Part shown: positions 1 through 64,000 of the stretch, one piece after another
Numbering within the stretch: position 1 is the stretch's first letter
Layout of the letters: the number at the start of each line of letters is the position of its first letter
NCBI RefSeq assembly: GCF_900115095.1
Contig: NZ_FOVH01000026.1
Coordinates: 1-64,000 of the forward strand
Length of the DNA: 64,000 bases
Source: Actinomadura madurae
Lineage (GTDB): Bacteria > Actinomycetota > Actinomycetes > Streptosporangiales > Streptosporangiaceae
Direction: 5' to 3'
Position numbers and translations under genes: made by a program
Notes under the pieces: generated by a model
Told to the model about the DNA's origin: nothing
Seen by the model: only the letters and a program-made list of their open reading frames with translations
Database searches by the model: none

Positions 1-455
1 TGGAGGGGCACGAGGCGGTGATCATCGAGCGGTTCTCCGCGCCGCACGCGCTGGGGCTGGTGTCGCAGGTCGGGGGGCGCCTGCCGCTGCACTGCTCGGG
101 CGTGGGCAAGGTGCTGCTCGCCCACGGCGGCCCGGAGCTGATCGACAAGGTCCTGAGCGGTGGGCTGCGCCGCTACACGCCGCAAACCGTGGTGGATCCC
201 GCGGAGCTGCGGGCCCAGCTCGCGGCGTGCCGCCGGACCGGAACCGCCGTCGTCCGCGGTGAGCTGACCGAGGGGGCCGACTCGGTGGCCACCCGGATCG
301 TCAACGGCCAAGGCCACGTCGTCGCGGCCCTGTCGGTGGTGTTGCGGACGGGCTCGGTCACGCACCAGGCCGCGCTCCCGTCGCTGGTGGCCGGCGGCCT
401 GGGCATCTCACGGCTGCTCGGCCGGCGGCCCGGCACCCGGCTCCGCGAGGCCTGA
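1..455 (+). CDS. IclR family transcriptional regulator, C-terminal part
   Basis: The reading frame is open from the first bases of the window and ends at 455, so the 5' part, including the winged-helix DNA-binding domain, lies outside. The visible ~150 residues match the IclR effector-binding domain: an I-I-E-R-F strand, then G-R-L-P-L-H-C-S-G-V-G-K-V-L-L-A, the hallmark of the small-molecule pocket, and a later G-A-D-S-V-A-T-R-I segment. IclR proteins usually regulate nearby catabolic genes. The next gene is a convergent nitroreductase, so the target is probably to the left or in the 1-12 kb catabolic cluster. A GTG at 18 is open but is internal to the domain and not the real start. Confidence 0.85.
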   Translation, partial: EGHEAVIIERFSAPHALGLVSQVGGRLPLHCSGVGKVLLAHGGPELIDKVLSGGLRRYTPQTVVDPAELRAQLAACRRTGTAVVRGELTEGADSVATRIVNGQGHVVAALSVVLRTGSVTHQAALPSLVAGGLGISRLLGRRPGTRLREA

Positions 456-492
456 ACCAGGCCGGTTCAGGCCGCGGCAGGGGTGTCCTCGG

Positions 493-1119
493 TCAGATCC
501 AGCGCAGTACGTCGTCGGCGTCGAGGCGAAGCTGCCGGGTCGTGTAGGACCGGGGGTCCGGATGCCCGATGTTGACGACGAGCTGGGATTTCAGGTGCCC
601 GTCCGGGAAGAAGTCGTCGTCCAGGCTCTCCGCGTCGAACCCGCTCATCGGGCCCGCGCCCAGTCCCGTGGCCCGCACCGCGAGCAGGAAGTAGGCCGCC
701 TGGAGTGCGCCGTTGTACTCGCCCGTGAGCCGGTGGAGCCGCTCGTTGGAGTCGTACATCTCGCGGAGGCCGGGTTTGTCGGGGGCCGTCTCCGTGCACC
801 GGTCGTGGAAGCGGGTGTCCCATGCCAGCACGGCCGTGACCGGGGCGGCCTCCACCTTCGCGCGGTTCGGGGCCCACATGTGGGTCACGAGCCGCTTCCG
901 CGCCGCGGCGGACCGGACGAACAGGATCCGCAGCGGCTGGCTGTTCATCGACGTCGGAGGCCACCGGGCGAGGTCCCAGACGCGGCGGAGCTCCTCCTCC
1001 GTGACGGGCCGGGGCAGGAACGCCTTCGGGGTGCGCGCGTCGTAGAAGAGGATCGACCTTCCCGCCGCTTCGAGGCTCGGCAGGATCGGCAGGGTCGCCT
1101 CGTCCTTCGTCTCCGTCAT
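493..1119 (-). CDS. Nitroreductase family protein, RutE-like
   Basis: A 208-residue FMN-dependent nitroreductase-fold protein. The order A-R-W-P-P-T-S-M-N-S-Q-P near residue 55 (FMN-binding loop) and the segment G-L-G-A-G-P-M-S-G-F-D near residue 155 are typical of the RutE/HadB subgroup, which reduces malonic semialdehyde or similar small carbonyls with NAD(P)H. Length fits the family (about 195-210 residues). The start at 1119 has a GGGAGAG ribosome-binding site. It stands alone between a convergent IclR gene and a ketopantoate-reductase-like gene; a 17-bp motif 36 bases upstream resembles one ahead of the CoA-transferase at 9.7 kb, suggesting co-regulation. The physiological substrate cannot be told from sequence. 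Confidence 0.85.
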   Translation of the reverse strand: MTETKDEATLPILPSLEAAGRSILFYDARTPKAFLPRPVTEEELRRVWDLARWPPTSMNSQPLRILFVRSAAARKRLVTHMWAPNRAKVEAAPVTAVLAWDTRFHDRCTETAPDKPGLREMYDSNERLHRLTGEYNGALQAAYFLLAVRATGLGAGPMSGFDAESLDDDFFPDGHLKSQLVVNIGHPDPRSYTTRQLRLDADDVLRWI

Positions 1120-1154
1120 GATCTCTCCCGGTTCGGTCGAAGCAGGGTCGGCCT

Positions 1155-1171
1155 GGTCCGTATTATGGATC
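1155..1171. promoter_or_regulatory. Candidate regulator site upstream of the nitroreductase
   Basis: GGTCCGTATTATGGATC is imperfectly palindromic (TCC...GGA around GTATTAT) and agrees at 12 of 17 positions with 9657-9673, upstream of the CoA-transferase operon. Both lie in promoter regions of the same catabolic block. An IclR-type protein is the likely binder, but which one is inference. Confidence 0.4.
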
Positions 1172-1222
1172 GTCGGTCCAGATTTGGGAAGAGATGCGGA
1201 GTCGCCGGGCGGGCCCCGGCGG

Positions 1223-2254
1223 TCAGCGGCCGGCGAGTTCGAGGAGCAGGCCGAGGTTCTCCACGCGCGGCTCGATCTCGCCCCGCTCGATACGGTGCGC
1301 CACCTCGACGACCGCCTCGTTGGCGGGCGCCCGGCTCCCGAGGTCTCGGTGGGTCGAGGCGACCAGCCCGTTGACGTCGTCGACCTCGCTGCGCCGGCCC
1401 TTGATCCAGTCCTGCAGGACGGTGGTCTTCCCGCCGGCGACGACGAAGGCCCGCAGCAGCGTGTCGAGCAGGTTCGCCACCTGGGCCTCGGGACGGCCGA
1501 GGGCCTCCTCGGACATGCCGAAGATCGGGAGCACCGGGTTCCCGAGACCGACGGTGGCGTCGAGGGCCTCCTGGCCGGAGGCGATCATGAACGAGCGCAT
1601 CTCGGGGATCGCCGCCGCGTCCGCCAGCGGCAGGCCGAGCAGGGCCGTGGTGACCAGGGCCGTCGCGTTGCTCACCAGCTTCATCCACTTCGCCGCGCGG
1701 ATGTCGGCGAAGACCTCCACGGCGCCGGAGTGCCGCAACAGCGCGGCGATCTCCTCCTCCCGCCCCTTGGTCTCGGGGCTGAGGCTCCCCACGGCGAACC
1801 AGGAGCGCTCCCTCGGCGAGTACCGGTCGACGACGCCCGGTTCGAACATGCTCGACGTGACCTCGATGACGCAGCCCACCGTCCGCGCCAGGCCGACGAC
1901 CTCGGCGATCGTGTCCACCGTCATGCCGTTCTGCACGCCGACGAGCAGGCCGTCCGGCCGCAGGTAGGGCTCGACCAGCTGCGCGGCCCAGCGGGAGTCG
2001 TACGCCTTCATCGCCATGAGCACGTAGTCGAACCGCTCGCGCAGGGTGGCGACCTCGCACAGGTGCAGGGTGCGGACGGGCACCCGGCGCGCACGGTCCG
2101 CTTCCTTGATGAGCACGCCCCGCCTGCGCATCGCCTCGACATGTTCCGGCCACTGCTCGATCAGCACGACGTCGAGCCCGGCCTCGGTCAGGTCCGCGCC
2201 GATGGACGCGCCGTTCGCCCCCGCGCCGAGGACCGCGATCTTCTGGCTGGTCAT
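1223..2254 (-). CDS. Ketopantoate reductase-like 2-hydroxyacid dehydrogenase (ApbA/PanE family)
   Basis: A 343-residue protein with an N-terminal Rossmann motif (G-A-G-A-N-G-A-S-I-G, residues 10-19) and the alpha-helical C-terminal domain of the 2-dehydropantoate 2-reductase family, including a lysine in the segment K-W-M-K-L-V-S-N-A-T, where the family has its catalytic Lys and substrate-binding Asn. Such proteins reduce 2-oxoacids with NADPH. True PanE is usually near 300 residues and sits in housekeeping context; here the gene is in a catabolic cluster, so a different oxo-acid substrate is likely. The start at 2254 follows GGAGGGAG. It is transcribed away from the aldehyde dehydrogenase operon across a 377-base divergent promoter region. 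Confidence 0.8.
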   Translation of the reverse strand: MTSQKIAVLGAGANGASIGADLTEAGLDVVLIEQWPEHVEAMRRRGVLIKEADRARRVPVRTLHLCEVATLRERFDYVLMAMKAYDSRWAAQLVEPYLRPDGLLVGVQNGMTVDTIAEVVGLARTVGCVIEVTSSMFEPGVVDRYSPRERSWFAVGSLSPETKGREEEIAALLRHSGAVEVFADIRAAKWMKLVSNATALVTTALLGLPLADAAAIPEMRSFMIASGQEALDATVGLGNPVLPIFGMSEEALGRPEAQVANLLDTLLRAFVVAGGKTTVLQDWIKGRRSEVDDVNGLVASTHRDLGSRAPANEAVVEVAHRIERGEIEPRVENLGLLLELAGR

Positions 2255-2631
2255 GCCGCCGTCTCCCTCCGGATGGAACCGGCCGTCCCGGCCGGGCGCG
2301 ACGTGAGGTCGGTCTCTCGCACGGGTATCTCCCTGGATCGGCGTCCGAACCCATCAGGGGTTCACAAAGCGGATCGATGGTTCGTCACCGTACCCCGTCC
2401 GATGTGGATTGTGGAGAGAGCCGGTGGCGCGCCGGCGGCCTCGCGGACGGGTCCCGGCATGTCATCGCAGGGGAGCCGGTGCCGGGTCGCGGCAGACTGT
2501 TGACGGCACGTCGGCGACGCACGTACCGTTTCGCTATGCGGTTCACTGGTTCATTCTGACGCGGTGAGCCGGGGCTGCCGGCGGAGACCGTCCCGGGGGA
2601 CGAGGGCGGCCACGAACGTTCTGGAGGAGCC
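2255..2631. other. Divergent promoter region between reductase and aldehyde dehydrogenase operon
   Basis: No gene is credible here. The region should hold the promoters for both divergent units. At 2522-2547 the sequence CGTACCGT, nine bases, then CGGTTCACTG resembles the CGTACCGT...CGGTCCACTG stretch at 9656-9677 in front of the CoA-transferase, with a longer spacer. No sigma-factor hexamers can be called with confidence. Confidence 0.4.
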
Positions 2632-4134
2632 GTGGACGACACCGACATCGACGACACGCACGGCCGCGCCGCTCGCACGGGGGTGACGGGCGGCGGATCC
2701 CACCACCTGATGCTGATCGGCGGCGACTGGGTCGGCGGCGCGTCGGGGGAGTCGTTCGACGTGCTCGACCCCGCCACCGGCGGGTTCGTCGCGTCGGTGC
2801 CGCGCGGCGCCGCGGCCGACGTGGACGCCGCCGTCGCCGCCGCGCGCGCCGCGTTCGCCGGCTGGCGGCGCACGATCCCGGAACAGCGGTCCCGTGCCCT
2901 CGTCGCCGTCGCGGACGCGATCGAGGCCGAGGCGGAGGAGATCGCGACCACGGTCGCGCGGGAGACCGGCAACGCGCTGCGCACCCAGTCCCGCCCCGAG
3001 GTGGGCCTCGCGGCGTCGTTCGTCCGCTACTTCGCCGGCACGGCCGCGGAGCTCAAGGGGACGACCACCCCGGTCGGCGGCGACCTGCTCAACTACACCG
3101 TGCGCGAGCCGCTCGGGGTGGTGGCCGCGGTGATCCCGTGGAACACCCCGGTCGCGCTCGCGGCGCTGAAGATCTCCATGGCGCTGTGCACGGGGAACAC
3201 GATCGTCCTCAAGACCGCCGAGGACGCCCCGCTCGCCGCGCTGCACGTGGCCGAGATCTTCCAGCGGCACGTCCCGGCGGGGGTCGTCAACGCGCTGACG
3301 GGCTTCGGCCCGGACTGCGGTGCGGCGCTGGCGAACCACGCGGGCGTGGACAAGCTGACCTTCACCGGCTCGACCGCGGTCGGCAAGGACGTCATGCGCG
3401 CCGCGGCGGAGCGCGTCACGCCCGTCTCGCTGGAACTCGGCGGCAAGAACCCCGCCATCGTCTTCCCCGACTCCGACACCCTCGACGTGGCCCGGGGCGT
3501 CATGGCGGGCATGCGGTTCGGGCGGCAGGGCCAGTCGTGCACCGCGGGGTCACGGCTGTTCCTCCACGAGGACGTCTTCGAGTCGTTCGTGCGGAAGCTG
3601 GTCGAGCTGGGCGGCGCGCTGCGGGTGGGCGACCCCTTCGACGCCTCCACCGACATGGGCTCGCTGATCAACGGCAGGCAGTACGAGCGGGTGCGGCGGT
3701 TCGTGATCGAGGCGGTCGGCGACGGCGCGACGCTGCGCCTCGGACGCGAACCCGAGGCCGCCGACGGTACCAAGGGCTACTTCATGTCCCCGGTCATCCT
3801 GACCGACGTCGACCCGTCGTGGAGGGTCGCCAGGGAAGAGGTCTTCGGGCCGGTCCTGGTGGTGATCCCGTGGCGCGAGTGGGACGACGTGGTCGCCATG
3901 GCCAATGACAGCCACTACGGCCTCGCCGCCTACGTGTGGTGCCGCGACACCGGCCTGGCGCTCAGGACGGCGCACGCGATCGACAGCGGATGGGTGCAGG
4001 TCAACCGTGGGCTCGGCCAGCTGGCGGGCATGACGTACGGCGGGTTCAAGCAGAGCGGGATCGGCGCCGAATGCTCCAGCGAGGCGGCGATCGCGGCCTA
4101 CACCCGGAGCAAGACCGTGACCGTCGGACTCTGA
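2632..4134 (+). CDS. NAD(P)-dependent aldehyde dehydrogenase
   Basis: A 500-residue aldehyde dehydrogenase that oxidises an aldehyde to a carboxylate in the cytoplasm. Seen: the I-P-W-N-T-P cofactor-site motif, L-E-L-G-G-K with catalytic Glu268, and F-G-R-Q-G-Q-S-C with nucleophilic Cys303, then E-E-V-F-G-P-V near the C-terminus; length is standard. The first ~25 residues (many Asp and Gly) precede the usual domain start, but the GTG at 2632 follows GGAGGAG closely and is retained. First gene of a six-gene forward operon running to 8698. The substrate is unknown; the operon neighbours (isomerase/hydrolase, amidohydrolase, alcohol dehydrogenase) suggest a semialdehyde intermediate. Confidence 0.9.
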   Translation: MDDTDIDDTHGRAARTGVTGGGSHHLMLIGGDWVGGASGESFDVLDPATGGFVASVPRGAAADVDAAVAAARAAFAGWRRTIPEQRSRALVAVADAIEAEAEEIATTVARETGNALRTQSRPEVGLAASFVRYFAGTAAELKGTTTPVGGDLLNYTVREPLGVVAAVIPWNTPVALAALKISMALCTGNTIVLKTAEDAPLAALHVAEIFQRHVPAGVVNALTGFGPDCGAALANHAGVDKLTFTGSTAVGKDVMRAAAERVTPVSLELGGKNPAIVFPDSDTLDVARGVMAGMRFGRQGQSCTAGSRLFLHEDVFESFVRKLVELGGALRVGDPFDASTDMGSLINGRQYERVRRFVIEAVGDGATLRLGREPEAADGTKGYFMSPVILTDVDPSWRVAREEVFGPVLVVIPWREWDDVVAMANDSHYGLAAYVWCRDTGLALRTAHAIDSGWVQVNRGLGQLAGMTYGGFKQSGIGAECSSEAAIAAYTRSKTVTVGL

Positions 4135-4189
4135 GCGGTCATCGAAAAGCGGGTCGTCAAAGAACATTCATCAAAAGAAGGGATGAGCC

Positions 4190-4693
4190 ATGCCCTCTGC
4201 GGAGACGACAGAACTCCCGGACAGCGCACTGACCCGGGAAGAGGTCATCGCGCGGAATCTCAAAGTGGTGGAGGCGCACTTCCACAACGAGACCCCGGAG
4301 ACGATCGACAAGGCGCTGGAGCTCTACGGGCCCGGCATCGTCTGGGAGGCCCCGGCGCGCGGGATGATCTACACCGATCCGGCCGACGTCAAGGAGGCCT
4401 ACCTGGGGATCTTCCGCACCGTCCGCTACCACAAGCTCACCACGCTGCGCCGGTTCGCCACCGAGAACATCGTGTTCGACGACCAGGTCGGCGAGGTCAC
4501 CATCGTCGGCGAGGAGATGCCGAACCTGCCGTACCCCCCGGGGACGCGGCTGAACGCCCGGGTCGTGCACTGCTTCGAGATGACCGACGGCAAGATCACC
4601 CGCGAGATCGTCTACGAGCTGTTCCGCGAGTACGGCAGCGCCGTCGACAACGACTTCATTCCGGCGGACGCCCAGGTGCAGGTCTTTCCGTGA
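4190..4693 (+). CDS. SnoaL-like / NTF2-fold protein
   Basis: A 167-residue protein with the cone-shaped NTF2-like fold signature: an N-terminal helix with N-L-K-V-V-E-A-H-F, then Y-G-P-G-I-V-W-E-A-P, and a C-terminal strand H-C-F-E-M-T-D-G-K-I. Members act as small isomerases, hydratases or ligand-binding proteins, often on polyketide or aromatic-pathway intermediates. The ATG at 4190 follows AAGGGATGAG. It sits 55 bases after the aldehyde dehydrogenase and 49 before the FAH-family gene, so it is very probably part of that catabolic operon. Specific activity cannot be assigned. Confidence 0.75.
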   Translation: MPSAETTELPDSALTREEVIARNLKVVEAHFHNETPETIDKALELYGPGIVWEAPARGMIYTDPADVKEAYLGIFRTVRYHKLTTLRRFATENIVFDDQVGEVTIVGEEMPNLPYPPGTRLNARVVHCFEMTDGKITREIVYELFREYGSAVDNDFIPADAQVQVFP

Positions 4694-4742
4694 AAAGCAC
4701 GGTCAGCGATATCCGGTAATCAAGAAACGAAGGGATTCCCGC

Positions 4743-5591
4743 GTGCGACTGATCGGCTACAAGAGCGACGGCGTCCGGCACATCGGCCGTCTGGACGGCG
4801 AGTCGGTGGAGCCGCTGGCCACCACGGCCGACTTCTACGCCAAGCCGGACGTGGCGCTGGGGCAGGCGGGCGGCACGGACCGCCTCCCCCTGGCGGAGTT
4901 GGACGTGGTGCCGTTCGTCCCGGAGACCGCACGGGTGTTCTGCGTGGGCATCAACTACCTCGCGCACGGCGACGAGGCCAAACGGACGGGCGGGATCGAC
5001 CTGCCCGAGCACCCCATGATCTTCGGCCGCTGGGAGAGCACCCTGGTCGTCGACGGGGCCCCCGTCCCGGTCCCGCCCAACGAGCCGGGCCTGGACTGGG
5101 AGGTCGAGCTCGCGGCGGTCATCGCCCGCCCGGGCTTCGCCGTCGGCGCGGCCGGCGCGCTGGACCACGTCCTCGGGTACACCGCGTTCAACGACCTCAG
5201 CGCCCGGCGCAAGCAGACCGAGACGATGCAGTTCACCCTCGGCAAGAACGCCGACAGCAGCGGCCCCATCGGCCCGGTCCTCGTGACCGCGGACGAGCTG
5301 CCGGACCACCGCGACCTCCGCCTGCGGACCCGGGTGAACGGCGAGGTCGTCCAGGACGCCTCCACCGGCGACATGATCCACGGCCTGCCCGAGATCATCG
5401 CCTACATCAGCGACACCGTGTCGCTCCTGCCCGGCGACGTCATCACCACCGGCACCCCCTCCGGGGTCGGGGCGAGCATGGACCCGCCGCGCTTCCTCAA
5501 CGACGGCGACGTCGTCGAGGTCGAGGTCGAGCACATCGGTGTGCTGCGCACCCCGATCATCGACCGCCGGGACCTCCAGGTCTTCCACTGA
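4743..5591 (+). CDS. Fumarylacetoacetate hydrolase (FAH) family protein
   Basis: A 282-residue FAH-fold enzyme. Metal-binding features are visible: the acidic D-W-E-V-E-L-A segment near residue 118 supplying the E-x-E ligands, Y-T-A-F-N-D-L-S-A-R-R with the family Asp and Arg, and the C-terminal T-G-T-P-S-G-V-G loop. Family members hydrolyse beta-diketones or isomerise or decarboxylate 2-oxo-hept-ene-dioates in aromatic degradation. An N-terminal domain (I-G-Y-K-S-D-G-V...) matches the long actinobacterial subgroup. GTG start with GAAGGGA upstream. In this operon it most likely processes an oxo-acid formed by ring opening, but no ring-cleavage enzyme is encoded nearby. Confidence 0.85.
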   Translation: MRLIGYKSDGVRHIGRLDGESVEPLATTADFYAKPDVALGQAGGTDRLPLAELDVVPFVPETARVFCVGINYLAHGDEAKRTGGIDLPEHPMIFGRWESTLVVDGAPVPVPPNEPGLDWEVELAAVIARPGFAVGAAGALDHVLGYTAFNDLSARRKQTETMQFTLGKNADSSGPIGPVLVTADELPDHRDLRLRTRVNGEVVQDASTGDMIHGLPEIIAYISDTVSLLPGDVITTGTPSGVGASMDPPRFLNDGDVVEVEVEHIGVLRTPIIDRRDLQVFH

Positions 5592-5606
5592 CAGGGGAAA
5601 CCAACC

Positions 5607-7028
5607 ATGTTCACGCCATCTGATGCTCAGGGGCTGAAGGCGATCCGGGACCGCGGCGCCTCGACCCGCGGCATCCTGCTGCGGGGGGCGAGCATCGTCT
5701 CCATGGATCCCGGGATCGGCGACCTGCCGACCGGCGACCTGCTCGTCTCCGGTTCCACGATCGCGCAGATCGGCCCGGACCTGTCGGGCGCGGCGGGTCC
5801 GGACACCGTCGTGATCGACGCGAGCGGCCACATCCTGGCGCCGGGGTTCCAGGACGCCCACCGGCACTGCTGGCAGACCCAGTTCCGCCGCTGGCTGCCG
5901 GACGCCGACCTGGCCTACTACCTGGAGCTCATGCACTTCGGCATCGCGCCGGCCTACACGCCGCACGACGTCTACGCGGGCACCCGGCTGGCCGCGGCCG
6001 GCGCGCTCGACGCCGGCGTGACGACCGTGCTCGACTTCTTCCACAACCCGAGGACCCCGGCCCACTCGGACGCGGCCGTCCAGGCGTGGCGGGACTCGGG
6101 CGCGCGGGCGGTGATCGCCAACTGCCCGACCCTGGCGGGGGAGCGGGACGGCCGGTGGCTCGCGGACCTCACCCGGCTGCGCGCGAAGGAGCTGTCCTCC
6201 GACGACGCGCTGGTGACGCTGCGCATGGGCGTCGGCGCCAAGATCGCTCCGATGGTCACCGGCGAGCTGGCGCTCAGCGCGGACTCGCTGGAGTCGGCCC
6301 GCGACCTCGGCATCGGCGTGACGGTGGACGCCGTGTTCGGTCCGCTGGCGTCGGAGCACATCGCGGAGATCGCCGCCACCGGCCTGCTCGGCCCGGACGT
6401 CACCTGGATCCACTGCACCAGCCTGGACGGGGACGCCTGGCGGGTGCTGGCCGACGCCGGCTGCCCGGTCGTGATCGCCCCGACGTCGGACTCGCTGCTC
6501 GGCTGCGAGGCCGGTGTCGCGCCGGTCCTGGAGGCGCTGGAGCACGGGGTGGCGCCGGCGCTCAGCGTGGACGTCGAGTGCTCGCTGCCGTCGGACATGT
6601 TCAGCCAGATGCAGGCCGTCCTGAACGCCCAGCGCATGCTGTCGCAGCGCGATCGGTACGCGGGCGACGAGGGCGCGCCGCCGATGCTCACCGCGCGAGA
6701 GGTCCTCGGATACGCCACGGTGGCCGGGGCGAAGGCCAACGGGGTCGCGGCGCGCACCGGTTCGCTGACCCCCGGCAAGCAGGCCGACCTGCTGATCGTC
6801 GACGCCATGGCGGTGAACAACATGCCGCTCAACGACGCCGTCGGCACACTGGTGCTGGGCACCGACCCGCGCAACATCACCGGCGTGCTCGTGGCCGGCG
6901 AGCCCCGCAAGTGGGCGGGCCGGCTGCTGGACGTCGACCCGCGCGAGCTCGCGGCCTCCGTCCTGGAGTCCCGTGACGCCGTCCTGGAGCGTTCCGGGTG
7001 CGAGGTCCCCATCGCCGCCGGGCGCTGA
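5607..7028 (+). CDS. Amidohydrolase superfamily deaminase/chlorohydrolase (Trz/Atz-like)
   Basis: A 473-residue metal-dependent hydrolase of the subtype III amidohydrolases (cytosine deaminase, TrzN, AtzA relatives). Seen: composite beta-sandwich ends (residues 20-60 and after 400), metal ligands D-A-H-R-H (H-x-H), a third His in W-I-H-C-T-S, and an Asp in L-S-V-D-V-E. The family hydrolyses C-N or C-Cl bonds on ring or guanidine carbons. It starts 15 bases after the FAH gene with AGGGGAAACC before the ATG. The stop codon lies in the first unit of a 20-bp tandem repeat. Substrate is not predictable, though a nitrogen-containing compound is favoured by the fold. Confidence 0.85.
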   Translation: MFTPSDAQGLKAIRDRGASTRGILLRGASIVSMDPGIGDLPTGDLLVSGSTIAQIGPDLSGAAGPDTVVIDASGHILAPGFQDAHRHCWQTQFRRWLPDADLAYYLELMHFGIAPAYTPHDVYAGTRLAAAGALDAGVTTVLDFFHNPRTPAHSDAAVQAWRDSGARAVIANCPTLAGERDGRWLADLTRLRAKELSSDDALVTLRMGVGAKIAPMVTGELALSADSLESARDLGIGVTVDAVFGPLASEHIAEIAATGLLGPDVTWIHCTSLDGDAWRVLADAGCPVVIAPTSDSLLGCEAGVAPVLEALEHGVAPALSVDVECSLPSDMFSQMQAVLNAQRMLSQRDRYAGDEGAPPMLTAREVLGYATVAGAKANGVAARTGSLTPGKQADLLIVDAMAVNNMPLNDAVGTLVLGTDPRNITGVLVAGEPRKWAGRLLDVDPRELAASVLESRDAVLERSGCEVPIAAGR

Positions 7029-7065
7029 CGCCCGCCGCCGGGCGCTGACGCCCGCCGCCGGGCGC
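7013..7065. repeat. 20-bp tandem repeat spanning the amidohydrolase stop codon
   Basis: Two identical 20-bp units (7013-7032, 7033-7052) plus a 13-base partial third. The unit contains CGCCGGGCGCTGACGCC; the first copy supplies the TGA stop at 7026-7028. Likely slippage-generated; no function seen. Confidence 0.8.
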
Positions 7066-7103
7066 CGGCCCAGCGGCGCCTCCCTGCAAGGAAAGGTGAA
7101 TCC

Positions 7104-7628
7104 ATGCCCGACTCGCACGGCGACCCCGACGTCCCGCACGTGGCGTCGATCGACACCGGGACGAGCCTCAGCGTCGGGGCCGTCACCGTCGTCATCGGCG
7201 CCTCGGACTGGACGGACGGCTCGCTCAACGTGATGGACCAGATCGTGCCTCCCGGGCTGATCGTCGCGCCGCACTCCCACGAGAAGGAGCACCAGGCGAC
7301 CTACGTCGTCCGGGGCACGCTCGGGTTCTGGGTCGACGGCGAGGAGTTCGAGATCGGCGCCGGCGGCTACATCCACCGTCCGGCCGGCAAGGTCCACACG
7401 CTGTGGAACGCCACCGACGAGCCGGCCCAGATGCTGGAGATCACTACTCCGGGCCGGGGGTTCGAGACCTACATGCGGGCCCTCAGCGACCTCAACGACT
7501 CGGGGGCCGCCGACATGGAGTCGGTGACGAGGCTCTGCGCGCGGCACGGGGTGCACATGGTCCCCGGGCTGCTGAAGGAGCTGTGCGCCAAGCACGGGGT
7601 CAGCCCCGCGGGGGGATTCTGGAAGTGA
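7104..7628 (+). CDS. Cupin domain protein
   Basis: A 174-residue single cupin. The first motif is seen as P-H-S-H-E-K-E-H-Q (two His, a Glu and a further His as metal ligands), followed by G-x-E-F-E-I-G-A-G-G-Y-I-H-R-P and a third His in K-V-H-T-L-W-N. Cupins of this type are metal-binding isomerases, dioxygenases or oxalate/acetylacetone-type cleavage enzymes. A C-terminal helical tail (about residues 125-174) extends beyond the barrel. The ATG at 7104 follows AAGGAAAGGTG. The 3' end overlaps the next gene by four bases (GTGA), implying translational coupling with the alcohol dehydrogenase. Confidence 0.8.
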   Translation: MPDSHGDPDVPHVASIDTGTSLSVGAVTVVIGASDWTDGSLNVMDQIVPPGLIVAPHSHEKEHQATYVVRGTLGFWVDGEEFEIGAGGYIHRPAGKVHTLWNATDEPAQMLEITTPGRGFETYMRALSDLNDSGAADMESVTRLCARHGVHMVPGLLKELCAKHGVSPAGGFWK

Positions 7629-8698
7629 GCACGACGATGCGGGCGCTGCGGCTGCACGGCGCGCGGGACGCCCGGCTGGAGACCATCGCGCGGCCGTCCC
7701 CCGGCGCGGGGGAGGTGCTGCTGAAGGTCACCGGTGCGGGGATCTGCGGCACCGACGCGGCCCTGCACCGGGCCGGCCCGGTGATCATCCCGGGCCGGGA
7801 GCGGGCGCGATGGCCGGTCGTGCTGGGCCACGAGTTCGCCGGGCGCGTCGTGGCGACGGGGCCGGAGGTCACCGGGCTGCGCACCGGCGACCTCGTCGCA
7901 AGCGGCGCGGGGGCCGCCTGCGGCGGGTGCGCCCCGTGCCGGCGCGGCACGACCAACCTGTGCGAGGAGTACTGGACCGCCGGGGTCCACCGCGACGGCG
8001 GGCTCGCCGAGTACACGGTCGTGCCCGCGGCCGTCTGCGAGGAGACCGGCAGGTACGGCGTCCAGGGCGACACGGCCGCGCTGGCGCAGCCCATGGCGAT
8101 CGCCCAGCACGCCGTCAGCAGGGGGCGGCCGCGTGCGGGCGAGTCGGCGCTGATCCTGGGGGCCGGCGGCATCGGGACGTTCGCCACGTGGGCGGCGCTC
8201 GCCGCCGGCGCCGGGGTCACCGTCTGCGACCGGGACGCGGGCCGGCTGGCCGTCGTGGGCGGCTTCGGCGAGGTCGAGACCGTGCACCACGACGGCGGGA
8301 CGCTCGTCGAGCGCCTCGCCCCCGGCGGCCCCTGGGACGTCGTGTACGAGATGACCGGTGCGCCGGAACCGCTCGCGGCCGCGACGGCGCTGGTGCGGCC
8401 GGGCGGCCGGATCGTCGTGGCCGGGCTGCAGAAGGAACCGCCGCCGGTCGACGTGACCCGGCTGGCCGTCCAGGAGATCGACCTGCTGGGGTCGATGGCC
8501 CACGTCCGGCGGGTGGACCTTCCCCGCGCGCTCGAACTGCTCGGGAGCCGCGCCGCCGGCTGGGCCGACGTCGCCCCGCGCGTCCAGCCGCTGGACGCGG
8601 TCGAGGCCGCGCTCACGTCGATGGCCGAGAGGGGAGGGGGAAGCGTCAAGACGCTCGTCGATCCGTCGCTGGCCGAACCGCGCGCGTTCTCCGGCTAG
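7625..8698 (+). CDS. Zinc-dependent medium-chain alcohol dehydrogenase
   Basis: A 357-residue MDR-family dehydrogenase. The catalytic zinc site is seen as G-I-C-G-T-D and G-H-E-F-A-G; the structural zinc loop is C-G-G-C-A-P-C then C seven residues later; the cofactor fold carries L-G-A-G-G-I-G-T-F. Such enzymes oxidise secondary alcohols, polyols or amino alcohols with NAD(P). I chose the GTG at 7625, which overlaps the cupin stop as GTGA; an ATG four codons later is an alternative. The reading frame is open further upstream inside the cupin gene, but that part is not homologous. Last gene of the operon beginning at 2632. Confidence 0.88.
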   Translation: MSTTMRALRLHGARDARLETIARPSPGAGEVLLKVTGAGICGTDAALHRAGPVIIPGRERARWPVVLGHEFAGRVVATGPEVTGLRTGDLVASGAGAACGGCAPCRRGTTNLCEEYWTAGVHRDGGLAEYTVVPAAVCEETGRYGVQGDTAALAQPMAIAQHAVSRGRPRAGESALILGAGGIGTFATWAALAAGAGVTVCDRDAGRLAVVGGFGEVETVHHDGGTLVERLAPGGPWDVVYEMTGAPEPLAAATALVRPGGRIVVAGLQKEPPPVDVTRLAVQEIDLLGSMAHVRRVDLPRALELLGSRAAGWADVAPRVQPLDAVEAALTSMAERGGGSVKTLVDPSLAEPRAFSG

Positions 8699-8718
8699 GG
8701 GGCCCGAGAGCCCTGACC

Positions 8719-8754
8719 GGGATCACCGCCGGGATCACCGCCGGGAGCACCGGT
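8719..8754. repeat. Short 12-bp tandem repeat between convergent genes
   Basis: Two perfect copies of GGGATCACCGCC and a third degenerate one in the 65-base gap between the convergent alcohol dehydrogenase and IclR genes. No stable terminator stem was seen there. Confidence 0.6.
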
Positions 8755-8763
8755 GGGCGGGGA

Positions 8764-9507
8764 TCACCAGGAGGCCAGTTCCCTGCTGACCGTCTCGGCG
8801 GCGGCCTTCACCTTCTCCCCGTAGAACTGGTAGATGTCCGGCCGGATCCGCGACACCGGTCCGGAGATGCTCATGGCCGCCACGGCCCGCTGCCCGTCCG
8901 GCCGGATCGCCCCGGCCACCGAGGCGATGCCGTCGGCCGCCTCCTCCTCCGCCACGGCGTAGCCGCACTCGCGGACGCGCTTGAGCTCCACGAGGAGCGC
9001 CTCGGGGTCGGTCTTGGTGTGGCGTGCGGGCGAGGAGAGGTTCTGCGCGAGGTACGTGCGGATCTCCTCCTCCGGCATGTGGGCGAGGATGACCTTGCCG
9101 GTGGACGAGGCGTGCAGCGGCAGCCGGGTGCCGATCGGCCGCACGGCCCGGACCGGGTGGGGGCTGTCGAGCCGCTCGACCAGGACGACGTCCTGGTCGT
9201 CCGGCACGGTGAGGTGGATGGTCTCCAGCGTGTCGGCGTGGAGGCGGGCGAGGCTGGGCAGCGCGGCGTCGCGAAGCCGCGCGTGGTCGCCCACCCGCTG
9301 CGCGACGATCCGGGCGCGGTCGCTGAGCACCCAGCGGGTGATGTCCTGACCGTCCTGCTTGATCCAGCCGACCTCGGCGAGGACGGCCAGGCTGCGCTGG
9401 GCCGTCGCCTTCGGGAGCCCCAGCCGCCGGGCCAGCTCGCTGAGGCCCACCGGCTGGTGGTCGGCGACCGCGTCCAGGACCTGGAAGGCGGTCTTGACAC
9501 TGCGCAT
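8764..9507 (-). CDS. IclR family transcriptional regulator
   Basis: A 247-residue regulator: an N-terminal winged helix (S-E-L-A-R-R-L-G-L-P-K-A-T-A-Q-R, residues ~20-35) and a C-terminal effector domain with G-T-R-L-P-L-H-A-S-S-T-G-K-V-I-L. A longer open frame begins at 9567, but the ATG at 9507 has a textbook AGGAGG five bases upstream, so I use it. It is divergent from the CoA-transferase/enoyl-CoA hydratase pair and convergent with the 2.6-8.7 kb operon, hence the prime candidate regulator for both. The imperfect palindrome at 9657-9673 in the shared promoter region is a plausible operator. Confidence 0.9.
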   Translation of the reverse strand: MRSVKTAFQVLDAVADHQPVGLSELARRLGLPKATAQRSLAVLAEVGWIKQDGQDITRWVLSDRARIVAQRVGDHARLRDAALPSLARLHADTLETIHLTVPDDQDVVLVERLDSPHPVRAVRPIGTRLPLHASSTGKVILAHMPEEEIRTYLAQNLSSPARHTKTDPEALLVELKRVRECGYAVAEEEAADGIASVAGAIRPDGQRAVAAMSISGPVSRIRPDIYQFYGEKVKAAAETVSRELASW

Positions 9508-9656
9508 GTGCTCCTCCTGGTTCGCACTCCGGTCCAGCATGCCACTCATCGCCGGTGGGGCGCACACCGGTCCTGGACATGTTGTTCTGAACGGCTGTGC
9601 CCGTCATGGCGGGTGCGCCGGCCGCCGGTTGACGTGGGCGACCTCTCCTGCCTAGC

Positions 9657-9673
9657 GTACCGTATTACGGTCC
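9657..9673. promoter_or_regulatory. Candidate IclR operator in the divergent promoter region
   Basis: GTACCGTATTACGGTCC contains the palindrome ACCGT-ATT-ACGGT, typical in size for IclR half-sites, and lies 31 bases ahead of the CoA-transferase start. A related 17-mer is at 1155-1171. Confidence 0.45.
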
Positions 9674-9703
9674 ACTGATCCGCTTTGAGAACCGAGGGTG
9701 ATT

Positions 9704-10954
9704 GTGTCGAACCCATTGCGCGAAGGTGACCCGCCGCAGTCGAGCTTCCTCGCCGGCGTCCGCGTCCTGGAGATCACCGGCGCGCTCGCCGGCCCGTACT
9801 GCACGACGATCCTCGCCGACCTCGGCGCCGAGGTGATCAAGGTCGAGCCGGTCGCGGGGGACGGCATGCGCCGCCGCGTCGTCGGCCCGCGGCGCAGACC
9901 GATCCCGTTCGACCTCGTCCACCGGGGCAAGGGCAGCCTGGCCGTCGACATCAAGCGTCCCGAGGGGCAGGCGATCGTGCGCCGGCTCGCGGCCGGGAGC
10001 GACATCCTCGTCGAGAACTTCCGGGTGGGAGCGCTGGCCCTTCAGGGACTGGGCTACGACGACCTCAAGCACGACTGCCCGAACCTGGTCTACTGCTCGA
10101 TCTCCGGCTTCGGCCAGTACGGCCCGATGCGCGACGCCAAGGGCATCGACCTGATCGCCCAGGCCTACGGCGGACTGATGAGCGTCACCGGGTCGGCGGA
10201 CGGCGAGCTGGCCAAGGCCGGCTACCCCGTCTCCGACATCGGGACCGGGATGTGGGGAGCGATCGGGATCCTCGCCGCCCTGCAGCGGGTCCGCGGCGGA
10301 GGGGGCGGCGCCCACATCGACGTCTCGCTGGCCGACGCCGTGGCCTCCTGGTCCGTCTGGGAGGTCGCCGACTACCTCGGGACGTCCGTCCCGCCCGGCC
10401 CTCTCGGCACCGCGCACCGGCTTGCCGCGCCGTACCAGGCGTTCGCCTGCGGCGACGGACGGACCCTGGTCATCGGCGCGGTGGACCGCGCGTGGCCGGA
10501 GCTCTGCCGCGTCCTCGACCTCGACCTCGTCTCGGATCCGCGGTTCGCCACCGAGTACGAGCGGTTCGTCCACCGCGAGGAGCTCGCCCGGCTCCTCCAG
10601 GTGCGGTTCGGCTCCGCCCCCCGCGACGTGTGGATGGACCGCCTGCGCGACGCCGGCGTGCCGTGCGGACCCGTCAACACGATCGACGCCCTGATCGACG
10701 ACCCGCACTACGCCGCCCGGGAGATGTTCCCGCACGACGAGGAACGCTTCGGCCACCCCACCATCGTGAACACGCCGATCGTGTCCGACGGGGCGCCCCG
10801 CGCGACCCGCCGCGCGCCGGCGCTCGGCGCGGACACGACCCGGCTGCTGCGCGAGCTCGGCTACGAGCAGCACCGGATCGAGCGGCTCGCCGCCGACGGG
10901 GTCCTCGGGCTCGCCCCGGCGGAGCCGAGCATCGCCGGGAAGGCCGCGGGATGA
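9704..10954 (+). CDS. CoA-transferase, family III (CaiB/BaiF)
   Basis: A 416-residue family III CoA-transferase. Seen: the N-terminal L-A-G-P-Y-C-T-T-I-L-A-D-L-G-A-E-V-I-K-V-E-P signature, the E-N-F-R-V-G-A segment, and the region G-x-D-L-I-A-Q-A-Y-G-G with the catalytic Asp. These enzymes move CoA between carboxylic acids, activating a substrate for beta-oxidation-like steps. GTG at 9704 sits five bases after GAGGG; a GTG two codons earlier is also open. The 3' end overlaps the enoyl-CoA hydratase by ATGA, so the two act together: CoA activation then hydration or isomerisation. Confidence 0.9.
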   Translation: MSNPLREGDPPQSSFLAGVRVLEITGALAGPYCTTILADLGAEVIKVEPVAGDGMRRRVVGPRRRPIPFDLVHRGKGSLAVDIKRPEGQAIVRRLAAGSDILVENFRVGALALQGLGYDDLKHDCPNLVYCSISGFGQYGPMRDAKGIDLIAQAYGGLMSVTGSADGELAKAGYPVSDIGTGMWGAIGILAALQRVRGGGGGAHIDVSLADAVASWSVWEVADYLGTSVPPGPLGTAHRLAAPYQAFACGDGRTLVIGAVDRAWPELCRVLDLDLVSDPRFATEYERFVHREELARLLQVRFGSAPRDVWMDRLRDAGVPCGPVNTIDALIDDPHYAAREMFPHDEERFGHPTIVNTPIVSDGAPRATRRAPALGADTTRLLRELGYEQHRIERLAADGVLGLAPAEPSIAGKAAG

Positions 10955-11838
10955 CCGCCGCGCCGCGGAGCGGGGACCGCGCCGGCGAGCCGGGCGCGCC
11001 GGGCGGTGCCGCCGGCCGTCGGGACGGTCCCGCCGGTCGTCAGGACGGTGCCGCCGGTCGTCAGGACGGTGCCGAGGAGGCCCGGATCCAGGTCGATGTG
11101 TCCGGCGGCCTCGCCCGCCTCGTCTTCGCCAACCCGCGCAGGCGCAACGCGCTGACGTCGCGGATGATGCTCGACGCCGCCGCCGCGCTGGACCGTCTCG
11201 CCGCCGACCTCGACGTCCGGGTGCTCATCGTGTCCGGGCACGGCGCCACGTTCAGCGCGGGCGCCGACCTCAGAGGGATGCCGGGCGGCGGAGGGGACGC
11301 ACCGGACGCCGCCGCGGAGCTGTTCCGCGGCCTGGACGGATTCGACCGTCCGGTCATCGCCATGATCCGCGGCCACTGCCTCGGCGCGGGGGCCGCCGTC
11401 GCCCTGCACGCCGACGTCCGCATCGCCGCACCCGACAGCGTGTTCGGCATCCCGGCGGCGCGGGTCGGCATCGGGTACCCCATGCCCGAGGTCAAGGCCC
11501 TGGTCGCCGCGGTGGGCCCGTCGGCCGCCGCCGATCTCCTGTACACCGCACGGCGCGTCGACGGGGCCGAAGCGCACCGGATGGGCCTCGTGACGCGCCT
11601 CGCCGCCGACGGCGACCTCGATGCCGTCACGGCCTCCGTCGCCGAGTCCATCGCGGCGAACGCGCCGCTCTCCGTCCGTGCGGCCAAGGCGGCCATCGCC
11701 GCCGTGACCAGCCCCGATCGGCCGGCGCACCGGTGCCGGGCCGAGCGCCTGCTCGACCTGTGCGCCGGCTCCGCCGACGCGAAGGAGGGCGCCCGCGCGA
11801 TCTTGGAGAAACGCCCGCCGGTCTTCGTCGGCCGCTGA
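10951..11838 (+). CDS. Enoyl-CoA hydratase/isomerase family protein
   Basis: A 295-residue crotonase-fold protein. The oxyanion-hole segments are visible as S-A-G-A-D-L-R-G-M and R-G-H-C-L-G-A-G-A-A-V-A-L-H, followed by D-V-R-I-A-A-P-D-S-V-F-G-I-P. The residue where classical hydratases have the second catalytic Glu lies in P-A-A-R-V-G-I-G-Y, without Glu, so isomerase, decarboxylase or thioesterase activity is as likely as hydration. The first ~45 residues are a Gly/Ala/Arg/Asp-rich tail coded by three 21-bp tandem repeats and are probably disordered. Translationally coupled to the CoA-transferase. Confidence 0.85.
   Translation: MTAAPRSGDRAGEPGAPGGAAGRRDGPAGRQDGAAGRQDGAEEARIQVDVSGGLARLVFANPRRRNALTSRMMLDAAAALDRLAADLDVRVLIVSGHGATFSAGADLRGMPGGGGDAPDAAAELFRGLDGFDRPVIAMIRGHCLGAGAAVALHADVRIAAPDSVFGIPAARVGIGYPMPEVKALVAAVGPSAAADLLYTARRVDGAEAHRMGLVTRLAADGDLDAVTASVAESIAANAPLSVRAAKAAIAAVTSPDRPAHRCRAERLLDLCAGSADAKEGARAILEKRPPVFVGR
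11008..11070. repeat. Three 21-bp in-frame tandem repeats
   Basis: Three 21-bp units (11008-11028, 11029-11049, 11050-11070), the last two differing at one base, encode an A-G-R-(R/Q)-D-G-(P/A) heptad in the N-terminal tail of the hydratase. Multiples of three keep the frame, so copy number could vary without breaking the gene. Confidence 0.8.
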
Positions 11839-11973
11839 AGGCCGTGCCGGCCGCCGCGTTCGCCGGGAACGGGGCGGCCCGGACCCGCTCCCGTACCTGT
11901 TCCTCTGACGGGCACGCGGCGCGGTCCCACGTGGTCTTATGCGGGGGCGAGGGGCCTATGCGGGGGTCAGGGC

Positions 11974-12615
11974 CTATGCGGGGGCCAGGTAGGCGCGGAT
12001 GTGGCTCAGGGCGGCGTTCATCGACGCCCGGAGCGGCGCGGCGTTGCCCAACGTCTGGCTGAGGATGTTGCCGCCTTGCAGGGCCGTGAGCAGGGAGAGG
12101 GAGAGCTCGTCGAGGTCGGCGTCCGCGCGGAGCTCTCCTCGTTCCTTCATGGCGGCGAGCCCTTCGTGAAGCAGCCCCTGCCATCGCAGGAATCCCTTGC
12201 TGAGGTCGTCCAGCGTCCCCTGGTCGGTGGCGCTCAGCTCCCCGGCGAGCGACCCGAGCGTGCATTCTCCGCGGCCGCCGTTCTGCTCCTGGCGCTCGAT
12301 GGCCGCGTCCGCCCAGGCCCGCAGGGCCTCGAAGCTGTCGAGCGATCCCATGATCGGCTGGCCGGGCACCGGCGGCGCGTCGGCCTGGCGGGTGATGACC
12401 GCCCGGACGAGGGCCCGCTTGCTGTCGAAGTAGTGGTACAGCTGCGAGCCGCTGACCCCGGCGGCCCGGCGGACGTCCTCGGTGGCCGTGCCGGCGACCC
12501 CGTGCTGGGCGATGAGGTCCGTCGCCGCCTGCAGGATGCGGTCCCGGGTCGCCCGTCCCTTGCGGGTCAGCCGGTGGGGCTTGGCCGTGCTCCCGGTCGC
12601 CGTGCTCTCAGTCAC
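11974..12615 (-). CDS. TetR family transcriptional regulator
   Basis: A 213-residue TetR protein. The helix-turn-helix is clear: T-R-D-R-I-L-Q-A-A-T-D-L-I-A ... T-E-D-V-R-R-A-A-G-V-S-G-S-Q-L-Y-H-Y-F-D-S-K. The C-terminal ligand domain contains G-E-C-T-L-G-S-L, as in the TetR_C_16/LmrA-like subgroup. I use GTG at 12615; the frame is open to 12651, but a start there would lie inside the operator. It is divergent from the SDR gene at 12698, and a 41-bp inverted-repeat site between them is almost certainly its operator, giving autorepression and control of the SDR. Confidence 0.9.
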   Translation of the reverse strand: MTESTATGSTAKPHRLTRKGRATRDRILQAATDLIAQHGVAGTATEDVRRAAGVSGSQLYHYFDSKRALVRAVITRQADAPPVPGQPIMGSLDSFEALRAWADAAIERQEQNGGRGECTLGSLAGELSATDQGTLDDLSKGFLRWQGLLHEGLAAMKERGELRADADLDELSLSLLTALQGGNILSQTLGNAAPLRASMNAALSHIRAYLAPA

Positions 12616-12638
12616 GGGCCCCAGGATACCGAACTGGA

Positions 12639-12679
12639 TTGAATCACCCAAAAATCGTGGTACAAATTGGGTGGTTCAA
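12639..12679. promoter_or_regulatory. TetR operator between divergent TetR and SDR genes
   Basis: Inverted repeat with 13-base arms TTGAATCACCCAA and TTGGGTGGTTCAA (12 of 13 complementary) separated by 15 bases. It lies 18 bases before the SDR start and 23 from the TetR start, in AT-rich DNA that would hold both promoters, typical of a TetR autoregulatory site. Confidence 0.75.
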
Positions 12680-12697
12680 CCCAGAAAGGGGTCTCCG

Positions 12698-13453
12698 ATG
12701 TCCACCAGCACTGAACTTGCGGGCCGTACCGCCCTCGTGACCGGCGCGACCGCCGGGATCGGCCGCTCCGTGGCCGTCCAGCTCGCCGAGCGCGGCGCCG
12801 CGGTCGTCGTCCACGGCCGCGATGCCCGGCGGGGAGCCGAGGTGGTGGCCGAGATCACCGGGCGGGGCGGCACAGCGCGCTTCGTGTCCGCCGACCTCGC
12901 CGACCCCGGCGAGGTCGCCAAGCTGGCCGCGGAGGCGGGCGAGGTGGACATCCTGGTCAACAACGCCGGCGTCTACGAGTTCACCAGCACGCCCGGCACG
13001 AGCGCGGCCGCCTTCGACCGCCACGTCGCCATCAACACCCGCGCCCCGTTCCTCCTGGTCGGGGCCCTGGCGCCCGCGATGGCCAAGCGCGGGTACGGCC
13101 AGATCGTCAACGTCACCTCGACCGCGGGCACCGCGGTCGCCCCGGTCGGCACCGCCTACGGCGCGTCGAAGGCGGCGACCGAGCTGCTGACCCGCTCCTG
13201 GGCCACCGAGTTCGGTGCCGGCGGGGTCCGGGTCAACGGCGTCTCGCCCGGCCCGACGCGCACCGACGGCACCGAGCAGATGCTCGGCGAGAACATCGAC
13301 GCGCTCGGTGCGCGCACCAACGTCCGCGGCCGCATCGGGGAGCCCGAGGAGGTCGCCAACGTCGTCCTGTTCCTGATCGACGACCGCAGCAGCTACATCA
13401 ACGGGACCGTCGTCGCCGTCCACGGCGGCGAGCTGAGCACGCTCCCCGGCTGA
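12698..13453 (+). CDS. Short-chain dehydrogenase/reductase (SDR)
   Basis: A 251-residue classical SDR: cofactor motif V-T-G-A-T-A-G-I-G, N-N-A-G-V, the active-site Y154-G-A-S-K158, and the C-terminal I-N-G-T-V-V-A-V-H-G-G. The arginine pattern after the first strand (H-G-R-D-A-R-R) favours NADP(H). ATG at 12698 is preceded by AAAGGGG. Expression is probably repressed by the divergent TetR through the operator immediately upstream. Substrate unknown; the TetR/SDR pairing often serves detoxification of reactive carbonyls. Confidence 0.9.
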   Translation: MSTSTELAGRTALVTGATAGIGRSVAVQLAERGAAVVVHGRDARRGAEVVAEITGRGGTARFVSADLADPGEVAKLAAEAGEVDILVNNAGVYEFTSTPGTSAAAFDRHVAINTRAPFLLVGALAPAMAKRGYGQIVNVTSTAGTAVAPVGTAYGASKAATELLTRSWATEFGAGGVRVNGVSPGPTRTDGTEQMLGENIDALGARTNVRGRIGEPEEVANVVLFLIDDRSSYINGTVVAVHGGELSTLPG

Positions 13454-13482
13454 GAGCGGGCGGCCTGACCGGACCCGCCGCG

Positions 13483-14853
13483 TCATCCGATGCTCTCCAG
13501 CAGGCGGCGCACGGAGGCGCGGGCGTGCCGCACGGCGTCGGCCGCGTCGAACCGCGTGGGCCGGCCGTCCTCGAAGACGACCGCGCCGTCGACGATCACG
13601 GTGCGGACCGATCCGCACGCGCCGAGGACGCCCGTCTCCAGTGCGGCGTCGGCCCCCAGGGCCTCGGAGGCGGCCGGCCACCGCAGGACGAGGTCGGCGC
13701 GGTGGCCGGGCCGGATCTCGCCGAGGCCGCGGGCGCCGACCGTGCGGGCCGCGCCGGCGCCTCGCATCCGGAGCACCTCGGCGGGCCGGACGGCGTCGCC
13801 CGCCATGGTCGACGCCGAGACCGCCAGGGTCCCGAGCGCGTCGAGGCCGCCGGCGCGCGCGATGTCGCTGCCGATGCCGACCGGGGTCCCGCGGCGCCAC
13901 AGTTCGGGCATCCGCGGCTCGGCGTCCGGCCGGGAGAGCGCCTGCATCTGCCCGTACGGGCACCACACGAGCGATGCCCCCGCGCGGACCAGCAGGTCGG
14001 CGTCCGCGGCGGTGACCCGGTTCATATGGACGAACGAGGTGTGCTCGCCGAGCAGGCCGGCGTCGGCGAGCCGCTGGACGGGAGTGCGTCCGTACCGCTT
14101 ATCCTCCGCGATGTACCGCGACTGCGTGTACCCGAGATGCTCCTGGACGGTGACGCCGTTGTCCCGGGCGACCTCTGCGGCGTACCGGTACAGCTCGGGG
14201 GAGTCGCTCGCCTCCCCGTACAGCCCGACGAAGCCCTGGACGAGCCCGTCCTCCCGGTTCCGGAAGAGCTGGCCGCCCACGCGGGCCATGGCCTCGTCGG
14301 TGGTGCGCGGCCATCTCCGGAGGAAGCCCCCGCCGAACAGCTCGGGGTGGGACGCGGCGAGGTCGTGGCCCCGGTCGGCGACGTAGGGGTCGGTCAGCCA
14401 GGCCCGGACGCCGGCCTGCGACGCCGTCTCGGCGACGGCGTCCGGCTCGTAGACGGTTCCCGGGTCGACGAAGCCGGTATGGCCGGAGCGGAGCAGGTCG
14501 AGAACGGCCAGGCGGGCGCTGGCCACCTCGTCGGCGGTGGTGATCCGCGCCTTCCAGTGGCCCATCGTCTTCCCGGCGCGTTCGAGTGCGGGAAGGGCCG
14601 AGCGGGCGGCGTACTGGTTGATGTGCATGTGCGCGTCGACGAAGCCCGGATGCAGGACGGCCCCGTCGGCGCGGATCGCGCGGCCCGCCCGGTACCGGGC
14701 GGCGATCGTGCCGTCGGGACCGAGGTCGGCGATGCGGCCGTCCTGGACCGCGACGCTGCCGGGCAGCACCGTGCCGGCCTCGTCGGCCGTCACGATGAGC
14801 GCGCCGGTGATGACGAGGTCGCACTCGTCCGCACCATCTGCCTGGGAGGTCAT
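13483..14853 (-). CDS. Amidohydrolase superfamily hydrolase/deaminase
   Basis: A 456-residue metal-dependent hydrolase. Metal ligands are visible: D-A-H-M-H (H-x-H), T-V-Q-E-H-L-G, S-F-V-H-M-N, and G-I-G-S-D with the metal-binding Asp; the small beta-sandwich formed by both termini is present. The closest family image is the cytosine-deaminase/atrazine-hydrolase type. The ATG at 14853 overlaps the tctA stop (ATGA), so it is the last gene of the tctCBA transcript and probably attacks the compound that transporter imports. It is the second enzyme of this superfamily in the left half of the window but only distantly like the one at 5607. Confidence 0.87.
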   Translation of the reverse strand: MTSQADGADECDLVITGALIVTADEAGTVLPGSVAVQDGRIADLGPDGTIAARYRAGRAIRADGAVLHPGFVDAHMHINQYAARSALPALERAGKTMGHWKARITTADEVASARLAVLDLLRSGHTGFVDPGTVYEPDAVAETASQAGVRAWLTDPYVADRGHDLAASHPELFGGGFLRRWPRTTDEAMARVGGQLFRNREDGLVQGFVGLYGEASDSPELYRYAAEVARDNGVTVQEHLGYTQSRYIAEDKRYGRTPVQRLADAGLLGEHTSFVHMNRVTAADADLLVRAGASLVWCPYGQMQALSRPDAEPRMPELWRRGTPVGIGSDIARAGGLDALGTLAVSASTMAGDAVRPAEVLRMRGAGAARTVGARGLGEIRPGHRADLVLRWPAASEALGADAALETGVLGACGSVRTVIVDGAVVFEDGRPTRFDAADAVRHARASVRRLLESIG

Positions 14854-16364
14854 CGGTTCTTCTCCGAGAGGGTCGGCTCTGGGTCTCCGCGCTTCTCCGA
14901 CCCCCGCCGCAGCCCGCCGATCAGGGGGCTGACCAGCAGCGCGAGCGTGACGAGGAGGATGACGGCCGAGACCGGGCGGGTCGCGAAGATGGCGAAGTCG
15001 CCGTTGGAGATGAGCAGCGACTGGCGGAACGAGCGCTCCAGGATGGCGCCGAGGGCCAGCGCGAGCACCAGCGGCCCCGGGTCGAAGCCGGCCTTGCGCA
15101 TCAGGTAGCCGATGATCCCGCAGACGAGCGCCACCCACACGTCGAAGGTGCTGCTGTTGATCGTGTAGACGCCGAGCATGATCACCGTGACGGTCAGCGG
15201 GGCGAGCAGCGTGAACCGCAGCCGGAGCAGCCGGATGAACATCCCGACGAGCGGCACGTTCAGCACCAGCAGCATGAGGTTGCCGACGTACATCGAGGCG
15301 ATCACCCCCCAGAAGACCTGCGGGTGGTCGTTGATGAGCTGCGGCCCCGGCGTGACGTCCTGCATCAGCAGGGCCCCGAAGATCACCGCCATCACCACGT
15401 TGGACGGGAGGCCGAGCGTGAGGAGCGGGATGAACGCCGTGGTGGAGGAGGCGTTGTTGGCCGTCTCCGGCCCGGCGACGCCCTCGATGGCGCCGTGGCC
15501 GAACCGTCCCGGATCCTTGGCCCGGCGCTTCTCGACCGCGTAGGAGACCAGCGAGGAGATCACGCCCCCGCCGCCGGGGATGATGCCGATGAAGAAGCCG
15601 ATCACCCCGCCGCGCAGCACCGAGCCGCGCGCCTGCCGCCAGTCGCGCCGGGACGGCCAGGCGCGGGAGACCGCGGGCAGCGCGGCCGGCGCCGCCGTCT
15701 GGTTCTCCAGGTTGTAGAGCATCTCGCCGATGCCGAACAGGCCCATGGCCACGGCGACCAGGTCGATCCCGTTGAGTATCTGGCTGAAGCCGAAGGTCAG
15801 GCGCGCCTCCCCGGTGATGGGGTCCTGCCCCACGGTGGCGATCAGCAGGCCGATCCCGACCATGACCAGGCTCTTGCTGAACGACCTCGTCCCGAGGAAC
15901 GCGACCATCGCCATGCCGAGCACGGTCAGCGCCGCGTACTCGGGCGGCCCGATGGACAGCGCGGCCTTGGCGAGCAGGCCGGACACCAGCGTCAGGCCGA
16001 CCACCGAGACCGTGCCGCCGAGGAACGAGCCGACCGCCGCGATGCCGAGCGCCGGCCCCGCCCTGCCCTGCCGCGCCATCTGGTAGCCGTCGAACGTGGT
16101 GACGATCGACGCGGCCTCGCCGGGCAGCCGCAGCAGCACGGAGGTGATCGTCCCGCCGTACATGGAGCCGTAGTAGATGCCGGCCAGCATGATGATCGCC
16201 GACTCGGGGCCCATCGCGAAGGTCAGCGGGAGGAGGAGGGACATCGTCGCGACCGGGCCGAGCCCCGGCAGGACGCCGATGACCATCCCGGCGAACACGC
16301 CGATGAAGACGAACAGCAGGTTCGTCGGCTGGAGTGCGACGGCCAGGCCGTCGAGAAGACCCAT
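14850..16364 (-). CDS. tctA: Tripartite tricarboxylate transporter, large membrane subunit TctA
   Basis: A 504-residue polytopic membrane protein, the channel subunit of the TTT family. The conserved G-L-L-D-G-L-A opening, G-V-L-P-G-L-G-P-V-A-T and the second signature G-I-I-P-G-G-G-G-V-I are present; these paired re-entrant P-G-x-G motifs form the substrate site. About twelve hydrophobic segments fit the family. It works with TctB and the extracytoplasmic binding protein TctC, using an ion gradient. Thirteen codons separate it from TctB. The C-terminal tail after the last membrane segment is charged (G-S-E-K-R-G-D-P-E). Confidence 0.93.
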   Translation of the reverse strand: MGLLDGLAVALQPTNLLFVFIGVFAGMVIGVLPGLGPVATMSLLLPLTFAMGPESAIIMLAGIYYGSMYGGTITSVLLRLPGEAASIVTTFDGYQMARQGRAGPALGIAAVGSFLGGTVSVVGLTLVSGLLAKAALSIGPPEYAALTVLGMAMVAFLGTRSFSKSLVMVGIGLLIATVGQDPITGEARLTFGFSQILNGIDLVAVAMGLFGIGEMLYNLENQTAAPAALPAVSRAWPSRRDWRQARGSVLRGGVIGFFIGIIPGGGGVISSLVSYAVEKRRAKDPGRFGHGAIEGVAGPETANNASSTTAFIPLLTLGLPSNVVMAVIFGALLMQDVTPGPQLINDHPQVFWGVIASMYVGNLMLLVLNVPLVGMFIRLLRLRFTLLAPLTVTVIMLGVYTINSSTFDVWVALVCGIIGYLMRKAGFDPGPLVLALALGAILERSFRQSLLISNGDFAIFATRPVSAVILLVTLALLVSPLIGGLRRGSEKRGDPEPTLSEKNR

Positions 16365-16376
16365 GCGCGGTGTTCC

Positions 16377-16832
16377 TCAGATTCCCCAGATGAGGTCCCG
16401 GGGCAGCGGGACGTTCAGGACCAGCGAGAACAGGCAGAAGAAGGCGGTCGAGGAGGCCGCGGACACGGCGAGCGTGAGCCGCCACGGCTCCTTGCCGAGC
16501 ACCCGGATCCAGAACGCCAGCAGCAGGAACGCCGGTAGCGTGAACCCGGTGTGCGGGAAGAGCACCGCGTAGCCGACCATGCCCGCGGTGGCCGACGCGA
16601 CGGCCCGCGTCCCGCCGGTGAACGGTTCGTGGTCCTCGGAGCCCGGACGCACCAGGAGGACCAGCGAGCCGAGGACGGTCAGGCAGCTCACGATGAGCGG
16701 CCACATGCCCGTTCCCGGGTCGTTCGGGGATCCGAACTCCACGGCCATGGAGCCGGCCATGCCGAGGGATCCCGCGGCGAGGGCCGCCAGGGCGGCGGCC
16801 CTCCGGCCGACGAACTGCAGTAGCTGCCGCAT
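16377..16832 (-). CDS. tctB: Tripartite tricarboxylate transporter, small membrane subunit TctB
   Basis: A 151-residue protein with four hydrophobic segments, matching the TctB family in length and layout; the segment G-T-G-M-W-P near residue 40 is a typical TctB P-loop-like turn. It forms the membrane part of the transporter with TctA, 12 bases downstream, and is 13 bases after tctC. TctB proteins diverge fast and identification rests on position and topology as much as on sequence. Confidence 0.88.
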   Translation of the reverse strand: MRQLLQFVGRRAAALAALAAGSLGMAGSMAVEFGSPNDPGTGMWPLIVSCLTVLGSLVLLVRPGSEDHEPFTGGTRAVASATAGMVGYAVLFPHTGFTLPAFLLLAFWIRVLGKEPWRLTLAVSAASSTAFFCLFSLVLNVPLPRDLIWGI

Positions 16833-16845
16833 GCGGGCCTCCCCG

Positions 16846-17826
16846 TCAGCGCTTGAAGACCTGGCTGTAGGTCTGCTGGAGATCGCTGATCGTCTTGGCG
16901 AACGGTTCGGGCCCGACGAACTCCTTGGGCACGTAGTTCTCCCCGATCGTCTTGATCACTTCGGGATCCCGCAGGGTCTCCTGCAGCGCCGTCTGGAGCT
17001 TGCGCGTCACCGCGGCCGGCATGCCCTTCGGGCCGGCGAGGCCGTCGATGCTGACGCTGAGCGTGAGGTTGGTGTACCCGAGTTCCTTGAACGTGGGGAC
17101 GTCGGGAAGGTAGGGCGCGCGCTCGGGCGAGGTGACCGCCAGCGCGCGGAGCTCGCCCGCGGAGATCCGCCGCAGCGTCTCCTTGCTGGCGTCGACGATC
17201 CCGGCGTCCACGTTCTTGCCGAGCAGCGCGGTCAGGGCGGGCGCCACGCCCTCGAACGGCACCGGTTTGATCGGCACCTTGTACTCGCGCTGCATGCGCT
17301 CGATCTCGATGTGCGCGGACACGGTCGCCCCCGCCGTCGCGATCTCGACGTCACCGGGCTCGGCACGCGCCGCGTCGAAGAGGTCCTTCGCGCTCTGGTA
17401 CCGGGAGCCGGTCGGGACGACCACGACGTTCGGCCCGCGGTACGTGACGCCGATGGGCTGGAACTTGTCCATCGTGTACCCGACGTTCTGCCGGGTCGAG
17501 CTGATGACCGCGAAGGGCAGGCTCAGGTCGCACAGCGTGTAGCCGTCGGGCTCGCCGCGCAGGACCTCGTTGTAGGCGTTCCCGCCGCCGGCGCCGGGCT
17601 TGTTCTCCACCACGACCGGCTTGTCCAGTCGCTTCTCCATGCCCTTGGCGATGGTCCTGACCAGCAGGTCGGTGGTGCCGCCGGCGGCGAACGGCACGAG
17701 GATCCGCACCTCCTTGGACGGGTAGTCCGCTCCGTCCGACCCGGAGGACCCGGCCCCCACCAGGCCGCAGGCGGCAGAGGAGAGCACCGCGCAGAGGACG
17801 GCGGCCATCCGGCTGCGTTTCTTCAT
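16846..17826 (-). CDS. tctC: Tripartite tricarboxylate transporter, binding lipoprotein TctC
   Basis: A 326-residue substrate-binding protein. A signal peptide with lipobox S-S-A-A-C gives a lipid-anchored extracellular protein after Cys cleavage. The mature part starts with Y-P-S-K-E-V-R-I-L-V-P-F-A-A-G-G-T-T-D, the Bug/TctC signature, and V-V-E-N-K-P-G-A-G-G. These proteins bind carboxylates, nicotinate-like rings, terephthalate or amides. Start: the ATG at 17826 is preferred because GGGAGG is better spaced than for the adjacent GTG. First gene of a tctC-tctB-tctA-amidohydrolase operon, with a 29-bp palindrome centred 65 bases upstream, presumably the IclR operator. Confidence 0.93.
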   Translation of the reverse strand: MKKRSRMAAVLCAVLSSAACGLVGAGSSGSDGADYPSKEVRILVPFAAGGTTDLLVRTIAKGMEKRLDKPVVVENKPGAGGGNAYNEVLRGEPDGYTLCDLSLPFAVISSTRQNVGYTMDKFQPIGVTYRGPNVVVVPTGSRYQSAKDLFDAARAEPGDVEIATAGATVSAHIEIERMQREYKVPIKPVPFEGVAPALTALLGKNVDAGIVDASKETLRRISAGELRALAVTSPERAPYLPDVPTFKELGYTNLTLSVSIDGLAGPKGMPAAVTRKLQTALQETLRDPEVIKTIGENYVPKEFVGPEPFAKTISDLQQTYSQVFKR

Positions 17827-17876
17827 CACGCCTCCCGTGGTTCGCGCCGGGGCGTCCCCCCGGAGCGTCCATTCAC

Positions 17877-17905
17877 CACATTGTGGTTACGCTAACCACG
17901 ATGTG
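17877..17905. promoter_or_regulatory. 29-bp palindromic operator upstream of tctC
   Basis: Arms CACATTGTGGTTA and TAACCACGATGTG (12 of 13 complementary) with a 3-base spacer. The same layout, with the same right arm, occurs at 19088-19118 in front of the ThDP enzyme gene. The nearby divergent IclR gene is the obvious regulator, placing import and catabolism under one control. Confidence 0.75.
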
Positions 17906-18205
17906 TGCGGACACTATGCGCGAGTCGGACGACGCCTGTCAATGGCCCGGCGCACCGGAAATGCGCGATGGCGTGCGGAGAAGCGCTGGTGACGGGAAGC
18001 CGGACGCGGCCACGACGGCATGCCGACGCCAGGGAGACGCGGCGAAGGTGAGGCGCGGCGAAGGTGAGGCGCGGCGAAGGTGAGGCGCGGCGACGGAGAG
18101 GCGCGGCGAAGGAGAGGCGGGACGTGTCCGCGCCGCCGGTCCGGCGACGTCGGTGGTGTCAGGGCGCGGGCGCCGGCGGGATCGGGGGTGGATGTCGGGG
18201 TGGGG
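17906..18205. other. Gene-free stretch between tctC promoter and IclR gene
   Basis: About 300 bases with no credible gene. It holds the 16-bp tandem array at 18038-18117; open frames across it owe their length to the repeat. Confidence 0.6.
18038..18117. repeat. Five 16-bp tandem repeats
   Basis: Five direct copies of CGCGGCGAAGGTGAGG; the first three are identical, the last two carry changes in the GGTGAGG part. There are no spacers between units, so this is not a CRISPR array. It lies downstream of the IclR gene. Confidence 0.85.
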
Positions 18206-18985
18206 TCAGGCGGGCCGGGGGTACGGGCCGCTGTAGGCCAGGCCGCGGCTGATGCTCTCGCCGGCGGCCATGACCGCGGCCGTCAGCTCCGGCAGGCGGT
18301 CGTCGGCCAGCCGGCCGACCACGCCGCTGACGCTGACACCGGCGATCGCGTGGTCGCCGTGCACGCCGAAGACGGGGGCCCCGACCGCGCCGGTCTCCGG
18401 CAGGAACTCGCCCCGGCTGACGCAGTAGCCGGCCTCGCGGATCTCCTGGAGCCTGTCCCGCAGCGCCGGCCGCCGGTCCGGCTCGAGCCGCGCCAGCACG
18501 GACTCCTGGAGCTCCGCGTCGCCGAACGCGAGCAGCGCGAGGCTGGATCCGCCCCGGTCGTAGGGGAGCCGGCCCCCCTCGTAGAGGGCCTGGCTGACCA
18601 CGGGGTAGGAGCCGACGACCCGGATGAGGCAGACGGCCGCGTCGTCCCGCTGCACCACGAGGTTGGTCGAGTCGCCGGTCTTCGCCGACAGCTCGACCAG
18701 GACGGGGTGGGCGACGTCGCGGATGCTGAGCCGCTGCCGGGTCAGCGCGCCCAGTTCCAGGAGCGTCAGGCCCAGGCGGTAGCTGACGCGCGACGAGTCC
18801 TCGCGTTCCAGCAGCCCGTGGCGGACGAGGGTCTCGCAGATCCGCACGACGGTCGTCCGGCTCTCCCCGACGGTCTCGACCAGATCGGCCGGGGTGACCC
18901 GCTCGCGTTCCCGGAGTACCTGCAGGATCGCCGCGGCCTTGTCGAGAACCTTGATCGTCCCGATCTTCCCCGGATCCATCGACAT
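18206..18985 (-). CDS. IclR family transcriptional regulator of the tct/ThDP cluster
   Basis: A 259-residue IclR protein: winged helix with T-P-A-D-L-V-E-T-V-G-E-S-R-T-T-V-V-R, then an effector domain with G-G-R-L-P-Y-D-R-G-G-S-S-L-A-L-L and a long C-terminal half. I use ATG 18985, which has GAAAGGTG four bases upstream; the frame is open to 19066. It lies between the tctC operon and the ThDP-enzyme operon, and near-identical palindromes occur ahead of each. A single half-site of the motif (CACATCGTGGTC, 19031-19042) also lies between this start and the divergent operon, consistent with autoregulation. Confidence 0.9.
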   Translation of the reverse strand: MSMDPGKIGTIKVLDKAAAILQVLRERERVTPADLVETVGESRTTVVRICETLVRHGLLEREDSSRVSYRLGLTLLELGALTRQRLSIRDVAHPVLVELSAKTGDSTNLVVQRDDAAVCLIRVVGSYPVVSQALYEGGRLPYDRGGSSLALLAFGDAELQESVLARLEPDRRPALRDRLQEIREAGYCVSRGEFLPETGAVGAPVFGVHGDHAIAGVSVSGVVGRLADDRLPELTAAVMAAGESISRGLAYSGPYPRPA

Positions 18986-19030
18986 CGCGGCACCTTTCAC
19001 CACTGCGCACTGGCCCCTCCCGTCGATCAC

Positions 19031-19042
19031 CACATCGTGGTC
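19031..19042. promoter_or_regulatory. Half-site of the IclR operator motif
   Basis: CACATCGTGGTC matches the left arm of the tctC palindrome at 10 of 12 positions but lacks a matching right arm at the 3-base spacing. It lies 46 bases from the IclR start. Confidence 0.45.
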
Positions 19043-19087
19043 GGCGTGTTCATGAGGGTTGACCACACCCTACTCAGCTCCCTATGT

Positions 19088-19118
19088 TCAGATTAAGGTC
19101 ATCGTAACCATGATGTGA
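19088..19118. promoter_or_regulatory. IclR operator upstream of the ThDP enzyme operon
   Basis: Right arm TAACCATGATGTGA is well conserved with the tctC site; left arm TCAGATTAAGGTCA pairs at 10 of 14 positions; spacer is 3 bases, as in the tctC site. It ends 22 bases before the GTG of the ThDP gene, a position suited to repression or to activation overlapping the -10 region. Confidence 0.65.
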
Positions 19119-19140
19119 ATAACTCTTCCAGGAGCATGCC

Positions 19141-20862
19141 GTGCATGTAGGTGAGCGCCTCGCCGCGCTACTGGTCAACGCCGGGGTACGGCGCGTCTTC
19201 GGCGTCCCGGGCGGGCAGACGACGCCGCTCTACCACGGGATCGCCGGGCAGCATGGCGTGATCAGTCACACACTGATGCGGGACGAGCGCAGCGCCGCGT
19301 TCGCCGCCGACGCGTACGCGCGGATGTCCGGGAGGGTCGGCGTGTGCGACGCGACCGTGGGGCCCGGCGTCAGCAACCTGGTGTCCGGCCTCCTGGAGGC
19401 CTACACCAGCTCCGTCCCGATGCTGGCGATCATCGCCGACATCCCGCGGCACTGGGAGACCCGGCGCCGGTTCGGGTCCGCCTCCCAGGGCTTCGAGCAG
19501 CGCTCGTACCTCGAACCGTGCGTGAAGTACTACGGCCGGGTCGAGCTGCCCGAGAACCTCGACGGGCTGCTGGCCGCGGCGCTGCGGATCGCGACGTCGG
19601 GGCGGCCCGGCCCGGTCGTCCTGGAGATCCCCGACGACGTGTTCTCGGCGGACTACCCGGAGCCTCCGCACGGGTCTTCAGCCGTCACCCCGCTGAGCAC
19701 CGTCTACCCGCAGTCGCGCACGAGCCCCGATCCCGCCGCGGTGGAGGGCGCCGTGGAACTGCTGCGCCACAGCCGCAAGCCGCTGCTGCTCGCCGGAGGC
19801 GGGGCGCTGAGCGCCGGAGCCGGCGACGAGGTCCGGCGGCTGGCCGAGCGCCTGGGAGCGCTCGTGGCCACGACGCTGAACGGCAAGGGCGTGCTCTCCG
19901 AGCACCATCCGCTGGCCGTCGGCCCCGCGGGGACCTTCGGGCTGCCGCTGGTGAACGAGCTGCTGGCCGAGGCCGACTGCGTGGTGTTCATCGGGACCAA
20001 GGCCGCCCAGAGCGCCACCTTGAACTGGACGCTGCCGCCGCCGGGGACACCGATCGTCCACCTCGACCTGGACGCGACGGAGATCGGGCGGAACTTCCCG
20101 CAGAGCCTCGGGCTGGAGTGCGACGCCAAGCTCGGCGCCCGGGCGCTCGCCGACGCCCTGCCGGAGCGCGGCCCCGGGGACTGGGACCTGGAACGGGTCC
20201 GCCGGCTGGCCGAGGAGTGGTGGCGGGGAACCCCCGGGGACGGCGTGGACGGGGACGGCGCCGTGAAGCCGCAGGCGGTGATGCGGACCCTCAGCGCGGT
20301 CATGGCCCCGGACGACGTCCTGGTCACCGACGCCAGCCTGTCCTCCGGCTGGGGCGCCGCGCACTGGCGCGCCCCCCGGGCCGGCCGGGCCTTCGTGGCC
20401 CCGCGCGGCCTGGCCGGGCTCGGCTGGGGCCTGCCGGCGGCGATCGGCAGCGCGCTGGCGCTCCGGGACGCCGGCTCCGCCGCCCGGGTGTACTGCGTCG
20501 CCGGGGACGGCGGGTGGGCCTACTCCCAGTCGGAGCTGGAGACGCTCGCCCGATTGCGCCTCCCGGTCGTGGCGACGGTGCTGAACAACTCGGTGCTCGC
20601 CTGGACGCGGCACTCGGCCGCGCAGCGGTACCCGGGCAGCGAGCCCATCTCGCAGGACTTCACGGACGTGGACTTCGCTGCCGCAGCCGTCGCCATGGGC
20701 ACCCTCGCGCACCGGTGCACGACGCCGGACCAGTTCGCGGAGGCCGCGACGAAGGCCGCCGCCGACCACACCGGCGGCCCGGTCGTGCTCGAAGTCATCT
20801 CGTCCAAGACTGAGACCCCGGTCCTGAAACCCAAGGGCCGGCAGACCGCGACCGCGTACTGA
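19141..20862 (+). CDS. Thiamine-diphosphate-dependent enzyme, acetolactate synthase-like
   Basis: A 573-residue three-domain ThDP enzyme (PYR, central, PP domains). The cofactor-activating Glu49 lies in R-D-E-R-S-A-A-F-A-A-D-A-Y-A-R, and the ThDP motif G-D-G (455-457) ... N-N (482-483) is intact. The protein resembles acetolactate synthases, sulfoacetaldehyde acetyltransferases and benzoylformate decarboxylases, but no small regulatory subunit is adjacent, so a catabolic lyase or decarboxylase role is favoured. GTG start eight bases after AGGAG. First gene of a four-gene operon that continues with aminotransferase, amidase and SDR, controlled by the adjacent IclR. Confidence 0.9.
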   Translation: MHVGERLAALLVNAGVRRVFGVPGGQTTPLYHGIAGQHGVISHTLMRDERSAAFAADAYARMSGRVGVCDATVGPGVSNLVSGLLEAYTSSVPMLAIIADIPRHWETRRRFGSASQGFEQRSYLEPCVKYYGRVELPENLDGLLAAALRIATSGRPGPVVLEIPDDVFSADYPEPPHGSSAVTPLSTVYPQSRTSPDPAAVEGAVELLRHSRKPLLLAGGGALSAGAGDEVRRLAERLGALVATTLNGKGVLSEHHPLAVGPAGTFGLPLVNELLAEADCVVFIGTKAAQSATLNWTLPPPGTPIVHLDLDATEIGRNFPQSLGLECDAKLGARALADALPERGPGDWDLERVRRLAEEWWRGTPGDGVDGDGAVKPQAVMRTLSAVMAPDDVLVTDASLSSGWGAAHWRAPRAGRAFVAPRGLAGLGWGLPAAIGSALALRDAGSAARVYCVAGDGGWAYSQSELETLARLRLPVVATVLNNSVLAWTRHSAAQRYPGSEPISQDFTDVDFAAAAVAMGTLAHRCTTPDQFAEAATKAAADHTGGPVVLEVISSKTETPVLKPKGRQTATAY

Positions 20863-20882
20863 GACCCCACGCCGGACATGCC

Positions 20883-20927
20883 GAGCCGCGAACACGCGAG
20901 CCGAGAACACGCGAGCCGAGAACACGC
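20883..20927. repeat. Three 15-bp tandem repeats in the intergenic region
   Basis: Three direct copies of GAGCCGAGAACACGC, the first with one change, fill most of the 80-base gap between the ThDP gene and the aminotransferase. Function unknown. Confidence 0.8.
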
Positions 20928-20942
20928 GACAGGGAGCGACCG

Positions 20943-22226
20943 ATGACCGACGACCGCATAGATGACGGCGGCGACGCGACCGCCGGGCTGCGTCCGCGGG
21001 CCCTGGACGTGGCCCCGGGCGGGGTGCATTCCAACGCCCGCCTCGGCCACGCCGGGATGTTCTTCGAACGGGGGAGCGGGGCGTACCTGTGGGACGTGGC
21101 GGGCCGGCGGTACATCGACTACGTCCTCGGCCGAGGCCCCAGCATGCTCGGGCACGCGCCGCCCGCCGTGCTCAAGGCCGCGACCGCCGCCGCGGAGTCG
21201 GGGATGAGCCTCGGATCCCAGCACCCGCTGGAAGTGCAGGCCGCGGAGAAGCTGCGGGCCCTGCTGAAGTGGCCGGAGATGCTGCGGTTCACCACGACCG
21301 GCAGCGAGGCCGCCGAGCTGGCCCTCCGCGTTGCGCGGGCGCACACCGGCCGCCAGGAGATCGTGCGGTTCGAGAACCACTACCACGGCTGGCTGGTGGA
21401 CGACGCCCCGTCGCCCGGCGGCGACCAGGCGGCGGGGCGATGGCCGGCCGGCGTGGACCCCTGGACCCACGTGCTGCCCTGGAACGACGAGGACGCCCTG
21501 AGAACGCTGCTGGAGCGCCGCGGCTCCCGCGTGGCCGCAGTGATCATGGAGCCGGTGATGGTCAACCACCGCGGCACTCTCCCGGCGCCCGGCTACCTGG
21601 AGGCGTGCCGGCGCCTCACGCGGGCGTGCGGGGCGCAGCTGGTCTTCGACGAGATCGTCACCGGCGCCCGGCTGGCGCCCGGCGGGGCGGCCGAGGTGTT
21701 CGGCGTCGTCCCGGACCTCGCCACCTACGCCAAGGGCATCGCCTCGGGCTGGCCCGTGGCGGCGGTGGCCGGGCACCGCGCCGCCCTCGCCAGGGTCGAG
21801 GACGGAACGGTCAACCACCGCGGCACTTACAACGGCTCGACCGCGAGCATGGCCGCCGTCGTGGCCACGGTGGACGCCATCGCCGACGGCGGCGTCCACC
21901 GGCACATCGAGGAGGTCGGGTCGCGCCTGATGTCGGGATTGTCGGAGGTCGCCGGGAAGGCCGGAGTCCGGTTGCGCGTCCGCGGCTTCCCGGCGGCCTT
22001 CCACGTCGCCCTGGTCGACCGCGACCCCGGCGACCCCTGGGACGAGACGGTGCCGCCGGACATGCCGCGCTACCAGCGGCTCGTGGAGGGCCTGCTGGGA
22101 CGGGGAGTCTGGGCCAGCGCCCGCGGCAACTGGTACCTGTCGGCCGCGCACACCCATGACGACGTCGCGGCCACGCTCGACGTGTTCCGCGAGGCGCTCG
22201 CGGATATCGCCGCGGACGAGCGATGA
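20943..22226 (+). CDS. Class-III PLP aminotransferase / glutamate-1-semialdehyde aminomutase-like
   Basis: A 427-residue fold-type I PLP enzyme. Seen: the T-G-S-E-A-A-E-L-A phosphate-binding segment, H-Y-H-G-W, the D-E-I-V-T cofactor Asp and the Schiff-base Lys264 in Y-A-K-G-I-A-S-G. The overall image is the GSA-aminomutase branch, but the gene is not near heme-biosynthesis genes, so an omega-aminotransferase or amino-mutase acting in catabolism is more likely. It overlaps the amidase by four bases (ATGA). Together with the amidase it suggests a pathway that releases and then transfers an amino group. Confidence 0.9.
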   Translation: MTDDRIDDGGDATAGLRPRALDVAPGGVHSNARLGHAGMFFERGSGAYLWDVAGRRYIDYVLGRGPSMLGHAPPAVLKAATAAAESGMSLGSQHPLEVQAAEKLRALLKWPEMLRFTTTGSEAAELALRVARAHTGRQEIVRFENHYHGWLVDDAPSPGGDQAAGRWPAGVDPWTHVLPWNDEDALRTLLERRGSRVAAVIMEPVMVNHRGTLPAPGYLEACRRLTRACGAQLVFDEIVTGARLAPGGAAEVFGVVPDLATYAKGIASGWPVAAVAGHRAALARVEDGTVNHRGTYNGSTASMAAVVATVDAIADGGVHRHIEEVGSRLMSGLSEVAGKAGVRLRVRGFPAAFHVALVDRDPGDPWDETVPPDMPRYQRLVEGLLGRGVWASARGNWYLSAAHTHDDVAATLDVFREALADIAADER

Positions 22227-23623
22227 GCACGGACCTGTGGCGGCTGCCCGCCAACGAGGCCGGCGCGCTCATAGCGGCAGGGCTGCTCTCCCCGGTCGAG
22301 CTCACCGAGGCCCTCCTCCAGCGCATCGACGATCTCAACCCGCACCTCAACGCGTTCCTCACCGTCACGCCGGAACGGGCCCGCCGGGACGCCAAGGAGG
22401 CGGAGACGCGCGCCTTGAACGGGGAGCGTCTCGGCCCGCTCGACGGCGTCCCGCACTCGGTCAAGGACCTGGAGCCCACCGCCGGGATCCGCACCACCGG
22501 CGGCTCGCTGTGGAACAAGGACCACGTCCCCGACCACGACTCGCTGGTCGCCGCGCGGCTGCGCGCCACCGGCTCACCCCTGCTGGGCAAGACGAACACG
22601 CCGCAGGCGGGCTACAAGGACATGACCGACAACCTGCTGGGCCCGCCCGCCAGGAACCCCTGGGACCTCACCCGCACCCCGGGCGGCTCCTCGGGCGGCG
22701 CGGCCGCGGCGGTCGCCGCCGGGCTCGGCCCGCTGGCGCAGGGCGGGGACGGCGCGGGCTCGGTGCGCATCCCCGCCGCGCACTGCGGGGTGGTGGGGTT
22801 CAAGCCGTCCAACGGGCTGATCCCCAAATGGCCGAGCAACGACTGGTACGCCGCTCTGGCGACCGCCGGCCCGCTCACCACCACCGTGACCGACGCCGCC
22901 CTCATGCTCAACGCGCTCGCGGGCCCCGACCGGCGGGACCCGCAGTCGATCGACCGTGAACCGCCCGACTTCGTCGCGGCCTGCCGCGGTTCCGTGCGGG
23001 GCCTGCGCGTCGCCTGGAGCCCCGACCTCGGCCACGCCACCGTGGCACCGGACGTCGCCGAGGCCACACGGCGGGCCGCCCTGGTCTTCGAGCGGCTCGG
23101 GGCCTCCGTGGAGGAGGTGCCGATCGGCTGGGGGACGCTCGCCCGGGAGATCATCGAACCCACCTGGGGGATCCATTTCGTCGCCCGCTTCGCGGAGAAG
23201 GCGGAGGAACGTCCCGACTGGATCGAGTCGAGCCTGCTGGCCTTCGTCCAGGACGGGCACGCGCGCAGCGCCCTCGAATACCGGCGGCTCCTCGCCCGCC
23301 GCGCCGAGCTCTACGATCGCGTGCGGCAGTTGTTCGACACCTACGACCTGCTGCTCACCCCCACCATGCCGATCACCGCGTGGCCGGCCGAGGGGGAGCC
23401 GGAGATCCCGCTGTTCGAGCGGCTGCCCTTCACCTACCCGTTCAACCTCACCGGGCATCCGGCGGCCAGCGTCCCCTGCGGCCTGGACGGCGGCGGGCTG
23501 CCCGTGGGCCTGCAGATCGTCGCCGACCGGCATCGTGACGACCGGGTGATGGCGGCGGCGGCGCGGTTCGAGGAGGCGCAGCCCTGGACGGCGCACGCTC
23601 CGCACCCCGGGCGGCCGCGATGA
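22223..23623 (+). CDS. Amidase, amidase-signature family
   Basis: A 466-residue amidase with the full Ser-cisSer-Lys triad: Lys81 in S-V-K-D-L, cis-Ser156 in G-G-S-S-G-G, and the nucleophile Ser180 in G-A-G-S-V-R-I-P. It hydrolyses a carboxamide to acid and ammonia or amine in the cytoplasm. It is not GatA: there is no gatC or gatB nearby and the gene is embedded in a catabolic operon, coupled by ATGA overlaps to both neighbours. The imported Tct substrate may be an amide, or the amide may be an intermediate. Confidence 0.92.
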   Translation: MSTDLWRLPANEAGALIAAGLLSPVELTEALLQRIDDLNPHLNAFLTVTPERARRDAKEAETRALNGERLGPLDGVPHSVKDLEPTAGIRTTGGSLWNKDHVPDHDSLVAARLRATGSPLLGKTNTPQAGYKDMTDNLLGPPARNPWDLTRTPGGSSGGAAAAVAAGLGPLAQGGDGAGSVRIPAAHCGVVGFKPSNGLIPKWPSNDWYAALATAGPLTTTVTDAALMLNALAGPDRRDPQSIDREPPDFVAACRGSVRGLRVAWSPDLGHATVAPDVAEATRRAALVFERLGASVEEVPIGWGTLAREIIEPTWGIHFVARFAEKAEERPDWIESSLLAFVQDGHARSALEYRRLLARRAELYDRVRQLFDTYDLLLTPTMPITAWPAEGEPEIPLFERLPFTYPFNLTGHPAASVPCGLDGGGLPVGLQIVADRHRDDRVMAAAARFEEAQPWTAHAPHPGRPR

Positions 23624-24354
23624 GCAGGCACGCCCTGGTGGCGGGCGCGTCCAGCGGCATCGGGGCCGCCGTCGCGCAGACCCTCCTGGAGGCCGGCTGG
23701 CACGTCACGATCGCGGCCCGCCGGCTGGACGTGCTGACCGCCCTCGCGGACCGGTTCGGCCCCGCCTGCGTCCCCGCCGCCCTGGACGTCACGGACCAGG
23801 AGTCGGTCGACCGCCTCGCCCGGTCCCTCCGGAACGGGCCTGCGGACCTGCACGCGCTGGTCAACTGCGCCGGCCACGACGTCGGCGGCCGTACCCCCTT
23901 CCACCGTTCCGACATCGACGACGCCCTCTCGGTGCTGCACACCAACGCCGCGGGGCTGCTCCGTCTCACGCACGCGCTGCTGCCGGTACTGGCCGAGACG
24001 GATCCGGCGGACGTGGTCAACATCGGATCGGTCAACGGCGTCCGCCCCGCCGCCGGGCTCGCCGCCTACAGCGCCAGCAAGTCCGCGGTGCACGGCTTCA
24101 CCGCCGCGCTCCGCGAGGAATGCGCCGACCTCGGCATCCGCGTGACCGAGGTGCTCCCAGGCATGACGCGGACCGGCTTCGCCGCCACGCGCTGGCGCGG
24201 CGACCAGGACAAGGCCGCCGCCTACTACGACTCCTATCCCGCCTTGCTCGACCCCGGCGACGTGGCGAGCGCGGTGCGGTTCGCCCTGGACCAGCCCCCG
24301 GGAGTCTGCTGCACCGAGATCACCATCACCCCGTTCCCCGTCCGCCAACGCTGA
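23620..24354 (+). CDS. Short-chain dehydrogenase/reductase (SDR)
   Basis: A 244-residue classical SDR with V-A-G-A-S-S-G-I-G (cofactor), N-C-A-G-H, N-I-G-S and the active-site Y150-S-A-S-K154. The A-A-R-R after strand two points to NADP(H). It overlaps the amidase stop by four bases and closes the operon that starts at 19141. It probably interconverts an alcohol and a carbonyl of the same pathway. Confidence 0.9.
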   Translation: MSRHALVAGASSGIGAAVAQTLLEAGWHVTIAARRLDVLTALADRFGPACVPAALDVTDQESVDRLARSLRNGPADLHALVNCAGHDVGGRTPFHRSDIDDALSVLHTNAAGLLRLTHALLPVLAETDPADVVNIGSVNGVRPAAGLAAYSASKSAVHGFTAALREECADLGIRVTEVLPGMTRTGFAATRWRGDQDKAAAYYDSYPALLDPGDVASAVRFALDQPPGVCCTEITITPFPVRQR

Positions 24355-24407
24355 CGCAGGCGGCGGCCACAGAGGGCCGCAGCGGATCACGGGTCACAGG
24401 CAGACAG

Positions 24408-25631
24408 ATGCGGAACAATCAGGAAGTGATCTATACAGACGCGTTCTTCCGTGATCCGCACCCGGTGTACGCGCGCCTTCGGGAGGAGGCGCCCGTCTTG
24501 AAGATGAAGGATCCGAACGGGCTCGCGTACTGGCTGATCACACGGTACGACGAGGCCCGCGCCGCGCTCGCCGACGAGCGGCTGTCCAAGGACCCGCGCC
24601 GTGCCTGGGACGCTCTGCGCGCGGCGGGGATCGTGTCCGGAGAGCCGCAGGACGCGACGTTCGACCTGCACAGCGTCGATCCGCCCGAGCACACCCGGCT
24701 GCGCGACCTCGTCACCCGGGCGTTCACCCCGGGCCGGGTGGCCGGGCTCGAACCGCGCGTGCGGGAGATCACCGACGGGCTGCTCGACGCGATGGCGGCC
24801 GGGGACACGGCCGACCTGATCGGGGACTTCGCCTACCCGCTGTCGCTCACCGTCATCAGCGAGCTGGTCGGCGTGCCCGCGCCGGACCTGGACGACTTCC
24901 GCGTCTGGGTGACCGCGGCGCTGACGCCCCGATTCGTGCGCGATCCGGTGATGTCACGCGAAGAGGGCGGCCGGCGACTGCGCGAGTACGTCACCGACCT
25001 GGTCGCCGCCAAGGCCGCGGCGGAAGGGGCGGACGCGCCCGACCTGCTCAGTGCCCTGCTGACCGCGCACGAACGGGACGGACGCCTGTCCTCGGCCGAG
25101 GTGGTCGCGCTGACCCAGCAACTGCTCTTCGCCGGTCACGAGCCGACGACCAACCTCATCGGCAACGGCATGGCGGCGCTGTTCCGGAATCCCGGCCAGC
25201 TGCGCCTGCTGCGGGACCGTCCCGACCTGCTGCCGGCGGCGATCGAGGAACTGCTGCGCTACGACGGGCCGACCGCGCGCGCCTCGCCGCGCTACGCCGT
25301 CGAGGACATCGAGATCGGCGGGGTCACGATCCCGGAGGGGGCGGTGGTCATCGTCGGGCTGGCCGCCGCCAACCGCGATCCCGGCGCGTTCGACGATCCC
25401 GACCGCCTCGACCTCACGCGCGACGGCCGAGCCCACGTGGCCTTCGGGCACGGGATCCACCGCTGCCTCGGCGTGCCGCTGGCCCGCCTGGAGGGCCGGA
25501 TCGCGCTGGGGTCCCTGCTGGCCAGATTCCCCGGCATCGCGCTCGACCGTCCGCACGACGAGCTCGCCTGGCTGCCCTTCCCCGTCTTCCGGGGACTGCG
25601 GTCACTGCCCGTCCGGCTCACCGGCCGATGA
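24408..25631 (+). CDS. Cytochrome P450
   Basis: A 407-residue soluble class-I bacterial P450. Seen: I-helix oxygen-binding motif A-G-H-E-P-T-T-N, the K-helix E-E-L-L-R, and the heme loop F-G-H-G-I-H-R-C353-L-G. Electron-donor genes (ferredoxin, reductase) are not adjacent, so it must use partners encoded elsewhere, possibly those at 37-39 kb, though that is only a guess. The ATG at 24408 is used; the frame extends upstream into the SDR gene without homology. It starts 53 bases after the SDR operon and may be read with it. Confidence 0.93.
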   Translation: MRNNQEVIYTDAFFRDPHPVYARLREEAPVLKMKDPNGLAYWLITRYDEARAALADERLSKDPRRAWDALRAAGIVSGEPQDATFDLHSVDPPEHTRLRDLVTRAFTPGRVAGLEPRVREITDGLLDAMAAGDTADLIGDFAYPLSLTVISELVGVPAPDLDDFRVWVTAALTPRFVRDPVMSREEGGRRLREYVTDLVAAKAAAEGADAPDLLSALLTAHERDGRLSSAEVVALTQQLLFAGHEPTTNLIGNGMAALFRNPGQLRLLRDRPDLLPAAIEELLRYDGPTARASPRYAVEDIEIGGVTIPEGAVVIVGLAAANRDPGAFDDPDRLDLTRDGRAHVAFGHGIHRCLGVPLARLEGRIALGSLLARFPGIALDRPHDELAWLPFPVFRGLRSLPVRLTGR

Positions 25632-25686
25632 CAGAGGTTCTCCCGAACCGCCATGTGCGCGATTGACAAGCCACGGGCGCGCTTTT

Positions 25687-25698
25687 CATATCGATATG
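25687..25698. promoter_or_regulatory. Perfect 12-bp palindrome in an AT-rich promoter region
   Basis: CATATCGATATG is a perfect palindrome in the AT-rich gap before the M28 peptidase gene. It could be an operator; no matching copy was seen elsewhere in the window. Confidence 0.3.
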
Positions 25699-25885
25699 TT
25701 CGTTAGCGCCTTCTCTTGCTGATCTTGATCACGGTCCGGTTTCGGATTGACGACGCATTCTTGTCGTCATCACGGTGATTACGTAGTTTCGCCTCAAACG
25801 GGGGCATGGTTCCTTATCTCGCCGCCGTCCGTCACCTCGAGACCCGAGGCCGGCGGGCGCGGCCCGTATCCCTTGAGGAGACGCC

Positions 25886-27247
25886 ATGTCCGAGGTCAAG
25901 CGCCGTGATCTGCTGGCGGGAGCCGCGGCCTTCGCCGGGTTCGCGACCGTCGGCCTGCTCCCCGGCACCGCCGCCGCCGCGACCCGGCAGCGCCCCGGTG
26001 CCCTCCTGCCACCCTCGCTCACCCCCGGCGACAGGGCCGTGGTCGGCCGCGTCGACGTCCGCCGGGCGATGCGCCACCTGAGAGTGCTCAGCGACGGGAT
26101 CGGCTGGCGCATCTCCGGCACCCCCTCCGAGCACCGCGCCGCCCGCTACATCGCCGGGTACCTGCGCGACCTCGGCTACAAGGTCGCGCTGCAGCCCTTC
26201 CCGGTCGCCGACAAGTACCTGGCGGAGATCCGCGCCCGGGGCGAGCGGCTCTGGCAGTGCAGCGCCTCCCCGCAGGGCGCCGTCGCCTCGGTGTCCGGAA
26301 CGGTGGTGGACGTGGGCCCGGTCACGGAGGTCCCCGCCGATGTGCGCGGCAGACTGGTGCTGTTCGACCGCGTCTCCGGCAAGGAGACCGCGCAGGCCAA
26401 GGCCGCCGCGGACGCGGGCGCCACGGCGGTGCTCATCATCAACGCGCGCTCGGAGACCTACCCCGAGCGCAAGCCCGGCTCCTTCGTCCCGACCCTGTCG
26501 GAGGAGGTCGCGATCCCGGTGCTGGGCCTGGCCGAGTACCACGGCGAGCGGATCCGCGCGGGCGCCCGGCGGCTGTCCTTCAAGGTCACCCACTACTCCG
26601 GGCTGACCTCGTACAACGTCCTGGCCGAGCGGAAGGCGACGCTGCCGAACCCCGCGGGCAAGGCCGTCATCGTCAGCGCGCACTACGACAGCGTCCCCGG
26701 CTCGCCGGGCGCCAACGACGACGGCAGCGGAACCGTCCTGTGCCTGGAACTGGCGCGCGTCCTGAAACGGCTGCCGACCCAGCAGGCGATTCGCGTCTGC
26801 CTGTGGGGCTCGGAGGAGTCCGGCCTCATCGGTGCGCGGCACTACGTGAAGCAGCTCGACGAGGCGGGCGTCGCGCAGATAACCGGCTGCTTCCAGAACG
26901 ACATGGTCGCCACCAGCCACCCGCCCGCGGGGACGTACTGGCTGCTGTCGGTGGACGGCGCGGACAACACCACGACGGCCGCGGTGAACGCCGCCGCGCG
27001 CCGCCTCGGCTACGCCGGCCAGACCGAGGGCCCCACCGCCCGCGGCTCCAGCGACCACGAGGCCTTCTACGAGCGCGGCATCCCGGCGGGCAACTTCAGC
27101 TGGCGCGGCAGCGAGGCGCCCAGCCAGCTGGAACCGATCTACCACACGCCCGAGGACACGATCGCCCTGAACATCAGCCCCGAACGGCTCCAGGTCTCCC
27201 TCGAACTGATCGGCTGCGCCGCATACGACGTGGCACGCCGCAAGTAG
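25886..27247 (+). CDS. Tat-exported M28 family zinc aminopeptidase
   Basis: A 453-residue secreted metallopeptidase. The N-terminus K-R-R-D-L-L-A-G followed by a hydrophobic stretch and A-A-A-A-T-R is a twin-arginine signal peptide. A protease-associated-like insert (about residues 130-230) precedes the catalytic domain, where His266 (H-Y-D-S), bridging Asp278 (N-D-D-G-S-G) and Glu310/Glu311 (E-E-S-G) supply zinc ligands and the general base. Such enzymes trim N-terminal residues from peptides outside the cell. It stands alone, with an upstream AT-rich promoter region; unrelated to the flanking catabolic clusters. Confidence 0.9.
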   Translation: MSEVKRRDLLAGAAAFAGFATVGLLPGTAAAATRQRPGALLPPSLTPGDRAVVGRVDVRRAMRHLRVLSDGIGWRISGTPSEHRAARYIAGYLRDLGYKVALQPFPVADKYLAEIRARGERLWQCSASPQGAVASVSGTVVDVGPVTEVPADVRGRLVLFDRVSGKETAQAKAAADAGATAVLIINARSETYPERKPGSFVPTLSEEVAIPVLGLAEYHGERIRAGARRLSFKVTHYSGLTSYNVLAERKATLPNPAGKAVIVSAHYDSVPGSPGANDDGSGTVLCLELARVLKRLPTQQAIRVCLWGSEESGLIGARHYVKQLDEAGVAQITGCFQNDMVATSHPPAGTYWLLSVDGADNTTTAAVNAAARRLGYAGQTEGPTARGSSDHEAFYERGIPAGNFSWRGSEAPSQLEPIYHTPEDTIALNISPERLQVSLELIGCAAYDVARRK

Positions 27248-27532
27248 CGCGGAAGAGCGGCCGGAGGTCGGCCGGGCCATGGGCGAACGAGGGCTCCTGC
27301 CACGTCCGACCTCCCCGCCCTCTCGCCAAGCCCAAACCAGCCAGACAAAAAGGAAAAATCACCCAAAATCGGCAGAGCAGGTCCCCGAAAACCGGCACCG
27401 CGTCGGCGCCATACAAAAGACACGAAACGGCCGGACCCGTGACCTGCATGATCTTGAAATGTGGACGGCCGCAGTCAGCCCGCGGCGCGGAAAGCCCCCG
27501 TTCGTGATCTTGGTCGTCTTATGATCATTTTC

Positions 27533-28468
27533 ATGTCGATGCGCCGAGCAGTACGGACGATCACGACGCTCACCGCCGCTCTCGCCGTGGCCTTAAGCGG
27601 GACGGCCGGCGGTGGAGCCGGGACGGCCAGGGCCGACGCGGCCCGGCCGCAGCTGCTGTTCTACAACCACTCCTACGCGGTGCTCGACAGGGCGACCGCG
27701 GACGCCGTGGAGCACTCCACCTACCTGCGGGCGTTCTCCGACTTCGAAGTCCGCACGACCACGGGTGGCGGCCTGACCTGGAAGGGCCGCTACCTGAAGG
27801 GACGGGAGACCTACATCGAGTTCTTCAGCGAGGGCGACCTGCCCGGCCAGGACGCCCTCTTCGGCTCGTCCGGGCTGGCCTTGTCCGTCGAGAACCAGGG
27901 CGAGCTGGCGACGGTGACCGACCGGCTCAAGGCACAGGGGATCAGCGACCCCGCCGAGTACGACCAGACCCGTGACTTCGGCGACGGCGTGCCGGTGCCG
28001 TGGTTCGACACCATCCGCACCACCGGGCAGCAGTACGACGCCTTCGACCCCTGGGCGATGGAGTACCGGCCGGAGTACTTCGCCGACCCGCGCAGCCAGA
28101 CCGAGCCCGCGAGCCACGAGGGAGACGTCGGCCGGGAGCGCTACCTGCCCGACGGCTACCGCGACCACCAGATGCGCGACATCACCGCGATCGAGCTCGC
28201 CGTCCCCGAGCGCGACCTGACCAACACGGTGCCGCTGCTGAAGGCCGGCGGCTTCACGCTCCGCAAGCTCCCGGACGGCGTCGTCGCGGTGAGCGGCGGG
28301 ACGAGGATCGAACTCCACGGCGTCCCGCGCGAGCGGGCAGGTATGCGGCGGGTCGAGATGTCCCTCAACCAGCCCATGACCACCCGCCACACGGAGCGGA
28401 TCGGCAACTCCACCCTCGTCGCCGGCCCCGGCGCCCACGCCGTATGGACCTTCGACAGCCCGAGGTAA
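27533..28468 (+). CDS. Secreted DUF5829 family protein
   Basis: About 311 residues with a Sec-type signal peptide (M-R-R-A-V-R then a hydrophobic core ending near A-R-A-D-A). The mature part begins L-L-F-Y-N-H-S-Y-A-V-L-D and contains R-T-T...W-x-G-R-Y-L-K-G-R-E-T-Y-I-E-F-F, the pattern of DUF5829 proteins, an actinobacterial family of unknown function that looks like a degenerate VOC (glyoxalase) fold. Three ATGs (27521, 27533, 27539) are possible and none has a strong ribosome-binding site; I take the middle one. A strong terminator follows at 28473-28512. Confidence 0.7.
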   Translation: MSMRRAVRTITTLTAALAVALSGTAGGGAGTARADAARPQLLFYNHSYAVLDRATADAVEHSTYLRAFSDFEVRTTTGGGLTWKGRYLKGRETYIEFFSEGDLPGQDALFGSSGLALSVENQGELATVTDRLKAQGISDPAEYDQTRDFGDGVPVPWFDTIRTTGQQYDAFDPWAMEYRPEYFADPRSQTEPASHEGDVGRERYLPDGYRDHQMRDITAIELAVPERDLTNTVPLLKAGGFTLRKLPDGVVAVSGGTRIELHGVPRERAGMRRVEMSLNQPMTTRHTERIGNSTLVAGPGAHAVWTFDSPR

Positions 28469-28472
28469 GCCC

Positions 28473-28512
28473 CCGGCCCGGGTCGGCCCACCCACGGGCC
28501 GACCCGGGCCGG
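28473..28512. terminator. Strong hairpin terminator
   Basis: Perfect 17-bp stem (CCGGCCCGGGTCGGCCC and its complement) with a 6-base loop, five bases after the DUF5829 stop. No T-run, which is usual for actinomycete terminators. Confidence 0.8.
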
Positions 28513-28702
28513 AATCAGTCGCGGGCCGGAATGATCGTCCCGGACAGGGCGGGCCATGCGTTGACCCCGGCCCGCTCCCCGGGCACCCCAGGAACGCGAA
28601 TGGATGTGGGGCATAGAAGACGGCAAACGGCACTGGACCCCGCCCAAGTCGCCATAGCCACAACCCTGCTGAAACGACCACCGCCGCAGATCTGACCGCC
28701 TG

Positions 28703-29596
28703 TCACCGAGACCCCGCGAGCAAAGCCAACGCTCCCTCATCGAGCGCCACATCACCGGCGGCGATGTTCTCCTCCAGGTGCTCGATGCTGCGGGTCCCTG
28801 GAATCAGCAACGCGTGCGGGCCGGTCGCGAGCAGCCAGGCCAGCCCGACCTGAGCCGCGCTCACGCCCAGCAGTGACGCCACCTCCCGCACGGCCGGCAG
28901 GTCGGCGACCTTGGGCAGGTCCGGCACTCCCGATCCGAGCGGGAAGTACGGCACCCAGGCGATGTCGAACTCGCGGCAGACCTCGAGGACGGGCTCGGAC
29001 GAACGGTCGACGAGGCTGTAACCGTTCTGCACGCAGGCGACGTCGGCCGGAAGCGCATGACGCAACTGGCCGGCGTCGACGTGGCTCAGGCCGAACCCCC
29101 CGATCAGCCCGGCGTCCCGTAGGGCGACCAGTTCGGCGAGCTGATCGTCGAAGTCGACCCGCTGTTCCTCGGGGATGCCCGGGTTCCGGCCCATCGGGTA
29201 GAAGTTGACCACGTCGAGGCGCTCCAGACCCAGCGTGCGAAGGTTCGTCTCCACCTCGGCGCGCATCTCGGCGGGCGTCTGCGCGGGCCGCAGCCCCCAT
29301 TCGGCGTTCACGTCGCTCGTGGCGCCGATCTTGCTGACCAGCACCAGGTCATCGGGGTACGGGTGCAGGGCGGCGCGGATGCGCATGTTGACGAGGCCCG
29401 CGGCGTAGAACTCGGCGGTGTCGATGTGGTTCACGCCGAGCTCGACGGCCCGGCGCAGCACGGCGAAAGCAGATCTGTCGTCCCCGTGTTCGAGCTGCAT
29501 CGCGCCGTACCCGATACGGGCGACAGGGCGCCCGTACAGGGACCCGATCCCACCCGGCCGCGGACGGCGGGACTGCGTGGCATCACCGACGGTCAT
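28703..29596 (-). CDS. Aldo/keto reductase
   Basis: A 297-residue AKR: I-D-T-A-E-F-Y (catalytic Asp and Tyr), the catalytic Lys in L-V-S-K-I-G, and the C-terminal NADPH-binding I-P-G-T-R-S-I-E-H-L-E-E-N. The His of the tetrad is replaced (N-F-Y-P-M instead of a Y-x-x-H pattern), which is seen in some AKR subgroups. Start ATG 29596 is chosen since the longer frame reads through the promoter. It is divergent from a TetR gene; two related palindromes between them suggest tight repression and a detoxification role. Confidence 0.87.
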   Translation of the reverse strand: MTVGDATQSRRPRPGGIGSLYGRPVARIGYGAMQLEHGDDRSAFAVLRRAVELGVNHIDTAEFYAAGLVNMRIRAALHPYPDDLVLVSKIGATSDVNAEWGLRPAQTPAEMRAEVETNLRTLGLERLDVVNFYPMGRNPGIPEEQRVDFDDQLAELVALRDAGLIGGFGLSHVDAGQLRHALPADVACVQNGYSLVDRSSEPVLEVCREFDIAWVPYFPLGSGVPDLPKVADLPAVREVASLLGVSAAQVGLAWLLATGPHALLIPGTRSIEHLEENIAAGDVALDEGALALLAGSR

Positions 29597-29628
29597 GTCA
29601 TGACTCCGATCGCTGGTAACCTCCAAAC

Positions 29629-29642
29629 CGGAGGACCCTCCG
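29629..29642. promoter_or_regulatory. Second TetR operator (proximal to the aldo/keto reductase)
   Basis: CGGAGG-AC-CCTCCG, a perfect 6+2+6 palindrome with the core of the stronger site at 29651-29676, centred about 28 bases away and 33 bases from the AKR start. Confidence 0.6.
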
Positions 29643-29650
29643 AAACGTAG

Positions 29651-29676
29651 CACAATCGGAGGTGCCTCCGATTGTG
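29651..29676. promoter_or_regulatory. TetR operator, perfect 26-bp palindrome
   Basis: CACAATCGGAGG-TG-CCTCCGATTGTG: both 12-base arms match perfectly. It lies 26 bases before the TetR start and between the divergent genes, the usual place for an autorepressor site. Confidence 0.8.
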
Positions 29677-29701
29677 GCGTCGGCGAACGAGAGGTGATGG
29701 C

Positions 29702-30247
29702 ATGCGGGCGGACGCCCGGCGCAACCGCGACCGTCTCCTGGCGGTGGCTCGCGCCGCCTTCACGAGCGGCAAGCCGCTCGTCCTTGAGGACGTCGCTCGT
29801 GAGGCGGGTGTGGGCATCGGCACGCTCTACCGGCACTTCCCGAGCCGAGAGGCACTGATCGGCGAGCTCTTCAGCGCCGAACGCGCCGCCCTCTGCGCCC
29901 GCGCCGAGTCACTGCTCGCCGACCACGAGCCCGTCACGGCCCTGCGGCTGTGGATGGACGCCTACGCCGACTTCGTCGCGACCAAACGCGGCATGGCCGA
30001 AACACTCAAAGCGATCATCACCATGGACGCGGGCGCCGACGCCGAGGCACGCGAGAACCTCGACACCGCCGTCCGAACCCTGCTCTCCGCCGGCGCCCGG
30101 CAAGGCCGCCTCCGACCGGACACGCAACCCGAGGACCTGCTAACGGCCCTGGTAGGCATCCTCCTCGCCACCGATGACAGCGCCCAGACAGCACGCCTCT
30201 TCGACCTGCTCATAGCCGGCCTGCGCCCCGAAACGGCAACCCCTTAA
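29702..30247 (+). CDS. TetR family transcriptional regulator
   Basis: A 181-residue TetR protein: R-N-R-D-R-L-L-A-V-A-R-A-A-F and the helix-turn-helix L-E-D-V-A-R-E-A-G-V-G-I-G-T-L-Y-R-H-F-P-S-R. The C-terminal part matches the SbtR-like ligand domain. ATG 29702 has GAGAGGTG upstream; an out-of-frame ATG lies five bases earlier. It should repress itself and the divergent aldo/keto reductase. Confidence 0.9.
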   Translation: MRADARRNRDRLLAVARAAFTSGKPLVLEDVAREAGVGIGTLYRHFPSREALIGELFSAERAALCARAESLLADHEPVTALRLWMDAYADFVATKRGMAETLKAIITMDAGADAEARENLDTAVRTLLSAGARQGRLRPDTQPEDLLTALVGILLATDDSAQTARLFDLLIAGLRPETATP

Positions 30248-30560
30248 GAAGTGCGCAGGCCCGGACGCCAACGCCACTCGTGCCGAGGTACCGGCCGGCG
30301 ATCTCCAGTTGAGGTCGGCCCGTTTACCTGCAGTGCGCCCAAGCGATGCTCGGTCGCGGGTCGGTGACGTAGGCCCTGCGTGGCGCGAGCCGCAGCGCTG
30401 TGGTGACCTGCGGCCAAAGTGACGTGCTCGTCCGACAGATGAATGTCGGACCGAGCGTTCCGTGGTGTGGAACAGCGGTCTGGGAACGGGCTCGCGCCGG
30501 TGCGACCGTGACCGGACCCACGACAGAGCGTGGTCGAACCACACGACGCGAGGTGGACGC
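30248..30560. other. Promoter region of the Rieske dioxygenase cluster
   Basis: 313 bases without a gene between the TetR gene and the dioxygenase alpha subunit. It must hold the cluster promoter. No convincing hexamers or palindrome were found by eye. Confidence 0.4.
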
Positions 30561-31910
30561 ATGAATGCCCTGAGCGCGACGCGACTTGACGAGCTGGTCT
30601 CGCTCGAACGGGGGGAGGTGGACCGGCGCATCTTCTCGGACGAGGACATCTTCGAGCAGGAGATGAAGCTCATCTTCGGCAGGGCCTGGCAGTTCCTCTG
30701 CCACGAGAGCCAGATCCCGAAGGCGGGCGACTTCTTCGAGACGCCGATGGGCCGGGACAACGTGCTGACGGTCCGTCAGAAGGACGGCTCGATCAAGGCG
30801 ATGCTGAACACGTGCAGTCACCGTGGCAACGCGGTATGCCGCGCGGAAGAAGGCAACATCAAGGCCTTCATGTGCACGTATCACGGATGGTCCTTCGACC
30901 TGGGCGGGAAACTGATCGGCGTTCCCAACATCGACAGGTTCTACAAGGGCGGCCTCGACAAGTCGAAGCATGGACTGACCCAGGTCGCGCAACTCGCGAA
31001 CTACCACGGGTTCATCTTCGGCACGATGGATCCCGCGGCGCCTTCGCTGGAGGACTACCTCGGGCCGACCGGCCGGATCGCGATCGACCTCATCGCGGCG
31101 CGCGATGTCGAGATCATTCCCGGCATCCAGAAGTTCACCATCGACTGCAACTGGAAGTTCGCCGTCGACAACGTGTTCGACTGGTACCACGCCCAGGTCA
31201 CGCATATGTCCGCTCTCGCATCGGGGCTGTTCGCGCCTACCGATGGCGACGTCGAGGTCGGCGGTGCGAGGAACACGCTCGGCGAGTCCCTGGACATCCC
31301 GAGCGGGCTCATGGGCGACGGGATCCACGACCTCGTGCTCCTCGCCGAGTTCGGCCACGCCGCGGGCGGCCCGTCGGTCGACGGGCTGGGCGGCATGCCG
31401 ATAGACACCTCGTGGCGGCAGAGGCCGAAGGCCCGCGAGTGGCTCGGCCCGATCGGAAGCCAGGTCTGCGGCTATCCGAACGTCTTCCCGAACAGCTGGC
31501 TCGCGACGGCGGGCGGGCAGCTGTCGCTTCGGGTGCCGGTGAGCCCGAACAAGACGGAGATCTGGTGGTTCAGCTTCGTCGAGAAGAACGCCACGCCCGA
31601 GCAGCGGAAGATGACCGTCAGGATGGCGAGCCACATCTTCGGGCCCGCCGGAATCCTTGAGCAGGACGACGGTGAGAACTGGGCCCAGTCGACCGTCCAG
31701 ACGCACGGTCATCGCAGCCGGCGGATTCCGCAACTGCTCAAGATGGGGCTGGGCCGAGGAAAGGTCATCAACGAGCACGGCCTCCACCGCATCGAAGGAT
31801 CCACGAGCGAGAGCGCCCAGCTGTGGACCTATCACGCCTGGGCGCAGTGGATGAAGGACCTGGACTGGGATTCGCTCCGCCAGGCGACCGTGCCACCGGA
31901 CGTGCTGTGA
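30561..31910 (+). CDS. Rieske aromatic ring-hydroxylating dioxygenase, alpha subunit
   Basis: A 449-residue catalytic subunit. The Rieske [2Fe-2S] ligands are Cys85-x-His87 and Cys105-x2-His108 (C-T-Y-H-G-W). The mononuclear iron site is seen in D-N-V-F-D-W-Y-H-A-Q-V-T-H (bridging Asp207, His210, His215) with Asp369 as likely third ligand. Length and motifs fit the biphenyl/phenylpropionate/cumate branch that adds O2 across an aromatic ring to give a cis-dihydrodiol. ATG 30561 is preceded by GAGGTG; the frame is open further upstream but without homology. Partners: beta subunit 52 bases on, Rieske ferredoxin and reductase at 37.6-39.3 kb. Confidence 0.93.
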   Translation: MNALSATRLDELVSLERGEVDRRIFSDEDIFEQEMKLIFGRAWQFLCHESQIPKAGDFFETPMGRDNVLTVRQKDGSIKAMLNTCSHRGNAVCRAEEGNIKAFMCTYHGWSFDLGGKLIGVPNIDRFYKGGLDKSKHGLTQVAQLANYHGFIFGTMDPAAPSLEDYLGPTGRIAIDLIAARDVEIIPGIQKFTIDCNWKFAVDNVFDWYHAQVTHMSALASGLFAPTDGDVEVGGARNTLGESLDIPSGLMGDGIHDLVLLAEFGHAAGGPSVDGLGGMPIDTSWRQRPKAREWLGPIGSQVCGYPNVFPNSWLATAGGQLSLRVPVSPNKTEIWWFSFVEKNATPEQRKMTVRMASHIFGPAGILEQDDGENWAQSTVQTHGHRSRRIPQLLKMGLGRGKVINEHGLHRIEGSTSESAQLWTYHAWAQWMKDLDWDSLRQATVPPDVL

Positions 31911-31962
31911 ATCGACGTCCTGAATCCCGAACACGTCGTCTTTCTGAAAGGAGTTCGTGGCG

Positions 31963-32508
31963 ATGACGGTCGATCTGGAGGCGGTCGCCTCTCCTGAGCT
32001 GGTGGCGTCCATGGTGCTCCAGTACCAGGTGGAGAAGTTCTACAACGACGAAGCCGCGTTGTTGGACGCGCATAAGCACGAACAGTGGGTGGAGCTGTTC
32101 TCCGAGGACACCCACTACTTCATGCCGATCAGGCGCACGCGCCTGCGCCGCGAACTGGCGAAGGAGTTCACCAAGCCCGGCGAGATGGCGTACTTCGACG
32201 ATGACAAGGAACTACTCCAGGCCAGGTGGAAGAAGCTCGCCAGCGGAGCCTCCTGGGCGGAGGACCCGCCGTCGAGGACGCGGCACCTGATCACGAACGT
32301 TCGGGTCACCGAGGACCGCGGTGCCGAGCTGAGCGTGGAGTCCAACTTTCACGTCTACAGAACGCGCCTGAAGACGGATGTCGACTCGTGGGTGGGTTCA
32401 CGGCAGGACGTACTGAGGCGCAACGGTGATTCCTTTCTGATCGCCAGAAGACTGATCCTGCTGGATCAGTCGGTGGTGCTCTCGCGCAACCTCACCACCA
32501 TGTTCTGA
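31963..32508 (+). CDS. Ring-hydroxylating dioxygenase, beta subunit
   Basis: A 181-residue NTF2-like small subunit: an N-terminal helix with V-E-K-F-Y-N-D-E-A-A-L-L-D, W-V-E-L-F-S-E-D-T-H-Y-F-M-P, and the C-terminal F-L-I-A-R-R-L-I-L-L-D-Q-S-V. It forms the structural half of the alpha3-beta3 terminal oxygenase. AAAGGAG lies nine bases before ATG 31963 and only three before an alternative GTG at 31957, so the ATG is preferred. Confidence 0.92.
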   Translation: MTVDLEAVASPELVASMVLQYQVEKFYNDEAALLDAHKHEQWVELFSEDTHYFMPIRRTRLRRELAKEFTKPGEMAYFDDDKELLQARWKKLASGASWAEDPPSRTRHLITNVRVTEDRGAELSVESNFHVYRTRLKTDVDSWVGSRQDVLRRNGDSFLIARRLILLDQSVVLSRNLTTMF

Positions 32509-32684
32509 GACCGCACCGTCCTCGGAATGAGGACTGCGGCCGATCACGCGTGCACTCGTCGGCCGAGTAGCGACAACGCATCGCCGGCGGCTCCCAATGA
32601 ACGCCTCCCGATGAACAGGACCAGGGACGATCCCGGATCGCCCCTGCCCGATACATGAAGAACAACGTAGAGGAGCGGGCGACA

Positions 32685-33965
32685 ATGGAAGTCGCGAATT
32701 CCCGGAGACGGGTGTACCGGATATGCGTTCCCGTCCTGCTGCTGGCTCTGGCGGCGGTGGCGTGCGGCGGCGCGCCGGACAGTTCCGAGACGGGCGGCGT
32801 GGGCGTCAACCCGTCCTGCACCGGCGAGCCGGTGAGGTTCGGAGTCATCTCCGTCCTGACCGGTGACGCGGTCATCCCGGCCGATCCCTCCTACGCCAAC
32901 GGCGCCAAGGCCGCCGCCACGGCGTTGAACCGGTCGTGCGAACTCGGCCGGCCCGTCGAGGTGGTCAGCTGCGACAGCAAGAACGACCCGAACCTGGAGG
33001 CCGCCTGCGGCCGGAAGCTCGTGAACAAGAAGGTCGTGGCGTTCATGGGCCAGGACGTCGGGGGAGGGACGTGGTTCCCGATCACGTCGGCCGCCGGCAT
33101 TCCCGAGATCGGCGGCACGGGCCTGTCCAGCGTCGAGACCACGAGCCCGCTGTGGTTCCCGCTCGCGGGCAACGTCAACGCGGCTCTCGCCTACGCGACG
33201 GTCGCGGCGTCCGAACTCGACAACGTCAGAGCCGCGGTGCTCCCTCTGGACTCCCCGGGCGTGAGCTTCTACATCGATTTCTTCAAGCGTCAGACGGAGG
33301 CCCTCAACGGCACTTTCGCGGGTTCGTTCCCGGTGCCGGCGACCACGGTCGACATGACGCAGTACGCGGCGCAGGTGAAGAGCGCGGGCGCGAACGCGGT
33401 CTATCCGGTTCTGGGGGGTGACCAGTTCCTCGGCCTGGTCAAGCAATTGGCGGCCCAGGGCAGCCCGCTGACCGAGACCGTGGTCATCCAGCTAGGCTCC
33501 GGGGTCACCTGCGAATTCCTCGATCAGGTGGGCCCGGCCGGTGAGGGGCTCTGGGTGCTCAACTCCGCGTGGCCGGTGGCGTGGGACACCGGTTCTCCGG
33601 GCGCGAAGCAGTACATCGGTGAACTCAAATCGGCCGGACTGCCGTCCGGTGCATGCGATGTGAGTGAGTTCGGTGTCCAGGCATGGTCCGCGGTGCACAT
33701 CATGGCCGGCCTTCTCAAGGGCTCCCCGACAATGGACGCCAAGACCCTCGTGCGGAAGTTGAACACGGCCGGGCCGATCAAGCGTTCCGAACTGGCGGGC
33801 ACGGTCGACTGGAGCAGGAACGCCTTCCCGAACGACGCGTCGCTCTCCCGCCTTCGGATCTTCTCCAACCAGTTCCTCGTGTCCCGCATCATCGGCGGCA
33901 AGCCGCGCCTGGTGACTCCGTCGCCGGCAACGGTCGGGAAGCCGTTCACCCCGAGAACCGGCTGA
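32685..33965 (+). CDS. ABC transporter substrate-binding lipoprotein, branched-chain amino acid type
   Basis: A 426-residue periplasmic-binding-protein type 1 (LivJ-like) protein with a lipoprotein signal, lipobox A-V-A-C-G. The mature part has F-G-V-I-S-V-L-T-G-D-A and many loops of the family. Such proteins in aromatic clusters bind aromatic acids rather than amino acids. ATG 32685 has GAGGAG nine bases upstream, better than the earlier ATG at 32655. The transporter gene follows after a strong hairpin that may raise the ratio of binding protein to transporter. Confidence 0.9.
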   Translation: MEVANSRRRVYRICVPVLLLALAAVACGGAPDSSETGGVGVNPSCTGEPVRFGVISVLTGDAVIPADPSYANGAKAAATALNRSCELGRPVEVVSCDSKNDPNLEAACGRKLVNKKVVAFMGQDVGGGTWFPITSAAGIPEIGGTGLSSVETTSPLWFPLAGNVNAALAYATVAASELDNVRAAVLPLDSPGVSFYIDFFKRQTEALNGTFAGSFPVPATTVDMTQYAAQVKSAGANAVYPVLGGDQFLGLVKQLAAQGSPLTETVVIQLGSGVTCEFLDQVGPAGEGLWVLNSAWPVAWDTGSPGAKQYIGELKSAGLPSGACDVSEFGVQAWSAVHIMAGLLKGSPTMDAKTLVRKLNTAGPIKRSELAGTVDWSRNAFPNDASLSRLRIFSNQFLVSRIIGGKPRLVTPSPATVGKPFTPRTG

Positions 33966-33979
33966 TCCCTCCACTCGCG

Positions 33980-34018
33980 CCGGACGGTGCCGCCCACCGA
34001 GGCGGCGGCACCGTCCGG
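33980..34018. terminator. Intra-operon hairpin between binding protein and transporter
   Basis: Perfect 15-bp stem (CCGGACGGTGCCGCC and its complement) with a 9-base loop, 14 bases after the binding-protein stop and 75 before the transporter start. Likely a partial terminator or 3'-protecting structure. Confidence 0.7.
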
Positions 34019-34092
34019 CCGGCCCACCCCGAAGACGATGACGATGCGACCGGCCACGCCTCTGTCGCATTCCGACGTAGTGGAGAAGAACC

Positions 34093-37000
34093 ATGTTGGC
34101 AACCGATCTCCTCAGCCAGCAGACAATGGCGTTCGCGCTGCTCGGCATGGCCACCGGCTCGCTCTACGCGCTCGTGGCGCTGGGCATAGTGCTGGACTAC
34201 CGGTCATCCGGCGTACTGAACTTCTCGGCGGGCGCGGCCGGCGGTATCGCCGCATTCTGCTTCTACGGCATGCGGGACGACCTCGGCTGGGCGACCGTGC
34301 CCGCCCTGGCCGTGGCGCTGCTCCTTGCCGCCTCGCTCGGCGCGCTCACCCAGCTCGTGGTCCTGGGGTTCCTGCGGGAGGCGTCGCTGATCGGGAAACT
34401 GATCGCGACACTGGGGGTGATGGCGGCCGCGCAAGGCGCCGTGGCCATCGCCTTCGGCAACGAATCCAAGGGGCTGCCGCGGCCGATCCTGCCCAACGAC
34501 CCCGTGCGGATCACCGACCGCATCCTGATCCCGCAGGACCGCCTGCTCATCATCGGCATCGCGATCGCGCTCGCCGTCGCCCTGCGCATCGCCTACTCGA
34601 CGACCCTGTTCGGGCTCGCCACCTCGGCGGTGGCCGAGAACCGGCACGTCACGAGCGCCTACGGGTGGTCGCCGAACAGGATCGAGCTCATCAACTTCAC
34701 GATCGCGGGCCTGCTGTCCGGCTTCGCGGCCATCCTCCTCGCGCCGATCATCGGCCTCGCCGGGAGCACCCTGGCCCTCACCGTCCTGCCGGCACTCGCC
34801 GCCGCTCTGGTGGGCCGGCTGTCCTCCTTCGCGCTGACCGTCGCGGGTGCCCTGGCGATCGGGGTCGTCACGAGCGTGATGGGGTTCCTCCTGCCGGACA
34901 TCGCGCAGGCGCTCGGCGTCGGCGTCCCCTCGATCACCGGGCTGCCGGACACCGTCCCGCTCCTGGTCGTCATCCTGATCACCGTGTTCGGCGGCCGGGC
35001 CCGCCTCCAGCGCGGTGAGACGTCCGCGCGGATGCCGCTGCCGGGCACCGGCCGGCTCCGGCCGGGCCTCATCATCGGCGCCGGCGCCGTCTTCGCGGTC
35101 ATCACGTTCCAGGTCTCCGGGACGTGGGTCGACGCGTTCACCATCAGCATCGCCGGCGGGCTCCTCGTCCTTTCCGTCGTGGTCGTCACCGGTTACGCGG
35201 GCCAGCTGTCGCTGGCGCAGTTCGCCCTCGCCGGCTTCGGCTGCTGGGTGGCCGCCCGTCTCGTCGCGACCCAGGGCTTCGCGTTCGGCGCCGCACTCGT
35301 GGCCGGCGTGGCGGCCACGGCGGCGGCCGGACTCCTGGTGGCCCTGCTGGCCCTCCGGGCGCGGGGGGTGAGCCTCACCGTGGCGACCCTCGGCCTCGCG
35401 CTCATGATCAACGCGCTGGTCTTCAGCAACGGCGCGCTGACGGGCGGATACGTCGGCACGCTCGTCACGACGCCGAGCCTGTTCGGACTCTCGCTCGACC
35501 CGATCGGCCATCCTGCGCGCTACGCCGTCTTCGGCCTGGCCATGTTCGTCGCGGTCGGGCTCATGGTGGCCAACCTGCGCCGCGGCCGGACCGGCCGGCG
35601 CCTGCTCGCGGTCCGCGGGAACGAGCGCGCGGCGGCGTCGCTCGGGATCGGCGTCCACACCGCCAAGCTGTTCGCCTTCGCGCTGGCGGCGGCGATCGCG
35701 GCGGTGGCCGGCGTGGTCCTCGGGTTCCGGCAGCCGCAGATCCAGTTCAACCAGTTCGACATCGCCGGGTCGATCAACGCCGTGCTCAACGCCGTGCTCG
35801 GGGGAGTGGGATTCGCCTCCGGCAGCGTCATCGGCGGTGCCCAGACCGAGGGCGGCATCACGACACACGTCCTCGACCAGCTGTTCCCCGGCAACACCGA
35901 GACGGTCTTCTGGATCCAGATCGTCTCGGGTCTCGGCGTGATCCTGCTGATGCGCCAGTGCCCCGACGGCCTCGCCGCGCTGTACGCCAACCTCGTCGGA
36001 CGCCGGCTGCCGGACTTCAGGTGGCGCCGGACCGGTTCCCCGGCCGCGCCCGTCCCGGGGCGGCCGCACCAGCCGAGGGCACTGGAGGTCCGCAACGTCT
36101 CCAAGCGGTTCGGCGGCGTCGTGGCCCTCGACGACGTGAGCCTCAGCGTCCGTCCGGGAGAGGTGCTCGGGCTGATCGGCCCGAACGGCGCGGGCAAGAC
36201 GACCATGGTGGACGTCATCACCGGCTTCTCCACGCGCACGGCCGGGTCCGTGCTGCTGGGCGACCAGGTGATCGACGCCTGGTCGCCGGAGAAACGGGCC
36301 CGGCGCGGCATCGCGCGGTCTTGGCAGAGCGTCGAGCTGTTCGAGGAGATGACCGTCCGCGAGAACCTGCTCGTGGCCGCCGAGCGGCACCACCCGGCGC
36401 GCTACCTCGTGGACCTGGTCTGGCCGGGACGCCCCCGGCCCACCACGGCGATGCAGGACGTGGTGGACGAGTTCGGGCTCGCCGAGTTCCTCGACATGCG
36501 GCCGTCGACGCTGTCCCAGGGCACGGCGCGGCTGTGCGGGATCGCGCGGGCGATGGTCAGCCGCCCTTCGGTGCTGCTGCTCGACGAGCCCGCGGCCGGA
36601 CTCGACGCCCACGAGACCGCCGAACTGGTCGCACTGATCGAGCGCATCGCGCGGAAGTGGCGCGTCGCGGTGCTGATCGTCGAGCACGACGTCGAGATGA
36701 TCCTGGGCCTGTGCGACAGGGTCACGGTGCTCGACTTCGGCAGGCAGCTCGCCGACGACGTCCCGGACGCGATCCGCAGTCATCCGGAAGTGATCAACGC
36801 GTACCTGGGCGATGCGCTCGAAGAGCGGGAACCGTCCGCGGCGACCGCGTCCGACCTGGATGACCGCGCCGTCGTTCTCGAAGCGGAGAAGCTCCGGGCG
36901 GGCTACGGCGACCTCACCGTCGTCCGGGATCTCGACCTACGCGTGCGCGGCGGCGAGGTGGTCGCCCTCCTCGGCCCGAACGGCGCGGGCAAGACGACCA

Positions 37001-37614
37001 CCGTCCGCACGCTCGCCGGCGATCTGCGCAAGCACGGCGGCACCGTGCGGATCGACGGCTGCGAGGTGGTCTCGGCCCTCCACGCGCGGGCCAAGGACGG
37101 TCTCGGCCTGGTGTCCGAAGAGCGCACGGTGCTGATGCGGATGACCGTCGCGGAGAACTTGCGGCTCAGCCGCGGTGACCGGCGCCTCGCGCTGGAACTG
37201 TTCCCCGAGCTGGAGCCGCACCTGCACCGCCGCGTGGGGATGCTGTCCGGCGGCCAGCAGCAGATGCTCTCGCTCGCTCGCGCGCTGTCGCGGAGGCCGC
37301 GGCTGCTGATCGCCGACGAGCTGTCCTTCGGGCTCAGCCCCATGGCATCGGCGCGGCTGCTCCAGGCCATCCGCGCGGCGGCCGAGACCGGCATCGGCGT
37401 GCTGCTGGTGGAGCAGCACGTCCAGCGCGCGCTGGAGGTCGCCGACCACGCCTACGTGCTGCGGCAGGGGCGGGTCGAGATGAGCGGAGCCGCACACGAC
37501 CTGCGCGAGACGGCGCTGAAAGACATCCAAGGCCTCTACCTGGCGGGCGCCGCGGCGACAGACGCACCGGAAGCGGACCGGCCGCGAGGGCCGTCGCTTC
37601 CCGCCGGTAACTGA
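34093..37614 (+). CDS. Single-chain branched-chain-type ABC transporter (LivH-LivM-LivG-LivF fusion)
   Basis: A 1173-residue polypeptide carrying a whole import machine. In order: LivH-like permease (about residues 1-300, opening with G-S-L-Y-A-L-V-A-L-G-I-V), LivM-like permease (about 330-630, with G-Y-A-G-Q-L-S-L-A-Q-F-A), LivG-like ATPase (about 662-915; Walker A G-P-N-G-A-G-K-T-T near 695, Walker B L-L-L-D-E-P near 827) and LivF-like ATPase (about 927-1155; Walker A near 960, signature L-S-G-G-Q near 1050, Walker B L-L-I-A-D-E near 1072). The LivG signature is L-S-Q-G-T rather than L-S-G-G-Q. These parts are usually three or four genes. The start follows GGAGAAG. It would take up the cluster substrate delivered by the lipoprotein at 32685. 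Confidence 0.93.
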   Translation: MLATDLLSQQTMAFALLGMATGSLYALVALGIVLDYRSSGVLNFSAGAAGGIAAFCFYGMRDDLGWATVPALAVALLLAASLGALTQLVVLGFLREASLIGKLIATLGVMAAAQGAVAIAFGNESKGLPRPILPNDPVRITDRILIPQDRLLIIGIAIALAVALRIAYSTTLFGLATSAVAENRHVTSAYGWSPNRIELINFTIAGLLSGFAAILLAPIIGLAGSTLALTVLPALAAALVGRLSSFALTVAGALAIGVVTSVMGFLLPDIAQALGVGVPSITGLPDTVPLLVVILITVFGGRARLQRGETSARMPLPGTGRLRPGLIIGAGAVFAVITFQVSGTWVDAFTISIAGGLLVLSVVVVTGYAGQLSLAQFALAGFGCWVAARLVATQGFAFGAALVAGVAATAAAGLLVALLALRARGVSLTVATLGLALMINALVFSNGALTGGYVGTLVTTPSLFGLSLDPIGHPARYAVFGLAMFVAVGLMVANLRRGRTGRRLLAVRGNERAAASLGIGVHTAKLFAFALAAAIAAVAGVVLGFRQPQIQFNQFDIAGSINAVLNAVLGGVGFASGSVIGGAQTEGGITTHVLDQLFPGNTETVFWIQIVSGLGVILLMRQCPDGLAALYANLVGRRLPDFRWRRTGSPAAPVPGRPHQPRALEVRNVSKRFGGVVALDDVSLSVRPGEVLGLIGPNGAGKTTMVDVITGFSTRTAGSVLLGDQVIDAWSPEKRARRGIARSWQSVELFEEMTVRENLLVAAERHHPARYLVDLVWPGRPRPTTAMQDVVDEFGLAEFLDMRPSTLSQGTARLCGIARAMVSRPSVLLLDEPAAGLDAHETAELVALIERIARKWRVAVLIVEHDVEMILGLCDRVTVLDFGRQLADDVPDAIRSHPEVINAYLGDALEEREPSAATASDLDDRAVVLEAEKLRAGYGDLTVVRDLDLRVRGGEVVALLGPNGAGKTTTVRTLAGDLRKHGGTVRIDGCEVVSALHARAKDGLGLVSEERTVLMRMTVAENLRLSRGDRRLALELFPELEPHLHRRVGMLSGGQQQMLSLARALSRRPRLLIADELSFGLSPMASARLLQAIRAAAETGIGVLLVEQHVQRALEVADHAYVLRQGRVEMSGAAHDLRETALKDIQGLYLAGAAATDAPEADRPRGPSLPAGN

Positions 37615-37650
37615 TCTCCCTCCTCCGACTCCAAGGATGTGTGCATAGCC

Positions 37651-37959
37651 ATGACCTGGATCCGCGCCTGTGAGATCGACGCCGTCGACGACGGCGAGGC
37701 GACCGTCCTGCAGCGCTCCCCGGAGCCGCCGGTGGCGGTGTTCAACGTCGGCGGCGAGTTCTTCGCCACCGACGACACCTGCACCCACGACAACTATTCG
37801 CTCGCCGACGGCTACATCGACGACGAGGTCGTGGAGTGCCCTCTGCACATGGCGAAGTTCTGCATCCGGACGGGGAAGGTGCTGTCGCCGCCCGCCACCA
37901 GGGGCCTGACTTCCTATCCCGTGAAGGTCGAGGACGGAGCGGTCTACGTCGACGTGTGA
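37651..37959 (+). CDS. Rieske [2Fe-2S] ferredoxin component
   Basis: A 102-residue Rieske ferredoxin with Cys44-x-His46 and Cys63-x2-His66 as cluster ligands. It carries electrons from the reductase encoded next to the terminal dioxygenase encoded at 30561. Length is standard for BphA3/HcaC-type ferredoxins. ATG 37651 is chosen; an in-frame GTG at 37639 lies too close to AAGGA. Confidence 0.93.
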   Translation: MTWIRACEIDAVDDGEATVLQRSPEPPVAVFNVGGEFFATDDTCTHDNYSLADGYIDDEVVECPLHMAKFCIRTGKVLSPPATRGLTSYPVKVEDGAVYVDV

Positions 37960-37985
37960 TCGCGCCGGGGACGCGCTGCGCCCTC

Positions 37986-38034
37986 GCTGTGCCCCGCTGC
38001 CCCGCTGTGCCCCGCTGCCCGCTGTGCCCCGCTT
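37986..38034. repeat. Short tandem repeat before the ferredoxin reductase
   Basis: Units of GCTGTGCCCCGCTGCCC, 17-18 bp, two full copies and a partial third, in the 100-base gap between ferredoxin and reductase genes. Confidence 0.75.
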
Positions 38035-38059
38035 GAACGGATTTGAGGGAACGACAGGT

Positions 38060-39292
38060 ATGCCCAAACACCCCACCTACGTCATCGTCGGCGCCGGTCT
38101 GGCCGGCATGAGGGCCGCGGAGACACTTCGCCAGGAGGGTTTCGACGGCCGTCTCGTGCTGATCGGTGACGAGCCCCACCTGCCCTACGATCGCCCGCCG
38201 CTGTCGAAAGGCGTGCTCGACGGCTCGCGGGAAGCCGAGTCGACGAGACTGCGGGATGAGAGCTTCTACGTCGACAACGCCATCGAGGTTGTGTCCGGCC
38301 GGCCGGTCACCGCACTGCGTCCCCGGCTGGCCGCGGTGGAGCTGGGCGACGGCGCCGTCCTGCCCGCTGACAAGGTGCTCCTGGCCACCGGTGCTGGACC
38401 GCGTCCGCTGAACGTTCCCGGGGCGGACCTCCCCGGCGTCGCGTACCTGCGCACACTCGACGACGCACTGGCTCTGGCGGGGGAGCTGCGCGCCGGAGCC
38501 GCGGTCGTCGTCATCGGTGCCGGATTCGTGGGGGCCGAGGTCGCCGCTTCGGCTCGGAGCCTCGGCTGTGACGTGACGATGCTGGAGACGGCGCCCGTGC
38601 CCCTGGGGCGGGTGCTCGGGCCGGACATCGCACGGCGCTTCACCGCGCTCCACCTCGCCCACGGCGTGAACCTGCGTTGCGCGGTCGGCGTCGAGGCGAT
38701 CGAGGGCGCGCAGCACGTCCAAGCCGTCACCACCACGGACGGTGTCAGCCATCCCGCCGACGTGGTCGTGGTCGGCATCGGCGCCCTTCCCAACAGCGAT
38801 CTGGCGGCGCAGGCGGGCATCACGGTCGACGACGGGGTCATCGTCGACGAGCTGTGCCGCACCGGCAACCCCCACGTGTTCGCCGCCGGTGATGTCGCCC
38901 GCTTCTGGTCGCCCGTCGCCGATCGGCGGGTCCGGAGGGAGAACTGGCAGAACGCCATCGACCAGGGGGCGGCCGCCGCGATGTCGATGCTGGGCAAAGG
39001 GTCGGCGTACCGCGAATCGCCCTGGTTCTGGTCCGACCAGTACGACCTGAAACTGCACATGGCCGGCGCACCGGAACCGACGGACGACGTGGTGTGGCGA
39101 GGCGACCCGTCGGGCGCGGATTTCTGCGCCTTCTATGTCCGGGACGGCGTCCTCACCGGCGCGGTGGGAGTCAACCGGCCCAAGGACGTCCGCGCGGCAC
39201 TGACCGCCATCACGGCCCGCTTGACCGTCCCGCCGGAGATTCTCGCCGACCCCGCCATCGACCTGCGCAAGGCGACCCGTCAATTGGTGTGA
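38060..39292 (+). CDS. Ferredoxin reductase component of the dioxygenase (FAD/NAD)
   Basis: A 410-residue pyridine-nucleotide reductase of the BphA4/HcaD type. FAD motif G-A-G-L-A-G near residue 11, NAD motif G-A-G-F-V-G near residue 155, FAD-contacting P-Y-D-R-P-P-L-S-K, and V-F-A-A-G-D-V in the third domain. It passes electrons from NADH to the Rieske ferredoxin. ATG 38060 has GAGGGA upstream; the frame is open 12 codons earlier in the repeat region. Confidence 0.93.
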   Translation: MPKHPTYVIVGAGLAGMRAAETLRQEGFDGRLVLIGDEPHLPYDRPPLSKGVLDGSREAESTRLRDESFYVDNAIEVVSGRPVTALRPRLAAVELGDGAVLPADKVLLATGAGPRPLNVPGADLPGVAYLRTLDDALALAGELRAGAAVVVIGAGFVGAEVAASARSLGCDVTMLETAPVPLGRVLGPDIARRFTALHLAHGVNLRCAVGVEAIEGAQHVQAVTTTDGVSHPADVVVVGIGALPNSDLAAQAGITVDDGVIVDELCRTGNPHVFAAGDVARFWSPVADRRVRRENWQNAIDQGAAAAMSMLGKGSAYRESPWFWSDQYDLKLHMAGAPEPTDDVVWRGDPSGADFCAFYVRDGVLTGAVGVNRPKDVRAALTAITARLTVPPEILADPAIDLRKATRQLV

Positions 39293-39410
39293 GAAATCGT
39301 CCGCAGCCGTTCAGAGATGCGGAACAAGCATCCTGACGCAGCGAATGCCCGTGACCATACTCAGGCTGCCGGCAGATGGTCTGCCGCAGAAAGTGCAAAG
39401 GAGTTCTGCA

Positions 39411-40385
39411 ATGGCTTTCACCGACGAGGGGATCATGAAGGTCGACGGCCTGTTGAGCCGATGGGTCAGGCTGCCCGGCGGCGTCAAGGCCCACTACATG
39501 ACTTCGGGCGAGGACGGGCCGCCGGTGGTGCTGCTGCACGGGGGCATCATCGGTTCTTCCGGTACGGCCGGGTGGCGATTCATGGCGCCATTCCTCGGAG
39601 CGCACGGCTTCCGCGTGTACTGCCCGGACCAGCCCGCGTTCGGCCTGACCGAGGACCCGCAGGGGTACTACGAGCCGGGGCGTGCCGGGCACGTGGACTT
39701 CCTGCACGACTTCACCACGGCGCTCGGCCTCGACCGCTTCCACCTGGCGGGCAATTCGATGGGCTGCCTGAACACCGTGAACTATGTGGTGGCCCACCCC
39801 GAGCGGGTCATCAGCTACGCGCTGATCGGCGGCCGCATCGGCGATCTGGTCGGCGACGACGAAGAGCAGGAGCTCCGCGAGAGGCTCGACCACGTGATCC
39901 CCGACATCAGGGTCTTCGACGGCACGAAGGACTCGATGCGGATCATGCTGGAAAAGATCATCTACCGGGCCGAGTCGATCAGCGACGAGCTGCTGGAGAT
40001 GCGCACGCGGGCCGCCAACAACAAGCGCGAGGAGTACGCCCGGCACACCGTGAAGACGTTCCAGCCGCTGACCGGTGTCGACGTCGCGCGCTTCCCCACC
40101 AAGGGCCGCCTCGACAAGCTGCCGATCCCGGCGATCTACCTTTACGGGCGACAGGACGTGATCTTCCCTGTCGAACTCGGCTACCTGCAGGAGGAACGGC
40201 TCCCGAACGTCCAGTTCTTCTTCCCCGACGAGTGCGGACACCAGGGGCAGACGGACCAGCCGGACATGTTCAACCAGATCTTCCTGGAGTTCTTCCGCGA
40301 CGGAAAGGTCAGCCGGAAGACGGCGGACTGGGCGGGGGTGTCCAAGAACCGTCCCGAAATGCCCGAGTACGTCGCCGCGCGGTGA
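39411..40385 (+). CDS. Alpha/beta hydrolase, meta-cleavage product (C-C bond) hydrolase type
   Basis: A 324-residue alpha/beta hydrolase. Oxyanion H-G-G motif near residue 44, nucleophile Ser116 in G-N-S-M-G, Asp249 in Y-G-R-Q-D, and His277 in C-G-H-Q-G. The G-N-S-M-G elbow and context with an extradiol dioxygenase match BphD/MhpC/HsaD-type hydrolases that cleave the vinylogous 1,5-diketone made by ring fission. Sequence is about 35 residues longer than typical BphD at the C-terminus. AAAGGAG lies seven bases before ATG 39411. Confidence 0.85.
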   Translation: MAFTDEGIMKVDGLLSRWVRLPGGVKAHYMTSGEDGPPVVLLHGGIIGSSGTAGWRFMAPFLGAHGFRVYCPDQPAFGLTEDPQGYYEPGRAGHVDFLHDFTTALGLDRFHLAGNSMGCLNTVNYVVAHPERVISYALIGGRIGDLVGDDEEQELRERLDHVIPDIRVFDGTKDSMRIMLEKIIYRAESISDELLEMRTRAANNKREEYARHTVKTFQPLTGVDVARFPTKGRLDKLPIPAIYLYGRQDVIFPVELGYLQEERLPNVQFFFPDECGHQGQTDQPDMFNQIFLEFFRDGKVSRKTADWAGVSKNRPEMPEYVAAR

Positions 40386-40440
40386 CGAGCCCCGCTTCGG
40401 TCGCGAGTTCCCGCCCAGCCACCACAAAGGAGCCCGGACG

Positions 40441-41331
40441 ATGGGTTACATCAAAAGCCTCGGATACATCGGCGTCGGCGCCGACGATCTCACCGCGTGG
40501 CGCGAGTTCGGCACCGGCGTGCTCGGCCTCCAGGTCGGTGAGGCCGGCGCGGACGACGACACGCTGTACTTCCGGATGGACGGCAGGTCCTACCGGATCG
40601 CCGTGCACAAGAGCACCCATGGCGCCCTGCACTACTTCGGATTCGAGATCAGCACCCGCGAGGAACTGGCCGACTTCGCCGAGCAACTTCACTCGAAAGG
40701 CGTCGAGGTGACCGAGGAAGGCGCCGAGCTCTGTGCCGCCCGGCGCGTGTCCGCCCTGCGGAGCGCGACGGATCCCATGGGCAACCGCCTGGAGTTCTTC
40801 GTCGGGCACGAGGAGGCCACCGCCCCCTTCGTCTCGCCCACGGGCGCCCAGTTCGTCATCGACGACATGGGCCTCGGCCACGCGTTCATCACGTGTGACG
40901 ACATCGAGGTCTTCAAGGACTTCTACATCGGCAAGCTGGGCTTCCGCCTCAGCGACACCGTCAGCCTGACACCGGGCGCGGAGACCCATTTCCTGCGCTG
41001 CAACACGCGGCACCACACGCTCGCCGGCGTCGCCATTCCCGGCAGGCTGCCCTCGCTGCATCACATCATGCTGCAGGTCGCCTCGATCGACACCGTGGGT
41101 CACGCCTACGACAACGGCGGCGGCATGGTCGACCTGACACTCGGCAAGCACACCAACGACCACATGATCAGCTGCTTCTTCAAGACGCCCTCGGACTTCG
41201 TGGTGGAGTACGGTTTCGACGGTCGCCAGGTCGACGACGACACCTGGGTCGTCGGCCACTACACCGCCGCGAGCTACTGGGGTCATCGACGCCCGGAAGC
41301 GATGACCGGAGCGAACGAGCCGACGTCTTAG
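40441..41331 (+). CDS. Extradiol ring-cleavage dioxygenase (type I, BphC-like)
   Basis: A 296-residue two-module VOC-fold dioxygenase. Probable Fe(II) ligands are His147 (G-H-A-F-I), His208 (H-H-I-M-L-Q-V) and Glu256 (V-E-Y-G-F). The N-terminal module opens with L-G-Y-I-G-V-G-A-D-D-L, as in 2,3-dihydroxybiphenyl 1,2-dioxygenases. It opens a catechol between C2-OH and its neighbour, feeding the hydrolase encoded just upstream. It ends the cluster; a strong hairpin follows at 41425. The substrate may be any 3-substituted catechol. Confidence 0.93.
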   Translation: MGYIKSLGYIGVGADDLTAWREFGTGVLGLQVGEAGADDDTLYFRMDGRSYRIAVHKSTHGALHYFGFEISTREELADFAEQLHSKGVEVTEEGAELCAARRVSALRSATDPMGNRLEFFVGHEEATAPFVSPTGAQFVIDDMGLGHAFITCDDIEVFKDFYIGKLGFRLSDTVSLTPGAETHFLRCNTRHHTLAGVAIPGRLPSLHHIMLQVASIDTVGHAYDNGGGMVDLTLGKHTNDHMISCFFKTPSDFVVEYGFDGRQVDDDTWVVGHYTAASYWGHRRPEAMTGANEPTS

Positions 41332-41424
41332 GGCCGCTTGGAAGCGCACGCTAACAATGGCCCGATTCCGCACACAGCCGCCTGAGTAGGCACCGATCCG
41401 CGCGTCCGGCGAGAGCAGCCGCCC

Positions 41425-41462
41425 GGCGCCCCGGAGCACGATCCACGAGTGCCCGGGGCGCC
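41425..41462. terminator. Bidirectional terminator between convergent genes
   Basis: GGCGCCCCGGAGCAC pairs with GTGCCCGGGGCGCC with one bulged base and a 9-base loop, between the convergent extradiol dioxygenase and TetR genes. Confidence 0.75.
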
Positions 41463-41594
41463 GCTCAGGGCGTGAGCCCGGCACCCTCTGCGTCGAGGTC
41501 AGATCACCGACGGCCCTGCTCGAACGAGTGGAGCGCCGTCTTTCGTTCGTAAGACCGGTCAGGCGCCGGAAGAGGCGGAGGAGGGCGGTGCGTC

Positions 41595-42260
41595 CTACTC
41601 GTCGGTCAGGCAGGCTTCGATGATCTTCGTGAGCTTGCGCTCCAGCGCGTCGCGTTCGTGCTCGCTCAGGTCGTCCAGCGAGCGGCCGAAGATCGCCCCG
41701 ATACCGAAGAGCCCGAGCCCCATTGTCAACGACGCCATCAACCGCAGGATCGTCTCGGAGTCGTCCCGGTCTCCGAGCTTCGCTCTCAGGGGGCCGGTGA
41801 ACCGCTCCTCCAGTTCCGCCTGCAGCAGCGTTCCGCCGTCGAGGTCGACCGACCTCACCAGTGCGACGGCGGGGGTCCGGGCCTGGACGTCGTCCCAGAA
41901 TTCGAGCAGCCGGCGTGCCCACTCGGGCGCGGTGTCCGGCATCTCCGGCTCATAGCCGAATTTCGCCGAGGCGACCACCTCGAAAAGGGCGCGCTTCGAT
42001 CCGAAATACCTGTTGATCAGTGCCGCGGTGACATCCGCGTCCGCCGCGATCTCCTGCAGGGTCACATGGGCGTATCCGCGTGCGGCGAAATGCCGGGCGG
42101 CCGCCTTGACGATCTCGGCGCGAGTCAGCTCGGCATTGCGCCCGCGCGCGGGCCCCCCACGGGCGGTGCGATTCCGGTTCACCTCGTCGACCGGAACGGC
42201 TCGTGGGAGTGATCTCCTTTTCGGGGCTGTTGCATCAGGCGGCCGTTGAGCCGCCCCCAC
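41595..42260 (-). CDS. TetR family transcriptional regulator
   Basis: Up to 221 residues: E-I-V-K-A-A-A-R-H-F-A-A-R-G-Y and the helix-turn-helix L-Q-E-I-A-A-D-A-D-V-T-A-A-L-I-N-R-Y-F-G-S-K. Two GTG starts are possible, 42260 and 42182; neither has a good ribosome-binding site, and the first 26 residues of the long form are Arg/Pro-rich and may not be translated. As the only regulator adjoining the meta-cleavage cluster it is the best candidate to control it, though it is convergent and would act in trans on the promoter at 30.3-30.5 kb. Confidence 0.85.
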   Translation of the reverse strand: MGAAQRPPDATAPKRRSLPRAVPVDEVNRNRTARGGPARGRNAELTRAEIVKAAARHFAARGYAHVTLQEIAADADVTAALINRYFGSKRALFEVVASAKFGYEPEMPDTAPEWARRLLEFWDDVQARTPAVALVRSVDLDGGTLLQAELEERFTGPLRAKLGDRDDSETILRLMASLTMGLGLFGIGAIFGRSLDDLSEHERDALERKLTKIIEACLTDE

Positions 42261-42457
42261 CGTTTCAGCAGCCGCAGACGGACCGCAGCCACCCGCACCT
42301 CCGCTCGCCGTACGATCATCCGAGAATTAGATCATCATACCTTCATCCCGAGACCCGATTCAAAGGACGACCGGCCGGTCCGCAATGGTGGTCATGCGGC
42401 TGAGCGCCTCCAAGCGGGCGGAACGTAGATCGCACGGCCGCCCCGCGGACCCGCAGG

Positions 42458-43441
42458 TCAGGACCATAGCGTCGGCTCTGGGGGGAGGAGCCGGTCGAGC
42501 TCGTCCATTTGCGCGTCGTCCAACCTGACACCGTCGACCGCCGGCACAAGTTGATTCAGTTCTTCCACCGTCTCCGGGCCGACGATGGCCGTGGCGATGC
42601 CCGGCCTGCCCAAGAGCCATGCCAGGGCGACGCCCGATGTCGTAAGACCCCACTTGTTCGCGAGTCCGGTGACAGCCATGGCCAGGTCGCGTTCGTGTCC
42701 GGTGAATCCCTGCCCTCCCCAGCGAGCGTCGCCCTGGTACGGACGGTCCGCTGTTCCCGCCGCGAACAGCCCGCCCGCAAGAGGACTGAACACGGCCGTT
42801 GGCAAGCCGAAATGCCGCGCGGCGGGAAGCACTTCTCGCTCGATCCAGCGCTTGGCGAGGCTGTAGCGGGTTTGATGGCAGATGGGCTTTCGGACTCCGA
42901 TGTTCTCCGCGACGAGAAGTGCTTCGGTCAGCTGCCACCCGTCATAGGTGGACAATGCGTAGTGGCGGATCTTGCCTTGGCGAATGAGGTCATCGAATGT
43001 GCCGAGGAGTTCCGCGATGCCGGTGTCGGGATCGGGATGGTGGGCATAGTAGATGTCCAGATGATCCGTCCGAAGGCGGCTCAGGGTCCGTTCGACCATC
43101 CGCATGATGTGCGTGCGGCCGAGACCGCGATCGTTGGGGCCGCCTCCGATCGGTTCTCCGACCTTGCTCGCCAGCACGACCTCGTCCCGGCGCTTTCCGA
43201 GTGCGGCACCCACGATCTCCTCGGACGACATCCGCTCGCCGGCGCCGGGAAGTCCCGCCCGGTCGAACCGCGCCTGGTTGCCGTAGCTGTTCGCGGTGTC
43301 GATGTAATTGATCCCGGCGTCGAGCGCGGCGCGGATCATGCGATCCGCCTCAGTCGCGTCGGGTGCCAGCCCGAAGGTCGCGGTGCCCAGGCCCAGCCGG
43401 GAGACGCGCAGCCCTGACGCGCCGAGGTTCGTGTATTCCAT
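42458..43441 (-). CDS. Aldo/keto reductase
   Basis: A 327-residue AKR with the tetrad elements I-D-T-A-N-S-Y (Asp, Tyr), L-A-S-K-V-G (Lys) and Y-Y-A-H-H (His), and the NADPH-binding I-V-G-P-E-T-V-E-E-L-N at the C-terminus. It resembles the YajO/Tas-like branch acting on sugar or aromatic aldehydes. Its first 31 codons overlap the 3' end of the IclR gene in another frame, so expression is probably coupled to that gene. Confidence 0.88.
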   Translation of the reverse strand: MEYTNLGASGLRVSRLGLGTATFGLAPDATEADRMIRAALDAGINYIDTANSYGNQARFDRAGLPGAGERMSSEEIVGAALGKRRDEVVLASKVGEPIGGGPNDRGLGRTHIMRMVERTLSRLRTDHLDIYYAHHPDPDTGIAELLGTFDDLIRQGKIRHYALSTYDGWQLTEALLVAENIGVRKPICHQTRYSLAKRWIEREVLPAARHFGLPTAVFSPLAGGLFAAGTADRPYQGDARWGGQGFTGHERDLAMAVTGLANKWGLTTSGVALAWLLGRPGIATAIVGPETVEELNQLVPAVDGVRLDDAQMDELDRLLPPEPTLWS

Positions 43442-44288
43442 GGGGCTCCGTTCTCTGGGAGGGGCGGGGATCCGCGGGGCCCGCGACCTGATGGGACAAC
43501 TCCCGGGTCGTCGCGAGGAGAAGGTGGCCGTACTTCGCTTCGAGCCTGCGGTTCGTGCAGGAACAGATGGAGACGGCCGCGATCGCCTGGCCCGACCACG
43601 GATCGAGGATCGGCGACGCGATGCAGTACACGCTGTTCTGCATCTCGCCGCGGTCCGATGCGATCCCGGTCGATCGGGCCTCGTCGAGTCGCCGTTCCAA
43701 TTGGCCGGCACCGCGGACGGTGCTGCTGGTGAAGCGACGGAAGGGGCCCCGGAGGACGTGATCGATGACCGCGTCCTCAGCGAAGGCGAGCATGGCCTTG
43801 CCCAGAGCGGTCGCGTAGGCCGGTCGCCGCGCGCCGACGGCGGTCGAGCACAGGGCGCCGCTGTGGCCGAACAGCTTCTCCAGGTAGAGAACGTCACCCC
43901 CGGCCAGCGTCGCGAGGTGGATGGTCTCGCGACTGGCCACGAACAGGCTCGACAGGAACGGCATGGCACGGTGCCGGAGACCCGTCGAGCCGAGCAGGGT
44001 GAACCCGACCCGGTTGCCCAGCTCGAAGACCCGCTCGGTGAGCGCGTACCTTCCGTCGACCTTGCGGACGTATCCGCTCTCGACCATGACGGTCAGCAGG
44101 CGATGGGTGGTCGACTTCGGGGCGCCGATCGAGCGCGCCACCTCGGTCACCCCCAGGATGGCGCGGGGACCGCGGAAGGCGTCCAGGATCGCCAGCGCCT
44201 TCGCCGCCGAGCTCGCACCGTGCCCGGCGTCGTCGGCCGCACGCGGGCCGGGCGCGGCCGGGTCGCCGCTCGTCACTGTGATCGCCAC
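43350..44288 (-). CDS. IclR family transcriptional regulator
   Basis: A 312-residue IclR protein: helix-turn-helix V-T-E-V-A-R-S-I-G-A-P-K-S-T-T-H-R and effector domain with Y-A-T-A-L-G-K-A-M-L-A-F. The family usually ends near residue 265; here an Arg/Pro-rich tail of about 45 residues continues over the start of the downstream aldo/keto reductase for 92 bases. The tail may be the result of a lost stop codon. A 24-bp palindrome (44315-44338) lies 26 bases before the start and a sister site lies 300 bp further, next to the E1-alpha operon, so it likely controls itself and that operon. Confidence 0.87.
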   Translation of the reverse strand: MAITVTSGDPAAPGPRAADDAGHGASSAAKALAILDAFRGPRAILGVTEVARSIGAPKSTTHRLLTVMVESGYVRKVDGRYALTERVFELGNRVGFTLLGSTGLRHRAMPFLSSLFVASRETIHLATLAGGDVLYLEKLFGHSGALCSTAVGARRPAYATALGKAMLAFAEDAVIDHVLRGPFRRFTSSTVRGAGQLERRLDEARSTGIASDRGEMQNSVYCIASPILDPWSGQAIAAVSICSCTNRRLEAKYGHLLLATTRELSHQVAGPADPRPSQRTEPHGIHEPRRVRAARLPAGPGHRDLRAGTRRD

Positions 44289-44314
44289 GGTCGCTCACCC
44301 CGCCTCACCGGAGA

Positions 44315-44338
44315 CTAAGTATATGGCTATTTACTTAG
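44315..44338. promoter_or_regulatory. IclR operator, 24-bp palindrome (site 1)
   Basis: CTAAGTATATGG paired with CTATTTACTTAG (10 of 12 complementary). An AT-rich island in GC-rich DNA, 26 bases upstream of the IclR start. Its reverse complement matches site 2 (44615-44638) at 19 of 24 positions. Confidence 0.7.
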
Positions 44339-44931
44339 CTCACGGTAAGCGCGACGATGAGGCATGTCAAGAACGCGATGGAAGCCAGTTGCCATCTTGA
44401 TCAAGAGCGGACAGTTGCCCTTCTTCCTCAACCGAAGTCAAATGTTCGACAGCTACGCGCAACGAGGGCGGAGGCGGAGGCGGCCCACTGGTGCACGCGG
44501 CGAGGTAGGGCGCCTTCGCGATGGTTCCCCCGCTGGGGGGCTGCTCGCCGCGCGGAGGAGGGGCCAACCTCGTCCGACAGCCGAGGCGAAGGTGCTCTGT
44601 CGGTCATTGACCCTGTAAGTAAATGACCATATACTTCCGACGGTCGCCGGCCTCCGCGTGATGGTCGGCCCTGGCTTGAGGGGGCTCTCATGGCCCGTGA
44701 CGCAGACAGCGGCCCATGGTCAGTGGCACGCACCGACTTCACCGACACCGACCGGCTCAGGACTCCGTACCGTCCCGCAGGTTCCCAACGCCGAGGAAGC
44801 CTCGTATGCGGCCGGGTTCTCTGCCGCACCCTCGGCCCGCCCCACGCCACACCGGGGCGACACATGGCGGCGGAGCCGCCGGGACATTCCCCGGACGCAC
44901 GACGGCCCCCGACGGACAGAGGGAGGCAGGC
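44339..44931. other. Long divergent intergenic region
   Basis: Nearly 600 bases between IclR and the E1-alpha-like gene. It holds site 2 of the operator pair; short open frames present have neither ribosome-binding sites nor recognisable homology. The transcript leader of the E1-alpha gene could be about 280 bases long if its promoter overlaps site 2. Confidence 0.5.
44615..44638. promoter_or_regulatory. IclR operator (site 2)
   Basis: GTAAGTAAATGA-CCATATACTTCC, the inverted counterpart of site 1, starting exactly 300 bases from it. Probably the control site for the E1-alpha/SDR operon. Confidence 0.65.
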
Positions 44932-45894
44932 ATGACCAGGGAACACCACCTGATCGATCTGATGGACATGTGGAGGATCAGGGTCCTCGAGGAGAAGGCC
45001 GCCGAGTTCCTCGCCGCAGGGCAGCCATCGGGAGCGGCGCACGTACGGATAGGACGAGAAGCCGGGCCTGTCGGCGCGTGCTCCGAGCTGGGGCCTGAAG
45101 ACGCTCTCTTCGCCACCCACCGCGGGCACGGCTGGGCGTTGCAACGAGGTGTACCGGCACACGTGATCCTCGCGGAGACCCTCAACCGAGCCACAGGCGT
45201 CCACACCGGACGCGGTGCGTCGACCGCCCGGAGACCTTGTAGCGCACCTCCGGGCGATTTCACCCCGCAGTACGGCTTCTACGGAGAGACCGCTGGCACC
45301 GGACTGCCGATCGCCGTGGGCGCCGCCATGGCGGGCCGTTTCGGCCAGAGCAACCGCGTGTCCCTGACGGTGTTCGGCGATGAGGCTTTGAGAGAGGGAC
45401 GTGCCCAAGAGGCGGTGAACATGGCCGCGGCTTTCCGCCTACCGGTGGTCTTCATCTGCGAGGAAGACGTCCATCCGGAGGTGACCCCAAGCACAGACAC
45501 GGTCATCGAAGACGAACCGTGGATGTGCGCCGCCGGATGCGGCATGGACGGCTCCCACGTGGACGGCCAGGACCCAGTGGCAGTCAGAGCCGCTTGCCGT
45601 CTGGCGGTGGAGCGGGCTCGCGCAGGTGAAGGACCGACCCTCCTTGTGCTCACGACCGAGCGACCGCCCGAACACCGCACCGGCCACGCGGGCGAGACGG
45701 ACCAATGGAGTCCCACGGAGCCGATCACCCGGTTGGCGGAGAAGCTCCGAGCGTCCGGTGTCGCCGACCAGGCCATCGCGGCGGCGGAGGAAACGGCACG
45801 GAACGAGATCGAGACGGCCTGCGACCACGCCCTCGCCAACATGGTGCCCGACCCGGCGAAGGCCCTAGCCCAGGCACAGTGCGCCACCGCCTGA
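44932..45894 (+). CDS. ThDP-dependent dehydrogenase E1 alpha-like protein
   Basis: A 320-residue relative of the alpha subunit of pyruvate/acetoin/branched-chain dehydrogenase E1. Recognisable: H-R-G-H-G-W-A-L near residue 65, G-L-P-I-A-V-G-A-A-M-A near 125, and the ThDP-binding fold. The canonical G-D-G...N-N motif reads G149-D150-E151 ... C176-E177-E178-D179, so the second Gly and the Mg-ligand Asn pair are replaced. No E1 beta, E2 or E3 gene is near. It may bind another metal geometry or have lost ThDP chemistry. ATG 44932 follows GGGAGG; the longer open frame upstream is not homologous. The SDR follows 33 bases later. Confidence 0.75.
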   Translation: MTREHHLIDLMDMWRIRVLEEKAAEFLAAGQPSGAAHVRIGREAGPVGACSELGPEDALFATHRGHGWALQRGVPAHVILAETLNRATGVHTGRGASTARRPCSAPPGDFTPQYGFYGETAGTGLPIAVGAAMAGRFGQSNRVSLTVFGDEALREGRAQEAVNMAAAFRLPVVFICEEDVHPEVTPSTDTVIEDEPWMCAAGCGMDGSHVDGQDPVAVRAACRLAVERARAGEGPTLLVLTTERPPEHRTGHAGETDQWSPTEPITRLAEKLRASGVADQAIAAAEETARNEIETACDHALANMVPDPAKALAQAQCATA

Positions 45895-45927
45895 CGAAGG
45901 ACCAGAGCATCGCGAAAGAGGGAGAAA

Positions 45928-46854
45928 ATGCCAGAAATGCTCTTCGACGGGCGGGTCGCCATCGTCACCGGCGCGGGCGGAGACCCCGGGCTCGGGAGGT
46001 CATACGCGTTGATGCTGGCGTCGCGCGGCGCCCGAGTCGTGGTGAACGACGTGGGCAGCGGCGTCAAGGGCGCTTCGGACAACGCGTCCGCCGACACCGT
46101 CGTCGACGAGATCCGTGCGGCCGGCGGCAGGGCCGTGGCCGACACCCACAGCGTGGCGGACCCCGACGGCGCCCGCGCGATCGTCCAGACAGCAGTGGAC
46201 GCGTTCGGAGGCGTCGACATCCTGGTCAACAACGCCGGCGTGTGCATCTACGCGGAGGCCGACGAGATGTCGGACGCTCACATGCGGCTCACCATGGACG
46301 TCAACCTCATGGGCACCCTGTGGATGTGCCGCGCCGTCTGGCCGCACATGCGCGAGACCGGCTACGGCCGCATCGTCAACACCACCTCCGCCGCCGCGAA
46401 GGGCATCGAGAAACTCTCGGCGTACGGCGCGGCCAAGGCGGGCGTCATCGGACTCACCCGCTCCCTGTCCATCGAGGCCTCGCGGCACGGAGACGTGAAG
46501 GTCAACGCGATCGGCCCGGGCGCCGGGACCCGCATGGTCGCGGTGGCGATGCGGGAGGGATCGGACGCGGCGACCGCCGCGATGCGGAACTCTCCGGATC
46601 GAGTCGCCCCGACCGTGGCCTACCTGGCCCACGAGGACTGCCGCCTCAATGGAGAGGTGCTCCAGTCGGCCTTCGGTCGCGTGTCCCGTCTCGTCCTCAA
46701 GGAGTCACCGCGCGTGGAAGACCTGGGCGAACGGCCCGAGGACGTACGGGATCACCTGGACGAGGTCATGGATCTCACCGAGGCCGAACTCGTACCGCAG
46801 ACGGGCGAGGCCTTCGCGGCGATGGCACAGGCCGCGAAGCCGTACACGGCGTGA
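45928..46854 (+). CDS. SDR of the 3-hydroxyacyl-CoA dehydrogenase (MFE-2-like) type
   Basis: A 308-residue SDR. Cofactor motif T-G-A-G-G-D-P-G-L-G, N-N-A-G-V, active site Y166-G-A-A-K170. The extended glycine loop and the phrase V-V-V-N-D-V-G after strand two match the (3R)-hydroxyacyl-CoA dehydrogenase domain of multifunctional beta-oxidation proteins, preferring NAD. The C-terminal ~60 residues after the SDR core are acidic. Follows the E1-alpha-like gene with GAGGGAG before the ATG. Confidence 0.87.
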   Translation: MPEMLFDGRVAIVTGAGGDPGLGRSYALMLASRGARVVVNDVGSGVKGASDNASADTVVDEIRAAGGRAVADTHSVADPDGARAIVQTAVDAFGGVDILVNNAGVCIYAEADEMSDAHMRLTMDVNLMGTLWMCRAVWPHMRETGYGRIVNTTSAAAKGIEKLSAYGAAKAGVIGLTRSLSIEASRHGDVKVNAIGPGAGTRMVAVAMREGSDAATAAMRNSPDRVAPTVAYLAHEDCRLNGEVLQSAFGRVSRLVLKESPRVEDLGERPEDVRDHLDEVMDLTEAELVPQTGEAFAAMAQAAKPYTA

Positions 46855-46876
46855 ATCGCGGTCACACGACCCATGG

Positions 46877-47680
46877 TCAGATGCCGGCCCGGCCCTCGTC
46901 CGCCGGCCCGAGTTCGACAGGCCCGGGTGCCGTGGACGCGGCGCCGTTCGGCGCGGGTCTGGGATGCTCCTCGACGTACGCGGCGTGAGCGGTCATGGCG
47001 AGCTCCGCGGCATCGGGATCCCCGGCCTTGATCGCGTCGAGCAGCCGCTGGTGCCGCCGTCCGGCCTCCTCGGCCGACTCGGCGTCGCGAACGGGCTCGG
47101 TGACCATGTGCAGCGCGTAGATGAGGCATGCGAGGACCCGGTTGCGGGAGGCGAGCGCCACCGTCGTGTGGAACTGGGTGTCCATCGCCAGAGCCTTCGG
47201 GTCGTCGCGCGAAGTGCGGGCCAGCTGGGCGAGGATTCGTTCAAGCGCGCGGACGTCGGCGCCGGTCCGGTTCTCCGCGGCGAGCCGGGCGGTCGGCACC
47301 GCGAGCATCCGGCGTACAGCACCCGCCTCACCCGGCTCAATCGTGCCGAGCTTGAGAAGGTTCTGCATCCCCTCCAGCACCACCTGCCCCAGCGCCCAAT
47401 GGTCCACGCTTCGGACGAAGCTGCCACCTCCGGAGCCCGGCACCTTCGTGATGAGGCCATTGGCCGCCAACGAGCGCAACGCCTCGCGAACCGTGGTCCG
47501 AGAGACCGAGAACTTCGAGGCAAGCGCGGCCTCACTCGGCAGCCGCGTCCCGATCGCCAACTGGCCGCTGAGGATCGCCTGGCGGATCTGCTCCTCCACC
47601 TGCTCGCGCGGCCGAAGAACCGGCTTCGGCTCGAACAGCGCCTCATCGGCGGCCGCGGCTTGAGGAGCAACGTCGGACAT
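46877..47680 (-). CDS. GntR family (FadR/FCD type) transcriptional regulator
   Basis: A 267-residue regulator: winged helix with L-P-S-E-A-A-L-A-S-K-F-S-V-S-R-T-T-V-R-E-A-L-R-S-L followed by the all-helical FCD ligand domain, with F-H-T-T-V-A-L-A-S and H-Q-R-L-L-D-A-I as metal-site helices. ATG 47680 has AGGAAGG upstream; the longer frame is discarded. Convergent with the SDR. FadR-type proteins answer to organic acids or acyl-CoA and could govern this catabolic block. Confidence 0.9.
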   Translation of the reverse strand: MSDVAPQAAAADEALFEPKPVLRPREQVEEQIRQAILSGQLAIGTRLPSEAALASKFSVSRTTVREALRSLAANGLITKVPGSGGGSFVRSVDHWALGQVVLEGMQNLLKLGTIEPGEAGAVRRMLAVPTARLAAENRTGADVRALERILAQLARTSRDDPKALAMDTQFHTTVALASRNRVLACLIYALHMVTEPVRDAESAEEAGRRHQRLLDAIKAGDPDAAELAMTAHAAYVEEHPRPAPNGAASTAPGPVELGPADEGRAGI

Positions 47681-47954
47681 TGAAGGCCCTTCCTGAAGCG
47701 CCCATCTGCCAACCACCAGCACTAGCCCCACCGTACCTTCGGACACCGCTCCGGCAGGCACCAACGGCATACTGTCCAATATTCAAAGCTAAGACCGAAA
47801 GCACCCCAACCACGAGGCATCCTCGCCACCTGCACCCCTGACTCCCGGAGCCATCATCCCAACGCCTCGAGAGAGCTGCGCCGAAGTATCAGCACACGCC
47901 CGATCCGCCGCAGGGGCTTCTCACCAGGGTTGATCGGTATGGCGGTTGAGGGAT

Positions 47955-48740
47955 TCAGTCTTTCCTCCCGACGCCACCGTAGGCGTGGGCGTCCGGCGTC
48001 GGTTCGAAGGGGCTGGGTTCAGGATGCCAGCGGTTGACCGGGACAAAGCCTGGTTCGACCATGGTTAGCCCGTCGAAGAAGGCGGCGACTTGGTCGGGTC
48101 GGCGGAGTCGGTACGGGACCGCGCCGGTTTCGTCGTAGCCCTCCTGGGCTTCGGCGAAGGCCTCGTCGGTGTCGGTGCCGTCGTTCAACGCCAGGTAGCT
48201 GCCCGACGGAAGTCCGGCCAAGAGGCGCCGGACGAGATCTCGGGCCGTGGCATCGTCAGTGACGTGGCCCATGATGCCGTTGAGGATCAGAGCAATGGGT
48301 TCATTGAAGTCGAGGGTTTTTCTGGCGCCGCGCAGGATGGCGGGCGGGTCGTAGAGGTCGGCATCAACGTAGTCGGTGGCCCCGTCGGTGGTGCTCGTCA
48401 GAAGCGCCCTGGCGTGGACTAGGACGAGTGGGTCGTTGTCGACGTAGACGATGCGTGAGTTCGGGGCCACCCGCTGCGCCACCTCGTGAGTGTTGTCCAC
48501 GGTGGGCAGGCCGGTCCCCACATCCAAGAACTGCCGGATGCCTTCCACCTCGGCCAGGTAGCGGATCGCTCTGGAGAGGAACGCTCGGGAATGACGGGCC
48601 AGATCGATGATGCCAGGGAAAACACGAACGTACTCGTCGCCGGCCTGTTGATCAACCGGGAAGTTGTCCTTTCCGCCCAGCCAGTAATTCCATATTCGGG
48701 CCGAGTGGGGCACCGAGGTGTCGATGGTGGCGTCCAACAT
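47955..48740 (-). CDS. DUF574 family SAM-dependent methyltransferase
   Basis: A 261-residue member of the actinobacterial S-adenosyl methyltransferase family (DUF574). Seen: S-V-P-H-S-A-R-I-W-N-Y-W-L-G-G-K-D-N-F near the N-terminus, F-L-D-V-G-T-G-L-P-T as SAM motif I, and Y-V-D-N-D-P-L-V. ATG 48740 has AGGAG eight bases upstream, so the longer frame to 48851 is not used. Substrate unknown; the family is expanded in actinomycetes, often beside DUF397/DUF5753 regulators, as here. Confidence 0.88.
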   Translation of the reverse strand: MLDATIDTSVPHSARIWNYWLGGKDNFPVDQQAGDEYVRVFPGIIDLARHSRAFLSRAIRYLAEVEGIRQFLDVGTGLPTVDNTHEVAQRVAPNSRIVYVDNDPLVLVHARALLTSTTDGATDYVDADLYDPPAILRGARKTLDFNEPIALILNGIMGHVTDDATARDLVRRLLAGLPSGSYLALNDGTDTDEAFAEAQEGYDETGAVPYRLRRPDQVAAFFDGLTMVEPGFVPVNRWHPEPSPFEPTPDAHAYGGVGRKD

Positions 48741-48899
48741 TTTCTCGTGCTCCTGGCGGGCGGGCTCGTCGTTTCGGCTGTTCACGCTCGTCTCCCATGA
48801 GTTTGCCGTGTCGTCACGGCGGTGTTTGACGTAGGCGTCGCGCCCCAACATGACAGCAGACCTCTGGGGTCGTTGGCCAGACCACGTCGGCGTCGGACG

Positions 48900-49982
48900 T
48901 CACTGCCGCTTGAGGATGCTGCGCAGGATTTGCGTCGAGTCGTCCGGTAGCGCCGCTGAAACAGCCAGCTCGCTCAGCACAGCATAATACTCCCTCACTA
49001 ATGGCGAATCGGGCGGATACAGTCCGTGTTGCCACTCCTGCAACACGAGTACGTCCGGGACATCCGCCTGACGGAAACGCAGCAGCCGAATCGGGCCTCT
49101 GGCGCAGAAGTGAGCACTGCCCGCAGGGCGGATCTGGAGGGTGACCTGAATCAGGTTGGTCAGGTCGAGCAGGTGCTGCAACTGTCCGCGCCACACGTGG
49201 GGTGGAAGGTCCAGATACGGTGGCTGACGGAGTGCCGTCTCCTCAAGCACGATCCACAATGCGACGGCATCAGCGCGGCGCAGCATGCGTTGCCCATGAG
49301 CTTGCAAGGTGGTCGGCTCCGCTTCCCTGGCGTAGCGGTCGGATGAAGACTGAAGGTGGTCGGCCAACTCTGCCGTCTGCAGGTGAGCGGGAATGCCGTG
49401 TGGATCGTAGATACGCAAGCGGCTGCACCACTCCTCAAGCACCAGACAGGGCTGGAGCGAGCGTGCTACGCGCATCCCGGAGGCGGTCACGCCAGGCTGC
49501 TGCTTTCGTGCCCAGTCGAGGAGAACGGCGCGCCGCTCGTCCTCGTCATCGAAGGGGCCGTCGGCTTGCCGCTGAAAGCGAGGCAACTGCAGTTGAGAAG
49601 TCCCAGCCTGTCCCTCGCTGGATCGTTTCACGCAATTCAGCAGTTTCAGCGCCTTCTCGTGTCGCTGTTTCCACTTGGCGACCGTTCCGATGGCGACATC
49701 GGGGGCTAGACCGCGACGGGCCGCCATCTCACGGAACACGATCACCAGCGAGCGGGTCATCTCCCACCTTGGTAGCCGCCGCCGCTGCTTGGTGAACAGA
49801 TCATTCACCGTCGAGCTCAGCAGGGATATCACCGGCCCACCCGGCGGCTGCTGCGTTCGCTGCCGCAACTCTTCCGCAAGCTGTTCGATGGCGGCATAGG
49901 AGGGCGGCGCAGCGGTCGCTCGCGCGGCGTCCAGTTCGGCGATGAAGTCGTTGATCACGCGCTGCTTGAACTCGTCCGACAA
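48900..49982 (-). CDS. DUF5753-domain regulator (Scr1-like)
   Basis: A 360-residue protein. The C-terminal half matches DUF5753, an effector domain following XRE-type DNA-binding in actinomycetes: I-V-L-E-E-T-A-L-R near residue 245, Q-L-Q-H-L-L-D-L, I-Q-V-T-L-Q-I-R-P-A-G, and a final L-S-E-L-A. The N-terminal part (residues 1-110) is helical and looks HTH-like but lacks a clean XRE signature. Usually paired with a small DUF397 protein, which is absent here. Confidence 0.75.
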   Translation of the reverse strand: MSDEFKQRVINDFIAELDAARATAAPPSYAAIEQLAEELRQRTQQPPGGPVISLLSSTVNDLFTKQRRRLPRWEMTRSLVIVFREMAARRGLAPDVAIGTVAKWKQRHEKALKLLNCVKRSSEGQAGTSQLQLPRFQRQADGPFDDEDERRAVLLDWARKQQPGVTASGMRVARSLQPCLVLEEWCSRLRIYDPHGIPAHLQTAELADHLQSSSDRYAREAEPTTLQAHGQRMLRRADAVALWIVLEETALRQPPYLDLPPHVWRGQLQHLLDLTNLIQVTLQIRPAGSAHFCARGPIRLLRFRQADVPDVLVLQEWQHGLYPPDSPLVREYYAVLSELAVSAALPDDSTQILRSILKRQ

Positions 49983-50587
49983 CCCATGCTCCGAGAGTGT
50001 GTGACGAAACCCCGCTCACATTCCGGCGGACATCCTGTCATCGCCACCGGAAACGGAACAGGTCAGTTGACACACTCGCCTCGCCGACCTTCCCGAACAC
50101 CTTGATCATCGGCATTCCAAGATCGCTGAATGATAGGCAAGCACTTACTTGTGATTCGGTTTGTATCCGGTTTTGTCCGGGTACCCGCGATTCCGGTTCC
50201 AGGGTGGTCCGATGTGCTTCAGCGTTGGCGCGTGCCCGAACCGCCACAGTCAACCCGCGACAGAGCCACTTCGGCGGCGACCAGCCATGCCGCAGTATGT
50301 CGCCCGCATGGCGTCAGTGTAGATGACGAGGTACTCGCCCTGTGTCTGTACACGGTCTGGGCGCTGCGCACCGGCCGCCCGCTTCCGACACGACCGTATA
50401 CCGACCTGACCCGCCCGGAATTGGAGGAATTTTGGAGTGACCACGTCCCCACCCCACCGAGCGCCATTCAGAACATCGTCGGACAGGCATTGCACTGAAA
50501 ACGCAGTGGGATCCGCCGAGACGATCGCTTGATAGGGCCAGCCTCATCCACGCGATCACACTCAAACTGAGGTATTCGACTACGGCC
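49983..50587. other. Gene-poor stretch with one doubtful small ORF
   Basis: A frame from 50130 to 50498 could code for a small protein; only its last ~50 residues (D-D-E-V-L-A-L-C-L-Y-T-V-W-A-L-R-T-G-R) look protein-like. The first part is Arg/Pro noise and no ribosome-binding site is present, so it may be a gene remnant. Confidence 0.35.
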
Positions 50588-51149
50588 ATGTACACGACCA
50601 TCATCGTCGCCGACATCATCGGCTAGGCCCGTCAAGCCCGCACCGAGGACCTGCAAAGCGTCCTCCGCACAAGGGTCTACCAGCAATTGGCCGTGGCCTT
50701 CACCATGACCCAGATCCCCTGGGACGAGTGCCACATCGAAGACCGCGGCGACGGTGTCCTGATCATCGTCCCGGTGACGGTCGACTGCGACTACTGCCTC
50801 GACCCCCTGGTGCACCACCTGGCAGTCGCCCTGCGCCGCGACAACCGGCACGTCGGCGATGCCACCCGCCTACGCCTTCGGTTGGCCATCCATCTCGGCC
50901 ATGTACAGCGCGATGACCGCGGCGTGAGCGGGCACGCCACCATCCATCTCTTCCGCCTGATCGAGGCCTCAGCCTTCAAACGCGCACTACAGAACACCGA
51001 CACCGATCTCGGTCCTGATCTCCGACCAGCTGCACAACGAAGCCACTCAGCGAGGCGGCATGTACAACCCCAGCGCCTACCGGCCGCTCCGGGTCAGCGT
51101 CAAAGAGACCCGCTGCACCGCTTGGCTGTGGCTCGCCCCCCGAACATAA
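50588..51149 (+). pseudogene. Cyclase-like (nucleotidyl cyclase-fold) protein, broken
   Basis: Remnant of an actinomycete protein with a class-III cyclase-like fold. The opening M-Y-T-T-I-I-V-A-D-I-I-G is cut by an in-frame TAG at 50624-50626; the body continues in frame (I-P-W-D-E-C-H-I-E-D-R-G-D-G-V, R-L-R-L-A-I-H-L-G-H-V) and then shifts frame near 51005-51015, after which V-L-I-S-D-Q-L and V-S-V-K-E-T-R are found in another frame up to TAA 51147-51149. Intact relatives run without interruption across both points. A second reading as a new 163-residue protein (from 50687) is unlikely because its C-terminus is out-of-frame noise. Confidence 0.7.
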
Positions 51150-51314
51150 CCCGTACTTCATCACCTGGCCCCGGGTGAGCACCATCCTCTTCCCGCAGCC
51201 TCGCTTCCCCCGCACAAACGGGGGTTTCCCAGGCCGATCGCAGTGAAGTGCGGCGGTTCGCGGATGCGATCGTGCATCACCAGAAAGGCGTGAAAGACCT
51301 GAGCACGGCCGGCC

Positions 51315-51925
51315 GTGGCGGGCTACTTTGAGGATCTGCTGGCCGAACGTCGTCGGGAACGTCGCGACGGTCTGACTTCGGGGTTGCTGGATGCCACCGA
51401 GGGCGACGACCACCTGACCGAGGCACAGATCCTGATCGCGGCCGGAACGAGGCCACCACCAACCTGATCGCCAAAGCCTGGCACTGCGCCTGGCGGCACC
51501 TGGAACGTCCGTTGATGGCGTTCGGGCAGATCAGCGGCTGGGTCGAAGAAACAGTTCGGTTGGAGGCGCCGACGCAGGCTGACGGGCGGAAAGTAACCGA
51601 GCAATTCACCCTGCATGGCGTGACCACCCCGGCGAAAGCTCGAATGCTGCTGGTCGGCTCGGCCGATCGCGACCCGCGCGTGCTCGACGAGCCCGACCGA
51701 TTCGACCTGGGCCGCGATAGTGCTGCGAAGATCAGCTTCGGGTCTGGCCGGCACCACTGCATCGGCGCCAACTTGGCGCGGTTGGAGGTCCGCGTCGCGC
51801 TGGAGGAGCTCACGGCCCGGGTCAGCGTCTACAGCATCAATGAGACCGGTGCCCGCCGCATCAACTCGCCCTATGAGCGCGGTTTCACCAGCCTGCCGAC
51901 CGCGGTCACGCCCAGGAGGGTCTGA
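51315..51925 (+). pseudogene. Cytochrome P450, 5'-truncated and frameshifted
   Basis: Only the C-terminal half of a P450 is left. Frame one carries Y-F-E-D-L-L-A-E-R-R up to the I-helix; one missing base near 51452 shifts the frame, after which N-E-A-T-T-N-L-I, the K-helix E-E-T-V-R, D-R-D-P-R-V-L-D-E-P-D-R-F and the heme loop F-G-S-G-R-H-H-C-I-G are readable to the TGA at 51923-51925. The N-terminal ~200 residues are gone. Not related closely to the intact P450 at 24408. Confidence 0.75.
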
Positions 51926-52645
51926 CCGGTTCAGGGCTTGCGGGCGACGGCGCCGATGAAGTGGCTCCCTTGCGGGTTTGCTCCGTGCAGCGGGGACGCG
52001 GGCGGCCCACTCGGGGCCCACACGATGCCGGGGCCAAGGAGGTGAAGCCCGGTGAAGAACTATTCACACCTCAGCCGGGTCTCGTGAGTAGATCGGCGGC
52101 TTCGATCTTCGATACACGGCTTTGGAGTGCGCGGTGCCGCCAAGGTCCATGCCGCCCTCATAGCCATGGGAGATCGCCACATGGCTGCCCTGAGCCAGAT
52201 GCCCCATCAAGCGACCGACGAGCCCGGCGGGATCCTCGTCGTCCCCGGACGAAGTGCAGGACCGCCACCACCAGCTGGGTCTGGGCGCGCGACGGGGTTC
52301 TGGAAGACCTGATGAACTTGATGACCAGCAGAGCGGCGGCCGACTTGGACCTGGTCAGCGTGGACTCCACCGTCTGCCGCCCGCGTCATCGTGCCGCCAG
52401 TATGTTTTCACGCTGTGCAGGAGGATACGCGGGCCACGGCGTGATCGCGGGTTGACGATTCACTCCCGGAAGCTGAGAAGCTCTTGGCGGACAGATCGAT
52501 CACCACAGCCGGATCTGCAACCATCAGGAGCTTCGGGCGCCTCATCGAGCCTGCAGCAGAGGCTTGCTGCGAACGTGGGGATGGCTCGCGCGGCGCTCGA
52601 TGTCGTTCTCCTCCGCCAGCGCCGCGCGTACTACGATTTTGGTTC
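51926..52645. other. Remnant zone without intact genes
   Basis: Apart from the transposase fragment at 52270-52400, no coding sequence could be supported in about 700 bases. Base composition is less GC-rich than the catabolic clusters. Confidence 0.5.
52270..52400 (+). pseudogene. IS5-type transposase fragment
   Basis: A short frame reads W-A-R-D-G-V-L-E-D-L-M ... L-V-S-V-D-S-T-V-C-R-P-R-H-R-A-A, which resembles the first DDE aspartate region (V-S-V-D-S-T-V-V-R-A-H-Q-H) of IS5-family transposases. Flanking parts and terminal repeats are missing. Confidence 0.5.
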
Positions 52646-53530
52646 ATGGAGGCCATTTCGCGCGAAGGCAAATGGACGTTCGACGGCGAGATACTGCGCA
52701 TCGTCCCAGCCCGTGAGCGGGGTGTGCACAAACTGCGCAAGGCGATGGGTGAGCTCGTGGTGCCGGTCGAGGCGATCGCCGGCGTGGTCTTCGAACCGGG
52801 ACGCAAGAGCGGCTGGCTACGCCTCCGCCTGCGCGCCGGAGCGGACCCGTTCAGCCAGGTCGTCGGAAACGCGCTCACCGACTCTGCCGCCGACCCCTAC
52901 CGGCTGTCGATCGACGCGGGCCGGACGGACGCCGCCGAATACCTAGTGGAGGAAATCCGCCACTCGCTCCTGCTCGAACAGGTGCCGGACGGGCCCTGCG
53001 ATCGGTTCCTCATGCCCGGGCCGCCGGTGCCGGTGAGCGCTTCGGCGGGGGACGGCACGGCATCGTTCGACGGCGAACGGGTGCGCCTGGAGTGGAACTG
53101 GATGGCCAGTTCACGCAAGGAAGGAGCCGGGCCACAGTTGTTCGACCTCGCCGACATCGCGGGAGTGGAGTGGGCACCCCAGTCGGGGATGGGCTACGGC
53201 TTCCTGCGTTTTCGGCTTAGGGCGGGCGACTCCGGGCAGACGGCGGAAAACGACCCGCAATGCCTCGCCTGGGGCATACAAAAGGAGGGTGGGCTGACGG
53301 CGCTGGTGGCGGCCGCCGTGGTCGCCCATCTGCCGCACCCGTCCGCACCCGCAGTCCAAGCCGCACCGCCCGCTATCGCCGCCCCCGAGCCTCACGTGCG
53401 GGAGGCTCCGGCCCACGATCACGACACCCTGTTGCGGCGGCTGCGCGAGTTGGGCGAGCTGCACAAAGAGGGCATCGTCAATGACGAGGAGTTCGCCACC
53501 GCCAAACAGGCACTGCTGCGCGGCCTGTGA
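52646..53530 (+). CDS. DUF4429 protein with C-terminal SHOCT domain
   Basis: A 294-residue protein made of two DUF4429 units (about residues 1-105 and 125-220; each with a D-G-E strand followed by I-A-G-V-x-x-x-P) and, after a Pro/Ala linker, a SHOCT motif (L-R-R-L-R-E-L-G-E-L-H-K-E-G-I-V-N-D-E-E-F). SHOCT modules act in oligomerisation, often at membranes. Function is unknown. It is the one clearly intact gene in the 50-54 kb graveyard. No clear ribosome-binding site precedes ATG 52646; leaderless translation is possible. Confidence 0.75.
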   Translation: MEAISREGKWTFDGEILRIVPARERGVHKLRKAMGELVVPVEAIAGVVFEPGRKSGWLRLRLRAGADPFSQVVGNALTDSAADPYRLSIDAGRTDAAEYLVEEIRHSLLLEQVPDGPCDRFLMPGPPVPVSASAGDGTASFDGERVRLEWNWMASSRKEGAGPQLFDLADIAGVEWAPQSGMGYGFLRFRLRAGDSGQTAENDPQCLAWGIQKEGGLTALVAAAVVAHLPHPSAPAVQAAPPAIAAPEPHVREAPAHDHDTLLRRLRELGELHKEGIVNDEEFATAKQALLRGL

Positions 53531-54259
53531 GTTCCCTATCCAGCCGGCACGCGCGTGTGTGACTCGATCTCGACAAGCCCGGTCAAGTGGGCCAGGCGCC
53601 GAAACCGCCACAGCCTATGTACTCTCACCTGCACGGACATAAGCCTTGGCGTCATCGTCCAGTAGTGACCACAGGGTCTTCGGCGGAACCGGTCCAGAGA
53701 GTCAAAGGAGAACCGAGCCCGCGAAATGTACTCGAAGTGGTGCGGGTGTTGGCGGTCTCTTGCATGGAGCCGAAGTGACGAACGATGAAGTCGCGGAGGT
53801 CGTCGTTGGAGAGGACCGCCCAGTGCAATCGGCAGTCGTCACCTCACCCCGAGACAGGACGTATGCGCTCAGAACGTTTACATACCAGGAAATCAGCCCG
53901 GGGCCGCATCAGCCCGGGCCGCATGGCGGCCTGGATTCGCGCTCGGGTGCCGTTGCGTTGCCGGCATCGAAACAACCCGTGAACCGCCTGCCAGGACTGG
54001 GAGCACTCTGACAACTGGCCCGCCCAGTTCAACAAGCCCCACTGGGCAGCCTTCCCTGAGACAGGACAGGCACCCGAACACACGTAATACGTTCCTGCTT
54101 CTCGGGATCTGGCTCAAATTCCGTGAGGCAGTGACAGTTTGTGAGGGTCGCTCGGTGGCGGAGGTGTAGGCGGTGAGGACACGGTCCATGCTGGTGTCGC
54201 CTTCATACAATCCCTGCGGCGACTCATAGGTCTTCTGAGAACTCCCATAAGTCTGTTCG
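53531..54259. other. Gene-free stretch with possible remnants
   Basis: No intact gene over about 730 bases. A short frame ending at the TAA near 54090 (D-N-W-P-A-Q-F-N-K-P-H-W) has protein-like composition and may be the tail of a lost gene. Confidence 0.45.
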
Positions 54260-54957
54260 CTCGGTTACAGCGCCCTTGGAGGAGAGCCTGAAAAGTCCAA
54301 CCTCCAAGCCCACGACCTCAAGGACCGGCTCGTGGACGGCGTCGAGAGCCTGCGCGAGATCATCCGTGACGACGTCAAAAGGGCCATCGCCACCCGCGAG
54401 GGGACGCTGGCCCGTTCGATCCACATCGTCCTGCGGAATGTCTTCCGGGCCCTTCGGCAAAAGGGCGTGATCTTCCGCGATCCCACCCGTGGCCTCGTCT
54501 TCGCCGGGATCAACAAGATCCCGCCTTCGATGCGCTCAGCGGCACCGACATCCGCCACCTGCTGCTCACCGACCTCGACCTGTCCCGTGAGCGCCTCATC
54601 GTCCGGTGCCCTGGCAAACGGCACATCATCTACCTGGACGAACTCACCTACCGCTGCGCCTCCGCGTGGCTCCGCGAACGTCACCGCCGCTGGCCAGTGA
54701 CCACCAACCCGCATTTGCTGATCAACCGATGGACCGCGGTAGACACCACTCACTCGCCCATCGGCACCACGTTCACCGACGTCTTCCGGCCCACCGGACT
54801 CACGATGCAGACGCTACGGCAGGACCGGATCCGCGACGAGGCATTCGAGGTCGACGACCCGCTGCACCTGATGCGCCTGTTCGGTATCTCCTCGCAGTCC
54901 GCAATGCGGTACATCACTGCGGCTCACCCCGAACGCACCGCGAAGCTTCCCCGATGA
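54260..54957 (+). pseudogene. Integrase/recombinase-like protein, broken
   Basis: Frame one reads D-L-K-D-R-L-V-D-G-V-E-S-L-R-E-I-I-R-D-D-V-K-R and R-N-V-F-R-A-L-R-Q-K, then loses frame near 54530-54540; the second frame gives G-T-D-I-R-H-L-L-L-T-D-L-D-L, Y-L-D-E-L-T-Y-R and M-R-L-F-G-I-S-S-Q-S-A-M-R-Y, ending at 54957. This resembles integrase-like proteins common in actinomycetes, without the complete catalytic region. Part of the central region appears deleted at the frameshift. Confidence 0.65.
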
Positions 54958-55098
54958 GGCGAGCGGCAGCCATCAACCAGCAGAGCCAGGATCAACGTTG
55001 CATGAAGACCGCGTGATGCGGCAGCCGCGCATCGCATACTTTGGCTGTACTCTCGCCTTACAGCCAAAGCATTCTCCACTTCTGCCGACGCTGGCGCG

Positions 55099-56235
55099 TC
55101 ACTTCACGGGCACTTTCATTCTGAACAGTTTCTCTGCATTTCGGAACGCAATCTTTTCCTTGGCTTCGCGTGGCAAATCGACTCCGCGGAACCAGTCGGT
55201 CTGCTCCTTTATGTCCGCGAACGGGTAGTCGGTTGCGAACATCACTCGATCCACGCTTATGTACTTCAGCAGGAGATCGAGCAGTTCGGTCTGAGGGAAT
55301 GCGCTGGTTGTGACCCAGAAGTTGTCCTGAAAGTATTGCCCGAAGGGCTTCTCGAGCGAGTCTTCGGTCGGCTCGCCCATGTCATTGATGATCCGCTTGT
55401 AGTAGAAGGGAAGCCCTTCGCCCATATGGCCGATGATGATCTTCAGTTTGGGGAATCTGTCGAAAACCCCGTACGCGATCATCCGAATGCATTGGGTCAG
55501 CACCTCCTGGTGCCAGCCATATCCAGACCCACTGAAAATGTAGTCTTGGTACTCTTCCGTGTATTTAGACCGTGTGGTGCTGTAGTAGATCTTGAAGACC
55601 TCGTCAGCTGGATAGCCGGGATGCAGGTAGATCGGCACATCGAGAGCAACGGCACGTGCCAGCACAGGCTCGAAATCAGGATGATCGAGATACTTCTTCG
55701 CGATGTGTCCGTTGGTCAGTGCACCCAAGAAGCCATCTTCCCGAACCGAGCGTTCCAGTTCGTCCGCCGCCGCCTCCGGGCTCTGCAAGGGCAAGGTGGC
55801 GAAAGCCTTGAAGCGGCCCGGATATTTGGTGATCGGCCCGTCTACAAGTTGCCGGTTAAGACGATAGGCAAGGTCGATGCCCCTTTGCCCGGGGACATTT
55901 TGTACGGAGGGTGTATGAGCAGAGAGGATTTGAACGTTGAGTCCCCCCGCATCCATATCGCCGATGCGGCGTTGGCCTAGATCCGAAAGACCAATTTCCT
56001 CAAGGAACGCTATGTGATCCTGATTGATGGAGTTCAGCTTCAACAACGTGGGAGTCGAAAAGGTCTCCTCTGTGCCGATGAAGGGCAGGTCCCGGTCTCG
56101 CGATGCAATGTCCGGAGTCTTGTCCGGAGTCTTGTTCCCGTCCGCTGCCGAAACGGCGGCATACGCGGACAAGCCGGCACCAGCGCCAAGTGCCGTGGTA
56201 GCGGCTAGAAAGCCGCGGCGTCCCATGGACTTCAT
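55099..56235 (-). CDS. Tat-signal amidohydrolase_2 family protein (2,3-dihydroxybenzoate decarboxylase-like)
   Basis: A 378-residue exported protein. G-R-R-G-F-L-A-A-T-T-A is a twin-arginine signal peptide. The mature part is a TIM-barrel of the ACMSD/gamma-resorcylate decarboxylase family: E-E-T-F-S-T-P at the first strand (the family has E-x-H or E-x-A here), Y-L-H-P-G-Y-P, I-I-G-H-M-G-E-G-L-P, and F-A-T-D-Y-P-F with the metal Asp. Export of such an enzyme is unusual. Base composition is clearly lower in GC than its neighbours and codons ending in A or T are frequent, signs of recent transfer. It is intact, unlike the genes around it. Confidence 0.85.
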   Translation of the reverse strand: MKSMGRRGFLAATTALGAGAGLSAYAAVSAADGNKTPDKTPDIASRDRDLPFIGTEETFSTPTLLKLNSINQDHIAFLEEIGLSDLGQRRIGDMDAGGLNVQILSAHTPSVQNVPGQRGIDLAYRLNRQLVDGPITKYPGRFKAFATLPLQSPEAAADELERSVREDGFLGALTNGHIAKKYLDHPDFEPVLARAVALDVPIYLHPGYPADEVFKIYYSTTRSKYTEEYQDYIFSGSGYGWHQEVLTQCIRMIAYGVFDRFPKLKIIIGHMGEGLPFYYKRIINDMGEPTEDSLEKPFGQYFQDNFWVTTSAFPQTELLDLLLKYISVDRVMFATDYPFADIKEQTDWFRGVDLPREAKEKIAFRNAEKLFRMKVPVK

Positions 56236-57064
56236 GTCAGTCTCTCTTCAGGTGTTTGTCAGGTGGAGGAACCGCTCGCCGGCGCGCAGCGGCTGTGGTG
56301 GAGCTGACAACCCGCCCGCGTGCGCGCTGTGCGGGCCGGTCGCGGCGGGCGCCGCACTGTGGTCGGCGTGCGACCCGTGGGCGGCGACAGTGAAGGTCGT
56401 CGCCAGCGCCCTGGTGGCCGCCCCGAACCTCAACCGCCCGGGCGGCGCTTCCCCTGACGGCGCTGCGTCGACTGCCATCACTAGCCTCCTACATACGGGT
56501 TGCATCGCTTACCTGGATGCCTACTTCCTACCGAGCGAACCTGAGACGAACGTTAGAACCCGTCCTTAAACCGTCGCGGTGCAGAGGCCGGACGGATGCT
56601 CGACGGCCGACGCTGTCGCATATGGCTCTCGTCGCCCGTGGATCCATGTTGTGTACCGGTGTGAGAATCCCTGAATGCGCTCGACCGATGACACGATGCC
56701 GGTCACTCTCTGACTGCGGCGGAACTCCTGTCCTCGCTGGAGGATGTAGACACTTCAACTCTCTCCAATGCGGAGTTGCGCCAGATCAAGCACTGGCAGC
56801 CCGCGACTCTTGGTGCGGCGATCTTCTTCAAGGTCCGGTTGCGCAGAGACAACCGTTCCACTCGTCGGCGCGTACACCGAGGCCCGGCGCTCCAACAGAG
56901 ACGTCATGCCAAGTGCCGTTGTGGAGGCTGCCGTTCGCCAGCCAGGCGGGCGATACGTCCCCCACCGTGATCGTGTGTCTGCACCGCCTGCGCCCCCGCC
57001 GCCGACAGGGCCTCCGCCTCCGAACCGATGGCAACGGGCGCGGGCGCGATGGGCCGACCGGCAC
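56236..57064. other. Gene-free stretch between amidohydrolase and transposase remnant
   Basis: Several overlapping frames are open on both strands, as expected for high-GC DNA, but none shows a recognisable domain or ribosome-binding site. Likely noncoding or deeply decayed. Confidence 0.5.
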
Positions 57065-57300
57065 GCTCTGCCAGGCCTCGGGTGGACCCGGTCCCACGCC
57101 TGGGCTTCGGTCTTGCCGTAGTTGGTGGTGTCGCTGACGGTGGTGATCGCCGCCTCGGGCCAGGTCTCGGGGTTGGCGAAGCGGAACTCCTTGCCGTGCT
57201 TCGGCGGTCGCCCGCCCTGGGGACAGGCCAGGGCGTACTCCTTGATCGAGGGCTTCGGCAGCCGCACCACCCGGTCGCCACGGATCCGCCCCACCAGCCC
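57065..57300 (-). pseudogene. Transposase fragment (NF041680-like)
   Basis: The minus strand reads R-P-P-K-H-G-K-E-F-R-F-A-N-P-E-T-W and Y-G-K-T-E-A-Q-A-W-D-R-V-H-P, a segment seen in the central part of a transposase family common in Streptomyces and Actinomadura. Both ends are missing. Confidence 0.6.
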
Positions 57301-57479
57301 GACAGGAGCTCTGATGCGACCCGGCCCGCAGACGAGGGCGCTGTGGGAGATGTTCTCCGACCTGATGGACCTCGACGCCCACCAGTACGTCGCCGACCCG
57401 CTCGCCGGCATGGACGCCCGGTACGACCTGGGCGACGACCACCGGCTCGTCGGCACCCTGTGCCCGGACATGAAGTTGA
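57290..57479 (+). pseudogene. C-terminal fragment of an FAD-dependent aromatic monooxygenase
   Basis: The plus strand reads T-R-A-L-W-E-M-F-S-D-L-M-D-L, then D-A-R-Y-D-L-G-D-D-H-R-L-V-G-T-L-C-P-D-M-K-L, which matches the last domain of PheA/rifampin-monooxygenase-type hydroxylases. The FAD-binding domain is absent; the fragment begins where the transposase remnant ends, suggesting an insertion-deletion joint near 57290. Confidence 0.55.
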
Positions 57480-57545
57480 CGCGAACCAGGCAGCGACGAA
57501 CACGTCGCGCTGGCCGACGCGATCTGTACCGCGACTGAGCAGCTG

Positions 57546-58028
57546 TTGACCGCCGAGGATCAGCTGCGCGATCGGGTGCGGCGGCAGGCGCGGCAGCGCC
57601 GCAACGCCTGGGCGTCGCGTTGGGCGCTGGTAGCGGCCACGCTCGCCGCCATCGCCGCGGCGCCGGCGGCGTTCGGCTGGCCGGCCCGCGCCTGGCTGCT
57701 GCCGACGATTCTGCTGGCGATCGTCGCGCTGGTTGTGGCGTTCGGCGCACACTACGACCAAGTGGACCCCCGCATCGACGGCCCGTACGTGCCGTTGGCC
57801 CGCCAGGCGCACGCCGCGTTCTTGATGGGCGCGGCCGTCGGCGTGACGGTCGTGATGATCCTGCAGGTGTCCTCGTTGTGGGGGATGGCGATCGTCGTTC
57901 TGGTGGCGTTCGCCCGTCCGATGTGCACCGCTCTGGTCAAAGACAGCTCGGCCGGCAACGCCAAGACTCGCAGCCAGACCGCCCCCACTGGTGCGGGCCA
58001 CGCCGCCCGGGAAGGGGCACGATCGTGA
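57546..58028 (+). CDS. Integrative-element membrane protein
   Basis: A 160-residue protein: a charged N-terminal helix (R-D-R-V-R-R-Q-A-R-Q-R-R), then four hydrophobic segments in two pairs (about residues 23-65 and 82-120). It resembles small membrane proteins near replication genes of actinomycete integrative elements, possibly spread proteins. The start is unsure: a TTG at 57546, with the frame open to 57480, where it meets the monooxygenase fragment; the true N-terminus may have been lost. It overlaps the primase gene by four bases (GTGA). Confidence 0.6.
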   Translation: MTAEDQLRDRVRRQARQRRNAWASRWALVAATLAAIAAAPAAFGWPARAWLLPTILLAIVALVVAFGAHYDQVDPRIDGPYVPLARQAHAAFLMGAAVGVTVVMILQVSSLWGMAIVVLVAFARPMCTALVKDSSAGNAKTRSQTAPTGAGHAAREGARS

Positions 58029-59256
58029 CCTACTCCGTCACTCACGTCGCCGCCGCCGACGACCTCGATGACCTCGCCGACGATGTGGCGGACCTGCGTC
58101 GCAGGCTGGACCAGCTGAACAGCACCGTCAGCCAGGAACATGCCGAAAGGCTGTATGAGCTGGAGAATGACCACCGGCTGGAGGAACTGCGCGGCCAGCT
58201 CGAACGGCTGGACGAGCGCGCCGACGACCACGACGACCAGCCCGCCGCGCTGCGTGCCGACCTGCGGCGCTTGAGCGGGCACCTGCGCTGGCTGGAGCAC
58301 CATGTGCGCACCGAACGCGGCCTGGAGCCGATCGATCTGGACCAGGCGCCCACCACGTGGACCGACCTGGCCCGGCGCGTACGCGCCGGTGACACCGCCC
58401 GCGCATCGTTGCTGACCGAGCAGAACCGCCGGTACCTGCGCGCTACCGATCCGGCGCGTATTCGCGCGTGCTGGTCCCGTGCTCAGTACAACGTCGGTAT
58501 TGCCTGCGGCCCCTCCGGTCTCGTGGTCATCGACCTGGACGTTCCCAAGCCCGGTGAGCACCCGCCGCCCGAGTGGGACATGGCCGGTGTCAACAACGGA
58601 GCGGACGCGTTCGCCGTGCTGTGCGGGCGGCAGGGCGAAGCGTTCCCGTTCGAGACGTTCACCGTGCGGACTCGGCGAGGTGGATGGCAACTGTACTTCC
58701 AAGCGCCGACCGAGGTTCGGTTGACCAACACGGCGGGCAAGTCGCCGCGTGCTCTGGGCTGGAAGATCGACACCCGCGCGCATGGTGGATACGTCGTCGG
58801 CCCTGGTAGCTACGTCGATCTGCCGGACGGAGCCGGATCGTACGAGGTCGTTCACAGCGTTGCCCCGATCCCGCTACCCGAGTGGCTCACCGGCCTACTC
58901 AAACCCGCCCCCGTCCCCACTCCCGCCTTGAGTGCCTGCCTTCAGTCCGCGCAAGTCGGTGACCTTGACGCTTACGCACAAGCGGCACTCAAGGCGGAAG
59001 CGGATCGGGTGGCGAGCGCTGAGGCGGTGGACGCAATCGGGCGCTGAATAAGGCCGCGTACAACCTCGGCCGGATCATCGCCGCCGGCGTCCTGCCGGAA
59101 GACATCGCGACGGGCGCTCTGTACGACGCCGCGAGCGTCCATCTCGGACCGTCGCGAGATGACGTCCGACCCAGCGAAGCGCAGGCCACGATCCGGTGCG
59201 CCATCGAAGCGGGCAAGCGGAACCCGCGCGACATCACCAGGAGGGGCGCAGCATGA
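58025..59256 (+). pseudogene. Bifunctional DNA primase/polymerase (prim-pol), one frameshift
   Basis: Replication protein of an actinomycete integrative element. An N-terminal coiled region (L-R-R-R-L-D-Q-L-N ... L-E-E-L-R) precedes the prim-pol core: N-V-G-I-A-C-G-P-S-G-L-V-V-I-D-L-D (metal-binding D-x-D) and G-W-K-I-D-T-R-A-H-G-G-Y-V-V-G-P-G-S. At 59021-59025 one G seems missing from a G-run: the first frame stops at 59047, while the family C-terminus (R-N-R-A-L-N-K-A-A-Y-N-L-G-R) continues in the next frame to TGA 59254-59256, which overlaps the following ATG. If the base is a sequencing error the gene is intact (about 410 residues). Confidence 0.8.
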
Positions 59257-60478
59257 CCGACGCGACTCACAGCGACCACGGCGCGACCACTGCGGCCGAC
59301 AGGGAGGGCGTGGCCGCGCTCAATGCAGCTCACGACTTCATCACTCGGTTCTGCGTGCTGCCCAGTCAGGCGGCATATAACGCCATGGCGCTGTGGGCCG
59401 CGCATGCCCACATCATCGACGCGTTTGACTCGACGCCGCGTTTGGCGTTCCTCTCGCCTGAGCCCGGATCGGGCAAGACGCGAGCGCTCGAAATCCTCGC
59501 GCTGCTGGTGCCCTTCCCCATGCATGCCGTCAACGCAGCGCCGCCGCGCTCTACCGATCGGTGGGTAACCGCGAGCGCCGGCCGACCGTGCTCTTTGACG
59601 AGATAGACACCGTGTTCGGCCCGAAAGCCAAGGACAACGAGGATCTACGGGGACTGCTGAACGCCGGACACCGGCGCGCCGGCGTCGCCTACCGCTGTGT
59701 AGGCGAAGGAACGAATCAAGGCGTACAGGAGTTTCCGGCGTTCGCTGCCGTGGCGCTCGCGGGACTCGGCAACCTGCCGGACACGATCCTTACGAGGTCC
59801 GTCATCGTTCGCATGCGCCGCCGTGCGCCGCACGAACGTGTGGAGCCGTACCGAGCACGCGTTCACGAGCCGGAAGGCTGGAAGATTCGCGCGATGCTCG
59901 CCGATTGGGTCGCCACTCAAGCCGAGCGGCTCGGCGACGCATGGCCCGAAATGCCGCCCGGAATCACCGACCGCCCGGCGGACGTCTGGGAACCGCTCTT
60001 GGCCATCGCCGACGCTGCCGGGGGAGACTGGCCGGAACGCGCTCGCGAGGCATGCGTGTATCTCGTAAAGCAGGGTGCCGAGCGCGGTGTGAGTCTCGGA
60101 ATTCGGCTCTTGATGGACCTGCACCGAATATTCGCCGGCGCTCGCGCTCTCTTCACGGAAAAAGTTCTTGAGCGGCTCCACAGCATCGAAGATGCCCCCT
60201 GGGCTGAATTGAAAGGCGTACCCCTCGACAGTCGTGGGCTTTCTCGGCTGCTCTCGCAGTACGACGTTTCGCCGGTCAAGGTGAAAATCGACGGCCGTTC
60301 GCTTATGGGGCATCGCTCCGATCACCTCGCCGATGCGTGGGCGCGGTACCTCCCTGCCACCTCGGCTGAGGAACCGGAACCTACGGAACCTCCGGAACCC
60401 GTCCAGCTCACGACCCATGAACGGGGTTCCGGCGGGCGCGGCGGTTCCGGAACCGGGGGAACCGAGCGAGCGCCGTAG
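59253..60478 (+). pseudogene. DUF3631 replication protein, one frameshift
   Basis: Helicase/primase-associated protein of integrative elements. The first part (to about 59545) has the P-loop P-E-P-G-S-G-K-T-R; then one base is missing in a CCGCC context (59540-59552) and the protein goes on in the next frame with A-A-L-Y-R-S-V, the Walker B L-F-D-E-I-D, and the DUF3631 domain through L-S-R-L-L-S-Q-Y-D. The C-terminal tail (E-E-P-E-P-T-E-P-P-E-P) is encoded by GGAACC repeats. Read straight, two pieces of 118 and about 305 residues result. Confidence 0.8.
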
Positions 60479-60566
60479 GTTCCGCCGGTTCCGGAACCCT
60501 GACCGTCCATCGGAACTCGCCACACCCTCTACGACCTGCGGTGGTTCCGCAGGTTCCGGAGGTTCC
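60370..60566. repeat. GGTTCC/GGAACC repeat array
   Basis: Fourteen copies of the hexamer GGTTCC or its complement within 197 bases, some joined as GGTTCCGGAACC. It starts in the end of the DUF3631 gene and continues past its stop codon to within 115 bases of the excisionase gene. Iteron-like; could be a replication origin or a binding region for the element regulator. Confidence 0.75.
60535..60553. other. Small hairpin inside the repeat array
   Basis: CCTGCGG-TGGTT-CCGCAGG, a perfect 7-bp stem with a 5-base loop, near the right end of the GGTTCC array. Confidence 0.5.
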
Positions 60567-60679
60567 GCACTTCTAGCCGAAGGGAGGCCGACGACTCGTA
60601 GCGCTCTGTCTGGCCCGGTGCACAGCCGCCAAGCAATCCATCGGGTTAGAGAACGACACTCAAGGAGGAGTAGCCCACC

Positions 60680-60868
60680 GTGGCACGCAAAGACGAATTG
60701 CTCACGATCTCCGAGGTGATTGCCGAACTCGGCGTCCCGCGCGCGACGTTCTACCGGTGGCGCCAGCTCGGCAAGGCGCCTCGCAGCATCAAATACCCGA
60801 ACGGGGACGTTCGGATACGCCGGTCCGTCCTTGAGCGCTGGCTCTGCCAGCTTGAGGAGGCCGCGTGA
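60680..60868 (+). CDS. xis: Excisionase / MerR-type helix-turn-helix protein
   Basis: A 62-residue DNA-binding protein: L-T-I-S-E-V-I-A-E-L-G-V-P-R-A-T-F-Y-R-W-R is a winged-helix recognition unit as in AlpA/Xis excisionases, followed by R-I-R-R-S-V-L-E-R-W-L. It directs excision by the integrase encoded directly downstream; the two overlap by GTGA. GTG start after AAGGAGG. Confidence 0.88.
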   Translation: MARKDELLTISEVIAELGVPRATFYRWRQLGKAPRSIKYPNGDVRIRRSVLERWLCQLEEAA

Positions 60869-62289
60869 GCACGGGGGAGGAATCGCGCCCTGGGCGGCGA
60901 GGGATTTCCGGAAGTAAGGGGCGGACGCGCGACGTGCGGCGCCCGTGGAAAATCGGGAAAGCCAAGAGCAAGACACGCCCGCACATGGTCCGATGGGTCG
61001 TCGCCGGCGAGGTCTGCACCGTCACGTTCGCCACGTTCGCGCTCGCGGATGGGTTCCGCTCGGACCTCATTCAGGCCATGACGCGCGGCGAGGAATTCGA
61101 CGCGGCCACCGGCCTGCCGACGTCCATGCTCAAGGTTGCGACTGCGCGCACCTGGTTCGAGTTCTGCAAGGCGTACGTCGGCGTTCGGTGGGACGGCGCC
61201 GCGGCCAAGACCCGCGACTCCCTCACGGACAGCCTCGCGACGGCGACCCTTGCCATGGTGGAGGACGGGCGCGACCGGCCGAGTTACCAGGCACTACGGA
61301 GAGCATTTCTCTGGGCCGTCACTCCGGCCAACGAGGGCGCCGACGTGCCGGACGAGTTAACCAGCGGCTTGAGGTGGCTCCGAGAGCGCTCGTTGCCGCT
61401 CAAGGCGCTCGCCGACCCGCACGTGGTCCGCCAGGTAGAGAAGCGGCTCACACTCACGCTCACGGGCAAGCGCGTGGCGACGGACACCTACAACCGGTGT
61501 CGGCGAGGGCTCAATACCGCCGTGGTGTACGCCATGGAACTCGGCGAACCCTCCGACAACCCGCTCAAGGCCGCGGGACGGACACATGAGGCCCGGCAGG
61601 GCGAGGTAGATCCTCGCGTCGTCATCACGCACGCGCAGGCCCGCGACCTCCTTACGGCGCTGAGCTACGTCGGCTCGTGGGGACGGGGCCGAGGTCGCCG
61701 GCTCGTGGCGTTTTTCGCGACGCTCTACTACGCCGGTCTACGGCCGGCGGAGTGCGTGGCGCTGCGAGAGAACGACTGCTACCTACCAGAGGCTGGATGG
61801 GGCCGTCTGACGCTCACTCAGACGCTCCCAGTCACCTCCAAGAGGTGGACGGACGACGGCGAGCGCCACGAGCGGCGAGGGCTAAAACAGCGGTCCCTCA
61901 AGGCTGCCCGCATTGTGCCGATCCCGCCGTCCCTCGTGACCATCCTCAAGGCGCACATCGAGGAGTTCGGCATGGCCGAGGACGGGCGCCTGTTCCGCAA
62001 CGAGCGCGGCGGCATCCTCGGGGCCTCAACCTACTCGCGCGCATGGGAGGAAGCCCGCCAACTCGCGTTCCCGCCCGCCCAGGTCGAATCGCCGCTTGCC
62101 GGGCGCCCGTACGACCTGCGTCACGCTGCCCTGAGCACGTGGCTCAACGCTGGCGTCTCGCCGGCGGACGTGGCCAAGCGTGCGGGCAACTCGGTAGAAG
62201 TGCTGCTCAAGCGCTACGCCGGTTGCCTGGACGGCCAAGAGGACAACATCAACCGGTGCATCGAACGGAGGCTTGAGGACAACGAATGA
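60865..62289 (+). CDS. int: Tyrosine-family site-specific integrase
   Basis: A 474-residue integrase of actinomycete integrative elements. The basic N-terminus is followed by a SAM-like core-binding domain (about 60-200) and the catalytic domain: first Arg in Y-A-G-L-R-P-A-E, Y-D-L-R-H-A-A-L (Tyr in place of the first His, common in this group), G-N-S-V-E-V-L-L (Asn for His) and nucleophilic Tyr in K-R-Y-A-G-C. It appears intact. Its attachment site is probably the 3' part of tRNA-Arg at 63769-63840, with the MrcB-like cargo gene lying between. Confidence 0.92.
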   Translation: MSTGEESRPGRRGISGSKGRTRDVRRPWKIGKAKSKTRPHMVRWVVAGEVCTVTFATFALADGFRSDLIQAMTRGEEFDAATGLPTSMLKVATARTWFEFCKAYVGVRWDGAAAKTRDSLTDSLATATLAMVEDGRDRPSYQALRRAFLWAVTPANEGADVPDELTSGLRWLRERSLPLKALADPHVVRQVEKRLTLTLTGKRVATDTYNRCRRGLNTAVVYAMELGEPSDNPLKAAGRTHEARQGEVDPRVVITHAQARDLLTALSYVGSWGRGRGRRLVAFFATLYYAGLRPAECVALRENDCYLPEAGWGRLTLTQTLPVTSKRWTDDGERHERRGLKQRSLKAARIVPIPPSLVTILKAHIEEFGMAEDGRLFRNERGGILGASTYSRAWEEARQLAFPPAQVESPLAGRPYDLRHAALSTWLNAGVSPADVAKRAGNSVEVLLKRYAGCLDGQEDNINRCIERRLEDNE

Positions 62290-62294
62290 GATCG

Positions 62295-62328
62295 GGAGCG
62301 GGGCGGGCATCGCAACCCGTCCCGCTCC
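62295..62328. terminator. Terminator between integrase and convergent restriction gene
   Basis: GGAGCGGGGCGGG pairs with CCCGTCCCGCTCC at 12 of 13 positions with an 8-base loop, starting five bases after the integrase stop and followed by TTGT. Confidence 0.75.
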
Positions 62329-62363
62329 TTGTAGGGCTCTGTCTCAAGAGGGCAGTGGGTACG

Positions 62364-63485
62364 TCACAGCCCTGTCTTGTAGACGTAGGAGACGACGGTT
62401 AGATCTTCTTCCTCGATGCGCCAAGGGCTTGTGCAGCAGAGAATCCCTCCGCTGGCTACTGGAGGTGTTGACGCCCGGTCCAGGTCGATCGAATGAACAA
62501 CGACGAGGGCGTTGGCCGGGGCCAGCTTGCGCTGAGTCTCGACTTCAGGGCGAGTGAGAACGACCTGCGCCCCTGTTGACGTGGTGCCCTTCACCTCGAC
62601 GTGAAGCCGTTGGTCGTCCCTCCTCAGGAAGAGGTCGTAGGACTCTTTCGCTCCGACGTCCTTCACCGACCAACCTTGATCTCGGAAGTACTTTGTCGCC
62701 ATGTTGACGCTGTGCTGCTCCAAGATGCGGCGTTCGTCAGCATTGAGGCGGATCCCCTGCCCTTTGGAACGGACTTTCCTGCGACGGGCCGCTCTGGCTG
62801 ACGCCTCTTCGGCCTCGATGACCTCAGGTGGAGTGTCTCCAGGAACGTACGAAGCCCTCTTCTCGCCCCTGTAGATCTCCCCAAGGAGCCTGGACATGTA
62901 GAGAAGGTCTTCGATGAGGGTGGCTTCGCTCGGCAGCGAGCCACGGCGGTACTCAATCGCCGTAACGTTGCCGGCTTCGTACCCCGGCCCTAGCTGAGAT
63001 TTGAGGGCGTCGAGCTCGATGGAGTCATGGAGGTCGTCACGTTCGGCTAGGAGAGCTGCCACGAGAGGGCGCGCCCAAGCGACCCGTGCCTTGATCTCCG
63101 TGAGCTTCCTGGGAGCGAAATCCTTCCCCGTCCATGTGGTCGTGCCCTGGTTGAGTTACAGGTAGACCCGGTCACCGCTGGCGCTGAAGAGGTAGACGAC
63201 GTACCAACCTGTCGTGGCACGTGGTGCGGCGCTGCGCGAGAAGACGCGCACCCATGGAATTTCCGTCTTGAGGCCCGTCCCGTCCCTGCCTTCAACGCCG
63301 AGGTCAGAGACTGTCGTGCCCGTCTCCGCTGCGATCGTCTCGACGTGGTTGCGGATCCGCTCGGGAATCTCCGTTCGGATGATCACGCCTCGTCGCTGCA
63401 TCTCAGGCGTGTTCTTGGCCGACCATGCGCGCTGAAGGTCAAAGGTCTCTGCGAAGAGATCATCCACGCTCGGCAGCGTAACCAA
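62364..63485 (-). pseudogene. MrcB-like restriction protein (DUF3578 + DUF3883) with in-frame stop
   Basis: A reading frame of 373 codons interrupted by one TAA at 63156-63158. The first part (starting TTG 63485 or GTG 63467) is an MrcB_N/DUF3578 domain: I-P-E-R-I-R-N-H, I-P-W-V-R-V-F, G-W-Y-V-V-Y-L-F, V-Y-L then the stop, then L-N-Q-G-T in the same frame, where relatives have Ser. The second part is a DUF3883 nuclease-like domain with E-S-Y-D-L-F-L-R and H-V-E-V-K-G-T-T, resembling a PD-(D/E)xK core (D...E-x-K). Such proteins sense or cut modified foreign DNA. Carried as cargo between integrase and attachment site. A GTG at 63062 could start the nuclease half alone. Confidence 0.8.
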
Positions 63486-63768
63486 GACCTATGACAAAGG
63501 CGGTAAATCACCACACGTTGCTTTGGGGTGGATGTGCGTGGTTTTGCCGGTCATGTGGACTCGTAGTGGAGGAGCTTGCAAAGGCTCTGCCGCGCAAGGG
63601 TGGCACGAGAGAGCGGTGGGGAGCGAGAGACTCTCGTGTCTCTCTCGTGGGTCTCTCGCGGACACCGCTAGACAGTGAGAACGGGCGGGACTCAGTTGGA
63701 CTGAGGTCCCGCCCGGTTCTTTGGTGTCTGTGCTGGTCAGCGAGGTGATTTCGCTGGTCTCAGAGAGG
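63486..63768. other. Element end: repeats next to tRNA-Arg
   Basis: No gene. Holds a GCGAGAGAC (63623-63631)/GTCTCTCGC (63651-63659) inverted repeat with several CTCTCGTG direct copies, and a large hairpin at 63679-63719. The layout suits the arm-site region of a phage-type attachment site. Confidence 0.5.
63679..63719. terminator. Large hairpin downstream of tRNA-Arg
   Basis: GAACGGGCGGGACTCAGT pairs with ACTGAGGTCCCGCCCGGTTC, allowing two bulged bases, with a 3-base loop. On the plus strand it is followed by TTCTTTGG. It may terminate transcription from either side. Confidence 0.65.
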
Positions 63769-63840
63769 TGCCCCCTGCAGGATTCGAACCTGCGCACACG
63801 GCTCCGGAGGCCGTTGCTCTATCCCCTGAGCTAAGGGGGC
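63769..63840 (-). tRNA. tRNA-Arg (anticodon CCG)
   Basis: Folds into a full cloverleaf on the minus strand: acceptor GCCCCCT/AGGGGGC, D arm GCTC...GAGC, anticodon stem ACGGC/GCCGT with loop CTCCGGA (anticodon CCG at 63805-63807), T arm GCAGG-TTCGAAT-CCTGC. 72 bases with discriminator A; only CC, not CCA, is encoded next. Its 3' end faces the integrase and is the probable attachment site of the element. Confidence 0.95.
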
Positions 63841-63934
63841 GCGACGCGGTATGAGGCTACCAGGGTTGGCGGGGTGACGCGTACGGGGAGGTTCGCCGTG
63901 CGTCAGGGGGGTGGAGTGGGCTAACTTCGAGGCC

Positions 63935-64000
63935 GTGACCGAGCCACTGGGACGCGTGCTGGTCGTCGATGATGACGAGGTGATCCGCCAGCTCATCGCC
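63935..64000 (+). CDS. Response regulator receiver domain, N-terminus only
   Basis: The final 22 codons, from GTG 63935, read M-T-E-P-L-G-R-V-L-V-V-D-D-D-E-V-I-R-Q-L, the first strand and acidic pocket (D-D-D) of a CheY-like receiver domain. The phospho-acceptor Asp and any output domain lie beyond the window. Belongs to the host chromosome next to tRNA-Arg. Confidence 0.75.
   Translation, partial: MTEPLGRVLVVDDDEVIRQLIA

Follow-up and report, generated by a model that had tools for sequence, protein, structure and literature searches.

A single reading frame for a four-domain LIV-type ABC importer core in a dioxygenase gene cluster of Actinomadura madurae

The whole core of a branched-chain-type (LIV) ABC importer, LivH-LivM-LivG-LivF, was found in a single reading frame at 34093–37614 (+) of the window, the 64,000-nucleotide stretch of DNA from the soil bacterium Actinomadura madurae analysed here. 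Importer cores are normally made as several separate proteins. The results indicated that the fused frame is real, that it is uncommon and lies a single step beyond a common fused arrangement, and that it stands in a functionally sensible setting within a ring-hydroxylating dioxygenase cluster. Most probably, the gene specifies a one-chain LIV/HAAT-type importer core that was born when livF joined an already fused gene and that, as we infer, would pair its two ATPases within the chain and import the aromatic compound of the neighbouring pathway.

The frame runs from ATG to TGA over 1173 residues with zero internal stops, and its architecture is matched in Amycolatopsis pithecellobii. Pfam recognized two PF02653 (BPD_transp_2) and two PF00005 (ABC_tran) domains, and PF12399 at the LivG end. 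The domain borders, set by subfamily HMMs built from relatives, placed the LivH permease (PF02653) at residues 12–269 (34126–34899), the LivM permease (PF02653) at residues 336–628 (35098–35976), the LivG ATPase at residues 664–907 (36082–36813) and the LivF ATPase at residues 927–1150 (36871–37542), all on the forward strand, with 15 strongly hydrophobic segments within residues 16–620. LivG and LivF are joined by a linker of about 20 residues (908–926; 36814–36870, +). The LivG motifs are GPNGAGKTT, the C-loop LSQGT, VLLLDEPAAGLD and VEHD, which holds the switch histidine, while those of LivF are GPNGAGKTT, LSGGQ, LLIADELSFGLS and VEQH, with Gln at the switch-histidine position. Pfam, the HMMs and the uninterrupted ORF thus agree with an earlier note that had read four Liv domains in one open frame, and both Walker A/B sets that it had called intact were found again in the motif reading. 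Structure prediction of the fused chain, run with a two-sequence alignment only, yielded an unusable model, with a mean pLDDT of 31.7 and a pTM of 0.24. The long antisense ORF at 34204–36783 (859 aa) was regarded as a shadow frame of high-GC DNA.

By its domains, the fused chain is a LIV/HAAT-type importer: it has two BPD_transp_2 permeases as well as LivG and LivF ATPases, both of which have the Walker A, Walker B and C-loop motifs, and a cognate type-I Peripla_BP_6 protein (PF13458) is encoded alongside. Two narrower assignments were rejected. The scores for E. coli-type amino-acid LivG/LivF (NF008449, 322.5 vs. 362; NF008626, 250.2 vs. 441) stayed below the cut-offs even with both ATPase domains summed. 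For the urea transporter UrtDE, UrtD failed (274.6 vs. 304.1) and UrtE passed (290.4 vs. 285.8) only because the scores of two ATPase domains were added together.

The neighbouring genes, all on the forward strand, encode the parts of a dioxygenase system of the biphenyl/phenylpropionate type. The fused gene is preceded by those for the Rieske dioxygenase alpha subunit (30462–31910; PF00355, PF00848; nearest solved structures 3-phenylpropionate/cinnamate and biphenyl dioxygenases), the beta subunit (31957–32508; PF00866; above the NCBIfam cut-off of NF007479) and the substrate-binding lipoprotein (32685–33965; PF13458, E 2e-38; 75% identical to its adjacent counterpart in A. pithecellobii). 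It is followed by those for the Rieske ferredoxin of the dioxygenase (37651–37959; PF00355; NF007422 above cut-off), a ferredoxin reductase (38024–39292; PF07992, PF14759; translation probably starting after the GTG at 38024), an alpha/beta hydrolase of the meta-cleavage product hydrolase type (39345–40385; PF00561; weak HsaD/BphD match) and an extradiol, BphC-type dioxygenase (40441–41331; PF22632, PF00903; TIGR03213 at 279 bits, under the cut-off). The lipoprotein start at 32685 used in the earlier note is plausible, with an in-frame ATG and a lipobox-like ...LAAVAC in the product, and the ORF could open at 32655. Aldo/keto reductase genes stand at both edges of the cluster, at 28703–29836 (-) and 42458–43969 (-); since the latter is 76% identical to a counterpart in A. 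pithecellobii and 56% identical to one in the plasmid cluster of Rhodococcus YL-1, it probably encodes a pathway enzyme. Further downstream, a dehydrogenase E1 component (44716–45894) and a short-chain dehydrogenase (45928–46854) could serve the same or the following catabolic route.

The cluster at 28703–43969 recurs in A. pithecellobii RM579 (L033:1–13996) with 64–87% protein identity and a rearranged gene order. Conserved around the transporter gene, with 72–87% identity, are both dioxygenase subunits, the binding protein, the ferredoxin, the reductase and the hydrolase, as well as a TetR regulator and an aldo/keto reductase. Despite the rearrangement, the genes for the two dioxygenase subunits, the binding protein, the transporter, the ferredoxin and the reductase are still grouped, and the stop codon of the transporter gene overlaps the start of the ferredoxin gene (12468–12471). 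The 16S sequences of two members of the window's genus share only 89% identity with the A. pithecellobii 16S, yet the cluster is shared, suggesting that it probably moved horizontally between distant actinobacteria. A mutator-type transposase and a recombinase are encoded downstream of the A. pithecellobii copy. A related dioxygenase cluster is also carried by the Rhodococcus YL-1 plasmid, with no such transporter in the stretch examined.

Since the transporter gene is part of a cluster for ring hydroxylation and extradiol cleavage and travels with that cluster, its substrate is most likely not a branched-chain amino acid but an aromatic compound, probably an acid; the location in an aromatic catabolic cluster holds in two organisms, the window's and A. 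pithecellobii. The only solved relatives of the binding lipoprotein by sequence were 4f06, 4evs and 4ey3, with a weak match (E 2.5e-6), which we take to be Rhodopseudomonas binding proteins for aromatic acids. The adjacent lipoprotein would capture the substrate outside the cell and hand it over to the LivH/LivM channel, and import would be powered by the LivG/LivF pair as it binds and hydrolyses ATP. An unlikely alternative, though one to be reckoned with, is that the protein functions as a fused LIV-type importer but takes up an amino acid or some other non-aromatic compound, its place among the dioxygenase genes being incidental. The domains are those of the branched-chain amino acid importer class, and the sister three-way transporters (L110–L113 and L116) have other surroundings: a binding protein is encoded next to them, but no dioxygenase genes. 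Neither were dioxygenase neighbours found for two further four-way proteins described below (Rhodococcus sp. USK10 and genome G392) in the stretches examined, so the fusion as such is not tied to aromatics. However, in two distant organisms whose clusters are otherwise reordered, the transporter gene is placed between those for the dioxygenase subunits and that for the ferredoxin, LivG and LivF score under the NCBIfam cut-offs for their E. coli-type namesakes, and the binding lipoprotein matched no NCBIfam family. We therefore keep to an aromatic substrate as the preferred reading.

The integrity of the long frame bears on two further explanations. One is that a stop or frameshift at the LivG/LivF joint was lost through a sequencing or assembly artefact, and a stop is indeed present at this position in most relatives. 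Yet third-position GC, measured in 40-codon windows, was 0.82–1.00 across the four domains and all three joints, with dips only at the last C-terminal residues; this steady course leaves no room for a hidden frameshift, and no remnant of a stop/start overlap was seen at the joint. Stops or frameshifts at the joints, whose appearance on resequencing the earlier note had named as grounds for giving up its reading, are not found in the frame as assembled. Further, the independent assembly of A. pithecellobii RM579 contains a matching four-domain frame (1160 aa, 77% identity), and the same fusion in a second species makes an assembly error very unlikely. Within the domains the two proteins are 77–85% identical, and third-position codon changes (0.34–0.46) are well above first- and second-position ones, being 3–7 times those at position 2 (0.07–0.12), a pattern that is the mark of purifying selection on the protein. 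An artefact can accordingly be regarded as extremely improbable. The other explanation, that the frame is real while its product is not one chain, owing to cleavage or an internal LivF start, so that the fusion would be functionally meaningless, is improbable to a lesser degree. The LivG/LivF linker is only 20% identical between the two species, as expected for a tether or a cleavable stretch, and a separate LivF suffices in relatives. Against this, the joint has no in-frame start codon save a GTG at residue 900, which lies within LivG, and the linker is short, stop-free and of equal length in both species, which have both kept the fused frame.

The earlier note had rated the full four-way fusion as rare. 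Its distribution was followed in several sets of genomes. One scan of a genome collection returned a single close relative, the A. pithecellobii RM579 protein. No other four-way protein was present in 65 genomes of the window's own genus, where most of the remaining strong matches spanned LivH to LivG in about 910–960 residues, and none was added by draws of 91 (family), 101 (order) and 110 (phylum) genomes. These draws did contain one LivM-LivG-LivF fusion (L035/L099), an alternative three-way form (L099:2102–4678) with LivH as a separate gene upstream. With LivH alone as query, 395 genomes of the class gave at least 100 loci, and well over that number; among the matches listed, frames of at least about 1100 residues were inspected and domains assigned for nearly all of them. 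At least one of the matches listed was four-way (genome G392; L081, 1302 residues), and the other long frames among them were LivH-LivM-LivG proteins with longer linkers or an upstream frame extension. On plasmids, four records covered at least 80% of the query, one encoding a four-way protein (Rhodococcus sp. USK10, L017, 1146 residues) and three LivH-LivM-LivG with LivF. The USK10-type protein had no match in the genus of G492, which is uninformative about Rhodococcus. No account of a four-domain LIV importer turned up in a literature search, a weak negative given its partial coverage.

From these surveys, the ordinary form of the subfamily is a LivH-LivM-LivG fusion with a neighbouring separate LivF gene that often overlaps it by a few bases, 4 nt in many cases, and since close relatives usually have this arrangement, the protein of 34093–37614 amounts to the three-way protein plus LivF. 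Among the actinobacterial sequences examined the four-way form is uncommon but recurrent. The claim of rarity therefore holds as to its being uncommon; it does not hold in so far as the protein was thought to stand alone, as at least three origins are found in these sequences, and the step to it had been rated too rare, the three-way form of the relatives being one short step away. Another elaboration was seen at L070, L071, L075 and L076, from genomes of family f73 (e.g., L071:2163–5795 (-)), where LivH-LivM-LivG proteins of 1210–1281 aa carry a 330–400 aa insert between LivM and LivG. In the three inserts measured, 9–12 hydrophobic segments were counted; the insert matches no Pfam family and looks like an extra membrane domain.

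The phylogeny pointed to separate fusion events. In a careful tree of 20 rows, the window and A. pithecellobii proteins formed a pair, while the USK10 protein joined the three-way protein L024 (bootstrap 94, SH-aLRT 95), hence a fusion of its own. In a quick tree of 32 rows, well-supported branches forced three origins, namely the window and A. pithecellobii pair, USK10 and G392. A single clade of the window, A. pithecellobii and USK10 proteins was rejected (p-AU 4.4e-5), with the caveat of long branches in USK10 and its partner. The trees call for no fewer than three origins of the four-way fusion among the actinobacterial sequences examined. The G392 fusion looks recent, judged mostly from the frame lengths of orthologues in its genus, in which LivH is 77–83% identical and frames have about 1025–1165 residues, one having 840, against 1351 for the frame of G392 itself. 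As to how the window's form was born, the sister of the window pair (L088/L089) has LivH-LivM-LivG with LivF, and in L088 the stop of the three-way gene and the livF start overlap as ATGA (cATGAc). A small frame-changing insertion at such an overlap would create the fusion; a separate livF, usually directly after the fused livH-livM-livG gene, would thereby be joined to it in frame via a linker of about 20 residues.

The LivG C-loop LSQGT had been taken as a hint of asymmetric ATP sites in this protein. It is common to the window and A. pithecellobii proteins, and among relatives LPHGR, LSQGE, LSQGQ, LPYGT, LSTGT and LSYGK were found, among others, so that LSQGT lies within the wide range of the family and is not special. 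In LivF, the C-loop is nearly always LSGGQ or LSGGE. The switch-histidine position is Gln (VEQx) in all 55 LivF domains parsed, and also in the solved LivF-like chain 1ji0, whereas LivG domains have His (VEHD and variants, also NEHD). ATP-site asymmetry is thus plausible as a family-wide property, resting on residues other than LSQGT; its better sign is the Gln of LivF. ABC ATPases pair head to tail. With LivG and LivF paired in this way, the Gln switch and the variable LivG C-loop would share one composite site, that of the LivF Walker motifs. Pairing of LivG and LivF in cis within one chain, which the earlier note had seen as forced by the fusion, is plausible, and a swapped dimer of two chains is possible as an alternative. 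Tentatively, and with the balance somewhat against it, the protein may be read as a single-chain importer whose cis LivG/LivF pair, fixed by the fusion, has one consensus and one degenerate ATP site: the consensus site would consist of LivG Walker A/B, the LivG switch His and LivF LSGGQ, and the degenerate one would combine the Walker A/B motifs of LivF, its Gln in place of the switch His and the variable LivG C-loop. If this is true, the whole family would run an asymmetric ATP cycle, and the fused chain would let each site be mutated alone.

Going from a multi-gene importer core to one encoded by a single gene takes only a small final step, made no fewer than three times among the actinobacterial sequences sampled. 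An importer in one chain would be handy for structural work and for separate mutation of the two ATP sites, which is hard to achieve cleanly with separate subunits, and the fused gene marks a likely dedicated uptake system within an aromatic-degradation cluster apparently moved between distant actinobacteria. The nearest homologue, that of A. pithecellobii RM579 (L033:8989–12471), shares the four-way frame, 77% identity and the dioxygenase cluster, but differs in cluster gene order, its length of 1160 aa and a shorter C-terminal tail. The plasmid protein of Rhodococcus sp. USK10 (L017:8013–11453, 1146 aa) has the same H-M-G-F architecture, but is 40% identical, groups with a three-way protein and has no adjoining dioxygenase genes. 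The three-way LivH-LivM-LivG actinobacterial importers, e.g., Rhodococcus sp. BH4 WP_081559128.1 with WP_081559130.1, which we take to be of HAAT type (TC 3.A.1.4), resemble the fused chain in domain order, a neighbouring binding-protein gene and 36–55% identity, but have their own separate LivF gene, in most cases overlapping or abutting the H-M-G gene. E. coli LivKHMGF is alike at the domain level, in its four core domains and its dependence on a binding protein; in contrast, its core is encoded by four separate genes and the fused chain has a different likely substrate, with LivG and LivF of the window below the NCBIfam equivalog cut-offs. Dedicated aromatic ABC importers are documented in HbaEFGHI (benzoates, Rhodopseudomonas) and PatDABC (phthalates, Rhodococcus RHA1) (PMC10973024); by description these are likewise ABC importers for an aromatic catabolic pathway, but with a multi-gene core.

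Follow-up and report, generated by a model that had tools for sequence, protein, structure and literature searches.

The interrupted gene and the element around it

The window is the whole stretch of 64,000 nucleotides of DNA analysed here from the soil actinobacterium Actinomadura madurae, taken from a draft assembly of 54 contigs that is 97.65% complete with 1.99% contamination. The gene under study lies at 62364..63485 and is present as one copy in the 10.25-Mb host genome. The initial annotation had given no strand; we placed the gene on the minus strand, where a frame of 374 codons runs from 63485 to 62364, with a TTG start and a closing TAG. Within this frame there is a single stop, the TAA at 63156..63158 (minus strand, 63158-63156), which is codon 110. 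Pfam finds both domains of the earlier reading in this one frame, namely MrcB_N (DUF3578, PF12102), a modified-base reader at residues 29-199 (62889..63401, minus), and NOV_C (DUF3883, PF13020) at residues 256-333 (62487..62720, minus), the latter scoring 37.8 bits against a curated cut-off of 22.1. The frame and its lone TAA were thus correctly described, whereas the placing of the stop between the two domains has to be corrected: the MrcB_N profile matches on both sides of it, with profile positions 14-89 ahead of the stop and 91-176 past it (E 2.6e-16 and 1.2e-09), so that the stop interrupts the reader halfway along. No domain other than MrcB_N and NOV_C exceeds its Pfam cut-off; an AAA+ GTPase domain was not found at that level in the 373 residues, nor does the protein contain an McrC domain. 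A nonsense codon at this place would stop translation once 109 residues have been made. Neither part is expected to fold as an active enzyme, and the window copy has presumably lost its activity.

One side of the gene is taken up by an integrase and the other by a tRNA gene. On the plus strand we found a PrimPol-type replication protein (57620..59047, domain at residues 274-422, with the true start probably further in), a DUF3631 protein of the element (59561..60478), a small HTH_17 protein that is a probable excisionase (60680..60868), and a tyrosine integrase of 474 aa (60865..62289; Phage_integrase, PF00589). The tRNA-Arg (CCG) gene, the integration target, stands 282 bp beyond the gene on the minus strand (63767..63840). 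Its 3' part (63767..63812) is the likely attachment core and is present a second time next to this tRNA in several other Actinomadura genomes; 63542..63766 is a probable attachment arm, judged from its similarity to DNA that adjoins additional tRNA-Arg 3' copies in the genome G039. These features bear out the mobile-element setting first proposed, and the gene would be cargo of a PrimPol element that targets tRNA-Arg(CCG), carried in the interval from its integrase to its attachment site.

Every one of the 65 genomes of the genus has the tRNA-Arg(CCG) gene and the genes behind it. At six of the ten sites compared (G005, G059, G056, G021, G002, G039) the tRNA 3' end (~45-50 bp) is present in additional copies, and related integrases, ~43-50% identical, adjoin all six, which together mark tRNA-Arg(CCG) as an integration hotspot. 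A second (left) attachment site was not found in the window or the genome, where the tRNA 3' core occurs once; the far end of the element has therefore been lost or is unassembled, the window beginning at the start of its contig, and the element itself may have decayed too. Two other genomes of the genus, G017 and G034, carry the gene open, with just C-terminal scraps of an integrase adjoining it. About 1.2 kb past the intact gene in G034 there is an HNH nuclease gene (L015:10293-11267, minus; Pfam E 7.9e-10) that also matches the PADLOC mREase_IV model (E 2.4e-19), giving this tRNA site two genes of modification-dependent type. The slot between integrase and tRNA-Arg(CCG) that the gene occupies in the window holds in G059 a 385-aa protein (L071:319-1476, minus) with a sub-threshold AbiJ_NTD3 match alone and no PADLOC match, which may be another cargo defence gene.

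Relatives of the gene and the age of the stop

Within the genus the gene was found in three of 65 genomes: that of the window, G017 (Actinomadura rayongensis DSM 102126, NZ_WUTW01000001.1, a 100% match for the same query), which is the nearest relative with a protein 96% identical, and G034 (70%). Two wider searches, with E at most 1e-30, detected it in 11 genomes out of 345 for the order and in 11 out of a class-wide sample of 394; four hit genomes were common to both, leaving 19 loci in 18 genomes. For comparison we aligned the window protein with 12 full-length relatives, leaving out G497, which has the same translated sequence as G386. In these 13 rows D284, E297, V298 and K299 are invariant, and codon 110 is serine in all 12 relatives. 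The serine named in the initial annotation is thus confirmed; as to its claim that one substitution separates this serine from the stop, the G017 codon differs from TAA at two of three positions, so that the immediate parent codon is not visible. That all relatives share the stop, named there as the finding that would overturn a recent loss, applies to none of the 12.

Judged by translation or listed open frames, the 19 loci comprise 13 intact genes, five broken ones and one, G191, with a different reader. Besides the window, the broken loci are G198 with two frame changes, which may be sequencing errors in a genome just 84% complete; the second G505 copy with one frame change, whose DNA is 98% identical to the intact G478 gene; G193, which has lost the front half and carries a frame change; and G127, which has lost the front.

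Comparison with G017 allows the stop to be placed in time. The two genes align without gaps (1122 vs 1122 bases) and with no other stop or indel, and they differ at 64 of the 1122 bases, 50 of them third positions, as expected from the earlier statement that the rest of the gene is conserved. Nei-Gojobori estimates are dS 0.188 and dN 0.019, a ratio of 0.10, with 15.5 nonsynonymous differences along both branches, whereas an unselected window branch by itself should have gathered about 78 such changes (836 sites times half of dS). The loss accordingly occupies a small last part of the divergence between the two genes, unless it is a sequencing error. Per 100 bases, identity is 92-99% within 62401-63500; it is 78-91% where the two share the integrase end and the attachment arm, and 54-77% from position 64301 onwards. 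With one stop, a dN/dS of 0.10 and open relatives, the proposal of a recent inactivation by a single event is upheld, and by this sequence comparison the inactivation is recent.

Two other explanations of the TAA have to be weighed. The genome may encode an intact gene and the TAA be a base-calling artefact, which would fit a defect confined to one codon of a 54-contig draft in a gene that otherwise has no decay, with no indel and a dN/dS of 0.10. However, because the codon differs from that of G017 at two positions, a single miscall requires a codon that was already different and yet open, and substitution errors that yield a clean stop are rare, the draft having the completeness and low contamination given above; we consider an artefact improbable. 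Alternatively, two polypeptides, or an occasional full-length product, might cooperate or be regulated through the stop, as suggested by the wholly preserved frame past it and by the earlier proposal that a GTG could restart the nuclease half. This GTG (63060..63062, minus) is a plain valine codon retained in the intact G017 copy, without Shine-Dalgarno-like pairing upstream (anti-Shine-Dalgarno pairing of -2.4 kcal/mol, where 500 random sites have a stronger median of -3.8), and a protein begun at this codon would have only half of the reader. The best later in-frame start, codon 262, reaches -5.6 kcal/mol, short of the -5.9 that marks the 25th percentile at random sites, and is already inside NOV_C, past the start of that domain. 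In addition, the model puts the stop within strand 106-113 of the reader, and codon 110 is open in all 12 relatives of the alignment. With the stop inside the reader, a cut β-strand and weak start pairing, we rejected a split gene with internal restart, and any product made through the stop is highly improbable. Recent inactivation is the best reading: the initial observation was real and needed one correction of place, while its split-gene alternative fails. The window gene amounts to an ordinary pseudogene from a family that has been little studied.

Predicted function of the intact protein

To look at the intact protein we used an AlphaFold2 model of the A. rayongensis copy, made from a three-row alignment with two viral-contig relatives and of middling confidence (mean pLDDT 69.5). 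Residues 5-213 of the model match the DNA-binding domain of E. coli McrB (3ssc_A; Z 9.8, 144 aligned residues, 3.7 Å) and also the McrB complexes with 5hmC, 5fC and N4mC (6gcd, 6gce, 6gcf). Residues 248-373 match PD-(D/E)XK nucleases, with Hjc at Z 10.3 (1gef_E; 100 aligned, 2.5 Å) and SPARDA at Z 10.7 (9qcc_M), the nuclease parts of Hjc and SPARDA lying at Z 9-11. The D-(n)-E-x-K pattern is the motif of the PD-(D/E)XK nuclease superfamily, and its residues are present on the nuclease fold as D284, E297 and K299, which are invariant in the 13 rows. These fold assignments rest on a second structural aligner, whose own notes call Z values under 8 common; Foldseek against the PDB gave no match below E 0.001 with the same model, and a profile search for sequence relatives in the PDB returned none of note (best E 0.09). 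The reader half also matches the DUF1054-type structures 2a8e (Z 11.1) and 3mqz (Z 9.8), above or level with McrB. We take 2a8e to be a DUF1054-type protein, and from the modelled fold DUF1054 may share the reader fold.

Published accounts of the two domains agree with such roles. The N-terminal ADAM/DUF3578 domain of McrB is described in one paper as methylcytosine-binding (PMC11090510), and another lists the DUF3578 domain of McrB-N as holding the modified base outside the helix (PMC3874153). For DUF3883, one text speaks of "a novel REase domain", fused there to an SNF2 helicase (PMC3710099), and another presumes it to be a restriction endonuclease group (PMC10609329). The McrB-type DUF3578 domain of an intact protein would bind DNA with a modified cytosine, flipping the base out, and the C-terminal NOV_C, of PD-(D/E)XK type, would cut the DNA, with no GTPase and no McrC domain in the chain. 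The McrB-like reader fold and the nuclease-like NOV_C fold, taken together with the cited domain roles, favour a modification-dependent endonuclease in one chain. We therefore read the window gene, with a probability of roughly three in four, as a recently dead copy of a gene for a single-chain modification-dependent restriction endonuclease. Intact relatives would presumably recognise and cleave modified DNA and restrict phages or plasmids; the label of defence gene draws on domain content, modelled fold and neighbours.

Several known systems resemble this arrangement in part. The DUF3578 reader family, seen in the window gene by Pfam and in the modelled fold of the intact relative, is shared with the type IV system McrBC, but the window protein is without the AAA+ GTPase and the McrC domain and carries a nuclease-like NOV_C in the same chain. 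Full membership in McrBC was considered and rejected, as no GTPase domain exceeds the Pfam cut-off in the protein. With other NOV_C systems it has PF13020 in common, but here NOV_C stands behind a modified-base reader and not with a helicase or methyltransferase partner. The order of reader first and PD-(D/E)XK nuclease second is that of MspJI/AspBHI-type enzymes, in which the N-terminal domain of AspBHI is given as SRA-like and DNA-binding (PMC4499157); the reader of the window protein is instead DUF3578 and its nuclease part NOV_C. The surrounding element resembles actinomycete PrimPol/excisionase/integrase elements in its PrimPol, DUF3631, small HTH and tyrosine integrase genes beside a tRNA, and differs from actinomycete integrative elements in that neither a transfer gene nor a second attachment site was identified for it.

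Searches of collected models gave no name for the family: neither PADLOC-DB 2.0.0 (best E 0.017-0.049, HmaA) nor NCBIfam has a matching model, and a literature search, in which subscription journals were thinly covered, found no description of a DUF3578-DUF3883 protein or its activity. The family is a predicted variant of modification-dependent restriction enzymes with a clear link to tRNA-targeting elements. As a reader-plus-nuclease of about 370 residues without an energy-dependent motor, it would be a test of whether the GTPase machine is needed for cutting guided by an McrB reader.

tRNA genes, exchanged readers and the role of the gene

A tRNA gene lies within 2.5 kb of 12 of the 19 loci, where 1.2 would be expected from each genome's own tRNA count across the 18 actinobacterial genomes (Poisson-binomial P about 5e-11, for a radius picked after seeing the data and with neither that choice nor shared descent taken into account). 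Other radii gave six of 19 loci at 1 kb (0.63 expected) and 14 of 19 at 5 kb (2.13 expected). The insertion is inherited in common by G200, G191 and G193, and the tRNA call in G228 is unusually long at 95 bases. The targets called by ARAGORN are Arg-CCG, Arg-ACG, Pro-GGG, Pro-CGG, Tyr-GTA and Ala-CGC, and the locus in G205, counted as a miss, has two copies of a tRNA-Pro 3' end near the gene.

The locus with the other reader lies at tRNA-Pro(CGG). The G191 protein there (L025:733-1983, plus) consists of RE_AspBHI_N (E 1.4e-50) followed by NOV_C, and its NOV_C is 75-78% identical to those of the MrcB_N-NOV_C proteins of G205, G200 and G228. At and beyond the shared tRNA-Pro(CGG), the chromosomes of G191 and G200 are 81-85% identical in DNA over 12317-16474 of L044. 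From the shared flank and the similar NOV_C it follows that at this one locus the nuclease module is the same, with modified-base readers of two kinds in front of it. Its close relatives at tRNA-Pro(CGG) having MrcB_N-NOV_C, G191 presents a natural exchange of the reader domain.

The same observations could be read as a function of the element and not of host defence, with the intact gene excluding rivals at the same tRNA or controlling its own transfer by cutting foreign-modified DNA. The position of the gene between integrase and attachment site, the 12 loci with a tRNA within 2.5 kb and the rivals with related integrases that occupy the same tRNA-Arg in other species are all consistent with such a role. 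Against this, the gene is open in G017 and G034 beside a mere scrap of integrase, and selection acted on it over the divergence between the window and G017; hosts thus appear to keep the gene without the element, and we regard a purely element-serving gene as unlikely. Beyond the restriction endonuclease that we prefer for the window gene, a wider picture can be put forward tentatively. The slot from integrase to attachment site in actinobacterial tRNA-targeting elements might house small modular nucleases in which NOV_C is kept and readers are exchanged, mostly of McrB type and of AspBHI type in G191; these would outlast the decay of the element and be silenced time and again through frameshifts and point mutations, with the window as a very early case. 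Through the link to tRNA genes, the exchange of readers and the paired intact and broken copies, the gain and loss of such enzymes could be traced in nature.

Among mobile replicons, 21 plasmid records matched, none spanning 80% of the query, and phage records gave two weak matches to the reader part only. An intact MrcB_N-NOV_C gene stands on an IMG/VR viral contig (L054:2981-5101, plus), adjoining a DUF2971 gene, and intact copies are also found in the very small actinobacterial genomes G386, G497 and G681 (1.4-1.8 Mb).
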